Source: Buxus sempervirens (lineage: Eukaryota; Streptophyta; Magnoliopsida; Buxales; Buxaceae). From it: a stretch of 64,000 nt of DNA. Position numbers and translations under genes: made by a program. Within the stretch, counting starts at the first letter, position 1. Every line of letters begins with the position of its first letter. The DNA lies in contig OX387182.1 in the NCBI GenBank assembly GCA_947561395.2, positions 42,897,949-42,961,948 on the forward strand. Reading direction: 5' to 3'. Of the stretch, positions 1-64,000 are shown one piece after another. Under the pieces are notes generated by a model. That model made no database searches, had not been told where the DNA came from, and was given only the letters and a program-made list of their open reading frames with translations.

Positions 1-2269
1 GGCATCTTAGTGTCATTCAATTTGTGCCTACATGTGCCTTGATATACAGATAATCCATTTAATAGCAATCATGTAATCAATATTATCACTTATTATCTAG
101 GATGTTTACATATATACTCATGGCCACATCTAACTCTATAGGTTTCCCATATAGGTTAGGCATCCAACCCGATTCCCCTTGGTATTGGGCATCCTAAAGG
201 CCGATTCCCCTTGGTGCTGGAATTCAATACAATCATCGGCCTCAAGTCGGAATCAATAAAACCTCGGCCTCTAGCCGGAATCAATAGAATCAACATATAA
301 TGAGACAACAGTATCAAGAACAACAGGCCATGGCATACATATATATATATATAAACATTCCCATTTAAGTTTATGGATCCATTCCTTAAGGGTTCATTAT
401 GCTGATGTGTTCATTATCCAATTCACAACAAGTGTAACAATAAAGAACACAATTATAACATTCAAGTATCCAAGCTTGAGTGGAGGATGCTAGTTCTCTA
501 TCTCCAAGTTGGGAGGAATAAGGGTCCACTACCCCAACTGAGATGAACTGCTCACAACACAACAAGATTTACTGGTCAGTTACTCATATCAATACCTCAT
601 GCCACTAGCATGGAAAATGCTCAAGGGTAGCCCATGGCCTTACCCGAGTCAATCTTGGGCCACTGCCCTCTGCTCAATACATCTCAATTTCATTGAGGCC
701 ACTGCCCCCCTTTCAATTTCAATAACCATGGGCCACTGCCCTTTTTGGTTTCATGGTGGTACAAGCCATGGGCCAAAGCCCTTATTGTGGTGTAAATGTA
801 ATACGGGCCACTGCCCTTCACTCTATGTGTAAGATACCAGGCCGAAGCCCATTTGGTCATGAGTGGTGTACTCACATTGATGGTCATTGGTAAAGGTTTG
901 GTTTTCTAGCAATTCTACGTTTCATGATCCACTTGGCAATCTATGCCTCAATCCTATTGAATTTATGCAATTTGAATTTTGTCCTTGTATTCAACTTCCA
1001 TAAGTTATTTGGAAGGAAATTGAAGTGGTGGAATCACTTTACCCCACTTCTATAACGATCTCGAACATAAACTCTCTATAAGACCTATTCTAGCAAAACT
1101 TACCCAAAAGCTTTATACTTGGAATTTGGTGATAACTCCCGTTAGATCACTTCCTAAACACCTAACTCTCCCTTTTACATGGGTTGGATTCACATAAAAT
1201 CAATCTCTAGTTCAATCTGGGCAAAACTCAAAAATATGGAAAATCTAGTATGGACGCTCGATAGGTCGCTCGAGCCTACTTCGAGCGGCCAGAAATATGC
1301 TCTCGGGTTCTCTCTGTTATGACAATCGCTAAAACAGTCGCTCGAGCATCGCTCGAGCGGCCGTGCCTTACAGCTCTCCCTAAACTATCGCGCTATGCCG
1401 TGCTAGAGCGGTTGCTCAGGCGGCTGGGCTCTTTGACAGCTCGTGAAATCTGAACTTTTGGGGATTTCGATCTTTCTCAAGTCTCACCTATTCTAGGTGT
1501 TTTTTTGGGCTCAAAATCACTCCTAGCATGTGTAGAAATCTATTGCCCACAAAACCCCTCAACGAAATCCCTCCCATTTGCCCTAGGACTCATTTTCACA
1601 TCTCAACCCTAACATTCATCTAAACATGCAATTTTGGCCGAAATTTGAAAACAAGGGAGGGGTGGTGTTGCTTACCTCTTGCAAACACTTAAGCAAGCCT
1701 TCTTTCTTCCAAATCAACCCACAAACAGCACTCTTGGTTGCTCTTTAGTTGGTGCTCCACAAATCTTCAAGAAAAGTTCCAAACGAAAATGGTTCTTGGA
1801 GGTTTCCTTCTTTTCTTGCAAGCTAACACTTCCAATGAGTTGGAAATGGTTGGGGACGAAAATGGGAGAAGATGATGAAGGAAATGGGCAAGGGGAAGAA
1901 GAGGAAAGGAAGAAAGGGTTTGGGAAAAAGGGGTTTGGTCGTGAATGGGCTTTTCCCCTTTTGTTTTCTCACTTAAATCAAACTCCCCACAACACATAAA
2001 TTACAAGTTTGCCATTCCTCCCTTCAAACACCAAAGTTATTTCACCTTTGCCACTCCACCTCCTATTGCACAATACCAACCAACACTTAGTCATTTTTCT
2101 CACAATAACAAATTTTATTTAACCAAATAGAGATTACTCACCTTCACAGGTCACTGTCGCTCGGGGCTTAGCCACTTTGGCTGGCTTCCCGCTTGGGCTC
2201 CTCCAACTTCTCCTACACATCAAGCTCACTGGTTAGGGTGTGCTAGGGATATTGGAGCGGAGTTTTACA
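1..2269 (-). mobile_element. Family E LTR, reverse, left end outside window
   Basis: This is the reverse complement of the complete family E LTR at 35436-37158, but longer. It ends at 2269 with GGAGTTTTACA, the inverted LTR start, followed by the possible TSD copy GTATT (2270-2274). Read on the minus strand, it holds a splice-donor-like leader near 1670, a zone of reiterated GCTCGAGC words (1260-1440), and a run of GGGC..GCCC mini-hairpins (620-850). The segment 960-1530 is mostly absent from the forward copy, so that copy is probably a deletion derivative. No PBS or coding region is visible. Confidence 0.75.
620..850 (-). repeat. GGGCCACTGCCC mini-hairpin array of family E
   Basis: About seven copies of a GGGC-NNNN-GCCC hairpin (for example GGGCCACTGCCC, GGGCCAAAGCCC, GGCCGAAGCCC) lie 30-60 bases apart. 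The stem is constant and the loop varies (CACT, CAAA, CGAA). The same array is at 35845-36000 in the forward family E copy and, weakly, at 6240-6295. Confidence 0.7.
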
Positions 2270-2544
2270 GTATTCATGATCACATCTAACTCCACTAATT
2301 CCACGTGGTGGGTTAGGCATCCAACACCGATTTCCCTTGATGTTAAGCATCCACACACCAATTCCCCTTAACTTTGGGCATCCACACTGATTCCTCGTAA
2401 TGGTGGGCATCGGCCATCGATGTTGCTTGGTGCCGAGATAAACAAGATGATACAAGAAACCATAGTAACACGGTCATAGCACTATATACGAACTTATCCA
2501 CTTAAGATTTATGGATCCATAACTTAAGGTTTGTTCATTATGCA
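2270..2544 (-). mobile_element. Family E-like reverse LTR, left fragment
   Basis: This matches 121-420 of the neighbouring family E LTR (reiterated GGCATCC words, then ATGGATCCAT and TTCATTATGC) and continues at 6164 beyond the inserted family A LTR. It is part of the older host LTR. Confidence 0.6.
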
Positions 2545-2920
2545 TGTAGCGCCCCGGAACCGAGTCTGCCCTATCACGGCACCGACCCATCCCCAAGCCC
2601 TACTGAATGGCCCAAAAGAACCTAATTAGTATAATCAACCTGGGCAATTACAAAGTAATCATCAGAGTGCATAAGCAATCAGAAGCATGGAATAAAAGTT
2701 TCCATCTAACAAAAGGTCACATGTATAATAACTCCAAAAGATAAGATATTTATGTGTACAAAAGACAACTAAGATCTCACCATCACTATCTCTCACATGA
2801 ACATTCACATACAAGGGTGATAATCTAAAGATAACTCTCAAGTTTATAAGTCCAAAAAGAATATTTACATCCCATTTACAATTCCCCAGAACAAAAATAC
2901 AGCATCACTAAAGAATCCTA

Positions 2921-3000
2921 CTATGGGTGGTAGTAGTCCTCGGGCCTGTACTTAAGCTCACCCTCAACTTCTACCTCAGTACGTGGCTCACCAGGAGGAT
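2921..3000 (-). other. LTR micro-exon (family A)
   Basis: On the minus strand GTTTTCAG abuts an open frame that begins DPPGEPRTEVE and ends YRPEDYYHP before TAG at 2921-2923. The conserved hairpin (TGGGAC-TTTC-GTCTCA on the minus strand) is at 3033-3048, about 35 bases before the acceptor. The start and end motifs recur in other LTR families. Splicing is inferred. Confidence 0.5.
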
Positions 3001-3379
3001 CTGAAAACAAATCAGGAAAAACAAAGCACGCATGAGACGAAAGTCCCAGAAAGCAACAAACATGCATGACTAGAAGCAATTTATGCAATTTTATAACATC
3101 ATGATAATATTCACAAATATAAAATGTAAATCTCATGTCAAAGTATCTCAATCGGATAACACATGAAATCGGTTGAATAAAAGCAATCAAATACTGCAAG
3201 CATGTCTTGTTAGGACTAATGGATTAGCGTGTCTCTAAATTAGATCAATGACCACAGTCCATTTGCCACCTACACGACTTACAGAGAGAAGTCTAGCTAG
3301 GGACATCTCAGCAAGCGGAGCACCCACGTATAGGCTGGCAAGTGATAACCAAACCAATAATCAAGGCCAAGTGGAATAC

Positions 3380-3496
3380 CCCATTCACTGCTGAATCATA
3401 CCATATGAATCACAAGAACATCCCACCGATACCCCATGACGAGTGATCGTCGCAGCACCTCTACCCCAAGAGGGCCTCACTGATACCCCACAGTGG
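3380..3496 (-). repeat. Hairpin array with constant core, family A
   Basis: On the plus strand three hairpins share the core ACCCCA: CCTCT/AGAGG (3458-3473), CACTG/CAGTG around ATACCCCA (3478-3495), and GTGGA/TTCAC around ATACCCCA (near 3381-3400, one G-T pair). The stems differ and the core does not. Confidence 0.6.
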
Positions 3497-5156
3497 AAAG
3501 CTATATGGATAAGGACATTAAAACTAACAAGCCAACACTAACACACTGACTAGACTCACTGTGGATCCACACTATGAACAATGTCAAATTAGACAACTCA
3601 CAAATTAAACCCAAACCGTTCAAATCCATAAGTAAAATCAATGCTCAAACGAGGTCGAATTCCCCATCCACTGCTAAATCATAACATATGCCAAAGTGCA
3701 ATTCCCCATCCACCGCCAATAAAACCATAGGCCAAGAGCCTTGTTAAATCACATAAAAGTTTTTCAACCTCACTTTCATAAATCCAAATCAAGCAAAACG
3801 AATACCATAAAATCCTCAAAATACATATTGATGAGTGGGATAGTCTTAAGATTCTCAATAAAGTCACCATACCAAAAATCAATCGATTCTGAGACAAAAA
3901 GTTTTTGACCTTGAAGAATATTCTAAGTCTGGTTAAAAACGTTGACTTTTTTGGATATATGATTTTTCTAGACAAATATACGGGAGTTTCGGGCTCAAAT
4001 GCTAGTTGTAGTCTAAGGAAGGGTAGGCAAAATTTTTGTAAATTATGGGCTTTTGAATCACTCATTTGGGTATCAAAGTCAAAAAGTGGTTTTTGATGAA
4101 AATTAGGCAAAACTGGAATTTTAGGCATGAATTAAAAAGTTGACTTTTTATTGGTAAGGAATTAAGTCTTGGGAGTATTTTTAATGGTTCCAAATGAGGG
4201 GTAAAACCTTATTTACATGTAAAGACTTAAGTAAATAGAAACATAAAATACACATGACATTTACTTTCATGTAACAAGGGTGCTATGTAGGAGGTTTATG
4301 TTTTTGGGAAAACGTTGGGAAAGAAAATGGTGAAGAGCTATCAAAATAGGACCCACAATTAGCTTTCACGATTAATCGCCCCTAGCGATTAGCTCCTACT
4401 ATTAGGTCCGCGATTAGTTGCCGACCTAATCCTAATTTGTGATTAGCCTTGTAATTAATCGCTGAGACTAACCTGTCCCTAACAGAGACTATTTTGGGGG
4501 GTTTTGGCTCAGGATTAATCGCCACCTCGGGTTTTCAAATATTTTTGGTTATTTTTAACACCAAACTCATACAAACCATATCTAACCTTTCAAACACCAA
4601 ATGGGATGATCATAAAACATCCCAACATACTTAAAAACACCTTCCACAACAGATATTTATCCCAAATCCACATGAACATGAATCCAAAGCATGAAACCTC
4701 ATTTAAAATACCAAACTCAAATCCAAATCTAAAATATGATCAATGTCAGTTGGAAATCCATAACAAAGCAATAGAAAACTAAACAAGATTGTTATAAAAC
4801 CAAAACCCTACAAATTTTTTAAGCAAAAACCAACATGCAAGATCTTCAATTCAATCAAACCCTATAGAGAAAATACGAAGTTTTACAATACATTTTGGTT
4901 TGAAGGATTTGCTATTTACTTGTTTGATGGAGAAGCTTACTTCTCTTCAATCTCTTCTCTTCTTCTCCTTCTTTTCCTTCTTCTCCTTCTTCTTCAAGCT
5001 TTCAAGCAAGCTCCACTCTTCTCCTTGTTATATACGTTCAATACAAGAGAAAGGGGTTCTCAAAACACTTAGAATATTAACTAGGGCATCCTTTTATATG
5101 CCCTACTTTTGATCTTTCAAATTTGCCCATCAACGCCTTTATTTCACTAAAAACTT

Positions 5157-5715
5157 AGGGTGTACATAAGGCATACTAGGGGGTACCTTAGTGTTACATA
5201 GAGGTACTTTAGTGATATTTGAGGGGTACCTTGGTATTTGAAGGGGGTTTAACTTAGTTATTCAAAGGGTTATACTTTAGGTATGTTTGAGGGGTGTACC
5301 TTAGTTATACAAGAGGGGTACCTTAGTTATAGAAGAGGTGTACCTTAGTTATACAAAGAGGGTACCTTAGTTATATAAGGGGAGTACTTTAGTTAAACAA
5401 ATGGGGTACCTTAGTTATATTGGGGGGAGTACTTTAGTTATACAAAAGGGATACCTTAGTTATATAAGGGGGTGTACCTTATGTAAAACATGGGGATACC
5501 TTAGGCAATACAAGGGTTGTACCTTAAGTAATACAAGGGGTACTCTAGGTAATAAAAGGGGAGCACCTTAGGCAATACAAGGGGTGTACCTTAGGTATAC
5601 AAATGGGGTACTTTAGGCAACACAATGGGATGCCTTAGGTATACAAGTGGGGGTACCTTAGGCAACATAAGGGGATACCTTAGGTATACAAGTGGGATAG
5701 CTTAGGCAAAAATGA
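5157..5715 (-). repeat. TACCTTAG minisatellite of family A LTR
   Basis: About 20 imperfect units of 22-28 bases are built on GGTACCTTAG(T/G)TATAC. The same satellite appears inverted near 8040-8158, 10971-11793 and 14293-14375 in the forward family A LTR. Units end in G-runs of different length. Confidence 0.85.
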
Positions 5716-6163
5716 TCTAGAAGTGTTGCAATTTGAGTTTGCGCTCAAAACAAGAAATCTAGAAATTTGTATTGGACGCGCGAACATTAAAGTTGGATGT
5801 TCGGGCGTTAAACCTTTATCAAATGGTTTCTACAGGATTTAGCACAATGTGCAATTAACGCGCAATTCAAGGTTCTCATGTCAAGGCAAATTTTCACATT
5901 TTAACTTCAATTTTTCAGAATTTGATTTCCAATTCACTAAAACTACGTTGAGGGTATCTTAGCTAATTGAAATTAAACATAACATTAACTAAGCTTACCT
6001 TAATAACCTTCAATAAGGTTCAATTTGATTTCCCTAAATCCTCAAGCATGATCCACATTCACCTCATCTTCATAACACAAGTACTTAATTAGTTTAATAA
6101 TCCCACTTTAATTAATTAAAATTTGTTATTAATATATAATTAGGGTCGGTGTTTTAGAATGTA

Positions 6164-7618
6164 ATATCCTTAAATTCATCAAGCTGGTTACATTTAACCA
6201 AAATTGTAACTCATGCCACTCACTCATATACAACAAAGGGTAGCTTCATAGTCTTACCCTTTTTTACTTGGGCCAATGCCCTTTTATCATCTCATCACAT
6301 GCTACACAAGCAATTAATAACAACAATTCATTTTCATGAGTTCATTCCATATGTAAAGATCATTTCATGGTAATAAGTCAAACATTATCCACATACACTA
6401 ATTTGGGCAAACTATACCCTAATTCATTAAGAATATTCATAAAATTTCTTTGGCTTTGATTCTCCACTTCCAAGGATCATTTGGAAGGTATTCCAAGTGG
6501 TGGAATCAAAATATACTCTTTTATAATAATCTAGAACCAAAAATCTCTACAAAACCTAGTTTAGTAAAATGTGCCTAAACTCCTGATTAATTTGAATTTT
6601 GAGATAATTCCAGTGCAAACACTTCCTAAATACCTAAATCCTATTTTTACATAGGTTGGATTTGAATAAAGATCAATCCATAGTTGAAATCACCTCAAAA
6701 TCCCCAAAATTATACAAACTATGCACAGTGCTTGCCATCGCGCTTAAGCGTTGGGTTGGGCGCTTGTTTTTGGGTTGTTTTTCCTACGGGCACCTACAAT
6801 CACACATGAGCGTGGGGTTGGGTGTCCACTTGACGCTTGAGTCAGCACAATTCTCGTGAAAACTCGCTACTCTCGGATTTTGAATTTTAGAAAATCACAA
6901 GCGGGGCATTCAACATTGCACTCGAGCGGCCACACGCGCCTGGTAGTTCTGGGTTTGGACAAGATGGGTGCTGGCATAGCTCTCGAGCTCCATGCCAAGC
7001 ACCCTGGCGATTTTCCCATGTCACGAATCTCACGTGATTTTTGTGTGGTTATTCTCAAAACTAAACCATTTACTAATGTTTTTAGCTATCAAATCCTCAT
7101 GGAATGAGCTAATAATTAGCATCTTTCTAACCATTCACACATGCCCATTTCATTTGCAAATAAATCAAGAAAACACAAATGCCCTAATTCCAAGTCCTTT
7201 TACAAATCAAGAAAACAATAAGGTTTTGGTTGGAAGGGTGTTGCTTTTATGATTCAAGCAAGATCCAACACTTTGCTCCCAAATGCCACTCACGATCAAC
7301 TCACTCTTGAGCTCCTTGGAGAATTTTCCACGATCCTCTAAGCTTTCACCAACAAGAAAATCCAACACAATGCAAACCCCCAAGCCCTCAATCTTTCCTT
7401 CACTTTATCAACAATATTTCCGCAAGCTTGCTCAATGAAGGAAGGCAAATGGGGAAGAGAAGAGAGAGTAGGGAGGAGAGGGTGTGGAGAGAGCAAGGAT
7501 TGTTTCATACGTATGGGGGCAAAACCCCTCTTTCATATTTCACATTCTCACTTCCACATACTAAAATGTCAAGTTTGCCCTTCTCTCATAAAACACACAA
7601 AATTACAACCATTCCACT
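6164..7618 (-). mobile_element. Family E-like reverse LTR, right fragment
   Basis: This continues the host LTR split by 2545-6158. It aligns by eye with 800-2090 of the left family E LTR, including the phrase on fitting width around 6470-6510, a diverged word zone (6720-6990) and a purine-rich tract (7430-7500). It is cut at 7618 where the forward family A LTR begins. No long coding frame is credible. Confidence 0.6.
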
Positions 7619-8158
7619 TGTAAAACCCCAACCTGGATTATATTTTAATTATTAAGCTTAATTATCTAAAGTAGGATTATTAGACTAATTAAGTACTTGT
7701 GTTATGAAGATGCGGTAAATGTGGATTATACTTAAGGATTTGGGGAAATCAAATTGAACTTTATTGAAAGTTATTAAGGTAAACTCAGTTAATATTATTT
7801 CTCAATTTCCATTGGCTAAGATACCCTCTAATTAGTCCTAGTGAATTGGAAATCAAATTCTGAAAAATTAGAGTTAAATGTGAAAAATTAAACTTGATGT
7901 GTGAACCTTGAATTGCGCGTTGAACTAAATCCTGTAGGAACCCTTGATAAAGGCTTAATGCCCGAACGTCCAACTTTAACGTTTGCGTGCTCAGTACAAA
8001 ATTTCCAGATTTCTTGATTTTTGCCCAGACTCAAATTGAAATACTTCTAGATCATCCTTGTACCCTCAATAAATACCAATTTGAGCCAATTACACCTAGA
8101 GCATACCCGCAAGTAAACCTAATGTACACTATCTCATATGTACCTCAAAGTACACCTA
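7619..8158 (+). mobile_element. Family A LTR, forward, segment 1
   Basis: The LTR starts TGTAAAACCCCAACC at 7619. The next 500 bases are the inverse of 5715-6158 in the reverse family A LTR, including TACTTGTGTTATGAAGATG. The minisatellite begins near 8040 and is interrupted at 8159 by a solo LTR. Segments 2 and 3 are at 10971-11793 and 14298-15965. Confidence 0.8.
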
Positions 8159-8526
8159 TGTAAAACCCCAGTTTTGAGTAGGAAAATATATATATATAAA
8201 ATAAAAATAAAAAATAAATAAATTAACAATAACAGTAATAAAAATAAACAAATAATAATAGTAGATAAAAATAAAAATATATGCAAGAGTATGAACATAT
8301 GGATTTATGGACAGGTTAAATCAAATTTGTTTTTGTTAGAAATTGGTGGTCATTAGTTGTCAAAGAGAATGAAGTGGAATATTAATATGTAAGTCATATT
8401 CGAACTTAAAATACGGCAGTAAGTAAAAATTAGTCAATACGTAAAACCCGGGAAAGCCCTACCTTAATAAGGGGTATAAAGGGGATTCCGAGGGTAAATG
8501 GTGAACTAGGTTAAACCCTCACGGTG

Positions 8527-8534
8527 TATAAATA
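8527..8534 (+). promoter_or_regulatory. TATA box of family C LTR
   Basis: TATAAATA lies 368 bases inside the LTR with a leader of typical length before the donor-like site. A comparable box is at 12118-12125 in the related LTR. Confidence 0.6.
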
Positions 8535-9089
8535 GGTAACTGATATAAAAATTTTCGGGGATTTGGGGGAAGGTGGCTGCTCTGAAATTAGGGCGGCTAC
8601 TGTGGCGATTAGGGTTTCGCTAGGAAGAGATGAGAACCGCGAGAGCTACAACTGGATTAGTGGAGTCGGAGATCCAGATTTCAGTGGGTTTTTCCTCTCG
8701 CAAGCAGGGGATCAGTTCGGCGACCTTCGCATCCACGCGCGCAGCCGGAAGTCATGCTCGGCCGGTTGTGGAATAAGCTTCTGTTCTGGGATTAAGCGTA
8801 TACTTGTGAGTAGCACTGATTTACAACTGGGTTTTGTGTTTGATGTTTTCGTGGGCTTATTCTTATGCATGGTTTGTATTTTAAGCGATGTATGAGTTTT
8901 CTGGTTTTCTGGAATGACCTGAAACAGAGTCGGAGACCGAAATTTATCTTGAAATTAAATGTAGTTAGATTAAATCCAAATATGTTTGGGAGTCTTCTGG
9001 GAGTACTAGGAGGGTATTGGAGCAATAACAGACCGAAACAAACCAGCCAGAGATATAGATCTCGAATTTACAGAGAACTGGAAACCGCA

Positions 9090-9355
9090 GGGGGTATCCG
9101 CGAACCCGGCGCCCACTGCCGCTCACCTCTTAGCTAGACGCCCCGTTAAAATTCGACTTACCGCCGAGCTCGCGTGAACCTGGCGCTCAGCTCGCGTGCA
9201 CCCGAAAACCGGCCGCTCGGCTCGCGCGAACCTGGCGCTCAGCTCGCGCCTATCTCGTGCTCACCTAGCGTCGAGTGAGCGGAAGCAACCTTTTACCCTA
9301 ATTTTCTTACCGCCGACCGACTTCCACCTGGCGCTCACCTCAGGAAGTGAGCGCC
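9090..9355 (+). repeat. Reiterated GCGCTCACCT word zone, family C
   Basis: GC-rich words CTCGCG, GCTCACCT and ACCGCC repeat irregularly and contrast with the AT-rich flanks. The equivalent zones are 12830-12950, 19420-19700 and 50440-50720. The zone lies between the donor-like and acceptor-like sites, so it would be intronic. Confidence 0.7.
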
Positions 9356-9960
9356 TACCATATTTTACTTACTGAAATGGAAATCTGAATTAGCCAAGAG
9401 TAATTGGGTGTCTTAGGGGTTAAACCACTTCACTATTCACTTGTTTGGGAACTTTGGGATCTACTTTGCCTATGAAATTATTAGAGGAAAATTTAGTTAA
9501 CTTCTTAAAAGCTTCCAAGTTGAATTTAGGTTATCTATGAGTGTTGTGCCGGATGCCAAACCACTAAGAGTTACCAGTTACATTCACTCTGTTTTATACA
9601 CTATTTTGATTGAGGAGTTATTCTATTCTGGTTTCACGTGTTTGGAAACTGTAAATGTGTTGTGAGGATTTCCTTGGTATGAATGAATTGAGTTTTGTTT
9701 CCGAATGGCATGTGTTACGAAAATGAGAAAATGCTGAAAGTACTTGAGATACTGCTTGGTCCAGAGGGACAGGTGATGAACTGTGATGGGTTTTACATGA
9801 TGTGGAATGAATGGTTTTTCTTTGATATTGGTATTGGGATTATACGATGTTTTACTGTTTTGGTCTAGCTTGTCCTGGATCCAGAGTCTAAGCTTAGTAA
9901 TGTAATGTTATTTGTTGGTTGTTAGAATTGCATGGCCTTGTGTGTTGCCACGACCGGTGT

Positions 9961-10095
9961 AGAGCAGCCAGAAACCCTGAGTAGGCCTGGTTGTCAATGC
10001 AGAAACCCTGAGTAGGCCTGCATTGGATGACGAAACCCTGAGTAGGCCGTCATTTCAGAGTTTCCGAAACCCTGAGTAGGCCGGAACTGTGTACA
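9961..10095 (+). repeat. Stem-variable hairpin array, family C, cluster 1
   Basis: Four units carry the core GAAACCCTGAGTAGGCC. Flanking arms are AGCCA/TGGTT, CAATGCA/TGCATTG, ATGAC/GTCAT and AGTTTCC/GGAACT (one bulge). The core is constant while the arms change yet stay complementary. Confidence 0.85.
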
Positions 10096-10267
10096 TGGAG
10101 GTGTGGAGTGTCTACTTGGCATGTTTAATTTATCAACTAAACAATAGTCATGACATTGACCAATGTTGGTATTTGATTTTGTTTGACGTGATATGTTTTA
10201 TTCGCTGGTTTGTTGGTATTTATGGTTCATGGAATATTGTTTACCGATTATTGAGTATTGTACCTCC

Positions 10268-10395
10268 CGCCGGTGTAGAGCAGCCAGAAACCCTGAATAG
10301 GCCTGGTTGTCAATGCAGAAACCCGGGGAGTAGGCCTGCATTGGATGACGCAGTCATTTCAATATCCGAAACCCTGAGTAGGCCGGATATACATT
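10268..10395 (+). repeat. Stem-variable hairpin array, family C, cluster 2
   Basis: A second cluster begins with the same CCGGTGTAGAGCAGCC lead as cluster 1, so it is a duplication. It has CAATGCA/TGCATTG around a core with a CGGGGAG variant, and a new stem ATATCC/GGATAT. A duplicate of it lies at 21155-21285. Confidence 0.85.
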
Positions 10396-10713
10396 TGGAG
10401 GCGTGGGCATGGTTATGAGAAGACTTTGTGTTATATGATATTGGTATATCTGGAATTATATCTTGAGATACGAAATTATGGTTAATTGCTATGTTGTTGT
10501 CAGCTAATCATTATTTTATCGATGGTTTCGGGATTGAAAACGGATTTTTATTGCTTGATTTACCTGATGGTTTTCCGCATTGATATGAATTGGATTATTG
10601 AAGTTTAGTCGGATTATTCGGAATATGTGTGTTATCATCATTGTATATGGTTTATAACCGTGGCATGTTTTAGAACTGAAATAAATGTATTTGTGCATGC
10701 ATGTGCTGCTCAC

Positions 10714-10783
10714 TGGGATATTCGTATCTCATTCCGTATTGTTTTGTTTTGTTTTCAGCTGCTCCTGGAGAGGACGATACTTG
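10714..10783 (+). other. UUCG hairpin and truncated micro-exon
   Basis: TGGGATA-TTCG-TATCTCA (10714-10731) is followed by GTTTTCAG and a short frame APGEDDTCR then TAG. The PGEDD start matches the micro-exons of other families, but the EDYYYP end is lost. Confidence 0.5.
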
Positions 10784-10970
10784 CAGGTAGTTACTTGGTC
10801 ATGTGAGTTTTATTTTAGTTTGGGGAATATTTTAGCGCACTCTGTTATATAGCTACTGTTGTATTCATGTTTTTCCTTCACTCTGATATTGCGATCCTGT
10901 GTTTTATAATAACCTCTGGAGACGAGTTATGGGTTTTTCATGTGACTCGGATCCGGGGCGTTACAACCTA

Positions 10971-11793
10971 GGTATACCTAAAGAACTCCCCAAGTACACC
11001 CAAGGTACCTCTCAAGGGTAGCCAAATTATCTCCTAAGAATACCTAAAGCACTTCCCAAGTATACCGAAGGTACCTCTCAAGTGTAGCCAAATTATCTCC
11101 TAAGAATACCTAAAGTATCCTCTAGCATTACCCAAGGTACCTCATGTATTACCTTAAGTACCCCCAAGTGTTAAAAGTATCCACTTGTATACCTAAAGTA
11201 AGCTCCCAAGTATATCTAAAGTATCCCTTTGTATACCTAAGGTACCCTCCCAAATGTACTTAGAGTATCCCCTTATACAAATAAAGTACACCCCCAATTA
11301 TACCTAAGGTACCCCTTTGTATTGCCTAAGGTACCCCATTTGTATACTTAAAGTACCCCACCTAAGGTACCCCACTTGTATACCTAAAGTACCCCCTTGT
11401 ATTGCCTATGGTACCCCACTTAAATACCTAAAGTACCCCCTTAATATAACTAAGGTACACCTCCTTATATAGCTAATGTACCCCTCTTATATAACTATGG
11501 TACGCCCTTTGTATAACTAGAATACCCTCTTAATATAACTAAGGTACACCCCTCATATTACACAGGGTACATCCCTTGTATTACCTAAAGATACCCCCTC
11601 ACATAACTAAGGTACACCCCTTATATAACTAAGGTACCCTTTGTATAACTAAGGTATACCCCTTTTATAACTAAGGTACCCTCTTGTATAACTAAGGTAT
11701 ACAACTTCTATAACTAAGTTACACCCCTTACATTACCTAGGGTACATCCCTTGTATTACCTAAAGGTACCCCCCTTATATAACTAAGATACAC
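10971..11793 (+). repeat. Family A minisatellite, forward LTR segment 2
   Basis: Imperfect units around CCTAAGGTACCCC and TATACCTAAAGTACCCC continue from 8158. This is host sequence between two inserted solo LTRs. The longest uninterrupted stretch is about 820 bases. Confidence 0.85.
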
Positions 11794-13546
11794 TATAAAA
11801 CCCCAGTTTTAGTAATTATTATTTATGAGAATTAGTTAATAAGTAAATAAATCTCTATTGGTAGAATTTTCATATATTCAAGGAGTAGGCGTAATTTGGG
11901 GATTTCACTAAAGTAAGAGCGGAAGGAGATAAATTAAGGTTAATAGTGTTTTAATAATAATTGTAATTATTATAGTGTTTAAATTTATTTTGTTTAAAGA
12001 AGTACTAATATATGTGATTAAGTGGAGAAGCAAATTAGTGATCGAATGGCTAGAGGACCTGTTCGTGTAAGGAGTTACATGGGTGAGCACCAGCAGGTTT
12101 GAGCGCCAAAAGGAGGTTATAAATAGTCGGCTCACTTCAGCGCATAGGTTTCGCACATATTGATCAAGCAAGGGAATTGCTGTCGAATTGAACCAAAACC
12201 ATTGGAGAATAGCAGAAGTACTCTTAGATGCTATTTCGATCGGAAATTGAAGTGGAAGAAGAACTGATCAAAGTCAAGGAGAAGCTGTTGGATTGAGCGA
12301 ATTTAAAAGGATTCGTCTAGATCACCTGCAGATCATCGAGGGGTTCAGGTGAGTACAAATTGATCTTAAAGTCGTGAGAAATTATAGGAGGAACGAATTG
12401 TGAACCAAATCTAATCGGATCTGGAATTTGTCTGTAGGAAATCTGAGATCAGAGGTTGTGTGGCAGACAAATTGTAACTCTGAGCTGCTGCCGTTAGTGA
12501 TCAGAGGAGAATTTATAGTTGCTGAGCAAGAGGAATTGCAAATCAGGTGAGTAGCATTTGATTTCCTCCGATTGTTGAAGCCGAATGCATGAGTTTAATC
12601 GAGATGGTATGTTGTTTGTATTATTGACGGCTGAAATTTGTTTTACGAGTAGATTTGTGGATACGGAGCTTGATCTTAGTGGAATTAATTTCGAATTGGT
12701 TCTAAAAGATTGTTAGAGGTGTGAGGAGTATAGATTAGCTGAGGTAAAGTGTTAATTTTAGGTCGGATATGGAGGAATTGAGTTAACAGAGGCTAAAACT
12801 TTTGTCGAAGAAAATTAGGGGGTACGCGTTGAGTGCCGCCAACTGACAAGGTTCAGCGGTACTTAGCGGATGTTATAAAAGTTGGATGCACGTACTGGCG
12901 CTTACTGCCGCCTACTAACTTGAAGTCAGCGCACCCACCAAATTCCCAGGTTAAGTGAGGCTGACTGTTTTTAGCTGATTTTCTCCAATCTAATTGTTCT
13001 CAAACCTATCTAGGAGTTGAATTAAGATATTATTAATACTTCTAAGTGATTGTAACCTACTGAGATTATTCCATCAATTATTGGGGGGATTTATGAGGAT
13101 TAAAAGTTAGGATTTAAGGTGCTTGCTAGTTGATAGTTGCTGGTTTGTTATGTTGAGTTCATGGTTTTGTTATTTCATGTTTTATTATTAATTTCCAGTT
13201 TGTGATACCTTTTAAATGGAGTTTTATCAGAAAGTAATGTCCTGAGAAGAATTTATTAAAATGATTTTCTTGAGTACATGCTTATACAAAAGGTTTGATT
13301 ATTGTTCTTTGGTTTAGAATCTCATTTGAAATTCCAAGAGTTATGGTTCTGGTCCTGAGGGACCCATGATAAAGTTGAGGTGTCTGGTCATGGTGGTACC
13401 AAAGGCTGGTAAAATTTGCTATCAAAGGTTGGTTTATGTGTTGAGTTATTTGTTTTGGTTTAACTTGTCCCGGATCCTAGACTAAGCTTAGTAATGTAAT
13501 GGTATTGCTTTATTGGTGTCATTGCATGGCATTGTGTGTTGCCAAG

Positions 13547-13690
13547 ACCGGTGTAAAGCAGCCAAAAACCCTGAGTAGGCCTGGTTGTCAATGCCGAAAC
13601 CCGAAGAGTAGGCCGGCATTGGATGACAAAACCCTGAGTAGACCGTCATTTCAGAGTTCCAAAACCCTTAGTAGGCCGGAACTGTGTACA
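13547..13690 (+). repeat. Stem-variable hairpin array with covaried stem
   Basis: The unit that is CAATGCA/TGCATTG in family C is CAATGCC/GGCATTG here, a matched A-T to C-G change on both arms. The last unit has a perfect AGTTCC/GGAACT stem. Core variants are CCCGAAGAGTAGG and CCCTTAGTAGG. Confidence 0.85.
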
Positions 13691-13965
13691 TGGAGATGTG
13701 GATGTTGCCTTAGCATGTTGATTAACTAATTTAAGCAATAGGCATGACATTGACCATTCGATGAATGTATGATATTGTTGTTGAACACTTGTTTTAAACT
13801 GCTATTGAGATTATGCGGAATTTGGGTTCTCGATTGTATTTCCAAGGTTCTTGTGCTTGTTTATTTGTCGTGGCATATTTTAGAACTGATATAACTATTT
13901 TGCATGCATGTGCTATTTGCTGAGATGTTCGTATTTCACTCGTTTTGTTTTGATTTTGTTTTCAG

Positions 13966-14042
13966 ATACTCGTGGTGAGGCAATCACTGGGGTAAATCCT
14001 ACTGGTCCTTATAGAGAGGAGGATTACTTTTATGCTCCCTAG
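13966..14042 (+). other. LTR micro-exon
   Basis: After TTTTCAG, an open frame begins DTRGEAITGV and ends YREEDYFYAP before TAG at 14040-14042. It is nearly the same as 51704-51780. The hairpin TGAGATG-TTCG-TATTTCA (13921-13938, two G-T pairs) precedes it. Confidence 0.55.
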
Positions 14043-14297
14043 ACTTTTAGGTCATTTCTTTGATTGGGATATTGTTTGGAGGTTGAGAAATGTAATAAAT
14101 GCAAATTAGAATTTGTGGTTTGATGACACTTTAATCAAATATTATTCCATGCTTCCCATTAGTTAAATTGTTGCACTCTGATTGTAAAACCCATATGATG
14201 AATCCAGCCATCAAATGAGTTATAGATCCATACCTAACACTCCGTGAGACGTGTTATATCTTTATTGAACAACACGGATCCGGGGCGTTATATACAC

Positions 14298-15965
14298 CCC
14301 TTCTATAACTAAGGTACACCCTATAAGTATACCCTTTGGAATAACCAAGGTAAACCCTTTTGTAACACTAAGGTACCCCCCCCCCCCCCCCCCCTAAAGA
14401 TTTAATAGAATAAAAGCTTTGTTTAGGGGCAGATTTGAAAGACCAAAAGTTGGGCATATAAAATGATGCCCTTGCTGATATTTTAAGTGTTTTGAGAACC
14501 CCTTTCCTTGTCTTGGATGTATAGAACAAGAGAAGGAGTTGTGGGAGCTTGCTTGAAAGCTTCAAGAAGAAAGAGAAGGAGGAGAAGGAGAGGAGAGCTT
14601 GAAGAGAAGTTGTGCTTCTCCATTAAACAAGTAAGTAGCAAACCCTTCAAACCAAAATGAATTTACTAGATTTTCATATTTCTCTTTCCTAGGGTTTGGT
14701 TAAGATGGAAAATCACTTGCATGTTGGGTTTTGCCTTTAAAATCTGTAGGGTTTTGGTTGTATTACTATCTTGTTTAGTTTTCTATTGATTTGCCATGGA
14801 TTTCCGTATTTCTCTCTCCTAGGGTTTGGATAAACTAGAAAATCATTTGCATGTGGGGTTTTGCTTCTAAATTTTGTAGGATTAGTTGTATAACTATTCT
14901 TGTTTAGCTTTCTATTGATTTGCCATGGATTTACAACCTATATTGGTCACCTTTCAGTTTTTGGTTTGATTTTGGTGGGTTGATTGGGGTTTCATGTGGT
15001 TGGATTTATGTTTATATGTATTTTGAGTGGGTTCCTATATTGGAAGGTGTATTTGGGCATGTTGGGAGGTTTTATGATCATTCCATTTGGTATTGGAAAG
15101 GTTGGATATGGTTTGTATGGGTTTGGTATTGGAAAATAGCCAAAAATTTGTAAGAACCCAAGTTGGCGATTAACTCTGGAATTGGGGGATTAATCCTGAG
15201 CCAAAACACCCAAAATAGTCACTGTAAAGCTAACCACGAATCAGGATTAATCGCCAAGGCTAATCACGAATCAGGATTAGCTTGGCGATTAATTGCAGAC
15301 CTAATCACGAGATTGGACGTACAAACGTCACTTTTGATTTGGTTGAACGCCTCAATGTTGGCTTTGTTTTTAACCTGGACGTTCGAACGTCCATCAAGAC
15401 TAAGTTAAAAGCCCGAACGTTAGAAGCCTTGTTTTTTACAGTTCTTCATCATTTTCTTCATCAACCCTTTTCTAAACAACCTAAGCCTTCTACACATCAC
15501 CCTTATTACATGAAAGACAAATAAAAATACTTCCAAGACCCAATAAAAATTAAGTCATGTGTATTTTATGTTTCTATTTACTTAAGTCTTTACATGTAAA
15601 TAAGGTTTTACCTCCCGTTTGGAACCAATAAAAATACTTTCAAGACCCAATTCCCAAAAAAGAAAAGTCAACTTTCCAGTTTATATCTAAATTTCCAGTT
15701 TGCCCAATTTTCATCAAAATCCACTTTTTGAGTTTGATACCGAAATGAGTGATTCAGAAGCCCATAAAATTCTAGAAAAGTTATTTACCCTCCATTAGAC
15801 TGTAACCAAAAATTGAGCCCAAAACTCCTTGTAGATTTGTCTAGAAAAATCGTATACCCAAAAGTCAATGTTTTTAACCAAACTTAAAATATTTTTTAGG
15901 TCCGAAAACTTTTTGTCTTGGAATCTATTGATTTTTGGTATGGTGACCTTATTGGGGATCTTAAG
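14298..15965 (+). mobile_element. Family A LTR, forward, segment 3
   Basis: The last minisatellite units are followed by a poly-C run (14376-14394). The leader inverse to 4300-5150 of the reverse copy follows, with GCGATTAATC words and inverted ACGTTCGAACGT words (15170-15420). The module shared with 3830-4280 and 19750-20270 ends near 15965. Beyond that, similarity to the reverse copy stops, so the LTR is truncated or recombined there. Confidence 0.7.
14376..14394 (+). repeat. Poly-C run of 19
   Basis: Nineteen consecutive C bases lie at the end of the family A minisatellite. It could form G-quadruplex or i-motif structures or be an assembly-sensitive site. No function is visible. Confidence 0.9.
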
Positions 15966-16424
15966 TGTGAAATCATGTTTTTTATAATGGATTTACTAAC
16001 TATTGACCTTTGATATGTAGGAGAGGAGGTCTAGTGAATGGCAGAGGGTAGCCTAGCTGGTGAAATGGTAAGCCAACAATCTTATTATGTCATTGTTGTA
16101 TGGTAAGAAAATTTTGTATTTGAAATTAATCGAGTAATAATTGTAAATAAATAAATAAATAAACCAGATTTGATTAGGTGAGCTCATGAGAAATGATCAT
16201 CATTTATTATGGTTCAATTATAATTTTTGCTGAACCATTTTAATTAAAAGGAGTCAACATTATGGGTTGATTGTATTAAAATTGTAGAAGTACTGTTTAG
16301 GGGCTTTATACAATGATTAAATTTGAGTTTGATGGGTTAATTATGGATTAAGTGGTATTGGTTTAAAAGGTTGGAGGTGATTAGTGAATTAAAATTCTTA
16401 TGGTTCAGTTAAGGCAAGCCTATG
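15966..16424 (+). mobile_element. LTR-derived fragment of unclear family
   Basis: This is AT-rich with no reading frame above background. It lies left of the reverse family B solo LTR and continues at 22932, where the sequence has a donor-like CAGGTAGGTAGTAAC and family B-like minisatellite. It is probably the front of a forward family B-like LTR. Confidence 0.4.
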
Positions 16425-16839
16425 TGTAACACCCCGGAACTAGGTCCACCCTTATCGGGTTTATAGTGGCTCCCGAGCGCTAGTTTATGGCCCAAATTAT
16501 GTTGAAAACTAACTTAAGAACTAACCAGATACAAAATAACATCCTAAAATTTTTCGAAAAAATGGCTATATAACGCATGTACATACGAGAATGGGCTAAG
16601 CCCTCAAACATAGATAATCACCTGATAATCACAAAATAGACAATACATCCATTCAAAAAAAACTGAACCATCCAGATATACAACAAAATAAGCTCACTAA
16701 GTTCACACCCTCTCTCCCTCTTTCCATTTACAACATATACAATATGTACAGTTTCCAAAAACATTAACATATACAACTATCCAAAAATTTGACATATACA
16801 TCTGTCCAAAAATTGACAACTACAAAAACCAATCCAGCC

Positions 16840-16930
16840 CTAGCCAAGATAGTAGTAATCCTCGGGGCAATAATCATCATCAGTATCACTTTTCTTCCTA
16901 CCCCAGTTCGTGCTTGCCCTGCAGATCTGT
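16840..16930 (-). other. LTR micro-exon (family B)
   Basis: On the minus strand GTTTTCAG precedes a frame ending CPEDYYYLG and TAG at 16840-16842. The hairpin TGAGAC-GTTA-GTCTCA is at 16963-16978. The acceptor could also be the second AG six bases on. Confidence 0.5.
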
Positions 16931-18544
16931 CTGAAAACAAAACCGATAAAAACAAAAACGCGTGAGACTAACGTCTCAGTAAGCAGCATAATGCAAGATA
17001 TAAACAGTTGATGCAATTTTACATAATAAAATAACATGATACATATCATACGATCAATTCCATTAAATCATACTATGAAAAATTCACATATAACGATACC
17101 ATGTCAGAAATAAAGTGTGTAAGATTCATGAATTAGCGTGTCTGTAAATCGGTTAACCACCCTTAGCTAGTTTGCCACCTCACTACTTGCCTTTGAAGCC
17201 GCGCACGGTCATCGTACGAGTGGAGCACCCACGCATGGGCTGGCACGATGCAGCTCATCGATCACACACGAAGGCCTCACCGATCCCACACGGTGGTACG
17301 CAATTAGCCCGGGGTATTAACTTGACAAGCTAACACTAACGCACGATCTAGACGGACTGTGGATCCACGACCCTCTATGCGGCCTAGACTCGTATAAAAT
17401 CGTAAATAACCATTAACATCCGTTACCAAAGCCACCTTGGCTAAACACTTTTTCTTTCATCACACAAATCCAAAACATGAAATCCTTCCAATTGATTCCA
17501 AGCATAATAATTTAATCATTAATGTCCACACTAAATCCAACCAAATAAACCCATCATTTATGGGAGTTCAAATCTGAAATATTAGAAAGCATTTGAGATC
17601 AAGAAGTTCTTGGAATAACTCTACATTGATCTCTTGAATCCTCACATATAGTAATCACATAGATGTTGCTAGAATGAAGTAAGGTAACCTTTAATGAAAT
17701 TTGTGTAGAAAAGTGCACAAAGAAAATATATTTTGAAGGACCTAACAGTAGCCTTATACTAGAAAGATATTTTTAAAAGAATCTAGACTCAACACCCCTA
17801 AAATTTCCATAGAGACCATCACATCTAAATCTATCATTTATAAACTCCACAAATTCACTTTTATAGAAACTTGGGTGCAGTCCAAAAACACTTTAAGCAC
17901 TACCTAATACCTCCAACTTGTATCCACCTACCTCAACCCAAAACTATCATTACTTATTATTAAACTTATCATTCCCACACCTTTTCTAAAGATCGGACTT
18001 ATGATAGTCATCTCCAAATCCATAACAAACCTTCAAACACCCAACTTTAGTTAGAACCTCTATAAATGCCAAATTGTATTCCCTTTTCATGATTGAATTT
18101 TCTGATTTATATAACCACAAGGATACTTTATATACAGTAGCATAGGAGTACTAAAATCAGATTTCCTAACCATTCTAACCATGCTTTAATCATCCTAACT
18201 CCCAAATAAGACTAAGACTATTCTTTACTTATGGAATCACTACAACTTCCCAACAATAAGAAACCATAGTTCGAAAAATAAAAATCTGCACCTAAATTAA
18301 AATCTAAACCCAATTTACAATTCTCATGGTAAATCAAAATCAGAACCTAAATCGACAATTTCAGCTACTGATTTCTCAAGCAAATCTGCTGGTGGTGTTA
18401 CTTTGGAGTTGCTGCCAGATTTACCTTCGGTGAGAAAAATAACAAACAGAAATCAGATTTACCTTCAGAGTAAAATAACCTCCGATTGGAGAACTTTTCC
18501 TATGCAACAGAGTACTAACAGGACCTGATACTCCACAATCAGTC

Positions 18545-21500
18545 TGTAAGACCCCAGTTTTGAGTAGAAAAAAAAAATATAATAATAATAAACAATATAA
18601 AATAGTAGATAAAATAAAATATATGCAAAAGTATGAACACATGGATTTATGGACAGGCTTAATCAAAATTTATTTATTGTTGGAGATTGTGGTCACTAGT
18701 TGTCAAAGAGAATAACCTAAGTGGCCGGAACATGTAGGGTTTCCAGTGGGCGAGCGCGCATAGGATCAAGGAGTTAAAGAGGGATCGGGCGGCGTATGTA
18801 TCGCAAGGGAAATATACCAAAAAGGGAAGTAGGGTTTGGGTTTAAACGAATGCTCGTATCATACTTATGGAAAGACTTTCGCTAGTCTCGTTATCTGGAG
18901 AACTGGGCGACTTGGCGATTGCGGCTGGTAATGGCGATTAGGGTTATACCTGTGAAGAACGAGGATCGCAAGGACTACTAGGAGGCTATTGGAGTCGGAG
19001 TTCTGCGGGTTATTTCTCTCGCGAGCAGAGGATCCGTTCGACTGCAGTTTCATCCTCGCGCACAGCCGGAAGTCGTGCTCGGCCGGTTGTCGAATAAGCT
19101 TTTGTTTTGGGGATTAAGCGCATACTGGTGAGTAGCACTGTTTTATAACTGGGTTTGTGTTTTGGGTTTTCTCGAGCTTATTCGGATGCATGTTTTGAAT
19201 ATTTAGTGATAGTATGAGGTTTTCTGTTTTTCTGGTTTTTCGGAAAGTTGCATGAACAGAGTCTCCGGATTGAAGTTTTAATTGAAAATGAAAGTGTTTA
19301 GATTAATTTCAAATATGGTTGGGAAGTGTTCTGGGAGTATTAGGAGTGTATTGGAGTAATTACAGACCTAAACCAACCGGCCAGACTTGTAGATCTTGGA
19401 ATAACAGAGAAACAAAAATCACAGGGGGTATCCGCCCACCTCGCGCTCACCGGCGCTCACCTAAGAGGTAGGCGCCCCGTTAAACACCACCCACCGCCCA
19501 CCTCGCGCCCAGCTGGCGCTCATCTCGCGCGAAGTAGAAAACAAGGCGCCCATCTCGCGCGAATCTCGCGCCCACCTCACGCCCATCTCGCGCTCATCTC
19601 ACGCTCACCTAGCGTCGGGTGAGCGGCAGGTCCATTTTTGACTGTTTCTTCACCGCCGACCGGCGCTCACCTCGCGCCCACCTCAGGAGGTGAGCGCATA
19701 GTCCAATACACTTGCCGAATTACAGAATTTGTTGAAAATAGCCCCTTAATTACATGAAAGACACTTAAGTAAATGTCCTGTGTATTTATTGCTCCATTTA
19801 CTTAAGTCTTTACATGTAAATAAGGTTTTACCCCCCATTTGGAACCAATAAAAATACTTCCAAGGTCTAATTCCCAGCCAATAAAAAGTCAACTTTCCAG
19901 TTCATGCCTAAATCCCGGTTTTTATCAAAATGCCCGGTTTGGGTTTAATACCCAGATGAGTGATTCAGGAGCCCAGAAAATTCTAGGAGATGTGTTTACC
20001 CACCAATAGACTACAACCAAAATTTGAGCCCGAAACTCCTTGTAGATTTGTCTAGAGAAATTATATACCAAAAGTCAACGTTTTTAACCAGACTTAGAAT
20101 ATTTTGAGGTCCGAAACTTTTTGTCTCAGAATTGATTGCTTTTTGGTATGGTGACCTTATAGGGGATCCTAAGACTATTCCACTCATCCAAAATGTGTTT
20201 CTAGGGTTTTATGACATTCATTTGATTGATTTGGATTATGAAAGCGAAATTTAGAATCTAGGAGCTGTTTTGCTGGATTATGTTTAATCGAAGTTTGGAT
20301 GCTGAAATCACTTCTGTATAATGTGCTTTATTCTGAAAGTCAGTTTTGAAACCATATTGTTTTGCTGAAATACCTCTACACTATTATGCTAGTTCACCTT
20401 TGAATGCACGGTGCACTTCAGGAATGATTTACTTGAACATGTTGATCTATATATATATCAGTTTCACATGATGGAAAATACATTGGGTTGATTTGCTAGT
20501 TTTATACTTACTACTGGTTTCACTTGTTTGGAAACTTTAAATGTATTGTAAGGATTTCCTTGGTATGAATGAATTGAGTTTTATTTCCAAATGGCATGTG
20601 TTACGGAAATGAGAAAATACTGAAAGTACTTGAGGTACTGCTTGGTCCAGAGGGACAGGTGATGAACTGTGATGAGTTTTACATGATGTGGAATGAATGG
20701 TTTCATTTTGATATTGGAATTGAGATTATACGATGTTTTACTGTTTTGGTCTAACTTGTCCTGGATCCAGAGTCTAAGCTTAGTAATGTGATGTTATTGT
20801 TGGTTGTTGAAATTGCATGGCCTTGTGTGTTGCCACGACCGGTGTAGAGCAGCCAGAAACCCTGAGTAGGCCTGGTTGTCAATGCAGAAACCCGGGGAGT
20901 AGGCCTGCATTGGATGACGAAACCCTAAGTAGGCCGTCATTTCAGAGTATCCGAAACCCTGAGTAGGCCGGAACTGTGTACATGGAGGTGTGGAGTGTCT
21001 ACTTGGCATGTTTAATTTATCAACTAAACGATAGTCATGACATTGACCAATGTTGGTACTTGATTTGGTTTGACGTGATATGTTTTATTCGCTGGTTTGT
21101 TGGTATTTATGGTTCATGGAATATTGTTTACCGATTATTGGGTATTGTACCTTCCGCCGGTGTAGAGCAGCCAGGAACCCTGAGTAGGTCTGGTTGTCAA
21201 TGCAGAAACCCGGGGAGTAGGCTTGCATTGGATGACGCAGTCATTTCAATATTCGAAACCCTGAGTAGGCCGGATATACATTTGGAGGCGTGGGCATGGT
21301 TATGAGAAGACTTGGTGTTATGTGACATTGGTATATCTGGAATTATATCTTGAGATACAAAATTATGCTTATTTGCTATGTTGTTGCCAATTAATCATTA
21401 TTTATCGATATCTTCGGGATTGGAAACGGATTGTTATTGCTTGATTTACCTGATGGTTTTCCGCACTGATATGAATTGGATTATTGAAGTTTAGTCGGAT

Positions 21501-21849
21501 TATTCGGAATATGTGTGTTATCATCATTGTATATGGTTTATAACCGTGGCATGTTTTAGAACTGAAATAAATGTATTTGTGCATGCATGTGCTGCTCACT
21601 GGGATATTCGTATCTCATTCCGTATTGTTTTGTTTTGTTTTCAGCTGCTCCTGGAGAGGACGATACTTGCGGGTATTTACTTGGTCATGTGAGTTTATTT
21701 CCGTTTGGGATTATTTTAGCGCACTCTGTTATATAGTTATTGTTGTATTCATGTTTTTCCTTCACTCTGATATTGCGATCCTGTGTTTTATAATAACCTC
21801 TGGAGACGAGTTACGGGTTTTTCATGTGACTCGGATCCGGGGCGTTACA
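18545..21849 (+). mobile_element. Chimeric family C/A solo LTR
   Basis: It begins TGTAAGACCCCAG and ends ATCCGGGGCGTTACA. A perfect TSD CAGTC flanks it (18540-18544 and 21850-21854). The right 1.3 kb is close to the family C LTR at 8159-10965, including both hairpin clusters (20838-20975, 21155-21285) and the UUCG hairpin at 21600-21617. Between about 19740 and 20270 the family C sequence is replaced by a family A module (see 3830-4280 and 15505-15965). A donor-like GTGAGTAGCACTG is near 19128. Confidence 0.9.
20838..21285 (+). repeat. Two stem-variable hairpin clusters
   Basis: These are copies of the 9961-10095 and 10268-10395 clusters. Core GAAACCC..GTAGGCC is kept; arms CAATGCA/TGCATTG and ATGAC/GTCAT recur. 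One stem has drifted (ATATTC/GGATAT). Confidence 0.85.
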
Positions 21850-22369
21850 CAGTCACTGACAGGAACTACAATAATCTGACTAGGGAAAAGTAATGGAACA
21901 GCCGAAATAAGTCAGTTTGGTTTCTCATCTAATTGAGAATTTGTTTAATTGAGAATTCCAACTACCTACAGCAAGCAACATCTAATTGAGAATTTCTTTC
22001 AACATAATTCATGTCAAAACATAGTCAGTTTGGTTTCTCAGTCCAACGTTTTCAGCAAACAACCAAACACCTTCAGCGAGTAAACAATCCCCAACCATCC
22101 AATAAAATACATAGTTCTGATAGATTTGGTTTGTATGTTGGTCTTCACCAAAGATACCAAAGCAAACAGACGCAGACAGTCGCTGTCAGACGCAAACAGA
22201 CGCTGTCAGAAGCAGACAGACTCACGACGGAAACCAAACAGAGACCCAATATAAACTCAACAATCATCAATTGAAATCAACAATAATGAATCGATCAAAC
22301 ATAAATCAAAAGCAAGGCAAAAAACAAGCATTAGTCGATCAAACAGAAAAATTGCTATTTACAAGATTT

Positions 22370-22720
22370 CGCAAATCCCACGCCCAGACAAAACCAGTCG
22401 CCCAACCCTCTTCTCTTCTTCCCTCTTTCTTTTCTTCTTCTCTTTTCTCTTCTCCTTCTCTTCTGCGGCTAAACCCCCAAACGAACACCCCTTCTCTTCT
22501 TCCTCTTCTTCTTTCCCCACGTTTTATTCTCCTCCTTCGCCTCCACTCGTTTTCCCCCTTTTTCATTTCTCCTTCTTCTTACGAACAACCAGTATGGACG
22601 AACCCCTCCCCTCTTTCTTCTCTTCCTCTTTTCTTATTGTTCTTCTTCTTCCTCCTCCGTCCCCCCTTCTTTCTTCTGCGTTTTTCGTTTTCTCAATTTC
22701 TTCTAGCCCTTAACAACCCA
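22370..22720 (-). repeat. Polypurine tract (minus strand) of family B LTR
   Basis: About 350 bases are almost pure C/T on the plus strand. The same tract is at 28060-28400, 41650-41995 (purine on plus) and 48185-48480, always just before the donor-like site. It yields long Lys/Arg/Glu- or Ser/Leu/Phe-rich frames that are not genes. Confidence 0.8.
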
Positions 22721-22931
22721 AACACCAAAACCCCCAAATGCACAAATCGTGAATGGCTTTTGGTTTTTTTTTTCTTTTGGTTTAAACCATTGAACCATTT
22801 GAACCGGTTCAATTAAACTAAACCAACCTATTAAATCATTGGTCTAATTGATTATTCTTACTTAATTTATTTAATTAATTAATCTTAATTAAAGTTTTAT
22901 TTCTTTTTTTTTTTCCAATTCCGGGGTTTTA

Positions 22932-24678
22932 TGGTGGAAGGGTTTCATGGCAAGGAGAGGCTAAAGAGCATAGTTTGGTGAGTTGGGGAGTTGAGATTGG
23001 TGGAGGCTGAAGCTGTTAGGTTGTCTCCAAGCCAAAATCCAGCTAAGCTAAAGAGGTTTCTTGCTTATTGAGTCTCAAACAAAGTGATTCAGGTAGGTAG
23101 TAACTTTGGAAAAGATTTTTATCGAAATTACTTTGGTTTTGTCAAGATTTAGTGCTGTTTTGGTTAAATTTCCCCTTGTACCCGAATTTCTGTGTTATTG
23201 TTTTGGTACTTTGATGTTGAGAGTTTATGTTGGTAGGATTTGGTTTTGTATATGAAGTAATTTAGTTAATGTGTACAACAATTTAGTCTCCTGGTTTGTT
23301 TAGAAACATTAGTGTTGATTGTGCTTTAAAAATACATAGCTCATGTTATAACTATTAGTAAACAGATCCGATTTTTGACCCTCCAAAAACGAGCTAAACC
23401 TGATCCAAAGAGTCTAGTTTCCAATGCATCAAACAGTGCTCAATTTCAAGTTTTTTAGAAAAATTTATGACAGTTTTACTAAAGGTGGTTAAAATAGCCG
23501 CGAAACCCAATGGACAGAAATCATCAATTTTTCTCAATTTTTATTGCAATACCCTGAGTTCCAATTGATCCTAAATCACTTCCATTCAACTACAAACACC
23601 CTAAACTAAATTTTAGACTACTAATATGAATTTTAACCCAAAGATTCCAAGCCCTCGCAAGCCACCGAAGTCTTTACGATTTTGAGACAGCAGAATAGAG
23701 TGGCTTCTATATGTTAACTTCCAATTGTTTATTTTCTGTTTTCCTTTTCTAAATTGTTATTCTTCATATAGATTCAACCATTATAGAGTCAATCCCTTCA
23801 ACTTCATATTTACAAATACCACCTTTCAATCTTACTATGTTACCATGAATGTGGGATTCATTAGTTATGATATGATGAATAAGACAAGTAATCAGTTATT
23901 TTCCTGTCCTGGTTATGTTTTCTTAGTGTCTTGGTCTATTGTGGTCTAGTAGGCATAAACGGGTATGGATCCATTCCTAGGCTAGTAAGTTTATGGTATT
24001 GGGATGAGGTAACACAGGCCCAGTGTGGCTCCCTCATCAGATATGTCGGATATGGTGTTGGGATAAAGTAACACAGGCCCAGTGTGGCTCCCTCATCGGA
24101 TATGGTGTTGGGATGAAGTAACACAGGCCCAATGTGGCTCCATCATTGGATATGGTATTGGGATGAGGTACATAGGCCTAGTGTGGCTCCCTCATCGGAT
24201 ATGGTATTGGAATGAGGTACATAGACCCAGTGTGGCTCCCTCATCGGATATGACATTGGAATGAGGTACATAGACCCAAGCGTGGTTCCCTCATCAAGTT
24301 TAACATGAGATTCGTACTGGATTGGTGTTGTATTTGGGTTGTACTTGCCAACCCCAGGGAGGGGGTATTCCGTAGGGAGATTGCCAAGCTTTCTTCTGGT
24401 AAATCGTGAGATGGAAAAAACTGGACTTATTTTTTTATCTGATTTATAAACTTGCCAATGACATGAGTCCTACTTGCTATGTTAGACTATTCTTGCCTCA
24501 TTGTATTTCTTTAAACTTTGTGCTTGTGCATGGTGTTTATGTTATTTTAAATGCCTGTTTTATTAGATATAGCACGCTTATGATAAAGATGCTCCATGTG
24601 GTTTGAGCATAGTTTTCTGATAAAAACTTATATCTTGTTGTATTTCAAATTGCATATCATGGTTTAGTATAATACTGT
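22932..24678 (+). mobile_element. Forward family B-like LTR body
   Basis: A donor-like CAGGTAGGTAG is near 23090, followed by a region homologous to 42800-44100 of the 3' LTR at 41421-45057. It includes the minisatellite at 23985-24300 with GATGAGG..CCTCATC units. The body is cut at 24678 by another LTR start. Confidence 0.6.
23985..24300 (+). repeat. Minisatellite of hairpin units (about 48 bases)
   Basis: About six diverged units contain GGGATGAGGTA, CAGGCCCAGTGTGGCTCC and CCTCATCGGATATGG. The ends GATGAGG and CCTCATC are complementary, so each unit can fold. It is homologous to the 55-base units at 43686-44015. Confidence 0.8.
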
Positions 24679-26559
24679 TGTAAAATCCCTAATTTTTATG
24701 AAAATAAAAATTATTAGCTTAGTGAATTCAAGGATTTTGATCGAGTCAGATGGACTATTTAAATTTAAAAGGTATGAGAAAATTTCTGGAATTTCTTTAG
24801 TGGTTTATATGTTCGGGTGATGTGGCAAAATAAGAAGTATTAAGTTAAATTGGGTTGCTAGTGTAGGGAGCATGGCAAGATGGCATAGCAGGGGAATATG
24901 AAATGAGTTGCTGATTGGCAGCAACTATTTAAATGTAAGTGAAATTCAATCGCTGGTTTTGGGCATTTAATCGAAATGAATATTGGAGTTCTCAGAGAGG
25001 AGGAGAAGAAGCTAGGGTTTCTAGAGCTGATCTGGAGGAATTGATGGAGATTGAAGAGGTCTGTAGTAGTCATTTGGTTGCTGTTAGAGAGTAGGTGTAA
25101 ATCAAGTGCAGCAACAACTTCCGTTTGGTTCAGGAGCAGAATTCCTGCAAATTCGAGATAAAATTCAGGTAAGATCAATTCAATTAGAGTTTAATTTGTG
25201 GTTGTTTCTAGTTGAAGAAAGGATTCAGATCTGAACAGATCTGATGTGGTTATAAAAATCTCTGCAGAGTAGTGCAATACGTTGGAAGTTGGAGTGAAAT
25301 TTCTGAAGGTCTCTTTGTGCAATTGAGAGATTTAGGCTGTGATTAGACTCCAAACAGGTAAATGGCACACCTAATACGTTTTGCATGCTTAATCAAAAAT
25401 TGGATTTAGTCTTGAACTTGATCAAATGAAACCCCTGTTTTACTGGTTTTTGATGTCTAAAACTGATCTGAGATTTCCAATGACTAAATTAAATTCTAAA
25501 GGACTTCTGCTGGTTAACTACATGTTTATGGATTTGTGGAACCTGAGATAATGAAGAAAATTCCGTTCAGAGCATGTTAGGAATAAATTGATGTTGTTGA
25601 ATAAAATTTCAGTTAAATAGAAGGGCATGGGCAACTAATTTCATGCAGATGTTATTAGTGGATTAATTAAACAGGATGCATGGTAAAAGGACCATTGGAA
25701 GAGTCTGAATTATCTTAGAAAAGAATCGAATGCAAGGTATTAATCCGGTCCTGGTGTTTTGTATCATTTGAAACACTTAAACCTTGAAGCATGGTCTGGC
25801 GCTGAGTACTACTGTCTGGCGCCAACCACATTAGAGGTCAGGGCCAGCTCCATTTCTACAGCCACCTATGGTTGTTGAGCATAAGCTATTTTAGATACTT
25901 GGCAATCAATAGTAGTAGGTTAGATCATTTATTTAGGTGCTTGTATTTTAGTTGAAGAGCTATTAAGTGGATATGCTGTGTCCATGGAGAAGTGGAGTAG
26001 GTGCTAGGTGCTACCAACCTCCTTAGAGGTCAGCGCCAGCTCCTCCTTTATAATATTTTTGATTGCTTGGATTAGAAGATATATTTTTTTTTTAACTTAA
26101 GGTTGCTAGTATAGATGAGTTAAACATCTGATGGTGATAATATAAGAGGATTACTAGTTTATTATGGAACAAGCTAAAGGGGTTAATGTTTTAATGGAGA
26201 TATCATTGGTGCTTAACTTGAGCAACATCATTAATGGTACCAATTGAATATAAAATTGTGTTTACTATTTCCTCAGGTGGTTTTTAGTATGATGGAAGGA
26301 AATTACAGCAGAAAATGGATTAGATCACTTAGTATTTGTGAACGTAGTTATGGTTGCAGAATAATTTCAGGAAATAGATTGGGGGCTGCTAAGGCTATAT
26401 AAATTGTTTGGGGTGAGTAAATTAAATTCGAATCAATGTAGTTATATTAATTAGAGGGTTAGGTTTATAAAGAAACAAGTGTGGAAACTAAAGATTAGAT
26501 CAGTCCTCTGCCAATCTGTTCATTTGGAATTGATGTATGCAGATTTTCAAGTGAATCTC

Positions 26560-28555
26560 GCTGTTCACCTACCCTTCAATCCTTAGGCCATTCCGCCTTT
26601 CGAGATACCTTAGGCTCATTGCCTTTCTTACCTAACAAGAAGCATAATCTTCAATTTCCAATTACGAATCTCAAATCATTTTATCGAACTAAATCGTTAA
26701 CGGAATAAGGTAAAGAATAATTTTATAAATCAATTTTTAAACAAATTTAGAGATATTCACGGTTGGTTTGATTTTGCAGTTTACTCTGTAAAACTGGTTC
26801 TAACTAGTTAATTGAAAACTAAACCTGATCAAATCAATAAAGAATTTGTGTACATATTATATATCGTTGGAAAGCTCTACAAGTCTAGTTTCCAATGCAA
26901 CAAACAGTTCATAATTTGGAGTTTCCTACAGGAAGTTATGGCTGTTTTACTACAGATGGTTACAAACAGCCGCGAAACCTACTAGACGGAAATCATCAAC
27001 TTTTCTGGATTTTTCTTGCAATACCTTGAGTTCCGATTGGTCCCAAACCAATTCCATTTAACTACAAATACCCTAAACTAAATTTTAGACTACAATTATG
27101 AATTTTTATGCGAAGATTCCTAGCCTTCGCAAGTCACCGAAATTTTAGACTATTAACCCCACCTTAAGTCTCTAACAGAAGGTAGCCTGACAGAGGGCTG
27201 CTATGAGGTAATTTCAAATTGTTTCCCATCCCAACCAAATATCCCCTAACAATGTCATTCCCATCACAACCCTCATCAGCTAAAATACAACCCATAAAAG
27301 AGTGAGCCACCAACAATCCAATTTCAAAAGGCCCTAAGAGCATAACAGCAACCTCATATCAATTCAAGCCATCACCAAGACAACCCAAATTGAATAACAA
27401 TCCTGCAGATTTTTTACTAACTCAACCTCCCAGGTAAGAGGATAGCTAAGTCATACAAAGTATAATAACAAAGAACCTAAATCAGCACCTATTGTGATCA
27501 TACCATCTTATGCTAAATCAGAACCTAAAGCAGCATTTTCTCATGCCAAATCAAAATCTAAAATCAGAACCTAAGTTAAACTCTCATGCCCATTTAGAAC
27601 CTAAAATCAGAAATTAAATCCACACTAAACTAAAACAGAATCATCTTACCCCATGCCATCAAACCCAAATGAAACTAAATCAAATTTGGAGAACCTCAAA
27701 ACAAACTCTGAACCTAAACTCTCATGCCAAATCAGAATTTTTATCGACTAGTTTTTCAACCAAGGAAACCCCAGACGCGTAGCGACTGGTGCTTTTGGTC
27801 TTGGTCTCTCAAGCCAAACGACCCAACACCTTTTGCAAACAAACAATAATTTACAGCAAAACAGAAACATGCTAATCAATCGACAAACAGAAACTAAAAG
27901 AGAAGAAAAACCAAACAGTAGTCAATCAAACTCATGCTCAATCGACCAACAGCAACCAACAGAAATCAAACAGATGTCGAAATCAACAAACAGAAATTGA
28001 TCAACAAACAGAAACAAATAGAAAAACCATAACGATCGATCAAACAGAGGAAAACGTGCTACTTACCAGATTTCGCAGAAACCCACGCCCAAACCCTCTT
28101 CTCCTCTACGTTTTCTTCCTTTCTTCTCTTCCTCTCTTTTCTTCTTCTTCTTTCTTCTTTCTCCTCTCTACGATTTCTTCCTCTCTTCTCTTCCTCCCTT
28201 TTCTTCTTCTTCCTTTCTTCTTCTCTTTTCTCTTCTCCTTCTCTTCTGCGGCTAAACCCCCAACGAACGCCCCCTTCTCTTCTTCTTCTCTTCTTCTTTT
28301 CTTCCTTCTTCTTCCACTCGATTTCCCCCTTTCTTCTTTCTTCTTCCTCAGGCGATTTCTCCTCCTACAATTTCCTTTCCCTTTTTCGTTTTCTCGTTTT
28401 CGGATAACCCTTAACGCCCATTTGAGATGAAAGAACCTACGGGTTCTTTCATCTACAAAAGTCTTATTTTATTTTATTTAAAAAACTTGAACCGATTCAG
28501 CATAATGAACCAACCAACCATCCATTAAACCACTAAACTAACCAATAACCCAGGT
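26560..28555 (-). mobile_element. Family B LTR fragment, reverse, truncated at both ends
   Basis: It aligns by eye with 46630-48600 of the complete reverse family B LTR (AGGCCATTCYGCCTTTCG at the left; polypyrimidine tract 28060-28400 and GAACCGATTCA at the right). The LTR start and about 1 kb of the LTR end are missing, and no TSD is visible. The donor-like site reads CTG|GTAAGTAGC on the minus strand near 28062. Confidence 0.7.
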
Positions 28556-29089
28556 TATATCAAGATATTAAGTGCTAAAACACTGAAATCTGCTAGAGAA
28601 GTGTTATAAGGTGCTGTAGATTTCTCCAGCACATATAACTTTGTTATGCAACCTGAACTTGGGAAATCAATTCGAGGGTTAGTTAGGGATAAGCAAACAG
28701 GAGTTGAGTAAATCTGGGATTGTTGAAGTAAGTGCATATATAGGTAATGTAAAAAGAAATAGGATAGTTAAAGGTAAGCTTCAAGGCTGTATATAAAACA
28801 AGATGTTTGGAGTATAAACCATATGTAGGAGCTACTATTTGGGCATGAATCATATAATACCAGATTTAATTAAATAAGAGAATTAAGGTTCTGTTTTAAT
28901 TTCGGAATTGCCGGTTTAACCAAAACTTAACAGCTTTACAAACTTTTGGTTTATAAAAAGGGAATTTTATGCAATACTTTGAAAAGAAACTTGAAATCAG
29001 ATTATTTTGGATAAATATGATTAATTGGTTTTCTCCATGTACTTGAATGATGTTTTTGGGATTGTTGTTGGATTGATGGTCATCTTACC

Positions 29090-29485
29090 TCCATGTACTC
29101 GGGGATGCCCATGTACTTGGGGTGTTGTTTCCTCTGTGTACTCAGAGATGCCCCGTGTACTCGGGATGACGTGTTTGATTTTGTAACAAGTGGATATTAA
29201 TGAAATTACTGTTTTTGCTTTAGCTCGAGTCTAGATGGCATAGCTTGATGTGGATCCACATTTGTCAAGTTAGAGCTAGGTAATAGAATAGATTGTTTCT
29301 TTGCTAGTTGTAATGCGCTGTTCACGCGCGCGTTTCCACCGTGTACTCGGTGAGGCTTGATCGTGTACTCGGCTGGCTGTGGCTATCCCTCATATTATCG
29401 TGTACTCGGACTGTGACTAGATTAGTACATGCTAACTCATCACTGTACTGGATGGGTTCTCCCGCAATAAGACGATGATCGTGTA
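29090..29485 (+). repeat. TGTACT hairpin array, family F
   Basis: Seven or more units carry the core TGTACT. Clear stems are CTCTG/CAGAG (29133-29148), CCCG/CGGG (29152-29166), CCCA/TGGG (29108-29121) and CACCG/CGGTG (29337-29352). Others at 29361, 29399 and 29480 have short TCG/CGG stems. Core is constant, stems differ. Confidence 0.75.
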
Positions 29486-29772
29486 CTCGGCTTCGCACCT
29501 AAGCTGGGAGGTGGCATAGTGGACTTCGGCATTACCTAGTAAAGGGCAATCTTATTTCATGAGTCCACCGTGGACTTGGTTTTGATGATTACACTCTATG
29601 AAATTCTGTTATATAGGGATTGTCATATTTCTCCTTTATTGATATATATGTATATGGATTTGGATTATTCGGATTACTCATAAAGGCTGATTATCGTTAC
29701 TGATGCATGTTTTACTACTGAAGCATGGTTTAGAACTATTATAAATGTTTTATGCATGCATGTGCTACTTGC

Positions 29773-29895
29773 TGGGATAATCATATCTCATTACGTTTTG
29801 TTTTGTTTTCAGATCCTGGTGAGGACGATCTTGGCGGGGTTGAGCCTGTCGCTGACTATCCTGAGTATAGGGTCGAGGACTATTTTGTTGAGTGA
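29773..29895 (+). other. Short hairpin plus micro-exon, family F
   Basis: TGGGATA-ATCA-TATCTCA is at 29773-29790. GTTTTCAG then leads into a frame that starts DPGEDDLGGVEP and ends YRVEDYFVE with TGA at 29893-29895. It is one of the best-preserved micro-exons. Confidence 0.55.
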
Positions 29896-30143
29896 TATTT
29901 TTTAGAGATACTTTTGTTGTTGAGTACATTTGATATAGTGAGTAAGCATTTGAATTGTATTTTTTTTCATTTCATTGTGGAATGTTGAGTGGGTTTATTA
30001 GCGAATTCTAATCTTGTTGTTGATGATAATAAAAATGCAATTTCATGTCTTTTACACTCTGATATAGATCTTGCGGTTTAATTATCAAACACTTCGGATA
30101 CGAGTTACGGTTCCGCTACGTAACCCGGATCCGGGGCGTTACA

Positions 30144-30273
30144 GTGAGGTTGAGCACAGGCCCGAGGACTTCTACTACCCGCAGTAGGGTTCTCTTTATG
30201 TTATTCTATTTAGTTTTTAGAAACTATAAATGGGACGTAAATATTCTTTTTAGATTTATAGACGTGAGGGTTA
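30144..30273 (+). mobile_element. Family A LTR tail, part 1, with micro-exon end
   Basis: This is the inverse of 2830-2960 in the reverse family A LTR. It contains the end of a micro-exon (HRPEDFYYPQ, TAG at 30185-30187). It continues at 32638 after the inserted family D solo LTR. Confidence 0.7.
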
Positions 30274-32632
30274 TGTAAAACCCCGAATTTCCCTTAAATA
30301 ATAAATTAAATTAGTAAATAATATTACCCAGAGTTATGATTGATAGAAACATTTTAATATTGTAGGGGGTGATCAACTTAGCGGAGATCCAGAATTAGAC
30401 GCAAATCTGACCGTCCGATCATGAGATATCAAGGTATGTATTCTGATTGGGCGTGTGTATGGAATTTGGTATAGGTGAGACACATGGGATAAGTGAATAT
30501 AAGTATTAGTTTAATAACCTAAATTTATACGCGTGTATTCTCGCTCGTATTGATCAGCCGCAAGCGACAAGCGACCGAAGGAGAAGAAGAAGAAGGGGAA
30601 GAAGAAAAGCTTGGGTTTTTGGAGTTCTTCATCTTCCAGAGTGTTGCTGCGTGATAAAGAAGCGTGGTTGAGAGAAGTGAGGAAGAGGAACCTTCGTTCA
30701 AGAGGTAGGTGACACCGTTTTGGTTTTAAATTCGGATTTATCTCTGTTTAATCGCATACGCATGTTTCTATGATATGTAAAGTTGTATTTAGTTAGCTAA
30801 GCATGTTATAAATACATTAGAATGAGTTTAGACGAGAAAAATCGTGATTTAGAACTGTTTCTGTTCGATTTGGTGAGACCGCCGACCTCGACTGTGCGAG
30901 GCGCTCATCGGCGATCTTAGGCGCTGGTTAAATATTTGAGGACACCGTGGACCGCGGGACGACGGACCGTGGGCGCTCGAATTTGCATTACCGCCGACTG
31001 ATGACCGCCCGGAGCGATCCTGAGCGATCCCAGGCGCTCTCAGCAGAATTTCCAATTTTTCATAATTTCGAACCTAATTCAATTCTAAACTATTTTTAGA
31101 AAATTTTAATGATTAATTAAGGTACTTTAAGACCAAAATAAACTACCTAAACCCCTGTTTTACAGAAAAACAAATTAGGGAGATATTTAGGACATTAGTT
31201 GCCAAGTTTTGAAGGTATATGAGAAATGTGATTTTGGAAAAGCCTAACTACTCTTTGATTATCTAAACACTTCTAAATGACATTATAAATCATAAGACAT
31301 TATAAAGAGAATTCAGAATCCGGATGACGGAATAATGAAATGAATGTACAGATATAACCATTATATGCCGCTAGGCACCAACCCTTATAGAAATATGATA
31401 CTTTAGGGAATTCTGGAGTCTAGTGGGCATAGCTGGTTATGGATCCATAGTCGTAGCTAGATAGCTGAGGGATATGTCATTTGGGTTGAGTTACTCCTAT
31501 ATGCGACGCACTTCCTTTGCAAGTTAGTTTGTCTGGGAAGGTCCTATGTCTGGAGGGACACCCCGGTGAGCCGCTGGTGATTCCCTGTACATGTGGATAA
31601 GCAACCACCTCCATGTATTGATTCTGGTGCTGCATGCTGGTGGTACATACCAACTTTGATGGGTACGTGTGCAATAAGTCGGTGACTACGGCTCTTGTCT
31701 AAGCTGCGCTGCATGGGGCTTAAGTATCATTAGTAGCATCGCTCCTAAGTCGCACGGTGGTATAGCAATTGGTTGAGAATCATCTCAAAAGGTTTATCTA
31801 ACTTTGTGAGTCCTACAATGACACTGAAAACATAACACTTGATATGATTACTATTGTGCACGTGCGGGATGCATGTGATTGGGATATTGGTTGGATGTGA
31901 CTGCTTAGTACATCCTGGCAATACTTGGATTATGCTATTGATTCAGCTATTGAGTTCTTATATTAAAACTTGCTGAAAATCATTTCTAGAACTGTTATCA
32001 AACTGTTTTGTGTTCACGAATGGTATAAATGATTATGCGAGCCTGATTTGTCGATATTGCTTAATCGTGCATGAAATGCTACTTTGCTTATATTAACTGT
32101 TTAATCATGTATGTGTTACCTACTGAGATATTCGTATCTCACCCTACTTCTATTCCATTTTTTCAGCTGATACGCGAGAGGGGGATCTCTTAGACTTCCA
32201 GGGAGAGATAGCCGAGTATTCGCCGGAGGATTATTATTATCCAGATCTCATCTGAGGTGGATTGATGTTATAGAATTAGCATTTTTGATTGGTTTATTAT
32301 CATTTATATGGATTGATGTATGAGAGAGATGAGAGAGAGAGATAGTGACCCGTTCATTTTACCAGACTTTGATATTACTGACTGATGGTCAAGCTTTATG
32401 CTTGTTTGTGGATTTTGATCTACACTTCCGCACATACTTGTTTCCGCAACTCTGATAGTTTAATATATGGATTGGATTTACTTTCTTTAGTCTGGTATGT
32501 TATTGATGTTGTAATTGATATGGGCCAGTAACACCTCGGATTTGGTTGTTGAACTAAATTCGGGTTGTTACAGTAGCGAACCGGGTTCGGGTCGGGTGCC
32601 GGTTTGCACTGACCCGGGTTCGGGGCGTTACA
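30274..32632 (+). mobile_element. Family D solo LTR
   Basis: It begins TGTAAAACCCCGAATTT and ends GGTTCGGGGCGTTACA. A perfect TSD GGTTA flanks it (30269-30273, 32633-32637). A donor-like AGAGGTAGGTGAC is near 30702, a GGCGCTC/GGCGATC word zone at 30880-31040, the UUCG hairpin at 32124-32141 and a micro-exon at 32167-32255. The last 60 bases contain an internal near-duplicate of the end (GGGTTGTTACA, then GGGGCGTTACA). Confidence 0.92.
32167..32255 (+). other. LTR micro-exon (family D)
   Basis: TTTTTTCAG is followed by a frame beginning ADTREGDLLD and ending YSPEDYYYPDLI then TGA. The hairpin TGAGATA-TTCG-TATCTCA (32124-32141) has perfect pairing. Confidence 0.55.
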
Positions 32633-32637
32633 GGTTA

Positions 32638-32905
32638 TCTTTAGATTATGACTTTGTATATGAATGCTCATGTGAGAGATAGTAATTGAGGGGTCTTAGT
32701 TGCCCTATTGTACCCATAGATATTATCTTTTGGAGTTATTACACAGGTGCCCTTTTGTTATATGGAAATTTTTAATTCCATGCTTCTTCGGCGTATGCAC
32801 TCGGATGATTACATTGTAATTGCCCACATTAATTGTGTTTATCAGGTTCTTTTGAGCCCATAAGTAGGTCTCGGGAACGGGTTGATGTTGTGATAGGGTA
32901 GACCT
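32638..32905 (+). mobile_element. Family A LTR tail, part 2, truncated
   Basis: This is the inverse of 2560-2830. It loses similarity at GGTTCTCGGG, a few bases short of the expected GGGGCGCTACA end. Confidence 0.65.
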
Positions 32906-33075
32906 GGTTCTCGGGCCCATAAATGAAGTTTATTCAATAACTAAGAGATTTTCTCTAATAAAAGAAAGGACTTAACCTTTATATATTTTTATAAGCCATC
33001 AACTTAGCCACTTGATTGGCTTTCCGACTTCAAATTTGGGTTTCTCCCATTTAACCTTCTTAATACAATTTAAAA
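32906..33075. other. Unassigned 170 bases
   Basis: This lies between a truncated LTR tail and a reverse LTR. I see no reading frame, terminal motif or repeat in it. Confidence 0.5.
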
Positions 33076-35435
33076 TGTAATGCCCCGAACCCGGGTCAGT
33101 ACAACCGGCACCCAACCCCAACCCGGTTCGCTACTGTAACAACCCAAGTCCGGTTCAACAACCAAACTCGAGGTGCTACCACGAAGCTGGGGTCAGATAC
33201 AAACCAAGATTCACAATAATTTTAAACTTTACTAATTAATTACATCAGAGTTATGGTGGCCAATAAAACAATTCTTTATTCAATAATATCAAATCAGTTT
33301 ACAATAAAGTTTATCTAATCAACATATGACATTAATACCAATTACAATTCTACCCATCAAATTAAAACCCCATCTTCGCGATCTCTCCAAGCAACCTGAA
33401 AAATAGGGGAAAACGGAGTGAGATTTACATCTCAACAAGTAGCAGGTGCATGCAATTAGAAACAGTCCAAAGTAAGCAAATAGTCATGAGATATTCGATT
33501 AATCCACGATAAGACGAGAAATCCAAGTTATTCATGGCAATTCCAAATAAAGCGATAAAACAGATGATCATGTACAAATACCAGTAATTGGATGTTAACG
33601 AGGTAAAACCGACAATAGCGATAAAACACGTGCCATTGCAGGACTCACAAAGATGATAAGTATTTGAGATGACACTCAACTAACTGTTATACCACCGTGC
33701 GGCTTAGGGGCAATGCTACTTAATGATACTCAAGTCCCATGCAGCGTAGCTATAGACAAGACCCGTAGTCGCCGACTTATTGCGCACGAACTCAACAGAG
33801 TTGGCATGTACCACCAGCATGCAGCACCAGAATCAATACATGGAGATGGTCGTTTATCCATATGTACAGGGAATCACCAGCGGCGCACCGAGGTGTCCCT
33901 CCAGACATAGGACCTTCCCAGAGCAAACTAACTTGCAAGGGAAGCGCGCTCGCATATAGGAGTAACTCAACCCAAACTAAATACCACTTAACTAACCAGC
34001 CAAAACTATGGATCCATATACAGCTAAGCCCATTGACACAAAACCACGATAAAACCACATACGGGAGGACACGCTACTGTAGGAGGCATACATACTTTTA
34101 CCCGTAAAGGATTACACATCTCTACACAGAGGATTACCCATCTCTGCCGTAAAAGTTAGTATCAACTCAACCACAGAAGCCGTATCACCCAACCGTAAAA
34201 GTAAAGTGAACAACATCATACCACATACCAAACCATACCCAAGTATTCCATTCCATGGGAAAACCATGATTCAATCCTTACTAATTCAATTAAAGGCTTT
34301 TTCAGAATAACATATCCAATTTCCCAAATATATTCAAAATAAAACTCATGTTTCATAAGTTCGATGAAACTCATATTTTATGCAATTCCAGTAGCCAATA
34401 TCCATATTGAAAGCTCAAATAAAGTAAATCAAATCTTACTTAGAGTTTTCCTTATTAATCCTTTTATTAGAATCCAATTTCCTATCTTAACACCTAAGCT
34501 AGTTTCTATATAGTTTTTCTGTATTTTTATTCTCCAGCATGTCCTACAGACCTAAAATAAAGTTTAGAAGATATTTATAAGCTATAAGTACCAGTAGTAT
34601 TATTTCTATCAATATCCATACCATTTGACCATTTTATGGACAACATTTCATTGAAACTTTCACTTTATTGGTTAATCTTTCCCATTTAATTTTATAAGTT
34701 TTATACCTTATAAAGATGCTAACATGCTTAACTAATCAGAAAAATTATTGGATATTTATTCATATTACAAAATCCCCAAAATCTGCAAATTTTACATAGA
34801 GCGCCGACCTCTACAGGGCTAGGCGATCCTATGCGCTCGTGCAATTTTTAACAGAATTTTCCAGATTTGCAAAGTTCGGATTTTTATGCCTTTGCTATAT
34901 GTTTCTTTGGTCTAAATTAATCTAATAACATTCTAAAACATTCCTAAAGCCTTCTAGACTAATTTTCATCAATTAAATACCATCCTATAATTTATTTCAT
35001 GATCAAACCAAGTTTTCTTCTTTATTTCAACAAATCCTTCAAGAACACCAATCACTAACATGTAAACAATTTGATTCCATGTAAATACTGTTCCGACTAA
35101 TCCATTCAATCCATATGAAATCACAGAAAACGAAATCATGTAGTTCCTCACGTTTTCCAAGGGTTACTACTTGCCTTATACGCTAACATCCTTCTTCCAT
35201 TGAAACTTCTAATTATGGACCTCACTTTTGCTCCCAAACGCACCAAGCTAGAGCTCTCTGATTCACATCTCCACCGCTCACATTGTAGTTCCCTCAGTCA
35301 TAAACAAAACCCCCAAATTTGATGGCAATCCACTGCACGCTTTTCCCCGATCATGTTTTGATGATGGCTGGTCAGACATGTCCATGAGCAGCCTTCTTCC
35401 TTTCTCTCCCTCTTTTCTCTCAATAATAAACCCAC

Positions 35436-37158
35436 TGTGAAACCCCGCTCCAATATTCCTAGCACACCCTAACCAGTGAGCTTGATGTGTAGGAGAAGTT
35501 GGAGGAGCACCAACTAAAGAGCAACCAAGGGTGCTGTTCGTGGGTTGATTTGAAAGCAAGAGGGCTTTCTTAAGTGTTTGCAAGAGGTAAGCAACACCAC
35601 CCCTCCCTTGTTTTCAAATTTCAGCCAAAATTGCATATGTTTAGATGAATGTTAGGGTTGAGATGTAAAAATGAGTCCTAGGGCAAATGGGAGCGATTTC
35701 GTTGAGGAGTTTTGTGGGTAGCAGATTTCTACACATGCTAGGAGTAAGGCATAGATTTCCAAGTGGGTCATGAAACGTAGAATTGCTAGAAAACCAAACA
35801 TTTACCAATGACCATCACTGTGAGTACACCACTCATGACCAAATGGGCTTCGGCCTGGTATCCTACACATAGAGTGAAGCGCAGTGGCCCGTATTACATT
35901 TACACCACAGTAAGGGCTTTGGCCCGTGGCTTGTACCACCATGAAACCAAAAAGGGCAATGGCCCATGGTTATTAAAATTGAAAGGAGGGCAGTGGCCCC
36001 AATGACATTGAAAGGTATTGATACGAGTAACTGACCAATAAGTCTTGTTGTGTTGTGAGCAGTTCATCTCAGTTGGGGAAGTGGACCCTTATTCCTCCCA
36101 ACTTGGAGATAGAGAACTAGCATCCTCCAATCAAGCTTGGATACTTGAATGTTATATTTGTGTTCTTTATTGTTACACTTGTTGTGAATTGGATAATGAA
36201 CACATCAGCATAATGAACCCTTAAGGTATGGATCCATAAACTTAAATGGGAATGTTTATATATATATGTATGCCATAGCCTGTTGTTCTTGATACTATTG
36301 TCTCACTATATGTTGATTCTATTGATTCCGGCTAGAGGCCGAGGTTTTATTGATTCCGGCTTGAGGCCGATGATTGTATTGAATTCCAGCACCAAGGGGA
36401 ATCGGTGGCTGATGCCCAAGCTTCATCTAGATGCCCTACGCTAAGGGGAATCGGCGTTAGGATGCCCAATACCAAGGGGAATTGGGTTGGATGCCTAACC
36501 TATATGGGAAACCTATGGAGTTAGATGTGGCCATGAGTATATATGTAAACATCCTAGATAATAAGTGATAATATTAATTACATGATTGCTATTAAATGGA
36601 TTATCTGTACATCAAGGCACAAATTGTATGACACTAAGATGCCGTGGATTTTGTATTATTAAGAACTACCCGCATGCCATGGTTTTATCGAGAGATATTT
36701 GCATAAACTGCGTTTACCGAATCATGCATGTGTTGCTTACTGAGACATTCGTCTCACAGTTGCTTTTCATCTTATTTTTCAGATCCATCGACGTCAGGTG
36801 TGAAGCACCAAACTGGGGATAGAGGCAAAGATAAAGCCTTTGGGTATTGAGAGGAATTCTATAGGTCTTGGGTTTTATTCCTGTCCTACATGTATAGTTC
36901 CTTTTTGGATTATACACCTTTAATTTGAGAGGAGTGATATAGTCACCCGTCATTTTGTAACCAAGCTCATGTGTCTTATTACATCTCATATATATATAGA
37001 ACACACTTTTGATATGCACAGCATAAATTGTCTTAACACTTGCACTCGTTAGGAAACAGTTTTAAAATTTTCTGCATTTTATCAAGTAATTGGCCCACTT
37101 GCCACAGTCTGGGACGGGTCGGGCCTTGGAAGGGCGAACTTGGTTCCGGGTCGTTACA
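35436..37158 (+). mobile_element. Family E solo LTR
   Basis: It begins TGTGAAACCCCGC and ends GTTCCGGGTCGTTACA. A perfect TSD CCCAC flanks it (35431-35435, 37159-37163). A donor-like AGAGGTAAGCAAC is near 35587, GGGC..GCCC mini-hairpins at 35845-36000, GGATGCC words at 36380-36500, and the hairpin TGAGAC-ATTC-GTCTCA at 36741-36756. The acceptor at 36782 leads to a frame starting DPSTSGVKHQ and ending at TGA (36848-36850) without the EDYYYP motif. Confidence 0.92.
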
Positions 37159-37194
37159 CCCACGAAAATTCTCTCTTGTCTAACCTTAATCTCC

Positions 37195-37202
37195 TATTTA
37201 TA
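37195..37202 (-). promoter_or_regulatory. TATA box of reverse family D LTR
   Basis: TATAAATA on the minus strand lies about 580 bases from the LTR start at 37783. Confidence 0.5.
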
Positions 37203-37783
37203 CTAGGATTTAGAAGTCCTAAACTAACCCTAATAGGCTACTTTAATTTGGGCTAACCCAACCGTGGTCTAATTAAAGTCTAACCCATTCTAATTAATTC
37301 CTACTTTTTCTCCACCTTTTATTTTTCTACTAAAACATTATTAATTTAATCTCTTATCATCTAAACTCCTACTTACAACCTATTTTCATGCATAATATTT
37401 AATTAAACCATAATATCACCTAAAACCTTATTTTCTCCAAATTAAGACTTGAAATCTCCTAATTACCCTTTTTCCTACTTTTAGGCTTTTATTAATTCCT
37501 TTTAATTTCTAACTTGTCTAAATAAGTTATTTTCTTTTATTTTCTAATTCTAGTTATTATTTAATGCTTTATTTATTAATTACCCCTTTCCTGAAAATTA
37601 CCAAAATACCCTTTTTACTCTTTTAGGCTAATTTCATTAAAATTCTTTCTTTATTTACAACTTATGACTTATTCGAATTACTTATCCTCTAAATCTTTAC
37701 TTTTTATTTTAACTAGGACTCAACTCATATTTTCTTTTATTTATTATTTATTTATTTATTAAGTGAAAATTCGGGGTTTTACA

Positions 37784-38290
37784 TCCTACCCACCTAACAA
37801 AAATTTCTACCTCGAAATTTAAAACAATCATCTTCATTCTATATTTCAAAACAAAATATCAACAGTTCAAAACAATTTAAAATTTTCATCATTTCAATTC
37901 CATTTCTCAAAATATAATTTAACTTCAAAAATACTGTAGAAGAACACTACCAATCTTCTATCATCAATCTGTACATATAAACGCATCTGCTTATATGCAA
38001 GCTTAAGAAGAAAATCACAGGTTTCTTCTAGTCTAACTTGTATCAAAATAATGCATCCACAATACATATTTACACACACTTAGTTGTACTAATACATATC
38101 CCATATTGCATAAGGTTTCACACCCAAGTGCAATTCCACATTGTACACTGCTTCACCACACCCTGGCATGTCCTAGTGTGACTGGCTCAACAGGCAACAA
38201 ACAATATTCAGCAATAATAATTTAATTTTACATTCAACCTCAGATACAGTTATATGATCAAATATAGTATCTTATATGCCAATAATTTCA
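37784..38290 (-). mobile_element. Interior 3' end of reverse family D element
   Basis: On the minus strand it ends AAATTTCGAGGTAGAAAT and then GGGTGGGTAGGA before the LTR. It resembles the TTCGAGGACGAA-plus-polypurine end that I recall from Tekay/Del-type Ty3/gypsy elements. No pol or gag frame is present, so the rest is deleted. Confidence 0.6.
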
Positions 38291-38635
38291 AATCAGGTGT
38301 CTGTGAGACAGTATAAGTGTTGATTTGCAATTTCTAGGTATTTCTGGAAAATTTTCATACTCTGATTATTATTCCAGATAAGGTTTTAAATTTTTTTGTG
38401 TTTCCTAATTAATTTACTGCATTCATTTTCGCCGTATTAATATTCCTTATAATCGTCGGCTATTACTTTAGTCATTATATAATTACAATTATCTTTATTA
38501 TTTTGTTAAAATTTTATTTTATTAACTGCTAAAGAAGCTGGGCGCTCAGTGCCTCAATAGAGGGCACTGAGGATGGCTGACTTGGGTCTAAAACCCTAAG
38601 TCACGCGCTCATTAGCGCTCATTTTAAAAGAGAGG

Positions 38636-38645
38636 TTTTATAAAC
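38636..38645 (+). promoter_or_regulatory. Putative TATA box of the disrupted transposon gene
   Basis: TTTTATAAAC is followed about 25 bases later by a CTCTCTCTCTC initiator-like tract. The sequence ahead contains GCGCTC words like those of LTR leaders, so this promoter may itself be LTR-derived. Confidence 0.4.
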
Positions 38646-38783
38646 TAACGTTCACTCTCTCTCTCTCGCGCGATCGAACAAAAAGTTCTACCATCGCTCA
38701 ACTTCGCCAAGTACTGTTCCCCTTGGCGCTCGACCTCTTCAACCTCATCCACTCTACTTCTTTCTTCCATTCAACACTTATCA

Positions 38784-39301
38784 GGTAAGCACCAACTCAA
38801 CTTCTTCCATAAATTAATTTCTCACAACACACTCACGGCTAGGGCTAGGTTGTCTCAGAAAAATTTCGATTGAAGCTCAATTTTTGTGACATTTGTTTCA
38901 AATCAGTTTCTTTACTTCCTATACACTTCATAGGTTGGATTTGAATTAGTTTTGGTCGAAGATTTTGTCGTTAATTTGTTTGGTGCTAAAAATCCCAAAG
39001 TTCTACTTACGGCAAACACGAGCGTCGACCTGATTGCCGTCGGCGATCTTGGGCGGTCTTAGGCGCTCGGGCATAATTTCTGCAGAACTTGCTTCTGTTT
39101 CAATTCCTTTCAATTGATTTCGATTTAGGACCCGTTTTAACACTTTTCTTGTCCATTATTGCACACTTTTATCCTAGTTTGATTTTTCTTAATTTTTGAT
39201 GAATTATTTATGCAATTGTCCTAACCCAATTTGTGTTGTTCATGCTCTTATTTTTATTTTCTTTTATCTCTATTTCAATTCCTCTGTATTCCAAATCCTA
39301 G
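38784..39301 (+). other. Putative leader intron
   Basis: A donor TATCAG|GTAAGCACC at 38783/38784 and an acceptor AAATCCTAG at 39301 flank AT-rich sequence with a GGCGATC/GGCGCTC word zone (38990-39075). The acceptor directly abuts ATG at 39302. The donor is like those in the LTR leaders. Confidence 0.5.
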
Positions 39302-39943
39302 ATGGCTAGAACTTCAGTAGGGAATCCTTCTAAGAGAGCTAGGTTTGACCAGAGAGATGTCAGGTTTTATTCTGACATGGAGAAGGGAAAGTATGATGAT
39401 CGTTTCCATCTTAGGACGATCCTATTAGAGAGGAGTGTGGTTTTTGAGGACTTTGCTCCTACAATCCTGAGTCTGATTGAGGGTAGAGGGTGGCTATCCC
39501 TCTTTAATGGGTTTGTTCCCACATGTGAGGAGTTGGTTAGGGAGTTCTATAGTAATATCCATGAGATTGCTCCCTACCAGTCTTCCTCTTGTTCCTATAT
39601 TAGAGGCACTAGATTCATTGTCTCTCCTGACTTTTTTTTCCACTGGCCTTCATATTCCCAGGGTAGAGCACCCTGTCTATCCTTATTCGGGTGAGACCAC
39701 CCCTAACTTCTCTACTGTTGCCACTTCCCTGACAGGGGAGGTGACTGAGTATGATGGAGTGGGACCTCTCCACACTTCCAGCTTTCCTGTCACTACTAGT
39801 GTTATTCTGAGGATCGTTTTCACGAACCTCTGGCTTGTTTCTCACCTTTCCTCTCTTCCTAGTTCTCGTTCCCTCTTTCTTTATGCCCTCTTGAAGGGTG
39901 ATTCTATAGACCTTCCCTCTGTGATCATCTCTACTATTCTTGG
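39302..39943 (+). pseudogene. Transposon-type protein with Transposase_32-like domain, segment 1
   Basis: The frame opens at ATG 39302 with a basic N-terminus and then residues resembling the putative plant transposon protein domain (Transposase_32): an RFYSDMEKGKYDDR block, then ERGW-like EGRGWLSLFNG, then LVREFYSNIHE. One extra T in a T-run near 39630-39637 shifts the frame; homology continues in the next frame as FIVSPDF then STGLHIPRVEHPVYPYSG. The coding sequence is cut at 39943 by a retroelement and resumes at 45058. The family call rests on motif memory, and function in transposition is unproven. The gene was probably part of an element, as its leader looks LTR-like. Confidence 0.6.
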
Positions 39944-39985
39944 TGTAGCACCCCGAACCAAGTCGACCCGATTCGGGGTGCTACA
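39944..39985 (+). repeat. 42-base palindromic 5' LTR remnant
   Basis: The outer 14 bases TGTAGCACCCCGAA pair perfectly with the last 14, TTCGGGGTGCTACA. The left 23 bases are the inverse complement of the LTR end found at 45035-45057; the right part is the normal LTR end. The normal LTR start (TGTAAAACCCC) is absent. Confidence 0.9.
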
Positions 39986-39989
39986 ATAA

Positions 39990-40001
39990 TGGTATCAGAG
40001 C
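39990..40001 (+). other. Primer binding site, initiator Met tRNA
   Basis: TGGTATCAGAGC lies four bases after the LTR end. This is the usual plant PBS complementary to the 3' end of initiator tRNA-Met. Confidence 0.9.
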
Positions 40002-41408
40002 GAAATTGATCCAACCTAGGAATTAGAAGCCTTATGATGGTTTATGGGAATGAGTGTACGCTAGATAGACATCCTATTTTTTAGTGTGTTGTGTCTAATT
40101 TGCTATAAGAAGTTTGTTATGGTTTTCCTCCCACCTAGCATCAATTTGAATTAAATGGATACTATGACTATGAAATGTTGTTAATTTCAGAAGTTGGTTT
40201 TAGAAAAGCACGTTGCTTTGTTTTTATGAAATTTTATTTGAGAAACACTTTGAAACTTCATGATGATGTGAGTTGGTCCTGAGTGACCCCGTGTTACGTA
40301 ATGTACACATTTGCGCTAGATGTTGTATCACCTAGCGAATGTTGCTATTTGGAACTGGAATTCTGTAATTATCGAGATACCATAATTAGACTAGACTGAT
40401 TGTTTGTGAGTTTACAGATGCGTTTCCAGGTTTACTATCTTTAAGTTTTATTTTCAAGAATCTTTTCTTTATTGCGATTCAGTGATTATTTTTCTTATTA
40501 TCTTATATGATTACTGTGTCATAATCCAATTGTAGTTGGTTGTACTGAGGTAGTGTGAGGCATCGGCCGATGCTGAATATTTACCTAGGTAATTAACCTT
40601 TTGCAATTGGGAGTGTGTAATGAATATATTAAACAGGATTATAAGAAACTATGAAGTTACGTGTATGATTTGTGGGTACATAGTATTATGGCGTTAATGT
40701 AGGAGAAAACTTCCATGATTTTTCTCCCAACCTTCATATAGCTGCAGATATACTGAAGGATTGGTGAGGGTAGAGTCATGGTAATCGCTTTTCAATTGTT
40801 TTTGCAATTAGTAGTGTGTGTAAATTCTTTAAATTGAAAAAAAAAATTTTAATTATCAATATTTCAATCATTCATGGAAAGACGATGGGTAGACCCTGTA
40901 GGACTGCATCTGATCCTCTAGTTGAGAATGATTCCGCTGGTGGACCAGCACATTAGTACACTCATTAGTACACTCATGTCTGAGGTGTGTTGGTTTGGTA
41001 TATTCTCTATTATAGCTTATTTTGTTGGTGCATATCCCACCAGGAAGGATATGATTTTGTTGGTATGTACCCCACCAGAAGGGGTATCTATCTTTATGAG
41101 TTTGGAGCACACCTTCTTCTGAAATCTTCTGCTTGTGCTGTGCGTGTTGGTTGGTACCACCTTATTGGGATTTGTTTTGGTTGCTATGTATCCCAGCAAG
41201 AGAGGTATCATTTTTTTCTTATTGTGGTCAATTTATATTATTATCTGACTTTATGATTTTGAGCATCATGTACTTTGATTTATTAGCATGTGTGTGCGTG
41301 CTATTGTGGTACCTTCATTTGAGATTATCTTATTATCGTGTATTTCCCCGAGAGTCTTTCCTGGTACTAGGTATCATGATGTGAATTTCGAGGACGAAAT
41401 TCTTTTGT
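40002..41408 (+). mobile_element. Interior of non-autonomous element
   Basis: No coding frame above background. It has a 14-base palindrome GCATCGGCCGATGC near 40562, and hairpins with a shared CACCAG loop at 41031-41053 and 41068-41086. The end reads TTCGAGGACGAAATTC (near 41385-41405). Confidence 0.7.
41031..41086 (+). repeat. Two hairpins with shared CACCAG loop
   Basis: CATATCC/GGATATG (7 pairs) encloses CACCAGGAA at 41031-41053. TACCCC/GGGGTA (6 pairs) encloses ACCAGAA at 41068-41086. A third, weaker unit with loop AGCAAGA is near 41188-41208. Confidence 0.7.
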
Positions 41409-41420
41409 AGGAGGGTAGGA
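41409..41420 (+). other. Polypurine tract of non-autonomous element
   Basis: AGGAGGGTAGGA directly precedes the 3' LTR start. This is the expected plus-strand primer site. Confidence 0.8.
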
Positions 41421-41649
41421 TGTAAAACCCCAGAATTTGGAAAAAAAAAATAAGACTTTAATTAAGGTTAATTAATTAAATAAATTAAGTAAGAATAATC
41501 AATTAAACAATAAAATTTATTAGGTTGGGTAAGTTTAATGGTTGGTTCAGTTTAAGTGAACCGGTTCATTTGTTTAATGGTTCAATGGTTTAAAAAAAAA
41601 ACCCCCCAAAGCAATTCACGTTTTTCATTTGGGGTTTATGTCTTTGGGC

Positions 41650-41995
41650 GTTAGGGTTTGAGAAAGAAGGGGAGGAATCGTGGAAGAAGGAAAGGGGGTT
41701 TTGGTTCGTCCATGAGGAGGATTCGCAGGAGAAAAAAAATAAAAGACGAAGAAGAAGAGGAAAGGAGACGAAGGAAGGAGAGGAAGAAGAAAAGAGGGAG
41801 AGGAAGAAGGAGAAGAAGGGAAGCAAGGGGGCGTTCGTTGGGGGTTTGGCCGCAGAAGAGAAGGAGGGGAGAAAAGAGAAGAAATCGAGCGAAGGAAAGG
41901 AAGAAAACGAGTGGAGGAGAGGAAGAGAAGAAGAAGAAGGAAAAGGCAAAAACGTGGAGGATAAAGGAGAAGGAGAAAACGAGGGTTTGGGAGAT
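41650..41995 (+). repeat. Polypurine tract
   Basis: About 345 bases are nearly all A/G on the plus strand, just upstream of the donor-like site. It could form triplex DNA or act as a splicing enhancer. Long basic or acidic reading frames here reflect composition only. Confidence 0.8.
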
Positions 41996-43685
41996 TGGGC
42001 ATGGATTTTGGTGAAATCAGGTAAGTAGCATTTTTTTTTCTGTTTAATCGGCTACTGTTTGAGATTTCTGTTGTTCGATCACTGATTATTTGATTTCGAT
42101 CAATTCATTTTGATTTCGATAGCTTACTGTTGAGTTCGTATTGGGTTTCTGTTTGGGTTCTTTTGGCTTCAGTCGTGTGACTGTCTGCGTGGTTCCTTTG
42201 GCTTCACTGAATACAACCAAATCGGTGAAACTGTCTATTTTATTGGGTGTTTGGGGATTGTTTGTTTGCTGAAAGTGTTTGGGGTGGTTGCTGAAGTTGT
42301 TGGGTTGAGAAATCAAACTGACTATGTTTTGACATGAATTGTATTGATATGAAATTTCAATCAAAAGTTGCTTGCTTAAGGTAGTTGAGATTAAGTTCAT
42401 GTTGGGTTTGGTTAATTTGACTCGTTTTGGCTATTCAACTACTTTTCCCCATTCCGATTATATTAGTTTCTAATAGAAATATTAAATTTTGATAAGATTA
42501 TTTATTAGTAGATTGTGGAGGATGATTTGAATCCGATTTGGGGTTTTTTCGACATCTCGGGTTTATGTTCAGAATTCAGACTTGTTATATTATGCTTTCT
42601 ATGAATGTTCGGTTTAGATTTGTTATTTTTCAAACTTGTTATTGTTCAGATTTGTTAGGTTCTGACTTTAGTCTTTGATTTGGCATAAGAAAATTTAAAT
42701 TGTATTTTGGTAGCTATTTGATCTTAAGTCTGCCTTGGATTAACGTTTTGTTGATATAACTTAGGATGAAAACTGCTGGTTATCTGAACAGGTGTGGGAA
42801 GGGACTTTAGCTTAAGTTGAGGAATTGTGTGTTGGCCTATAAATTAGTTAGATTATATGGGGTATAGAATTTTGACGAAGCTCCAATGCTTATCCCTTTG
42901 ATGTTCTTTGTGCTGAGAGTTTTAATTTAGGTTTTTATTTGGCATGAGAGTGTTAATTTAGGTTTTGATGATAGGTTTTGATTTGGCAGGAAAAAAATAC
43001 TGATTTAGGTTCTGAAATGGGGTTAAGAAAATGAATCTTGTCTAGGCTACCTTCTGTTAGAGGAACGTAAGATGAGGTTAGTAGTCTAGAATTTAGATGG
43101 CTTGCGAAGGCTAGGAATAGTCGCGTAAAAATTCCTAATTGTAGTCTAAAATTTAGTTTAGGGTGTTTGTAGTTAAATTGAATTGGTTTGGGACCAATCG
43201 GAACTCAAGGTATTGCAAGAAAAATCCTAAAAAGTTGATGATTTCCGTCCAGTAGGTTTCGCGGCAGATTGAAACCACCTGTAGTAAAACAGACTTAACT
43301 TCCTGTAGGAAACTCTGAATTACGAACCGTTTGTTGCGTTGGAAACTAGATTCATAAATATTTCCAATGATATATAGCATGAATTCTCATTATTGATAGA
43401 TTAAATCAGGTTTAGTATTTAATTAACAAGTAAGAATCAGATCTGCAGAATAAACAATTACTGCAAGTCAAGGTGTATATTTTGTGTTGGTGTTCTCCAC
43501 TCATGAAGTTGGCTTAATCCTAATTTGTTCAATGTTGTTATTGGAAACAATGTATGTGCATATGAATGTAGGATTTCACTAGTTGTGATACGAAGAATGA
43601 GACAACAATAATCAGCTATTTTCCTGTTGCTGTTATGTTTTCTTAGTGTCGTGTTCTATTGTGGTCTAGTAGGCATAATCGGTAT

Positions 43686-44015
43686 TGTGTTGTGTTGGGA
43701 TGAGGTAACACAGGCCCCATGTGGCTCCCTCATCGGGTATTGTGTTGTGTTGGGATGAGGTAACACAGGCCCTATGTGGCTCCCTCATCGGGTATTGTGT
43801 TGAGTTGGGATGAGGTAACACAGGCCCCATGTGGCTCCCTCATCGGGTATTGTGTTGTGTTGGGATGAGGTAACACAGGCCCTATGCAGCTCCCTCATCG
43901 GCTCATCGGGTATTGTGTTGTGTTGGGATGAGGTAACACAGGCCCTATGTGGCTCCCTCATCGGGTATGGTGTTAGGATGAGGTACATAGACCCGACGTG
44001 GTTCCCTCATCAAGT
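43686..44015 (+). repeat. 55-base minisatellite of hairpin units
   Basis: Six units start at 43686, 43741, 43796, 43851, 43915 and about 43970. Each contains GATGAGG, ACACAGGCCC, ATGTGGCTCC and CCTCATC. GATGAGG and CCTCATC pair. One unit has a 9-base duplication of CATCGGCTC. Confidence 0.9.
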
Positions 44016-45057
44016 TTGACATGATAGTGGTTTGGGAATGGTTTTATATTTGGTTGTGCTTGCAAACCAAAGAGAGGGCTACTCAGTAAGGAGATTACCA
44101 GGCTTCCTTCTAGTAATTCATGAAGTGGCAACAACTAGATTTATTCTTAATCTAAATTATAGACTTGCCTTTTTACTTGGTTTGTGCATGAGAAAATTTG
44201 TTTTGTATCGAAGATGTCCTTTTGGAATGTGGCACGAGGCATTGGTTCAAGTAACCGATGCGCAAGGTTTGTTTTGCGTTACAAATCCTAGTAGGATAAA
44301 TGAACTGCTTCTTATAGTTGATTGTTTCGTCGCATGATTAGATGGAATTTGAATGATGATATTTGTTGTGATTTTACTGATATAGTGCTTCGATTTACTC
44401 TGACTTTATCGGCTTTTTATTTATGGCTTTGGAATGGTTTAATTTTATTTACATAAGGGTTAATCGACTTATTATCATTATTTTGACAGGGTTTGGCTGT
44501 ATGGTGTTCGAGCATGTTATCTAATTATTGAAAAACTGTATAAATTGTTTTATATCATGCATGATGCTACTTACTGAGACAATTGTCTCACGCGAGTTTT
44601 GTTTTACCGGTTTTGTTTTCAGATCTAGTAAGTGAAACGCGTAGCGGGGTAGAAGCTGAGAGAGTGTGTGTGGCAACTTATTTTCATAGAAGGCAACTTA
44701 TTTTGATAGTTGTAGATTCAATTCTTGAATATTGTATATGTTGTATATGAAAAGAGAGAGAGAGTGTGTGTGGCACTTGGAAAACTTATTTTAGATTTGT
44801 ATGTCTTGATGGTTTAGTCTTGGAATGGATAAATTGTGTATATATGTTTATCTTGTGATTATCAGGTATTGGTTTGGGGGCTTACCCCATTCTAGTATGT
44901 GCAGGCGTTATATAGCCATTTTTCTGAAAAAATTTTAGGTTGTCATTTTTGTGTCTGGTTAGTTCTTAAGTTAGTTTTTACCATACTTTGGGCCCTAATC
45001 TAGTGCTCTGGAACCAATATAAACCCAATACGGATCGACTTGGTTCGGGGTGCTACA

Positions 45058-45605
45058 CTTGGGGTCTACGAGAATCCTAAGAGGTCTGTTGCTCTCCTCT
45101 ATGGATGTCTAATAGCTAGACTCATATCAGCATCCTCGGCTCGATATCCTCGATTCCGACCCTTGGTTCTAAGCCAGCCTATCCGCAGAGCCAGCACGGG
45201 TATTACTCGTTCCAAGAGGCCTGCTGATAGTGGTACCGCTCCTTCCTCCTCTACTCCTTCAGCTGTTCCATCTTCCTCTGCTGCTCTCATTCTTCTACGG
45301 ATGTTCCCCCTTCTTCTCCTACCGCTCCCTCTTCTTCCCCTACTGTTCCCCCTTCTTCTCCTACTCCTCCATCAGTTGATGTTCCTTCCTCTTCTCTTCC
45401 ACCTTCTACTACAACCGACGCTCCTCCTTCTTCAGTTGAGGCTCCTCGTCCTTCTACTCCTGATGCAGATATCCTTCACGATATAGCAGCTGATGTGAGG
45501 ATCCTACACAGGCGGATGACTTTGATATCCACCCACATGCCCTTGGTGACGGAGCAGATGGTGGCCATCATGAGGACTCAGGATGAGATGCTACGCCGGA
45601 TAGAG
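45058..45605 (+). pseudogene. Transposon-type protein, segment 2
   Basis: After the TSD copy, the gene resumes with GVYENPKRSVALLYGCLIAR, then a Ser/Pro/Thr-rich low-complexity stretch (45230-45450), then a helical block ILHRRMTLISTHM..MRTQDEMLRRIE typical of the C-terminal part of these transposon proteins. An indel near 45285-45300 shifts the frame in the Ser/Pro region. A reverse solo LTR interrupts it at 45606. Confidence 0.6.
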
Positions 45606-45976
45606 TGTAGCACCCCGGAACCAGGTCAACACGTGTCGGTTTTATACTGGCTCCCGAGCGCTATTTTTTTAGGGCCCAAATTGTGATGAAAACTAACTTA
45701 AGAAACTAACCAAAGCAATTATAATCTAATCCTAAAATTTTCGGAAAAACTGCTATATAACGTCTGTATATACGAGTATGGGCTAAGCCCTCAAACCACA
45801 AAACCATCACCTGATAAACACAGTTTATATCTTCATTCAAAAAACTAAACCATCAATATCTACAGATGAAAGTAAGGTCCACTAAGTTCCCACTCTCACT
45901 CTCTCTCTCTTCATTTACAATATGTACAGTTTCAAAAAACATAAACAACTATCAAAAAAATTTGCCTTTTCTATCA

Positions 45977-46059
45977 CTAGCCCGGATAGAAGTAGTCCTC
46001 CGACCTATACTCGGGATAATCGTCTACTTCAGTCCCGCTACGCTTCTCACCTGCTGGAT
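45977..46059 (-). other. LTR micro-exon (family B)
   Basis: The minus strand reads GTTTTCAG, then a frame starting DPAGEKRSGTEV and ending YRSEDYFYPG before TAG at 45977-45979. Confidence 0.55.
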
Positions 46060-46411
46060 CTGAAAACAAAACCGGTAAAAACGAAAACTCGCGTGAGACT
46101 AATGTCTTAGTAAGTAGCACAGTGCATGGGATAAACAGTTTATGCAGTTTCAATAAATAAATTAACATGCTACACATAATACGATTAATTCCAGCAAATC
46201 ATGCAAAGAGTAATTCACATATATCAAAAAGCAATTCCCATAACAATATAATTTCAGAGAATAAAGTGGGTGCAAGATTCATGAATTAGCGTGTCTATAA
46301 ATCGGGTTAACCACCCTTAGCCGGTTTGCCACCTCACTGCTCGCCTTCGAAGCCGCGCACGGTCATCGTACGAGTGGAGCACCCACGCATGGGCTGGCAC
46401 GCTGCAGCTCA

Positions 46412-46449
46412 TCGATCCCACACGAAGGCCTCACCGATCCCACACGGTG
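46412..46449 (-). repeat. Hairpins with TGTGGGAT core, family B
   Basis: On the plus strand CACCG/CGGTG encloses ATCCCACA (46432-46449) and TCG/CGA encloses ATCCCACA (46412-46425). The CACCG/CGGTG stem is the same as in family F, where the loop is TGTACT instead. Confidence 0.65.
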
Positions 46450-48825
46450 GTACGCAAGTGGCCCGGGGTATTAACACGACAAGCCAACACTAACGCACGA
46501 TCTAGACGGACTGTGGATCCACGACTTTTTATGCGGCCTAAACTCGTATAAGAATTACCCATGCAATTATTTTTACCGAACAAAACCTGAAAAATTAACT
46601 GCCCAAAGTATAACTCAAACCAAATGAACCTTGTTGTTCACTTACCGTAAATCCCTAGGCCATTCTGCCTTTCGGGATGCCATAGGCTTATTTGCCTTTC
46701 TCATCTAACAAGAAGCCTCAGCTTCGATTGCCAATTACAACTCGCGAATCACTTTATCAACCCAAATCATTAACGACTAAAGGTATAAAATAATTTTATA
46801 AACCAATTTTATAAAATATCCACGGTTGTTTTGAAATTGTCGTTTACTCTGCAGATTGAATTCTAACTAGTGAATTATATGCTAAACCTGATTTAAGCTA
46901 TAAGGAATTGGTATGCGTGCTATACATCGTTGGAAAACTCTATGAATCTAGTTTCAAACGCAACAAACGGTGCTAAAATTGGAGTTTCCTACAAGAAATT
47001 ATGGATGTTTTACTACAGGTGGTTATAACCTGCCGCGAAATTAAATGGACGGAAATCATCAAATTCTCATGATTTTTCTTGCAATACTTCGAGTTCCAAT
47101 TGGTCCTAAACCAATTCCATTCAACTACAAATACCTTAAACTAAATTTTAGAATGCTAATATGAATTTTTATGCGAATATTCCTAGCCTTCGCAAGCCAC
47201 CGAAATCTTACACAGGTTTAAGACAGCCTAACAAAAGTGTTGCTATGTGTTAATTTCAAAGTGTTTCTATACTACAAATCAACTGTCTAACACAGGTGCT
47301 GTCTCCGGGCATTATTACATTGGCTCATCAACGAGAAATGAGCAAAGCATCCATATCCCATTCCAAAGTCTAATAGAATCCATAGAAGACCCTAAATCCC
47401 CTATCAATTTCATTCCCATCACAACCTTCATCAGCTAAAATACAAACCCATGAAAGAGTGAGCCACCGAAAAACCAATTTCAGAGTGCCCTAAAAGCATA
47501 ACAGTAACCTTATATCAATTCAAGCAACCGCCAAGACAACCCAAATTGAATGACAATCCTACAGATTTTACTAGCTCAACCTCCTAGGAACAAGGATAGC
47601 TAAGCCATATAAAGTATAATAAACAGAGAACCTAAATCAGCACCTATTGTGATCAAACCATCTCATGCTAAATCAGAACCTAAATTAGCATTTTCTCATG
47701 CCAAATCAAAATCTAAAATCAAAACCTAGATTAGAGTTCTCATCACAATTATTACACTATAGAAGAATCCAACAATAAAATTCTAGCAATAGAAATCCCA
47801 TCACAAATTAAGTTTAAGTCTGTCGATCACCCCAAATAATGACTGACTAACAAAAATTTCAACCCGACAGAATAATCTGTTCAATCCATTTCAATCAATT
47901 TGTTTCAATCAATTCCATACAACCCTAACTAAATTCATGGAGAGAACTGCAACTCCTGGATGCAGGTTTTGTTATATTTTGGTGAAGTCAAAAGAACCCC
48001 ACGCAGACAGTCGCACGACTGTTCTCTTGGGCATTTTCTTACAACATCAAAGAACATGAAGAGAAATGAAAAGAAGTCAACAGAAACCAATCGGAAACAA
48101 CCACAATCGATTAAACAGCGGAAAATTTTATGCTACTTACCGATTTTTTTGCAGAATCCACGCCCAGACAGAACCAATCGTCTAAACCCTCTTCTCGTCT
48201 TCTTCCTTTCTTTTCTTCTCCTCTTCTTTCTCTTTTCTCTTCTTCCTTTTCTTCCCCACGTTCTCTTCCTCTCTTCTCCTCCTCTCTTCTTCTCCTCTTC
48301 CACTTGTTTCTTCCTTCTTCTTCTTTTTTTTCTTTTTTTTTCTTGTTAAACCCCAACAGCACAAACAAGGACGCCCCTTCCCTCTTCTTCTTCTCTTCTT
48401 TCTCCTTTCCCCTTCTCTTCCTCCTCTCCTCCACGTCTTCTTCCTCTTGCAAATCTCCCCTTTCTTCTGCGATTTCTTCCTTGCCGCACCCTTGACGACC
48501 CAACACCCCAAAACCCCAATTGCTCAAATCGTCAATGGGTTTTGGTTTTTATTTTATTTATTTATTTTTTCTTAACCAATGAACCATGAACCATAAATCC
48601 ATTGAACCTAAACCAATCCATTGAACCAAAACCCCCTTAACCCACTAATCAAACCACCCCATTAAACTCATAACCCTTAAACCAATAACCCATTTAATAT
48701 ATTGAACCCAATTGGCTTTACTATTATTATTATATTATTTATTATGATTTTTTTTTCCAATTAATCCAATTAACTTATTAAGTCTTTATTTACTCGTATT
48801 TAAATTTTCAGGGTCTTACATAGAG

Positions 48826-49077
48826 ACCCTATATGATTCCCAATGCAGACTGTTCCGAATCATGCGATCATACATGCGGACTGGAGCTTCTACTTGTCTC
48901 GAGATCTGGGATTCCGGAGAGTCTGAGGGTACTGCGGCTAGAGGTGATGCTACTAATGCTAGAGGCCAGGGAGGAGATGGTGATGGTGGTGATGGAGCTA
49001 CGGGGATTGGAGATGGAGATACTGGCACAGGGGAGGACGCTGGACAAGGAGGAGATGGTGCTGGACCATCTAGCTGA
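48826..49077 (+). pseudogene. Transposon-type protein, segment 3 (C-terminus)
   Basis: The gene resumes after the TSD in the same frame as the end of segment 2: TLYDSQCRLFRIMRSYM, then an acidic Gly/Asp-rich tail, and a TGA at 49075-49077. Without the two insertions and two frameshifts the coding length would be about 480 codons. Confidence 0.6.
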
Positions 49078-49538
49078 TTTTATTTTTCTTGTTTAAAGAC
49101 TTGTATTTTCTATTTCTTTCTTTTTCACTTTTTAGGACAGATTTGTATACACTTTTTGGTTCCTTTGGTTGTATTTAGTTCCTAGGTCTTTTATTCTATT
49201 GAGGGTACAGCTACATCAAGCTTTGTACAGGTTCACATTATACATATATATCAGATCATTTTTTTTTTGTTAAATTTTGTCTACTTCAATTTTTCCATTT
49301 ATTTTCCTTATGTAGGAATTTATCTGTTCATTGTTGTAAGGTTTATTTTGTTTTGGCTGTATTCCGAGTCAAAAAGGTCTTAAAAATATTGTCAATGTAT
49401 TTGGGATAGGTTAGAGGTATTGCGGTTCAAACGGGGTTTTGTTCGGAGTCAAATTGAAATTGTTACGACCAACGTTCGCTGAACGTTCGCCGAACGTTCG
49501 ACCGGTGACGACATACAGAGAAACCCGAGAGCAGCGTG
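49078..49538 (+). other. 3' flank of disrupted gene
   Basis: T-rich sequence without a reading frame, ending in reiterated GAACGTTCG words (49463-49500). Such words resemble the word zones of LTR leaders, so the right part may be an older LTR. Confidence 0.4.
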
Positions 49539-51298
49539 TGTAAGACCCTGAATTTTGTGAGTATTTATTTATTTATTTAGTTATTTATTCTGATGTATAA
49601 ACTGTGTTTATCAGGTTATTTTGTGGTTTGAGGGCTTAGCCCATACTCATATGTACAGGCGTTATATAGCCATTTTTCCGAAAAATCGTAGTATTATCAT
49701 TGGTATTATTAAGGTGTAGTTATGTGATTATTAACGCGAATAGATGCTGAACATGTAGTATCTTCGGTGGGCGAGCATGCATAGGATCAAGGGGTTAAAA
49801 GGGTTGATCCACCGGCGTATACATCTCGCAAGGTAAGTGTTAAATGAGCAAATAAGGGAAAGTAGGGTTTTTAGTTTTAAACGAAATACGCGTATACTTA
49901 CGGAAATATTTTCGTTAAGTCTGGAGATCAGGCGAACTCGCGATTTCGGCTGGAGTCGCGACTAGGGCTTCTGTTCGTGAAGAACCATAAATCGCAAGTG
50001 CTGGAAGAAGGAGTTCGGAGCTGAAATTCATTGGGTTATTTCTCTCTGCTCGAGAAGATTAGTTTCGGTAGACTTTTCATTCGCGTGCGTGGCCGGAGAA
50101 GTGATCGGCCGAGGTTTTACCATTCGAGAATAAGCACACTCAGGTGAGTAGCACTGTTTTACAACTGGGATTGTGTTTTTCTGTTTCTCTCGAGATTATC
50201 TTGATGCATGAGTATATATAAAGTGATTGTGTGAGTTTTCTGGGTTTTTTCTGGTTTTCGGAAAGTTGCATAAACAGAGTCTCCGGATTGAAATTATAAT
50301 TGAAAATGAAAGTGTTTAGATTAATTTCAAATATGGTTGGGAAGTCTTCTGGGAGTATTAGGAGTGTACTGGAGTAGTTACAGACCTTCACAAACCGGCC
50401 AGTCATGTAGATCTCAAAATAACAGAGAAATGAAAACCACAGGGGGTATCCGCTCACCTCGCGCTCACCGGCGTTCACCTCGGAGGTAGGCGCCCCGTTA
50501 ATAATGACCTACCGCCGATCCCGCGCCCACCTCGCGCTCATCTCGCGCGAAGTAGAAAACGAGGCGCCCATCTCGCGCGAATCTCGCGCCCACCTCACGC
50601 CCATCTCGCGCTCACCTAGCGTCGGGTGAGCGGCAGGTCGATTTTGCCCTTTTTCTTCACCGCCGACCGGCGCTCACCTCGCGCCCACCTCAATAGGTGA
50701 GCGGCAGACCTATTTTGCTTACCGAAATGGAATTTCTGATTTGACCAAGAGTATTTGCATTACTTAGGGGTTAAACCACTTCACTATTCACTTGGTTAGG
50801 AACCTGGGAAACCATTTTGCCTATGAAATTAATAGAGGAAAAATTTGTGAACATCTTATGAGTTTTAAGTTGAGTTTAGGTTGCTTATGAGTATTGTGCC
50901 GGACACCAAACTAGTAAGAGTTACCAGTTACTTTTCCTTGTTCTATACACTGTTTTGATTGAGAAGTTCTTGTATTTCTGGTTTCACTTGTTGGAAACTT
51001 TATACGTATTGAAAGGTTTTCTTTGGTATGAATGGATTGAGTTTTACTTTCATATGACTTGTGTTATGGAAATGAGAAAATACTGAATGTACTTGAGGTA
51101 CTGCTTGGTCCAGAGGGACAGGTGATGAATTGTGATGAGTTATTACATGATGTGGAATGAATGGTTTTGTTTTGATATTGAAATCGAGATTATACGATGT
51201 TTACTATTTTGGTCTAGCTTGTCCTGGATCCAGATGTTTAAGCTTAGTAATGTGATGTTATTGTTGGTTGTTGGAATTGCATGGCCTTGTGTGTTGCC

Positions 51299-51445
51299 AC
51301 GACCGGTGTAGAGCAGCCAGAAACCCTGAGTAGGCCTGGTTGTCAATGCAGAAACCCGGGGAGTAGGCCTGCATTGGATGACGAAACCCTGAGTAGGCCG
51401 TCATTTCAGAGTATCCGAAACCCTGAGTAGGCCGGAACTGTGTAC
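51299..51445 (+). repeat. Stem-variable hairpin array
   Basis: Four GAAACCC..GTAGGCC units with arms AGCCA/TGGTT, CAATGCA/TGCATTG and ATGAC/GTCAT, and a weaker last stem. It is the single-cluster version of the family C array. Confidence 0.85.
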
Positions 51446-51660
51446 ATGGAGGTGTGGAGTGTCTACTTGGCATGTTTAATTTATCAACCAAACGATAGTC
51501 ATGACATTGACCAATCGATGTGTTATTGTATTTAACTGAGATGTGATTTGTTTGATTTGAACTTGGGAAATTGATGTTGGTTGTTTAAACGTATTGTAGT
51601 GTTGTCGATGCATAGTTTTAAAAGATGATTCAACTATTTCTGCATGCATGTGCTACTCGC

Positions 51661-51780
51661 TGAGATATTCGTATCTCACTCTGTTGTTGTTCTATTTTTT
51701 CAGATACTCGTGGTGAGGCGATTACTGGGGTAGATCCTGCTGAGGCATATAGGGAGGAAGACTACTATTACCTTCCTTAG
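51661..51780 (+). other. UUCG hairpin and micro-exon
   Basis: TGAGATA-TTCG-TATCTCA (51661-51678) has seven perfect pairs and a UUCG-type loop. TTTTTTCAG then opens a frame starting DTRGEAITGVDPAE and ending YREEDYYYLP before TAG at 51778-51780. Confidence 0.6.
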
Positions 51781-52029
51781 ACTTGTAGGTTATCTGTTCC
51801 GAATTTGAGAACTTGAATTAATTGAGATGTATTAAAGTAATTGGGGATGAACCATATGATTTCAGTTCAGTTTAAATGTTACAATTTTGCATAAATGGAA
51901 ATGTGCACTCTGTTAGGTTATAGATGTATGATTATCCAGCGATCATAAATTGATTAACGATCCTTGCCTAACCTCCGTGAGACGTGTTATATCTTTAATG
52001 AACAACACGGATCCGGGGCGTTACAGAGA

Positions 52030-52041
52030 TGGTATCAGAGA
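52030..52041 (+). other. Primer binding site, initiator Met tRNA
   Basis: TGGTATCAGAGA lies four bases after the LTR end. It matches the initiator Met PBS except at the last base. Confidence 0.88.
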
Positions 52042-52179
52042 CTTAAGCTGGAAAAATTTGAGGTTTAGGTAGTATGACCATAGAAAACCCTGGGGAAATG
52101 TTGTGCGTACGCTAGTGTAAACACAAATTTCGTGTATTTCCTTTAACACAAAATAAAGTGACTACAGATAATATAAATT
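52042..52179 (+). mobile_element. Interior start of family C element, interrupted
   Basis: 138 bases of leader before the Tat element. The last five bases AAATT (52175-52179) are the predicted TSD, to be found again after the Tat 5' LTR outside the window. Confidence 0.6.
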
Positions 52180-52804
52180 TGATAAAAAGAGGGATTTTAC
52201 TCTCTTTGGTGCTCGATCACGTGAGCGTCCTCTGATTGACGAGTGATTTGATGTAGATGAATGCCAGGTGGCGTTCTTCAATTTCGGAGTGGTTGTATGT
52301 GTTCTTCACTCCGGGATTTGCGCTTGCTTCTGCTAGTTTGTTGACTTGAGAGAGGATTTTCTCTTTATAGAGAAGTGCCTCTTTCTTCTTTGGGAGGAGG
52401 TTTTCTCTTCAAGAGAAGTGCTCCTTTCTTCTTTTGGTGGAGGATCTACTCCTGCCTTTGAGTTGTTTATGCTTTTGGTAGAGGGTTTTCTCTTCCAGAG
52501 AATTCCTCCAGGACTTCTTTGATTTGCTTCTCTTCAGTTGACGGGTTTTCTCTTTAAAGGAATTTCTCCAGAGCTTCAGCTTTTCTACCCCTTTTTGATT
52601 TGATCTGTGTCCTCTATTTATAGAGTTAAAATTACAGGGAATTGACACATTTACCCCTTAAGGGATAAATAACAGAATTTTAAATTAAAATATCCCATAT
52701 TTATCTTATGGGATATGGACTCACAATTTGGGTTTAATGAGCTATTCTTTGACAAGCCCATTTACAAACATGGGTTATGGGCCTTGTAAATTTTGATGCC
52801 TACA
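52180..52804 (-). mobile_element. 3' LTR of Tat-lineage element
   Basis: On the minus strand it runs TGTAGGCATC to CTTTTTATCA (625 bases). A minus-strand PPT (AAGGGGGCA) sits directly upstream at 52807-52815, and a TATA box lies within. The leader side has imperfect direct repeats of AAGAGAAAACCC / GAATTCCTCC type (52330-52570). The 5' LTR is outside the window. Confidence 0.8.
52615..52622 (-). promoter_or_regulatory. TATA box of Tat LTR
   Basis: CTCTATAAATAGAGG on the minus strand, about 180 bases from the LTR start. The flanks CTCTA/TAGAG are themselves inverted repeats. Confidence 0.65.
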
Positions 52805-52817
52805 AATGCCCCCTTGA
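52805..52817 (-). other. Polypurine tract of Tat element
   Basis: The minus strand reads CTCAAGGGGGCATT directly before the LTR TG. It fixes the orientation of the element. Confidence 0.75.
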
Positions 52818-53710
52818 GGTTTGTTTATTTAAAAATTTCATAATAAACAAGCCTCAACTCATTCTACATGGAATTTGTAAAACCATTTCTTCTTTTTTTC
52901 TTTTTTTCTTTTTTTTTTTTTTTTTCTCAAACCTATGGACGTATGAATAGTCCACTTTTTCTTTTTCTTTTTCAGATTTTTTTTTTTTTTGAAATGTTGA
53001 CTTTTGTGATCAACCTTTTTCTTTTTTTTTAAGGGGAAGATGACGTGAGTTATCAACCCCTATTATTTTTCTCTTCTTTTTTTTTTTTTTTTAATTTGAA
53101 AATAATCCAAAACAACCGTTTCCCCCTTGTTGCTGAGTTTGATATGTTCTTGAACTCTATCCAACTTGATCGACTTGTAGTCGATGATCTTCACTTAGAG
53201 ATGAGACATTCTCACGGCTGGATCGACTTGTAGATGAGTTTCACTTGGAGAAGGAGACTCTTGTTTGTTGTATCAGAGTTCCTGTCAAATTAAAACACTT
53301 CATCTTTATAATCCCAAGCTTGCTCATCCGTGGACATAACTCCCATTCTCTTGTTGATATTTCTTGATCTCTTTTTAAGATTTCCGGTTTTTGTTACCGA
53401 ACCTTACTTTTGTTGGAGGACGATTGATTCCATCGAAGGACTTCAACACTTCTTTTGTTGGAGAACGATTGATTCCATCGAAGGACTTCAACACTTGCAG
53501 GTACATTCTTCTTCTTGTTTAATCTGATATATATATATTTTTTTTGTTATGCCAACTATAGATTTTCGGTTTGGCTTGGATGAGTATACAACCGGATGAG
53601 TGGTCCTTCGTGACCAAAACCGCAATGGTTTTATGGGGCATCCGGGGGTGTCTGTCTCTGCCTTGCCGAGAATACTTCATGCCTTGCCAAGTTCTTTCAT
53701 GGTGGTAAAC
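52818..53710 (-). mobile_element. 3' untranslated interior of Tat element
   Basis: Long T-runs (52885-53095) alternate with unique sequence. A 45-base tandem duplication is at 53408-53497. A less exact duplication with GATCGACTTGTAG is at 53168-53262. No gene is supported. Confidence 0.6.
53408..53497. repeat. 45-base tandem duplication
   Basis: Two copies starting CTTTTGTTGGAG and ending TTCAACACTT (53408-53452 and 53453-53497), differing by one base. Each contains ATTGATTCCATCGAAGG. Confidence 0.9.
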
Positions 53711-53902
53711 AGAAATTCCAGCAATGTAGTAAACAAGGATGAAGATCATGCCACTAAAGGCCCAAACAATGCCGAGAATGCCAAACGCACCGCACTTGTC
53801 ACCACCCTTGGTGGGATCGATCTGGCTCTTGTACTTGATCACCGTCAACACTGGAACGTAAGGAAAGAGAAGATTGGTGATGAACTCAGCAATGAGAGCC
53901 CG
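53711..53902 (-). pseudogene. Captured fragment of a PIP2-type aquaporin
   Basis: On the minus strand 64 codons match the first two membrane helices of plant plasma-membrane aquaporins: [13 protein letters not shown], then [18 protein letters not shown], then [15 protein letters not shown], ending VYYIAGIS. Family proteins usually read YCTAGISGGHINPAV here; the NPA loop is absent and similarity stops at GIS, where I recall PIP exon 1 ending. Upstream N-terminal coding is also missing. The copy has family-atypical residues (YI for CT, VP for VT), so it is not functional. It lies in the 3' interior of the Tat element on the same strand as pol, so it would be part of the element's RNA. This is a transduced host gene piece. 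Confidence 0.75.
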
Positions 53903-54444
53903 TGCTCTTCACCTTCTTTTCCTGTAACCATCTTGACGGTGTCGTACGGTTGCTCTGTTCTCTTATATCAGAGAAGAAAGACCTGACGCATGGGAGGGCT
54001 TTCTTTAATTGCTTTCAATACACGCTCAAGAAAGACTGATGCATGGGAGGGCTTTGCTTTAATTGGCTTTGCTTTAATTGCTTCCAAGACACGCTCAAGA
54101 AGACCTGACGCAGAAGGTCTTGTTCCTGCAGTACCAAAGGAATTAATAAGGAGAAATGGCATAAAAAAAAAGAGAGAGATGGGGACGTGAGAGAGAGAAA
54201 AAGTAAGTGAAGGGGAAGAACATGTGGGAGAGGGAGAAGAGAAAAAAAAATGGAGAGAGAGAACACGTTGGAGCATAAAAAAAATTTGCACAAAGAGGAT
54301 GGATGGTGGAAAGAGGAAATTATGAGCCATTAATGAAGAAAGAGAAAAGAGAAAAAAAAAAATAGAAGTGAAAAAGAAAGTGAAGACAAGGAGCCTTCAC
54401 GTTTTTTTTTTTTTTTTGTTTTTTTGTTGAAACAACTCGTCTCA

Positions 54445-54485
<41 letters not shown>
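53903..54485 (+). other. Region upstream of the PMD exon, including putative intron end
   Basis: A 65-base phrase (ATGGGAGGGCTTT..CACGCTCAAGAA) is partly duplicated at 53990-54100. A purine-rich stretch (54150-54390) and T-runs follow. The last T-run ends TTACAG at 54486, a likely 3' splice site. The first exon of the PMD gene, including its ATG, should lie in or left of this stretch, but I cannot fix it. Confidence 0.4.
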
Positions 54486-54486
54486 G

Positions 54487-56787
54487 TAATAACTTCATCA
54501 TCAGTGACAAAGTTGCCTCGGGATGGGTGGATAGCTGAACACAATGATCCTGCTTTGAAAGGAAAGTATTTGTGCTTTCCTCAGGTCAAAGTGAGATACC
54601 ATTCAGATTTGAAGGAAGTTCCAATCAAGGAACTAAGACTTGTTACTCACGATCCCATGATTGGCTCTTTTAGCCATGTAAGTGTGAACCGTGACAAAGC
54701 ACTTGATGTTAGCCCGATTAGTGAGTATCCTCCCCAAGAAGAAATGTCCAGAGAAGACTTGATGAGAATGGAACGCCAGCCATCTTTATGTTCTCCTCCT
54801 CATCACAGATTTTGTGAAAATCCCCTTGTCCCCAAGCCAATGGTTGCATTGAAGATTGGAGATGGCCTAGTCAAATGGGACACGACACTTGGCTCTCGTG
54901 GAGAAATTCAATATCTTAGTGGATTTTGGGATTGGACAACTGAAGTTTATAATAAACTTCTTAGTGTTGATCGTACCAAGGAGCTTGCACTTGCAGTCTA
55001 TCCAGCATCTTTTGATTATGCTCGTCCTGCCAACATGTACCGTGCTCTTTGCGAAGTATGGTGTCCAGCGACAAATACGTTTGTCACGAGCCGTGGCGAG
55101 ATAAGTATCTCTTTGTGGGATATCCATCAAATCACCGGTCTTTCTACCAGCGGCGAATACTATGAAGAGGTTGTCCCCTGCCTGGATGAATTAAATTCAT
55201 TACCAAAGTCTTGCTCTTATCTATTCAAGGCATTTGCTTTGATCACCCTTGAGAAGAATTTTGATCGAGTCAGACATTCAGATTGGCTTGAATTTTGGTA
55301 TCCAAAGGCTAAGCGCATTCCTAATCCTCGTGTTTCTTTAGATTACAAGAATGCATCTCACGCTTTCTATTTTGACAAGAAGACAGGTGAGAGTCATCAA
55401 TCCAAGAAGATATATCGGACTTCTATTCATATGGATGCCATAGAAGGCAAACGGAAAGACGGTGTGAACCCAATCTTCCGCTTGAATTTTCCTGTGGATT
55501 CTTCTACTGACGGAGAAGCAAGGATTGCTGCATACTTAGCTTTATGGCTTTGCCGGTATGCTCTACCAATTGGAGAGGATTTCATTCGTCCCGGAACTTT
55601 TAGAATTGCTTCTCAGATGGCTCAGGGAGTCACTTACAGTTTGGTTCCTCCAATTTTGGCCAGCATATACAGAGGACTTTCGAATACTTATATTAGTATT
55701 CGAAAAGATGGTAATCTAGGAACGGCATCTTCTCCTTTCCCTGGTCATTTTCTTTATGCATGGATGGGTTTGTATTTTGCACGTGGAGTATTTGCTGATA
55801 TTGATGAGGATTGCTGCCGCCCCCTTATCAAACGATTCCGAGGTCCTTTGAATGCATATTTCTTCTTTGAGAGTGAAGCAAAGCAAGCCAGGGACATCAT
55901 TCGTGGGACCATGACTAAGAAGGACTTCTTCTGGTATCCTGCTCCATTACACCATCCAAGGTCGGGTTTAAGAAATGACATTGGCAATCGATCGAAGGAG
56001 ACTATTGAATTCATGTTCAGCATTCGTCCTAGATTTATCATGCATCGCCGTGGATCAACCCTCACTCTTGAGATGTACAGCCCACATCGCTTTGCCAGAC
56101 AACATGGATTTCGCCAAAAACTTTCAGGAAGTCCTCTCCCTTTCTCTTTAAAAGTTGATGCTGCTTCTTTATTTAGTTTTTGGTTATCTCTAACCAGGGT
56201 TGATAGTAATGCAGAGTTCCATACCCCTTATCCTTGTGACAACCTTGTTGGTCAATGTGATCCTGATTATTTGGATTGGTGGGAGAAAATTGTTAACCCC
56301 TTTCTGGATGAGGTTAGTGTGAAGACTTTAAGTGACAGTGAAAAGTCAAGCTTCCGCATTGATTTGCATAGAAGCAAAGTAGATCGAGATGTCATGAGAA
56401 AGGCCATGAATAAGCCATTGTCTTCTTTGAGCCAGAAACGAAGTTCTTCAACTGCTTTTGAAGATCAAAGATATCCTTCCTATAAATCGCTAAAGATCAT
56501 TTTGCCGAAAGCAGCTTCAACACATGCAGAAGTCAGAGAGTTGTCATCTCCTGATGATCTTGATAATGTTCCACTCAAGACTCGCATGAGACCTCGAGCA
56601 GCATTGGTGAATGATGATAATATCAGGGAGGCAGCAAAGATAGCACGTCAAAGGGCAAGAGAAATAGAACAATCATGTTCCCACCTAACTCCTGTTTCAG
56701 AAGGCACTGCCACTCTAGTGGTTGAAACTTCTGCTCCTCAAACAACGGAATTAAATTCGAGTAATGAATCACCTAATCTTTTTGAAG
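54487..56787 (+). CDS. Plant mobile domain (PMD) protein, exon with PMD
   Basis: The open frame runs from the acceptor at 54486 without stop; codon 54504 is GTG, not ATG, and the first in-frame ATG is 54657, so the true start is probably in an upstream exon. Numbering from 54504, residues about 125-500 match the aminotransferase-like plant mobile domain: ALCEVWCPATNTF, RGEISISLWDIHQITGL (about 196-212), a WLEFWYPK block, LALWLCRYALP, and a YAWMGLYFA block. Residues 560-760 are Ser- and basic-rich. PMD proteins include host MAIN/MAIL1 and transposon-encoded forms. Here it is coded opposite to pol, between integrase and the 3' LTR, the place where antisense ORFs are known in Tat elements. The frame is intact. 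It ends at a GAAG|GTAATC donor (phase 1). Function is unknown. Confidence 0.8.
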
Positions 56788-56911
56788 GTAATCCTTTACT
56801 TCCAGTCTTTCCTCTTTCTCTCTTTTTTTTTTTTTTTTTTTTTTAACTCTTTTCCTTTTTCTTTTTTTTTTTTTTTTTTCTTCTTCTTCTTCTTCTTTTT
56901 TTTTTTTCCAG
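56788..56911 (+). other. Intron of PMD gene
   Basis: 124 bases, GT..AG, with a strong pyrimidine tract (56820-56908). Removal joins the first base of codon 762 to AT at 56912, giving Asp and keeping the frame open through exon 2. Without splicing the frame stops in the T-run at 56846. Confidence 0.75.
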
Positions 56912-57834
56912 ATTTCCCACAGGTACCAAGTGATGCATTTTTGGAGCATCTTTCAGGTCTAAATTTTATTGATGGAGACAAGGCAGCTGTAGATCTTACT
57001 GATGCATTGGATGATGCAAGTCTTGACATTCCCATATGTGATGGTATCAGAGATGTCAGTACTCTTGGAGGTGGTGTCTTAGCTCCTAAGAAAGAGGATA
57101 ATGGTGAGAATGTCAACTCAGGGTGTGACTTGGATACTTCAAGAAAGCCGAGACCTGCTACATCTATTTCTCAAGGAGTAATTGGGAAGTCTAATCCCAA
57201 TCCATTGTCCTTAGCCAAAGCTCTTAGCCTTGATGCATTGCGAGCTTTTCTTAGATCACAATTTGATTGTGCGCTTGGTGATGGTCTTTCTAATATGAAG
57301 TCTTGGTATGACACCCATTTTCCTGCAATTGAAGAAGCTCTTCGCACTGTCTTTCATGTAGATAGTACCCTTCTCATCCAGGAAATAAAGTCTATTTTGA
57401 TTCAGACAGATGAATACTTCTCTCGTCGTGAGACAAGCCTTGCAGCCCTAACCCCAGAGGAGAAGGAAAAGAAGTTGGTATTATTTGATGGCTTAATAAA
57501 GGAATATGGAGACAAGAAGACATCCTTAGCCCAAGAATTTTCAGGGATTACATTGAAATTGGCTGCTTTGAAGAAAAGAGAATTCGAGCTTAAATCTGAA
57601 TTACAACGTCTTCTTTCAGAAAGTGATGAGTTAGTCTCAAAACAGAACCTCTTAATCAATGAAGAACAAAAGATTGAAGAGGCTATCTCTTCTGCAATAG
57701 AGAGCCGCACTGGGATAGAACAAGCTCCTATCAGAGATGAAACAGAAGTAGCAGCCATTGACCAGATGCAAGCAGATTTGACATGTGCTGTCATGGACTT
57801 GGCCAAAGCAAGATGGCTTAAGGAGGATTCCTAG
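56912..57834 (+). CDS. PMD protein, exon 2 with coiled coil
   Basis: The frame continues for about 306 codons to TAG at 57832-57834. It begins DFPQVPSDAFLEHLSGL. A Ser/acidic linker is followed by a block with AFLRSQFDCALGDG..SWYDTHFPAIEEAL, and a predicted coiled coil (57460-57700) rich in Lys, Glu and Leu with heptad spacing (LKLAALKKREFELKSELQRL). The coiled coil suggests oligomerisation. The same plan, PMD then a helical tail, is seen in many plant PMD proteins of transposons as I recall. No membrane segment or zinc finger is visible. Confidence 0.75.
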
Positions 57835-58172
57835 CTTGTAATTTTAGGAATTTTTTTTTATGAGAATTTGAATGCCAAGAAACACATTTTTTATTTATTT
57901 ATATGACTGAACCTCTTGCAGGCTGCCTACGTACCCAAACAGGGATCAAGTCAAACGTAGTTCCATTTTTCTTTTCTTTTTTTTTCTTTTTTTTTTGTTG
58001 GTGCCTTTCACAGTTTAAACTCTTGTGGGCCAGGAGTATCTTACAATGTAGATGTTAGGAATAACTTTAGATAGTTTAAGCTCGTGTCCGGGAGCTTTGC
58101 AGACAATTTAGGCTCTTATCAAGGAGCATTGTAGACAGTTTAAGCTCGTACCCAGGAGCATTTTTCTTTCTT
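57835..58172. repeat. Spacer between convergent genes with short direct repeats
   Basis: Three to four repeats of about 32-36 bases (58012-58165) share TTTAAGCTCGT, GGAGC and GTAGAC. To the left, near 57920-57960, the minus strand reads GAACTACGTTTGACTTGATC, then GGGTACGTAGGCAGCC, a phrase I recall as frequent after integrase in Tat-type elements. Pol and PMD genes converge here, 338 bases apart. Confidence 0.6.
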
Positions 58173-61100
58173 TCATGAATAGTATCGCTTCAGAAACTTG
58201 CCATTTATCGGGCCAACTCTCAAGCCGTCTTGACTAAGCAACTTGTAGGCACCATTTGTGTAAACTTCCTGAACAGTGTACGGACCTTCCCACTTTGATG
58301 AAAACTTTCCACCAGTTTTATGAGTGATGATTATGGGTCTTCTTATGGCAAGTACCAAATCTCCTTTTTGAAAAGACCGAGGCCGAACCTTTTTGTTGAA
58401 AGCTTTAGATAGACGGGCTTGGTAGCACTCCAAACGCTGTTGTGCTTCCAATCTTTTCTCGTCTAATGCATCTAATTCTTCAAGCCGCAGTCGAGCATTT
58501 TCTTCATTTGTGAGACCTTCTTGAATGGCAATTCTCAGAGAAGGAATTTGGCACTCCAAAGGGAGAACAGCTTCTACACCATAAACGAGAGAATAAGGCG
58601 TTGCCTGGGTTGGAGTACGGTGTGTTGTACGGTAAGCCCATAATGCTTCTCCTACTCTTTCATGCCAGTCTCTCTTTGTCTTTGAGACAACTTTTTTCAG
58701 TAGGTTGCAAAGAGTCTTGTTGAATGCTTCAGCTTGACCATTTGCAGCAGCATAATACATGGAAGAATTTCGTTGCTTTATCCCAAACTTTTCACAAAAT
58801 CGATCCATGGCATTGTTGTAGAAAGGCTTCCCATTATCAGTGACAATATACCGAGGTATCCCGTACCGGTAAATTATATGATACTTGATAAAGCTGATCA
58901 CAGTCTCCTTGTTAACTTCTTTGAGTGGAATCGCCTCCGACCACTTGGAAAAGTAATCAGTTGCGGCTAGAATGTATTGATGGCCAGCAGAAGATTTTGG
59001 TGAGATAGACCCGATCACATCAAGACCCCATGCTTCGAATGGCCAGGATGCTACGGTCGGATGCAATGGCTCTGGTGGTTGATGTATGAAGTTGGCGTGG
59101 ATTTGGCATGCCCGGCATTTCTTGGCATACTCCATACAGTCTTGAACCATGGTAAGCCAATAATACCCCATCCTCTTTATACAAAAATGAAGCTTAGGGC
59201 CTGCTTGATGAGCACCACAAGTCCTAGAATGTGCTTCTTCCAGAGCTTGGATCGCTTCCTCTTCTCCTAAACATCTCAAAAGCATGCCGTCAAAAGACCG
59301 ACGATAAAGCGTATTCTTGTAATACAAAAATCGAGGTGCTCGCCGACGGACTTCTGTTCTTCGCCTTGGATCATCTGGCAATTTTCCGTTTTGCAAATAG
59401 TCAATGAAAGGTTGTCGCCAATCCTCCACATCAATTTCAAACACAGCTGTGTAATTAGCTTCTTCATCATCTGTTGGTGATAAGGGAGGCAAGACCCATC
59501 TACGGCAAACCGACACAGGCATGCTTTCATAATCAACTTCAGTGAGTACTGCAGCAAGATTGGCTAATGCGTCAGCCAATTTGTTCTCTCTTCGGGGTAT
59601 GTGTCCGATGACAATATCCTCAAAGCGTCCCATAAGTTGAATTGCATTTTGGTAATACGGGACTAAATCAGGGTTCCGGACTTCGTACTCATTTAAGAGT
59701 TGATTAATAATCAATTTTGAATCCCCTTGGATGTCCAATTGACTAAGCTGCATTTCAAGAGCCATCTCCAAGCTAATGATTAAAGCTTGATATTCCGCAA
59801 CATTATTTGAGCATGGTTCCATCAAGGTAAAAGAGAATGGTAAAACTTCATTTTGGGGTGTAACAAATACAACCCCTGCTCCCGCACAGTCTTTGCGAGC
59901 CGCACCATCAAAGAACAACTTCCAAGATGGCATGATATCAGTATAGAAAACTTCTTCATCCGGTAAATCTTCTGGAAGCTCCCATTCAGCAGGGAGTGGA
60001 TGGTCAGCAAGGAAGTCTGCCAAAGCTTGTCCCTTAACAGCTTTTTGTGAGACGTAAATTATCTCAAATTCTGAAAGAAGAAGAGCCCATTTAGCCAACC
60101 TTCCCGAAAGAACTGGCCTTGTCATAATGAACTTGAGTGGATCAGCACGTGAAGTGAGATGGATTGTATGTGCCAACATATAATGCCGTAGCTTTTTCAC
60201 AGCGAAGATGAGGGCAAGACATAACTTTTCAATTGGCGAGTAATTCAATTCTGCACCAACCAAAGTCCGACTCAGGTAGTATAGGGAATTCTCCTTTCCT
60301 TCTTCATTTGCTTGCGCGAGAAGAGCTCCCAATGATTGTTCTTGTGCAGCAATGTAAAGGATGAGCGGCTTTCCTGGAATTGGTGCCATCAACACTGGAG
60401 GCTTCAGGAGACATTCTTTTATGCTTTTGAAAGCATTTTTGCATGTATTGTCCCATTCAAAAGGGACGTCCTTCTTCATTATCCTGCTAAAGGGCTGACA
60501 TCTTCCGGCGAGGTTGGAAATAAACCGTCGGATATAGGCCAAACGACCTTGCAAGCTTTTCAACTCATGAATGTTGCTTGGTTCCGGCATATTTTGGATG
60601 GCATCTATCTTTGACTGGTCAATCTCAATGCCACGATAATGGACAATAAACCCGAGGAATTTGCCGGAGGCGACCCCAAATGCACACTTCAGAGGATTCA
60701 TCTTTAATTGATACTTCTGCAATCTGTTGAATATTTCATGAAGATCGCCAAGATGATCATTTCTTTGCTTCGATTTCACGACCAAATCATCTACATAGCA
60801 TTCAACCTTTTGGTGCAGCATATCGTCAAAGATTTTTTGCATTGCACGCTGATAAGTGGCGCCAGCATTCTTGAGTCCGAAAGGCATGACTTTGTAGCAA
60901 TAAATTCCTTTTGGAGTCCGGAAAGCAGTGAGTTCTTCATCCCTTGGTGCCATTCGGATTTGATTATACCCGGATGAACCATCCATGAAAGACAAAGCCT
61001 CATAGCCAGTGGTTGCATCGATCATAAGCTCTGTAATGGGTAATGGGAAATCGTCTTTAGGGCATGCTTTATTCAAATCACGAAAATCAACACAGACTCG

Positions 61101-63752
61101 GATTTGACCATTTTTCTTCTTCACCGGAACAATATTTGAGATCCATGTTGGGTATTTGACTTCCCGAATGAAACCAGCTTCAATGAGTTTGTTGACTTCA
61201 GCCTCAATTTGTGGAACGAGCTCGGGTCGATGACGACGTTGAGCCTGTTTTATAGGACGGACACCGTGCTTGACTGCAAGGTGATGGACTGCAATCTTAG
61301 GATCCAACCCTGGCATTTCCTTGTATGTCCACGCAAAAACATCTTTGTATTCCTTAAGCAGCTCGAAGTATTTAGCTTCTTCATCCGTACTTAAGAGAGC
61401 ACTCACATAGACGGGCTTCGGTTCTTCTTCTGTCCCAAGATTCAATTCTTTAAGATCATCAACAGTGGCTTGCCCCCCTTCTTCAAAAGTAGCTGGAGCA
61501 GGCTCAAGTTCTTCTTCAGAGGAAGGTCCTTCATCCAATGATTCCTCCGCTGTAATGTGATTGGCTTCAACAAATTCGTCTTGCACCTTAGCGTCATCGT
61601 CATTAGAAGAGCGTCTTCTAACAACCAAGGCATCTCCTATCGACACATCCAAATCTTCCAGATTCTCTAAATAGGATGAGGTACGTTTTTGCTTATTGCT
61701 TTTCTTTTTCAATGTAGCAAAACGCTTGTATTGCCGTCGTCGCTTTTGACTTGACTTCTGATGATCAAGACTATTGTTAATATGTACGGGATGGGGACGA
61801 TGATTCATGGAAGCTTGTGGTGGTGAAGCATGCATGGTTGGAACTTCAGCTTTCTGCACCAATCGTTGAAACACCGGAGTATTCGTACTGGGCTTGCCAA
61901 TTCTGTCGAAAACGGAAGTACGAGGCTTCACTGGCTCTTCCACAGTTTCAACAACTACCTGCACCATGACGGGATTTGAAGAAGCCTTTTTTATGGTGAC
62001 TTTATGAAGAACATCTGGTTTGTAGCCCAAGCCAGAGGCTTTGCGTGGGATAGAGAATCCCTGTTCCCGTAAGAACTTCTGTGTTTTTGTCAACCCTTGG
62101 ACTTGGCTGGTATTGTTCAGGACTTCATCTAAATCTCCCAAATGTTCAGACTCATTTCTTTTTCCTCCAGCATTCTTGAGAAGCTTGGAAGCTTGCGGGT
62201 TAAACCACCCTTTCGGAGATTTTTGAATTTTTTGAAGAACTGGCTTGGAGATTGATGCCTTGAGTAATGTTGGAGCTGGCAACGTCATTTTCTTTTTCAG
62301 AATTTCAAGATCTTCTGTGGAAAATGAAGATTCGGGATTTTCTTGCAACACTCGCTCTTGAGACTGTTCTTCCTGTCGTTTCGCTTTCACGACATATTTG
62401 AGTATAGGGCGAACTTGTGATGATGCTGTAGATATGAAGGTGGACGATGGCCCAGGAATTTGACTATCTTCCTTTTCAACTTTAGTGTCAGGATCTTGAC
62501 AGGGTTTCTCCTTTGAAACAAGCTTAATCTTACATTCTCTTGGAATTTCTGCAGGAAGAACTTCTAAGATGACTTCTGCCTCAGCATAGAATTTGGCATC
62601 AGCAAAGTGTGATTCTTCTTTGGTGAAAGGTTCAGTTTCAGCAACCACTCGTTTCTGTTCACCATTACGAATGTATTTCAAACATTGATGCCAGGTAGAT
62701 GGTACTACTCCTGTCTCATGTAACCACGGTCGTCCCAACAACAGCTCATAGGACGTCTTGGAATCAATAACATGGAATAGGGCAGATGATGTTAGTTCTC
62801 CCATTTCCATATTTATCCGCATCATGCCAATAGCACGTTGCCCCCTTTGATTGAAGCCTTGGATTGTTAGCCGACTTTTGGATAGTTCATCTCTAGAAAT
62901 CCCCAGCTGCTTCATTGTATGAATTGGCATAATGTTAACAGCCGATCCACAATCAATAAGGATGCGTGAAACTTTATGTTCACGAATGTATCCGGCAACA
63001 TAAAGCGGTCTGTTATGTGGATGTGAACCCAGCTGCAAGTCTTCATCTGAGAATGAGATGGCGGTTAGACAATTTGCATATGCATTTTCTTCAAACAAGG
63101 CTGCAATCTTTCCTTTGTACTTGTTCGGATCAACTAAAGCATGTGCTAATGCATAGCGATCCGCCAATGGCAAAGAAAGAGCATCAGACCAACCTAAGCT
63201 AGGTGGTATTGCTTTAAGGCATTTCGTGATGCAGTCTTTTTCTAGCATTTCTTCTGATGTTTTATGATCCATTTGAGATGAATCATCTTCACAACTGACG
63301 GCATAAGTTGTGGCATAGTCTTCTGGAAAGAGTTCCTTTGGCATAAACTCCCATAATGTGACAGGCTTGGGGCGGCGTTGCTGGTAAGATTCTTTCTTAT
63401 TGTGCTTCCTTAGCTTTGGAGCAACTGGACGCCATCTTTTTATTGTAGCTTGTCTTGCATTAGTGGTCGGAACTGATGGGCGAGGATTACGGCGCTTGCG
63501 ACGAGAAACAAGCTTCCATCCTGAGTCATCATCCTTGAACTCATCTATAATCGTCGGGATTTGTGGCCGGATCATCTGGACATAATTCATTGCTTGTACA
63601 CATGATTTCTTGTATTTCTCTTTCTTGCTGATGAATGTTGAATATCCATCCTCGATTTCATCTTCAGACACAGAGGATTCTTCCCAGATATCTAAATCAT
63701 CAGTGAACAACTCATAAAGAGTTGGTATATTTGGATTTCCCATTCTCGGCAT
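58173..63752 (-). CDS. Tat-lineage Ty3/gypsy polyprotein (protease-RT-RNase H-aRH-integrase)
   Basis: One open frame of 1859 residues, the first Met being 63752. Residues 1-230 are a linker. The retropepsin-like region has ILIDCGSAVNIMP (active Asp267; DCG in place of the common D-S/T-G) and LLLGRPWL (338-345). A long charged linker (400-800) follows. Reverse transcriptase is about 840-1045, with YVDD at 986-989. A first RNase H (about 1100-1220) lacks clear catalytic Asp residues. A second, archaeal-type RNase H (about 1276-1400) has D1282, E1320, D1344 and D1394; two RNase H domains mark the Tat/Ogre group. Integrase has the HHCC finger (H1508, H1515, C1546, C1549), the DDE triad D1578, D1639, E1675, and a GPY motif at 1823-1825. 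No chromodomain follows. All catalytic motifs of RT, aRH and integrase are present, so it may be recently active. Confidence 0.93.
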   Translation of the reverse strand: MPRMGNPNIPTLYELFTDDLDIWEESSVSEDEIEDGYSTFISKKEKYKKSCVQAMNYVQMIRPQIPTIIDEFKDDDSGWKLVSRRKRRNPRPSVPTTNARQATIKRWRPVAPKLRKHNKKESYQQRRPKPVTLWEFMPKELFPEDYATTYAVSCEDDSSQMDHKTSEEMLEKDCITKCLKAIPPSLGWSDALSLPLADRYALAHALVDPNKYKGKIAALFEENAYANCLTAISFSDEDLQLGSHPHNRPLYVAGYIREHKVSRILIDCGSAVNIMPIHTMKQLGISRDELSKSRLTIQGFNQRGQRAIGMMRINMEMGELTSSALFHVIDSKTSYELLLGRPWLHETGVVPSTWHQCLKYIRNGEQKRVVAETEPFTKEESHFADAKFYAEAEVILEVLPAEIPRECKIKLVSKEKPCQDPDTKVEKEDSQIPGPSSTFISTASSQVRPILKYVVKAKRQEEQSQERVLQENPESSFSTEDLEILKKKMTLPAPTLLKASISKPVLQKIQKSPKGWFNPQASKLLKNAGGKRNESEHLGDLDEVLNNTSQVQGLTKTQKFLREQGFSIPRKASGLGYKPDVLHKVTIKKASSNPVMVQVVVETVEEPVKPRTSVFDRIGKPSTNTPVFQRLVQKAEVPTMHASPPQASMNHRPHPVHINNSLDHQKSSQKRRRQYKRFATLKKKSNKQKRTSSYLENLEDLDVSIGDALVVRRRSSNDDDAKVQDEFVEANHITAEESLDEGPSSEEELEPAPATFEEGGQATVDDLKELNLGTEEEPKPVYVSALLSTDEEAKYFELLKEYKDVFAWTYKEMPGLDPKIAVHHLAVKHGVRPIKQAQRRHRPELVPQIEAEVNKLIEAGFIREVKYPTWISNIVPVKKKNGQIRVCVDFRDLNKACPKDDFPLPITELMIDATTGYEALSFMDGSSGYNQIRMAPRDEELTAFRTPKGIYCYKVMPFGLKNAGATYQRAMQKIFDDMLHQKVECYVDDLVVKSKQRNDHLGDLHEIFNRLQKYQLKMNPLKCAFGVASGKFLGFIVHYRGIEIDQSKIDAIQNMPEPSNIHELKSLQGRLAYIRRFISNLAGRCQPFSRIMKKDVPFEWDNTCKNAFKSIKECLLKPPVLMAPIPGKPLILYIAAQEQSLGALLAQANEEGKENSLYYLSRTLVGAELNYSPIEKLCLALIFAVKKLRHYMLAHTIHLTSRADPLKFIMTRPVLSGRLAKWALLLSEFEIIYVSQKAVKGQALADFLADHPLPAEWELPEDLPDEEVFYTDIMPSWKLFFDGAARKDCAGAGVVFVTPQNEVLPFSFTLMEPCSNNVAEYQALIISLEMALEMQLSQLDIQGDSKLIINQLLNEYEVRNPDLVPYYQNAIQLMGRFEDIVIGHIPRRENKLADALANLAAVLTEVDYESMPVSVCRRWVLPPLSPTDDEEANYTAVFEIDVEDWRQPFIDYLQNGKLPDDPRRRTEVRRRAPRFLYYKNTLYRRSFDGMLLRCLGEEEAIQALEEAHSRTCGAHQAGPKLHFCIKRMGYYWLTMVQDCMEYAKKCRACQIHANFIHQPPEPLHPTVASWPFEAWGLDVIGSISPKSSAGHQYILAATDYFSKWSEAIPLKEVNKETVISFIKYHIIYRYGIPRYIVTDNGKPFYNNAMDRFCEKFGIKQRNSSMYYAAANGQAEAFNKTLCNLLKKVVSKTKRDWHERVGEALWAYRTTHRTPTQATPYSLVYGVEAVLPLECQIPSLRIAIQEGLTNEENARLRLEELDALDEKRLEAQQRLECYQARLSKAFNKKVRPRSFQKGDLVLAIRRPIIITHKTGGKFSSKWEGPYTVQEVYTNGAYKLLSQDGLRVGPINGKFLKRYYS

Positions 63753-63863
63753 ATCTGGGTATGCATAAACGGTTGAAACCTCCTGATCAACTCGGAATTG
63801 GATGGGGATAGCTCCTGGTGGAAGAAGCGCAGTTGGTACAGCCTCCTTTGATGCAGGTGCCTC

Positions 63864-63866
63864 CTA
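63864..63866 (-). other. In-frame TAG between gag-side frame and polyprotein
   Basis: On the minus strand ACC-TAG-GAG sits 37 codons before Met 63752. The frame is open on both sides: the upstream reading ends FEKALPLT and the downstream begins EAPASKEAV. It is either a single-base inactivating change or a programmed stop. Confidence 0.8.
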
Positions 63867-64000
63867 GGTGAGAGGCAAAGCTTTCTCAAATTTCATAGGA
63901 GTTTGAATTAGTACAGGGTCAAGCGAACCAAATGTTATTGTTGTAACATTGGTTGTGGCCACATCATCTCCTACGTCCAACTCGATTTTCCCTTCTCTGG
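63867..64000 (-). CDS. C-terminal end of gag-side frame, partial
   Basis: The minus-strand frame enters from outside the window and is open for 44 codons up to the TAG, with residues KIELDVGDDVAT and VLIQTPMKFEKA. No zinc knuckle is visible in this piece. It is presumably the end of gag or the gag-protease linker. Confidence 0.5.

What the first reader, a model, noticed from the sequence alone, without database searches (positions are those of the whole stretch)
9961..10395. Tandem hairpins with a constant core and variable, complementary stems in family C LTRs
Seven units in this LTR carry GAAACCC..GTAGGCC, each between different arms that still pair (CAATGCA/TGCATTG, ATGAC/GTCAT, ATATCC/GGATAT, and others). 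In the related LTR at 13547-13690 one stem has changed to CAATGCC/GGCATTG on both arms. A paired change at a fixed core points to selection on the folded form. Copies are at 20838-21285 and 51299-51445. I know of no named LTR feature like this.
Basis: seen in the sequence. Interest (0 to 1): 0.88.

Follow-up and report, generated by a model that had tools for sequence, protein, structure and literature searches.

The report
Constant-loop hairpin arrays in retrotransposon LTRs
A plant jumping gene carries clusters of small hairpins that share one loop while their stems differ yet still pair, which suggests that the loop is read by a partner not yet known.

Summary
The LTR at 9961-10395 has two arrays of neighbouring hairpins with core GAAACCC..GTAGGCC between different, complementary arms; related arrays lie at 13.5, 20.8, 21.2 and 51.3 kb. 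The source genome (676.5 Mb) holds 11,368 exact matches of the core pattern; the reversed pattern has none. A primer-site-like sequence follows one LTR, and a related element continues into a gag-protease frame of Ty3/gypsy type. Among nine hand-chosen stem types, own-arm pairing is the single best of 362,880 assignments, also with the H1 type left out. Within the family, pairing and double-change covariation exceed a tree-aware null (0-1 of 600), but single-arm changes far outnumber paired ones and internal branches show no extra preservation. The constant part is probably the apical loop, about NNGAGU(A). My best reading: a selected RNA hairpin cassette whose loop is bound in trans, perhaps for packaging or dimerisation. 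Transcript, strand and ligand are untested; folding energy does not decide the strand. Nearest published feature: Sirevirus LTR palindromes, which conserve the stem instead. New variant of a known kind.

The parts
9954..9961 (+). 5' arm of the closing helix P1 of array 1, CC(G)GTGTA
   Evidence: pairs with TACATGG at 10092-10098; 95.0% (outer part) and 91.1% (inner part) of cells paired in 56 arrays
9964..9994 (+). hairpin H1, GCAGCCAG-core-CTGGTTGT (two G.U pairs if read as + strand RNA)
9995..10025 (+). hairpin H2, CAATGCAG-core-CTGCATTG
   Evidence: one pair is A-U/C-G/U-G in 23/22/3 of 56 arrays, unpaired in 5, gap in 3
10026..10054 (+). hairpin H3, GATGACG-core-CGTCATT
10059..10088 (+). 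hairpin H4, AGT(T)TCCG-core-CGGAACT
   Evidence: the minimum-energy fold of the whole array does not form it
10092..10098 (+). 3' arm of closing helix P1, TACATGG
10280..10310 (+). array 2, H1, core GAAACCCTGAATAGGCC
10311..10343 (+). array 2, H2, core GAAACCCGGGGAGTAGGCC
10344..10357 (+). array 2, H3 with core deleted (GATGAC-GCA-GTCAT)
   Evidence: core lost in 8 of the 11 second-array rows, this one included, present in L033, L083, L085
10363..10390 (+). array 2, H4, ATATCCG-core-CGGATAT
10714..10731 (+). downstream hairpin-like module TGGGATATTCGTATCTCA, followed by a T-rich tract and TTTTCAG
   Evidence: 38 distinct module rows in window and loci
10950..10965 (+). LTR 3' end GATCCGGGGCGTTACA
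13542..13701 (+). related array with H2 stem CAATGCC/GGCATTG
20834..20994 (+). array 1 of the LTR ending at 21849
21152..21293 (+). array 2 of the same LTR
51298..51458 (+). array of the LTR ending at 52025
52030..52041 (+). primer-binding-like site TGGTATCAGAGA four bases after the LTR end; sets the sense strand as +

Best explanation
It is a tandem cassette of constant-loop hairpins in the 3' part of Ty3/gypsy LTRs, upstream of the primer site. I think it acts as single-stranded RNA. Each hairpin is a scaffold (any complementary arms of about 6-9 bp, a predicted asymmetric internal loop, a short predicted inner CC/GG helix) that presents the apical loop NNGAGU(A). Four hairpins side by side give multivalent binding. 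The likely partner is the element's own Gag or a host RNA-binding protein, or the loops of a second RNA copy, so the likely job is recognition of genomic RNA (packaging or dimerisation). Shown: the hairpin-forming sequence, the core constancy, the unlike but complementary stems, the position before the primer site. Inferred: that the region is transcribed, that RNA and not DNA is the working form, the partner and the role.
For: 11,368 genome matches of the core pattern against 0 reversed. Same core in the main array (H1-H4), the second array, a 118-bp tandem repeat (L050, L084) and a two-hairpin LTR family (L087, L088, L093), each with other arms that pair. Own arms are the unique best of 362,880 assignments among nine hand-chosen types; this also holds without H1 (1 of 40,320), for six positions only (1 of 720) and without demanding the closing pair. 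In 100 of 111 genome matches chosen only by core and 3' GGK, third base G or T on the 3' side goes with pyrimidine or purine on the 5' side (60:2 against 13:25, Fisher 5e-12; 57 distinct arm pairs 27:2 against 11:17, 1.6e-5; shared ancestry not removed). Tree-aware null on 70 arrays: percent paired 95.4 against 89.7 (0 of 600), double-change covariation 0.0226 against 0.0063 (0 of 600, 1 of 600), fraction of stem changes that keep pairing 0.528 against 0.452 (4 of 600). The inner helix varies with pairing kept: ACC-CUGAGU-GGU, ACTA-TGAG-TAGT, GGTC-CTGAGT-GACC. In 14 typed stems, 20 G.U but 9 A.C oppositions on the sense strand, the A.C all in the last one or two positions (seven of the 14 are H1 variants).
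Against: No transcript, probing or binding data. Whole-array folding is unexceptional (other families too). Folding energy does not favour the sense strand: H1 does (lower in 23 of 36), H2-H4 favour the antisense (39 of 47, 24 of 28, 38 of 44), whole arrays are even (35 of 70). Internal branches show no extra pairing preservation and the number of pairs with a double change is not above the null (81 of 600). C-to-T exceeds G-to-A in C-G stem pairs by cell count (61/959 against 34/932) but little by tree branches (55 against 46), and not on internal ones (8 against 12). Some copies have unpaired arms after core-to-core deletions (L001, L027, L060, L089, L090).
Confidence: 0.42

Rival explanations
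1. DNA-level cis-regulatory boxes: the core (which resembles the plant telo-box AAACCCTA, recalled) is a transcription-factor site and the arms form dyads, as proposed for Sirevirus palindromes.
For: Position inside an LTR; array form; published precedent in Sireviruses (PMC2829016 section 9). Folding energy does not single out the sense RNA.
Against: A double-stranded binding site does not need changing arms to stay complementary; the core itself is not a palindrome; wobbles inside the typed stems are G.U on one strand.
Confidence: 0.2
2. Neutral by-product: stems are perfected by template switching (quasipalindrome correction) during reverse transcription or replication and arrays grow by slippage; no selection on the fold.
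For: Would make double changes in one step; internal branches show no excess of preserved pairing; single-arm changes are common; core-to-core deletions show that the arrays recombine.
Against: Does not explain why the same core persists in LTRs whose flanks and arms differ. U.G states exist beside re-paired ones (GATGAT/GTCAT 88, GATGAT/ATCAT 12 of 100 listed of 133; counted by eye), though U.G may also be plain decay after insertion.
Confidence: 0.2
3. Single-stranded DNA role: minus-strand strong-stop cDNA may copy this part of the LTR, and the hairpins influence strand transfer or priming.
For: The arrays lie upstream of the primer site within the LTR; the antisense strand is predicted to fold better for H2-H4.
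Against: G.U wobbles in H1 variants become A.C on that strand; the R/U5 boundary is unknown.
Confidence: 0.1
4. Hairpin precursors of small RNAs that help the host silence the element, as argued for maize Sirevirus palindromes.
For: Published link between LTR palindromes and small RNAs (PMC10760457, passages).
Against: Each stem is only about 6-9 bp, too short for a Dicer product by general knowledge; it would not explain a constant loop. No small-RNA data were examined.
Confidence: 0.05

Closest known systems
Sirevirus LTR repeated palindromic motifs (RM boxes), Bousios et al. 2010, PMC2829016 (outline, passages and section 9 seen)
   Same: Arrays of short inverted-repeat motifs inside plant LTRs, varying in sequence between families
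   Different: There the stem (CGG-CCG) is conserved and the spacer is short; here the loop is conserved and stems vary. Sireviruses are Ty1/copia; here the gag-protease frame is of Ty3/gypsy type.
Paired GACG-tetraloop hairpins (SL-C, SL-D) of gammaretrovirus leaders, PMC5874298 (passages)
   Same: Neighbouring hairpins with the same apical loop near the 5' end of the genome; loop-loop contacts aid genome dimerisation
   Different: Other loop, two hairpins, outside the LTR (recalled); here four in an array inside the LTR, and no function shown.
[quoted passage not shown] 2016 (not read; cited in PMC10760457, passages)
   Same: Hairpin-forming LTR region linked to small RNAs
   Different: Copia elements; no constant loop described in the passages seen.
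Conserved stem-loops in long R regions of LTRs, PMC3601003 (passages)
   Same: Residual R-region conservation attributed to stem-loops
   Different: No tandem constant-loop units mentioned in the passages seen.

Membership tests
Sirevirus RM boxes | Host element is a Ty1/copia Sirevirus | tested here: not met
   The frame after the primer site of a main-family element (L066) has PF08284 and CCHC; among the 120 listed homologues the named ones are plant proteins, several named Ty3 gag-pol. RT of this family was not recovered.
Sirevirus RM boxes | CGG-CCG palindromic core conserved | tested here: not met
   Stems vary; where a triplet recurs it is CCG...CGG, and H1 and H3 lack it
Sirevirus RM boxes | At least eight copies, clustered in the upper half of the LTR upstream of a TATA box | tested here: inconclusive
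   Seven core units in this LTR, in its 3' part; promoter not located
Ty3/gypsy (Metaviridae) LTR retrotransposon | LTR ends, tRNA primer site, gag-protease of Ty3 type | tested here: met
   (different copies of the family)
Ty3/gypsy (Metaviridae) LTR retrotransposon | RT-RNase H before integrase; chromodomain if Tekay/Del | not tested
   pol was not recovered for this family
Retrozyme / hammerhead-bearing LTR element | Hammerhead ribozyme in the LTR | tested here: not met
   No Rfam family reached its gathering score in the window
Gammaretrovirus-like packaging/dimerisation hairpins | Loop bound by Gag/NC or by another loop; needed for packaging | not testable with these tools
   Needs RNA and protein experiments

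The most novel reading that the evidence does not exclude
A large group of plant Ty3/gypsy LTRs carries an RNA recognition cassette defined only by a loop: stems are free to change as long as they pair, copies are multiplied side by side, and the same loop is reused in otherwise unlike LTRs, possibly inside an LTR intron so that only unspliced genomic RNA carries it. It would be a plant retrotransposon packaging/dimerisation signal.
Probability: 0.25. Interest if true: 0.82.

Novelty: new variant of a known kind. Interest (0 to 1): 0.6.

Why it matters
How plant Ty3/gypsy elements select their own RNA is, to my knowledge, little known. A loop repeated at more than eleven thousand places of one genome, with stems that can be broken and re-paired, is a ready experimental handle. 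It would also warn against reading every LTR palindrome as a DNA-level promoter element.

Tried and rejected
Hammerhead or other known RNA family: no Rfam family reached its threshold in the window. Coding reading of the core (ETLSRP): units carry 17 or 19 bases of core and the listed frames are short. Hexaloop CNGAGT hairpins elsewhere in the window: 0 of 52 (+) and 0 of 40 (-) occurrences have a stem of 5 bp or more, so the loop alone is not enriched there; in L050, seven of ten CNGAGT sites in 601-1300 have stems of at least 4 bp, against 31 of 650 positions for any hexaloop, but these are tandem copies. Literature: nine searches; no title or abstract start in the listings describes this motif, and the core string itself gave 0 papers. 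I saw passages or sections of four papers only; the library holds open-licence papers only. A planned four-cell genome count at one H3 pair was completed only for the U cells (133 copies). Covariation was first measured on A1, 39 hand-picked units (129 distinct rows), mostly chosen with paired arms, so its scores are biased and I do not lean on them.

In some searches, and in one of the two runs, the 11 second-array rows were scored with first-array pairing for H4 and P1, which lowers their score; I therefore also ran the 59 first arrays alone (percent paired 96.6 against 90.1, 0 of 600; double-change covariation 0.0171 against 0.0036, 1 of 600; kept fraction 0.529 against 0.453, 14 of 600; internal branches 9 kept, 12 broken, single changes). 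The scoring gives H1 arms zero with every other type, so I repeated it without H1 and with a free start; the result stands.

Full report
Observation. The LTR at 9961-10395 holds two arrays. Array 1 has four hairpins with at most a few bases between them, within a possible closing helix; array 2, about 300 bp on, has three core-bearing hairpins and one stem whose core is gone. Related arrays lie at 13.5, 20.8, 21.2 and 51.3 kb. The core pattern GAAACCCNNNGTAGGCC occurs 5670 + 5698 times in the 676.5-Mb source assembly; the reversed control has no match.

Where it sits. The LTRs end with GATCCGGGGCGTTACA; at 52025 this is followed by gaga and TGGTATCAGAGA, a primer-site-like sequence for initiator Met tRNA (motif recalled), which sets + as the sense strand. 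The LTRs at 10965 and 21849 are not followed by such a site. The LTRs are at least about 2.2 kb long (L006 against window 49823-52025). In a close relative (L016), the region beyond the LTR (L066) has an open frame with CCHC and PF08284 protease; its 120 listed homologues are, where named, plant proteins, several named Ty3 gag-pol. A plant Ty3/gypsy element is therefore my identification; the lineage (Tekay/Del suspected from the LTR ends, recalled) is untested.

Sampling. I used 16 distinct places, 34 regions covering 24 of the 100 listed places and 8 of the 100 listed. The first two sets come from the first 19 Mb of one contig; the last two were picked for odd cores or stems. Sampling is not random.

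Constant loop, different stems. Around the same core I found: H1 GCAGCCA/TGGTTGT, H2 CAATGC(A/C)/(T/G)GCATTG, H3 GATGAC/GTCATT, H4 AGTTCC/GGAACT, the second-array H4 ATATCC/GGATAT, the second-array H1 forms GCAGCATCAT/ATGGTGTTGT, GCAGCATTG/CGATGTTGT, GCAGCATCG/CGGTGTTGT and CAGTACCGA/TCGGTGTTG, whose core is shortened or altered, a 118-bp repeat CCA(GC)ATTCC/GGAATTGG with a paired variant ATTCT/AGAAT, and a second LTR family with CGAAG(T)CC/GGCTTCG and TGRTGACC/GG(T)TCATCA. For nine types, own-arm pairing scored 64 against a mean of 31.1, the single best of 362,880 assignments. The types were picked by me because they carry the core; H1c and H4b hold the same positions as H1 and H4. Without H1, H1c and H4b it is still the single best of 720, and a scoring that needs no closing pair agrees.

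Covariation. A2 has 56 arrays; with the stated structure 96.9% of cells pair, against 95.1% after shuffling partners within columns and at most 38.0% when partners are slid; 36 cells carry a change on both sides against 13.1 shuffled; pairs with such a change, 6 against 3.4, are reached by 35 of 500 shuffles. With 14 more arrays (70), a null that redistributes the substitutions of each tree branch over columns gave: percent paired 95.4 against 89.7 (0 of 600), double-change covariation 0.0226 against 0.0063 (0 of 600 and 1 of 600 in two runs), double-change cells 88 against 11.7 (0 of 600), kept fraction of stem changes 0.528 against 0.452 (4 of 600); the number of pairs with any double change, 9 against 6.1, is not significant (81 of 600). 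Much of the double-change signal is one H2 pair (A-U or C-G), which may be one old event. Against my reading: 78 single changes keep and 72 break a pair while only 6 double changes keep it and 3 break it; internal branches, where selection should show, give 15 kept and 21 broken single changes against 63 and 51 on terminal ones, although double changes are 4 kept and 0 broken inside, 2 and 3 at the tips. The structure was taken from the window copy, which favours percent paired.

A less circular sample. Of 111 genome matches of core + GGK with a free 5' arm (a fixed end letter class on each side), 100 were listed. Base three of the 3' arm predicts the class of its 5' partner (60:2 against 13:25). 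Pairs 1 and 2 pair in 97 and 99 of 100; pairs 5 and 6 in 80 and 73; pair 8 in 24. Mean stem length is 6.8 against 5.9 when arms are shuffled (maximum 6.23 in 500). The copies share ancestry, so p-values are nominal; among 57 distinct arm pairs the table is 27:2 against 11:17. At an H3 pair, 133 genome copies have U on the 5' side; by eye, 12 of the 100 listed have the re-paired A and 88 have G, i.e. U.G.

What is constant. In A1 (biased, one slipped row) the invariant columns are ACC and, in GAGTAG, the first A, the T and the last G. In second-array H1 forms the inner helix changes but still pairs (ACC-CUGAGU-GGU; ACTA-TGAG-TAGT), and in L050 short GGTC-YKGAGT-GACC hairpins recur beside the core. 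This points to the apical loop NNGAGU as the constant element, with the caveat that such hairpins are not enriched elsewhere in the window.

Strand. In 14 typed stems there are 20 G.U and 9 A.C oppositions on the sense strand, the A.C all in the last one or two positions (half of the types are H1 variants). But predicted energies favour sense for H1 only and antisense for H2-H4, and whole arrays are even. C-to-T exceeds G-to-A in C-G stem pairs by cells but little by branches. Strand is open.

Mechanism. The arrays lie upstream of the primer site. If transcription starts upstream of them, they are leader RNA. A module follows: a GCATGCATG stretch, a hairpin-like TGAGATA-TTCG-TATCTCA (not more stable than shuffles as tested), a T-rich tract and TTTTCAG, then an exon-like frame with more synonymous differences than the other frames (pairwise codon differences 150 synonymous to 128 other, against 48:203 and 73:181; 10 distinct sequences). 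If that is a true 3' splice site, spliced RNA might lose the arrays and genomic RNA keep them, the logic of a retroviral packaging signal. This is inference.

Known relatives. Sirevirus boxes (section 9 of PMC2829016) are the nearest LTR feature but conserve the stem and belong to copia elements. Gammaretrovirus GACG hairpins (passages of PMC5874298) are the nearest in working principle. I file it under neither.

Noticed in passing
window about 10745-10775, 13966-14042, 29811-29895, 51702-51780; minus strand near 3.0 kb: After TTTTCAG many LTRs carry an exon-like frame ending in peptides such as DTRGEAITGVDPAEAYREEDYYYLP or DPPGEPRTEVEVEGELKYRPEDYYHP, alike in unlike LTR families, with an excess of synonymous differences in one family; in other copies the frame is short or different.
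   Followed up: partly
window 23990-24295 and 43681-44010: Another LTR family has its own tandem hairpin-like array, GGGATGAGG..ACACAGGCCC..TGTGG..CCTCATC; the one stretch tested (24050-24160) did not fold better than shuffles.
   Followed up: partly
window 22250-22980, 27950-28680, 48060-48790 (+) and 41400-42200 (-): Pyrimidine-rich stretches share a motif near ATGCTACTTACC, which on the opposite strand reads as a splice-donor-like GGTAAGTAGCAT (three of the four exactly over TGCTACTTACC); possible antisense transcript.
   Followed up: no
window 54384-56846: Open frame of 820 aa with a plant mobile domain (PF10536) downstream of the LTR that ends at 52025.
   Followed up: no
window 58173-63863 (-): Open frame of 1896 aa, gag-pol-like, with a second RNase H-like domain (RVT_3) after RT-RNase H.
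   Followed up: no
G000:C1:8882523, 8943550, 9004578: Three alike copies at 61.0-kb spacing (L016, L018, L020), probably a tandem segmental duplication.
   Followed up: no
window 5158-5709 and 10972-11793: Long 22-bp-period tandem arrays, alike in opposite orientation.
   Followed up: no
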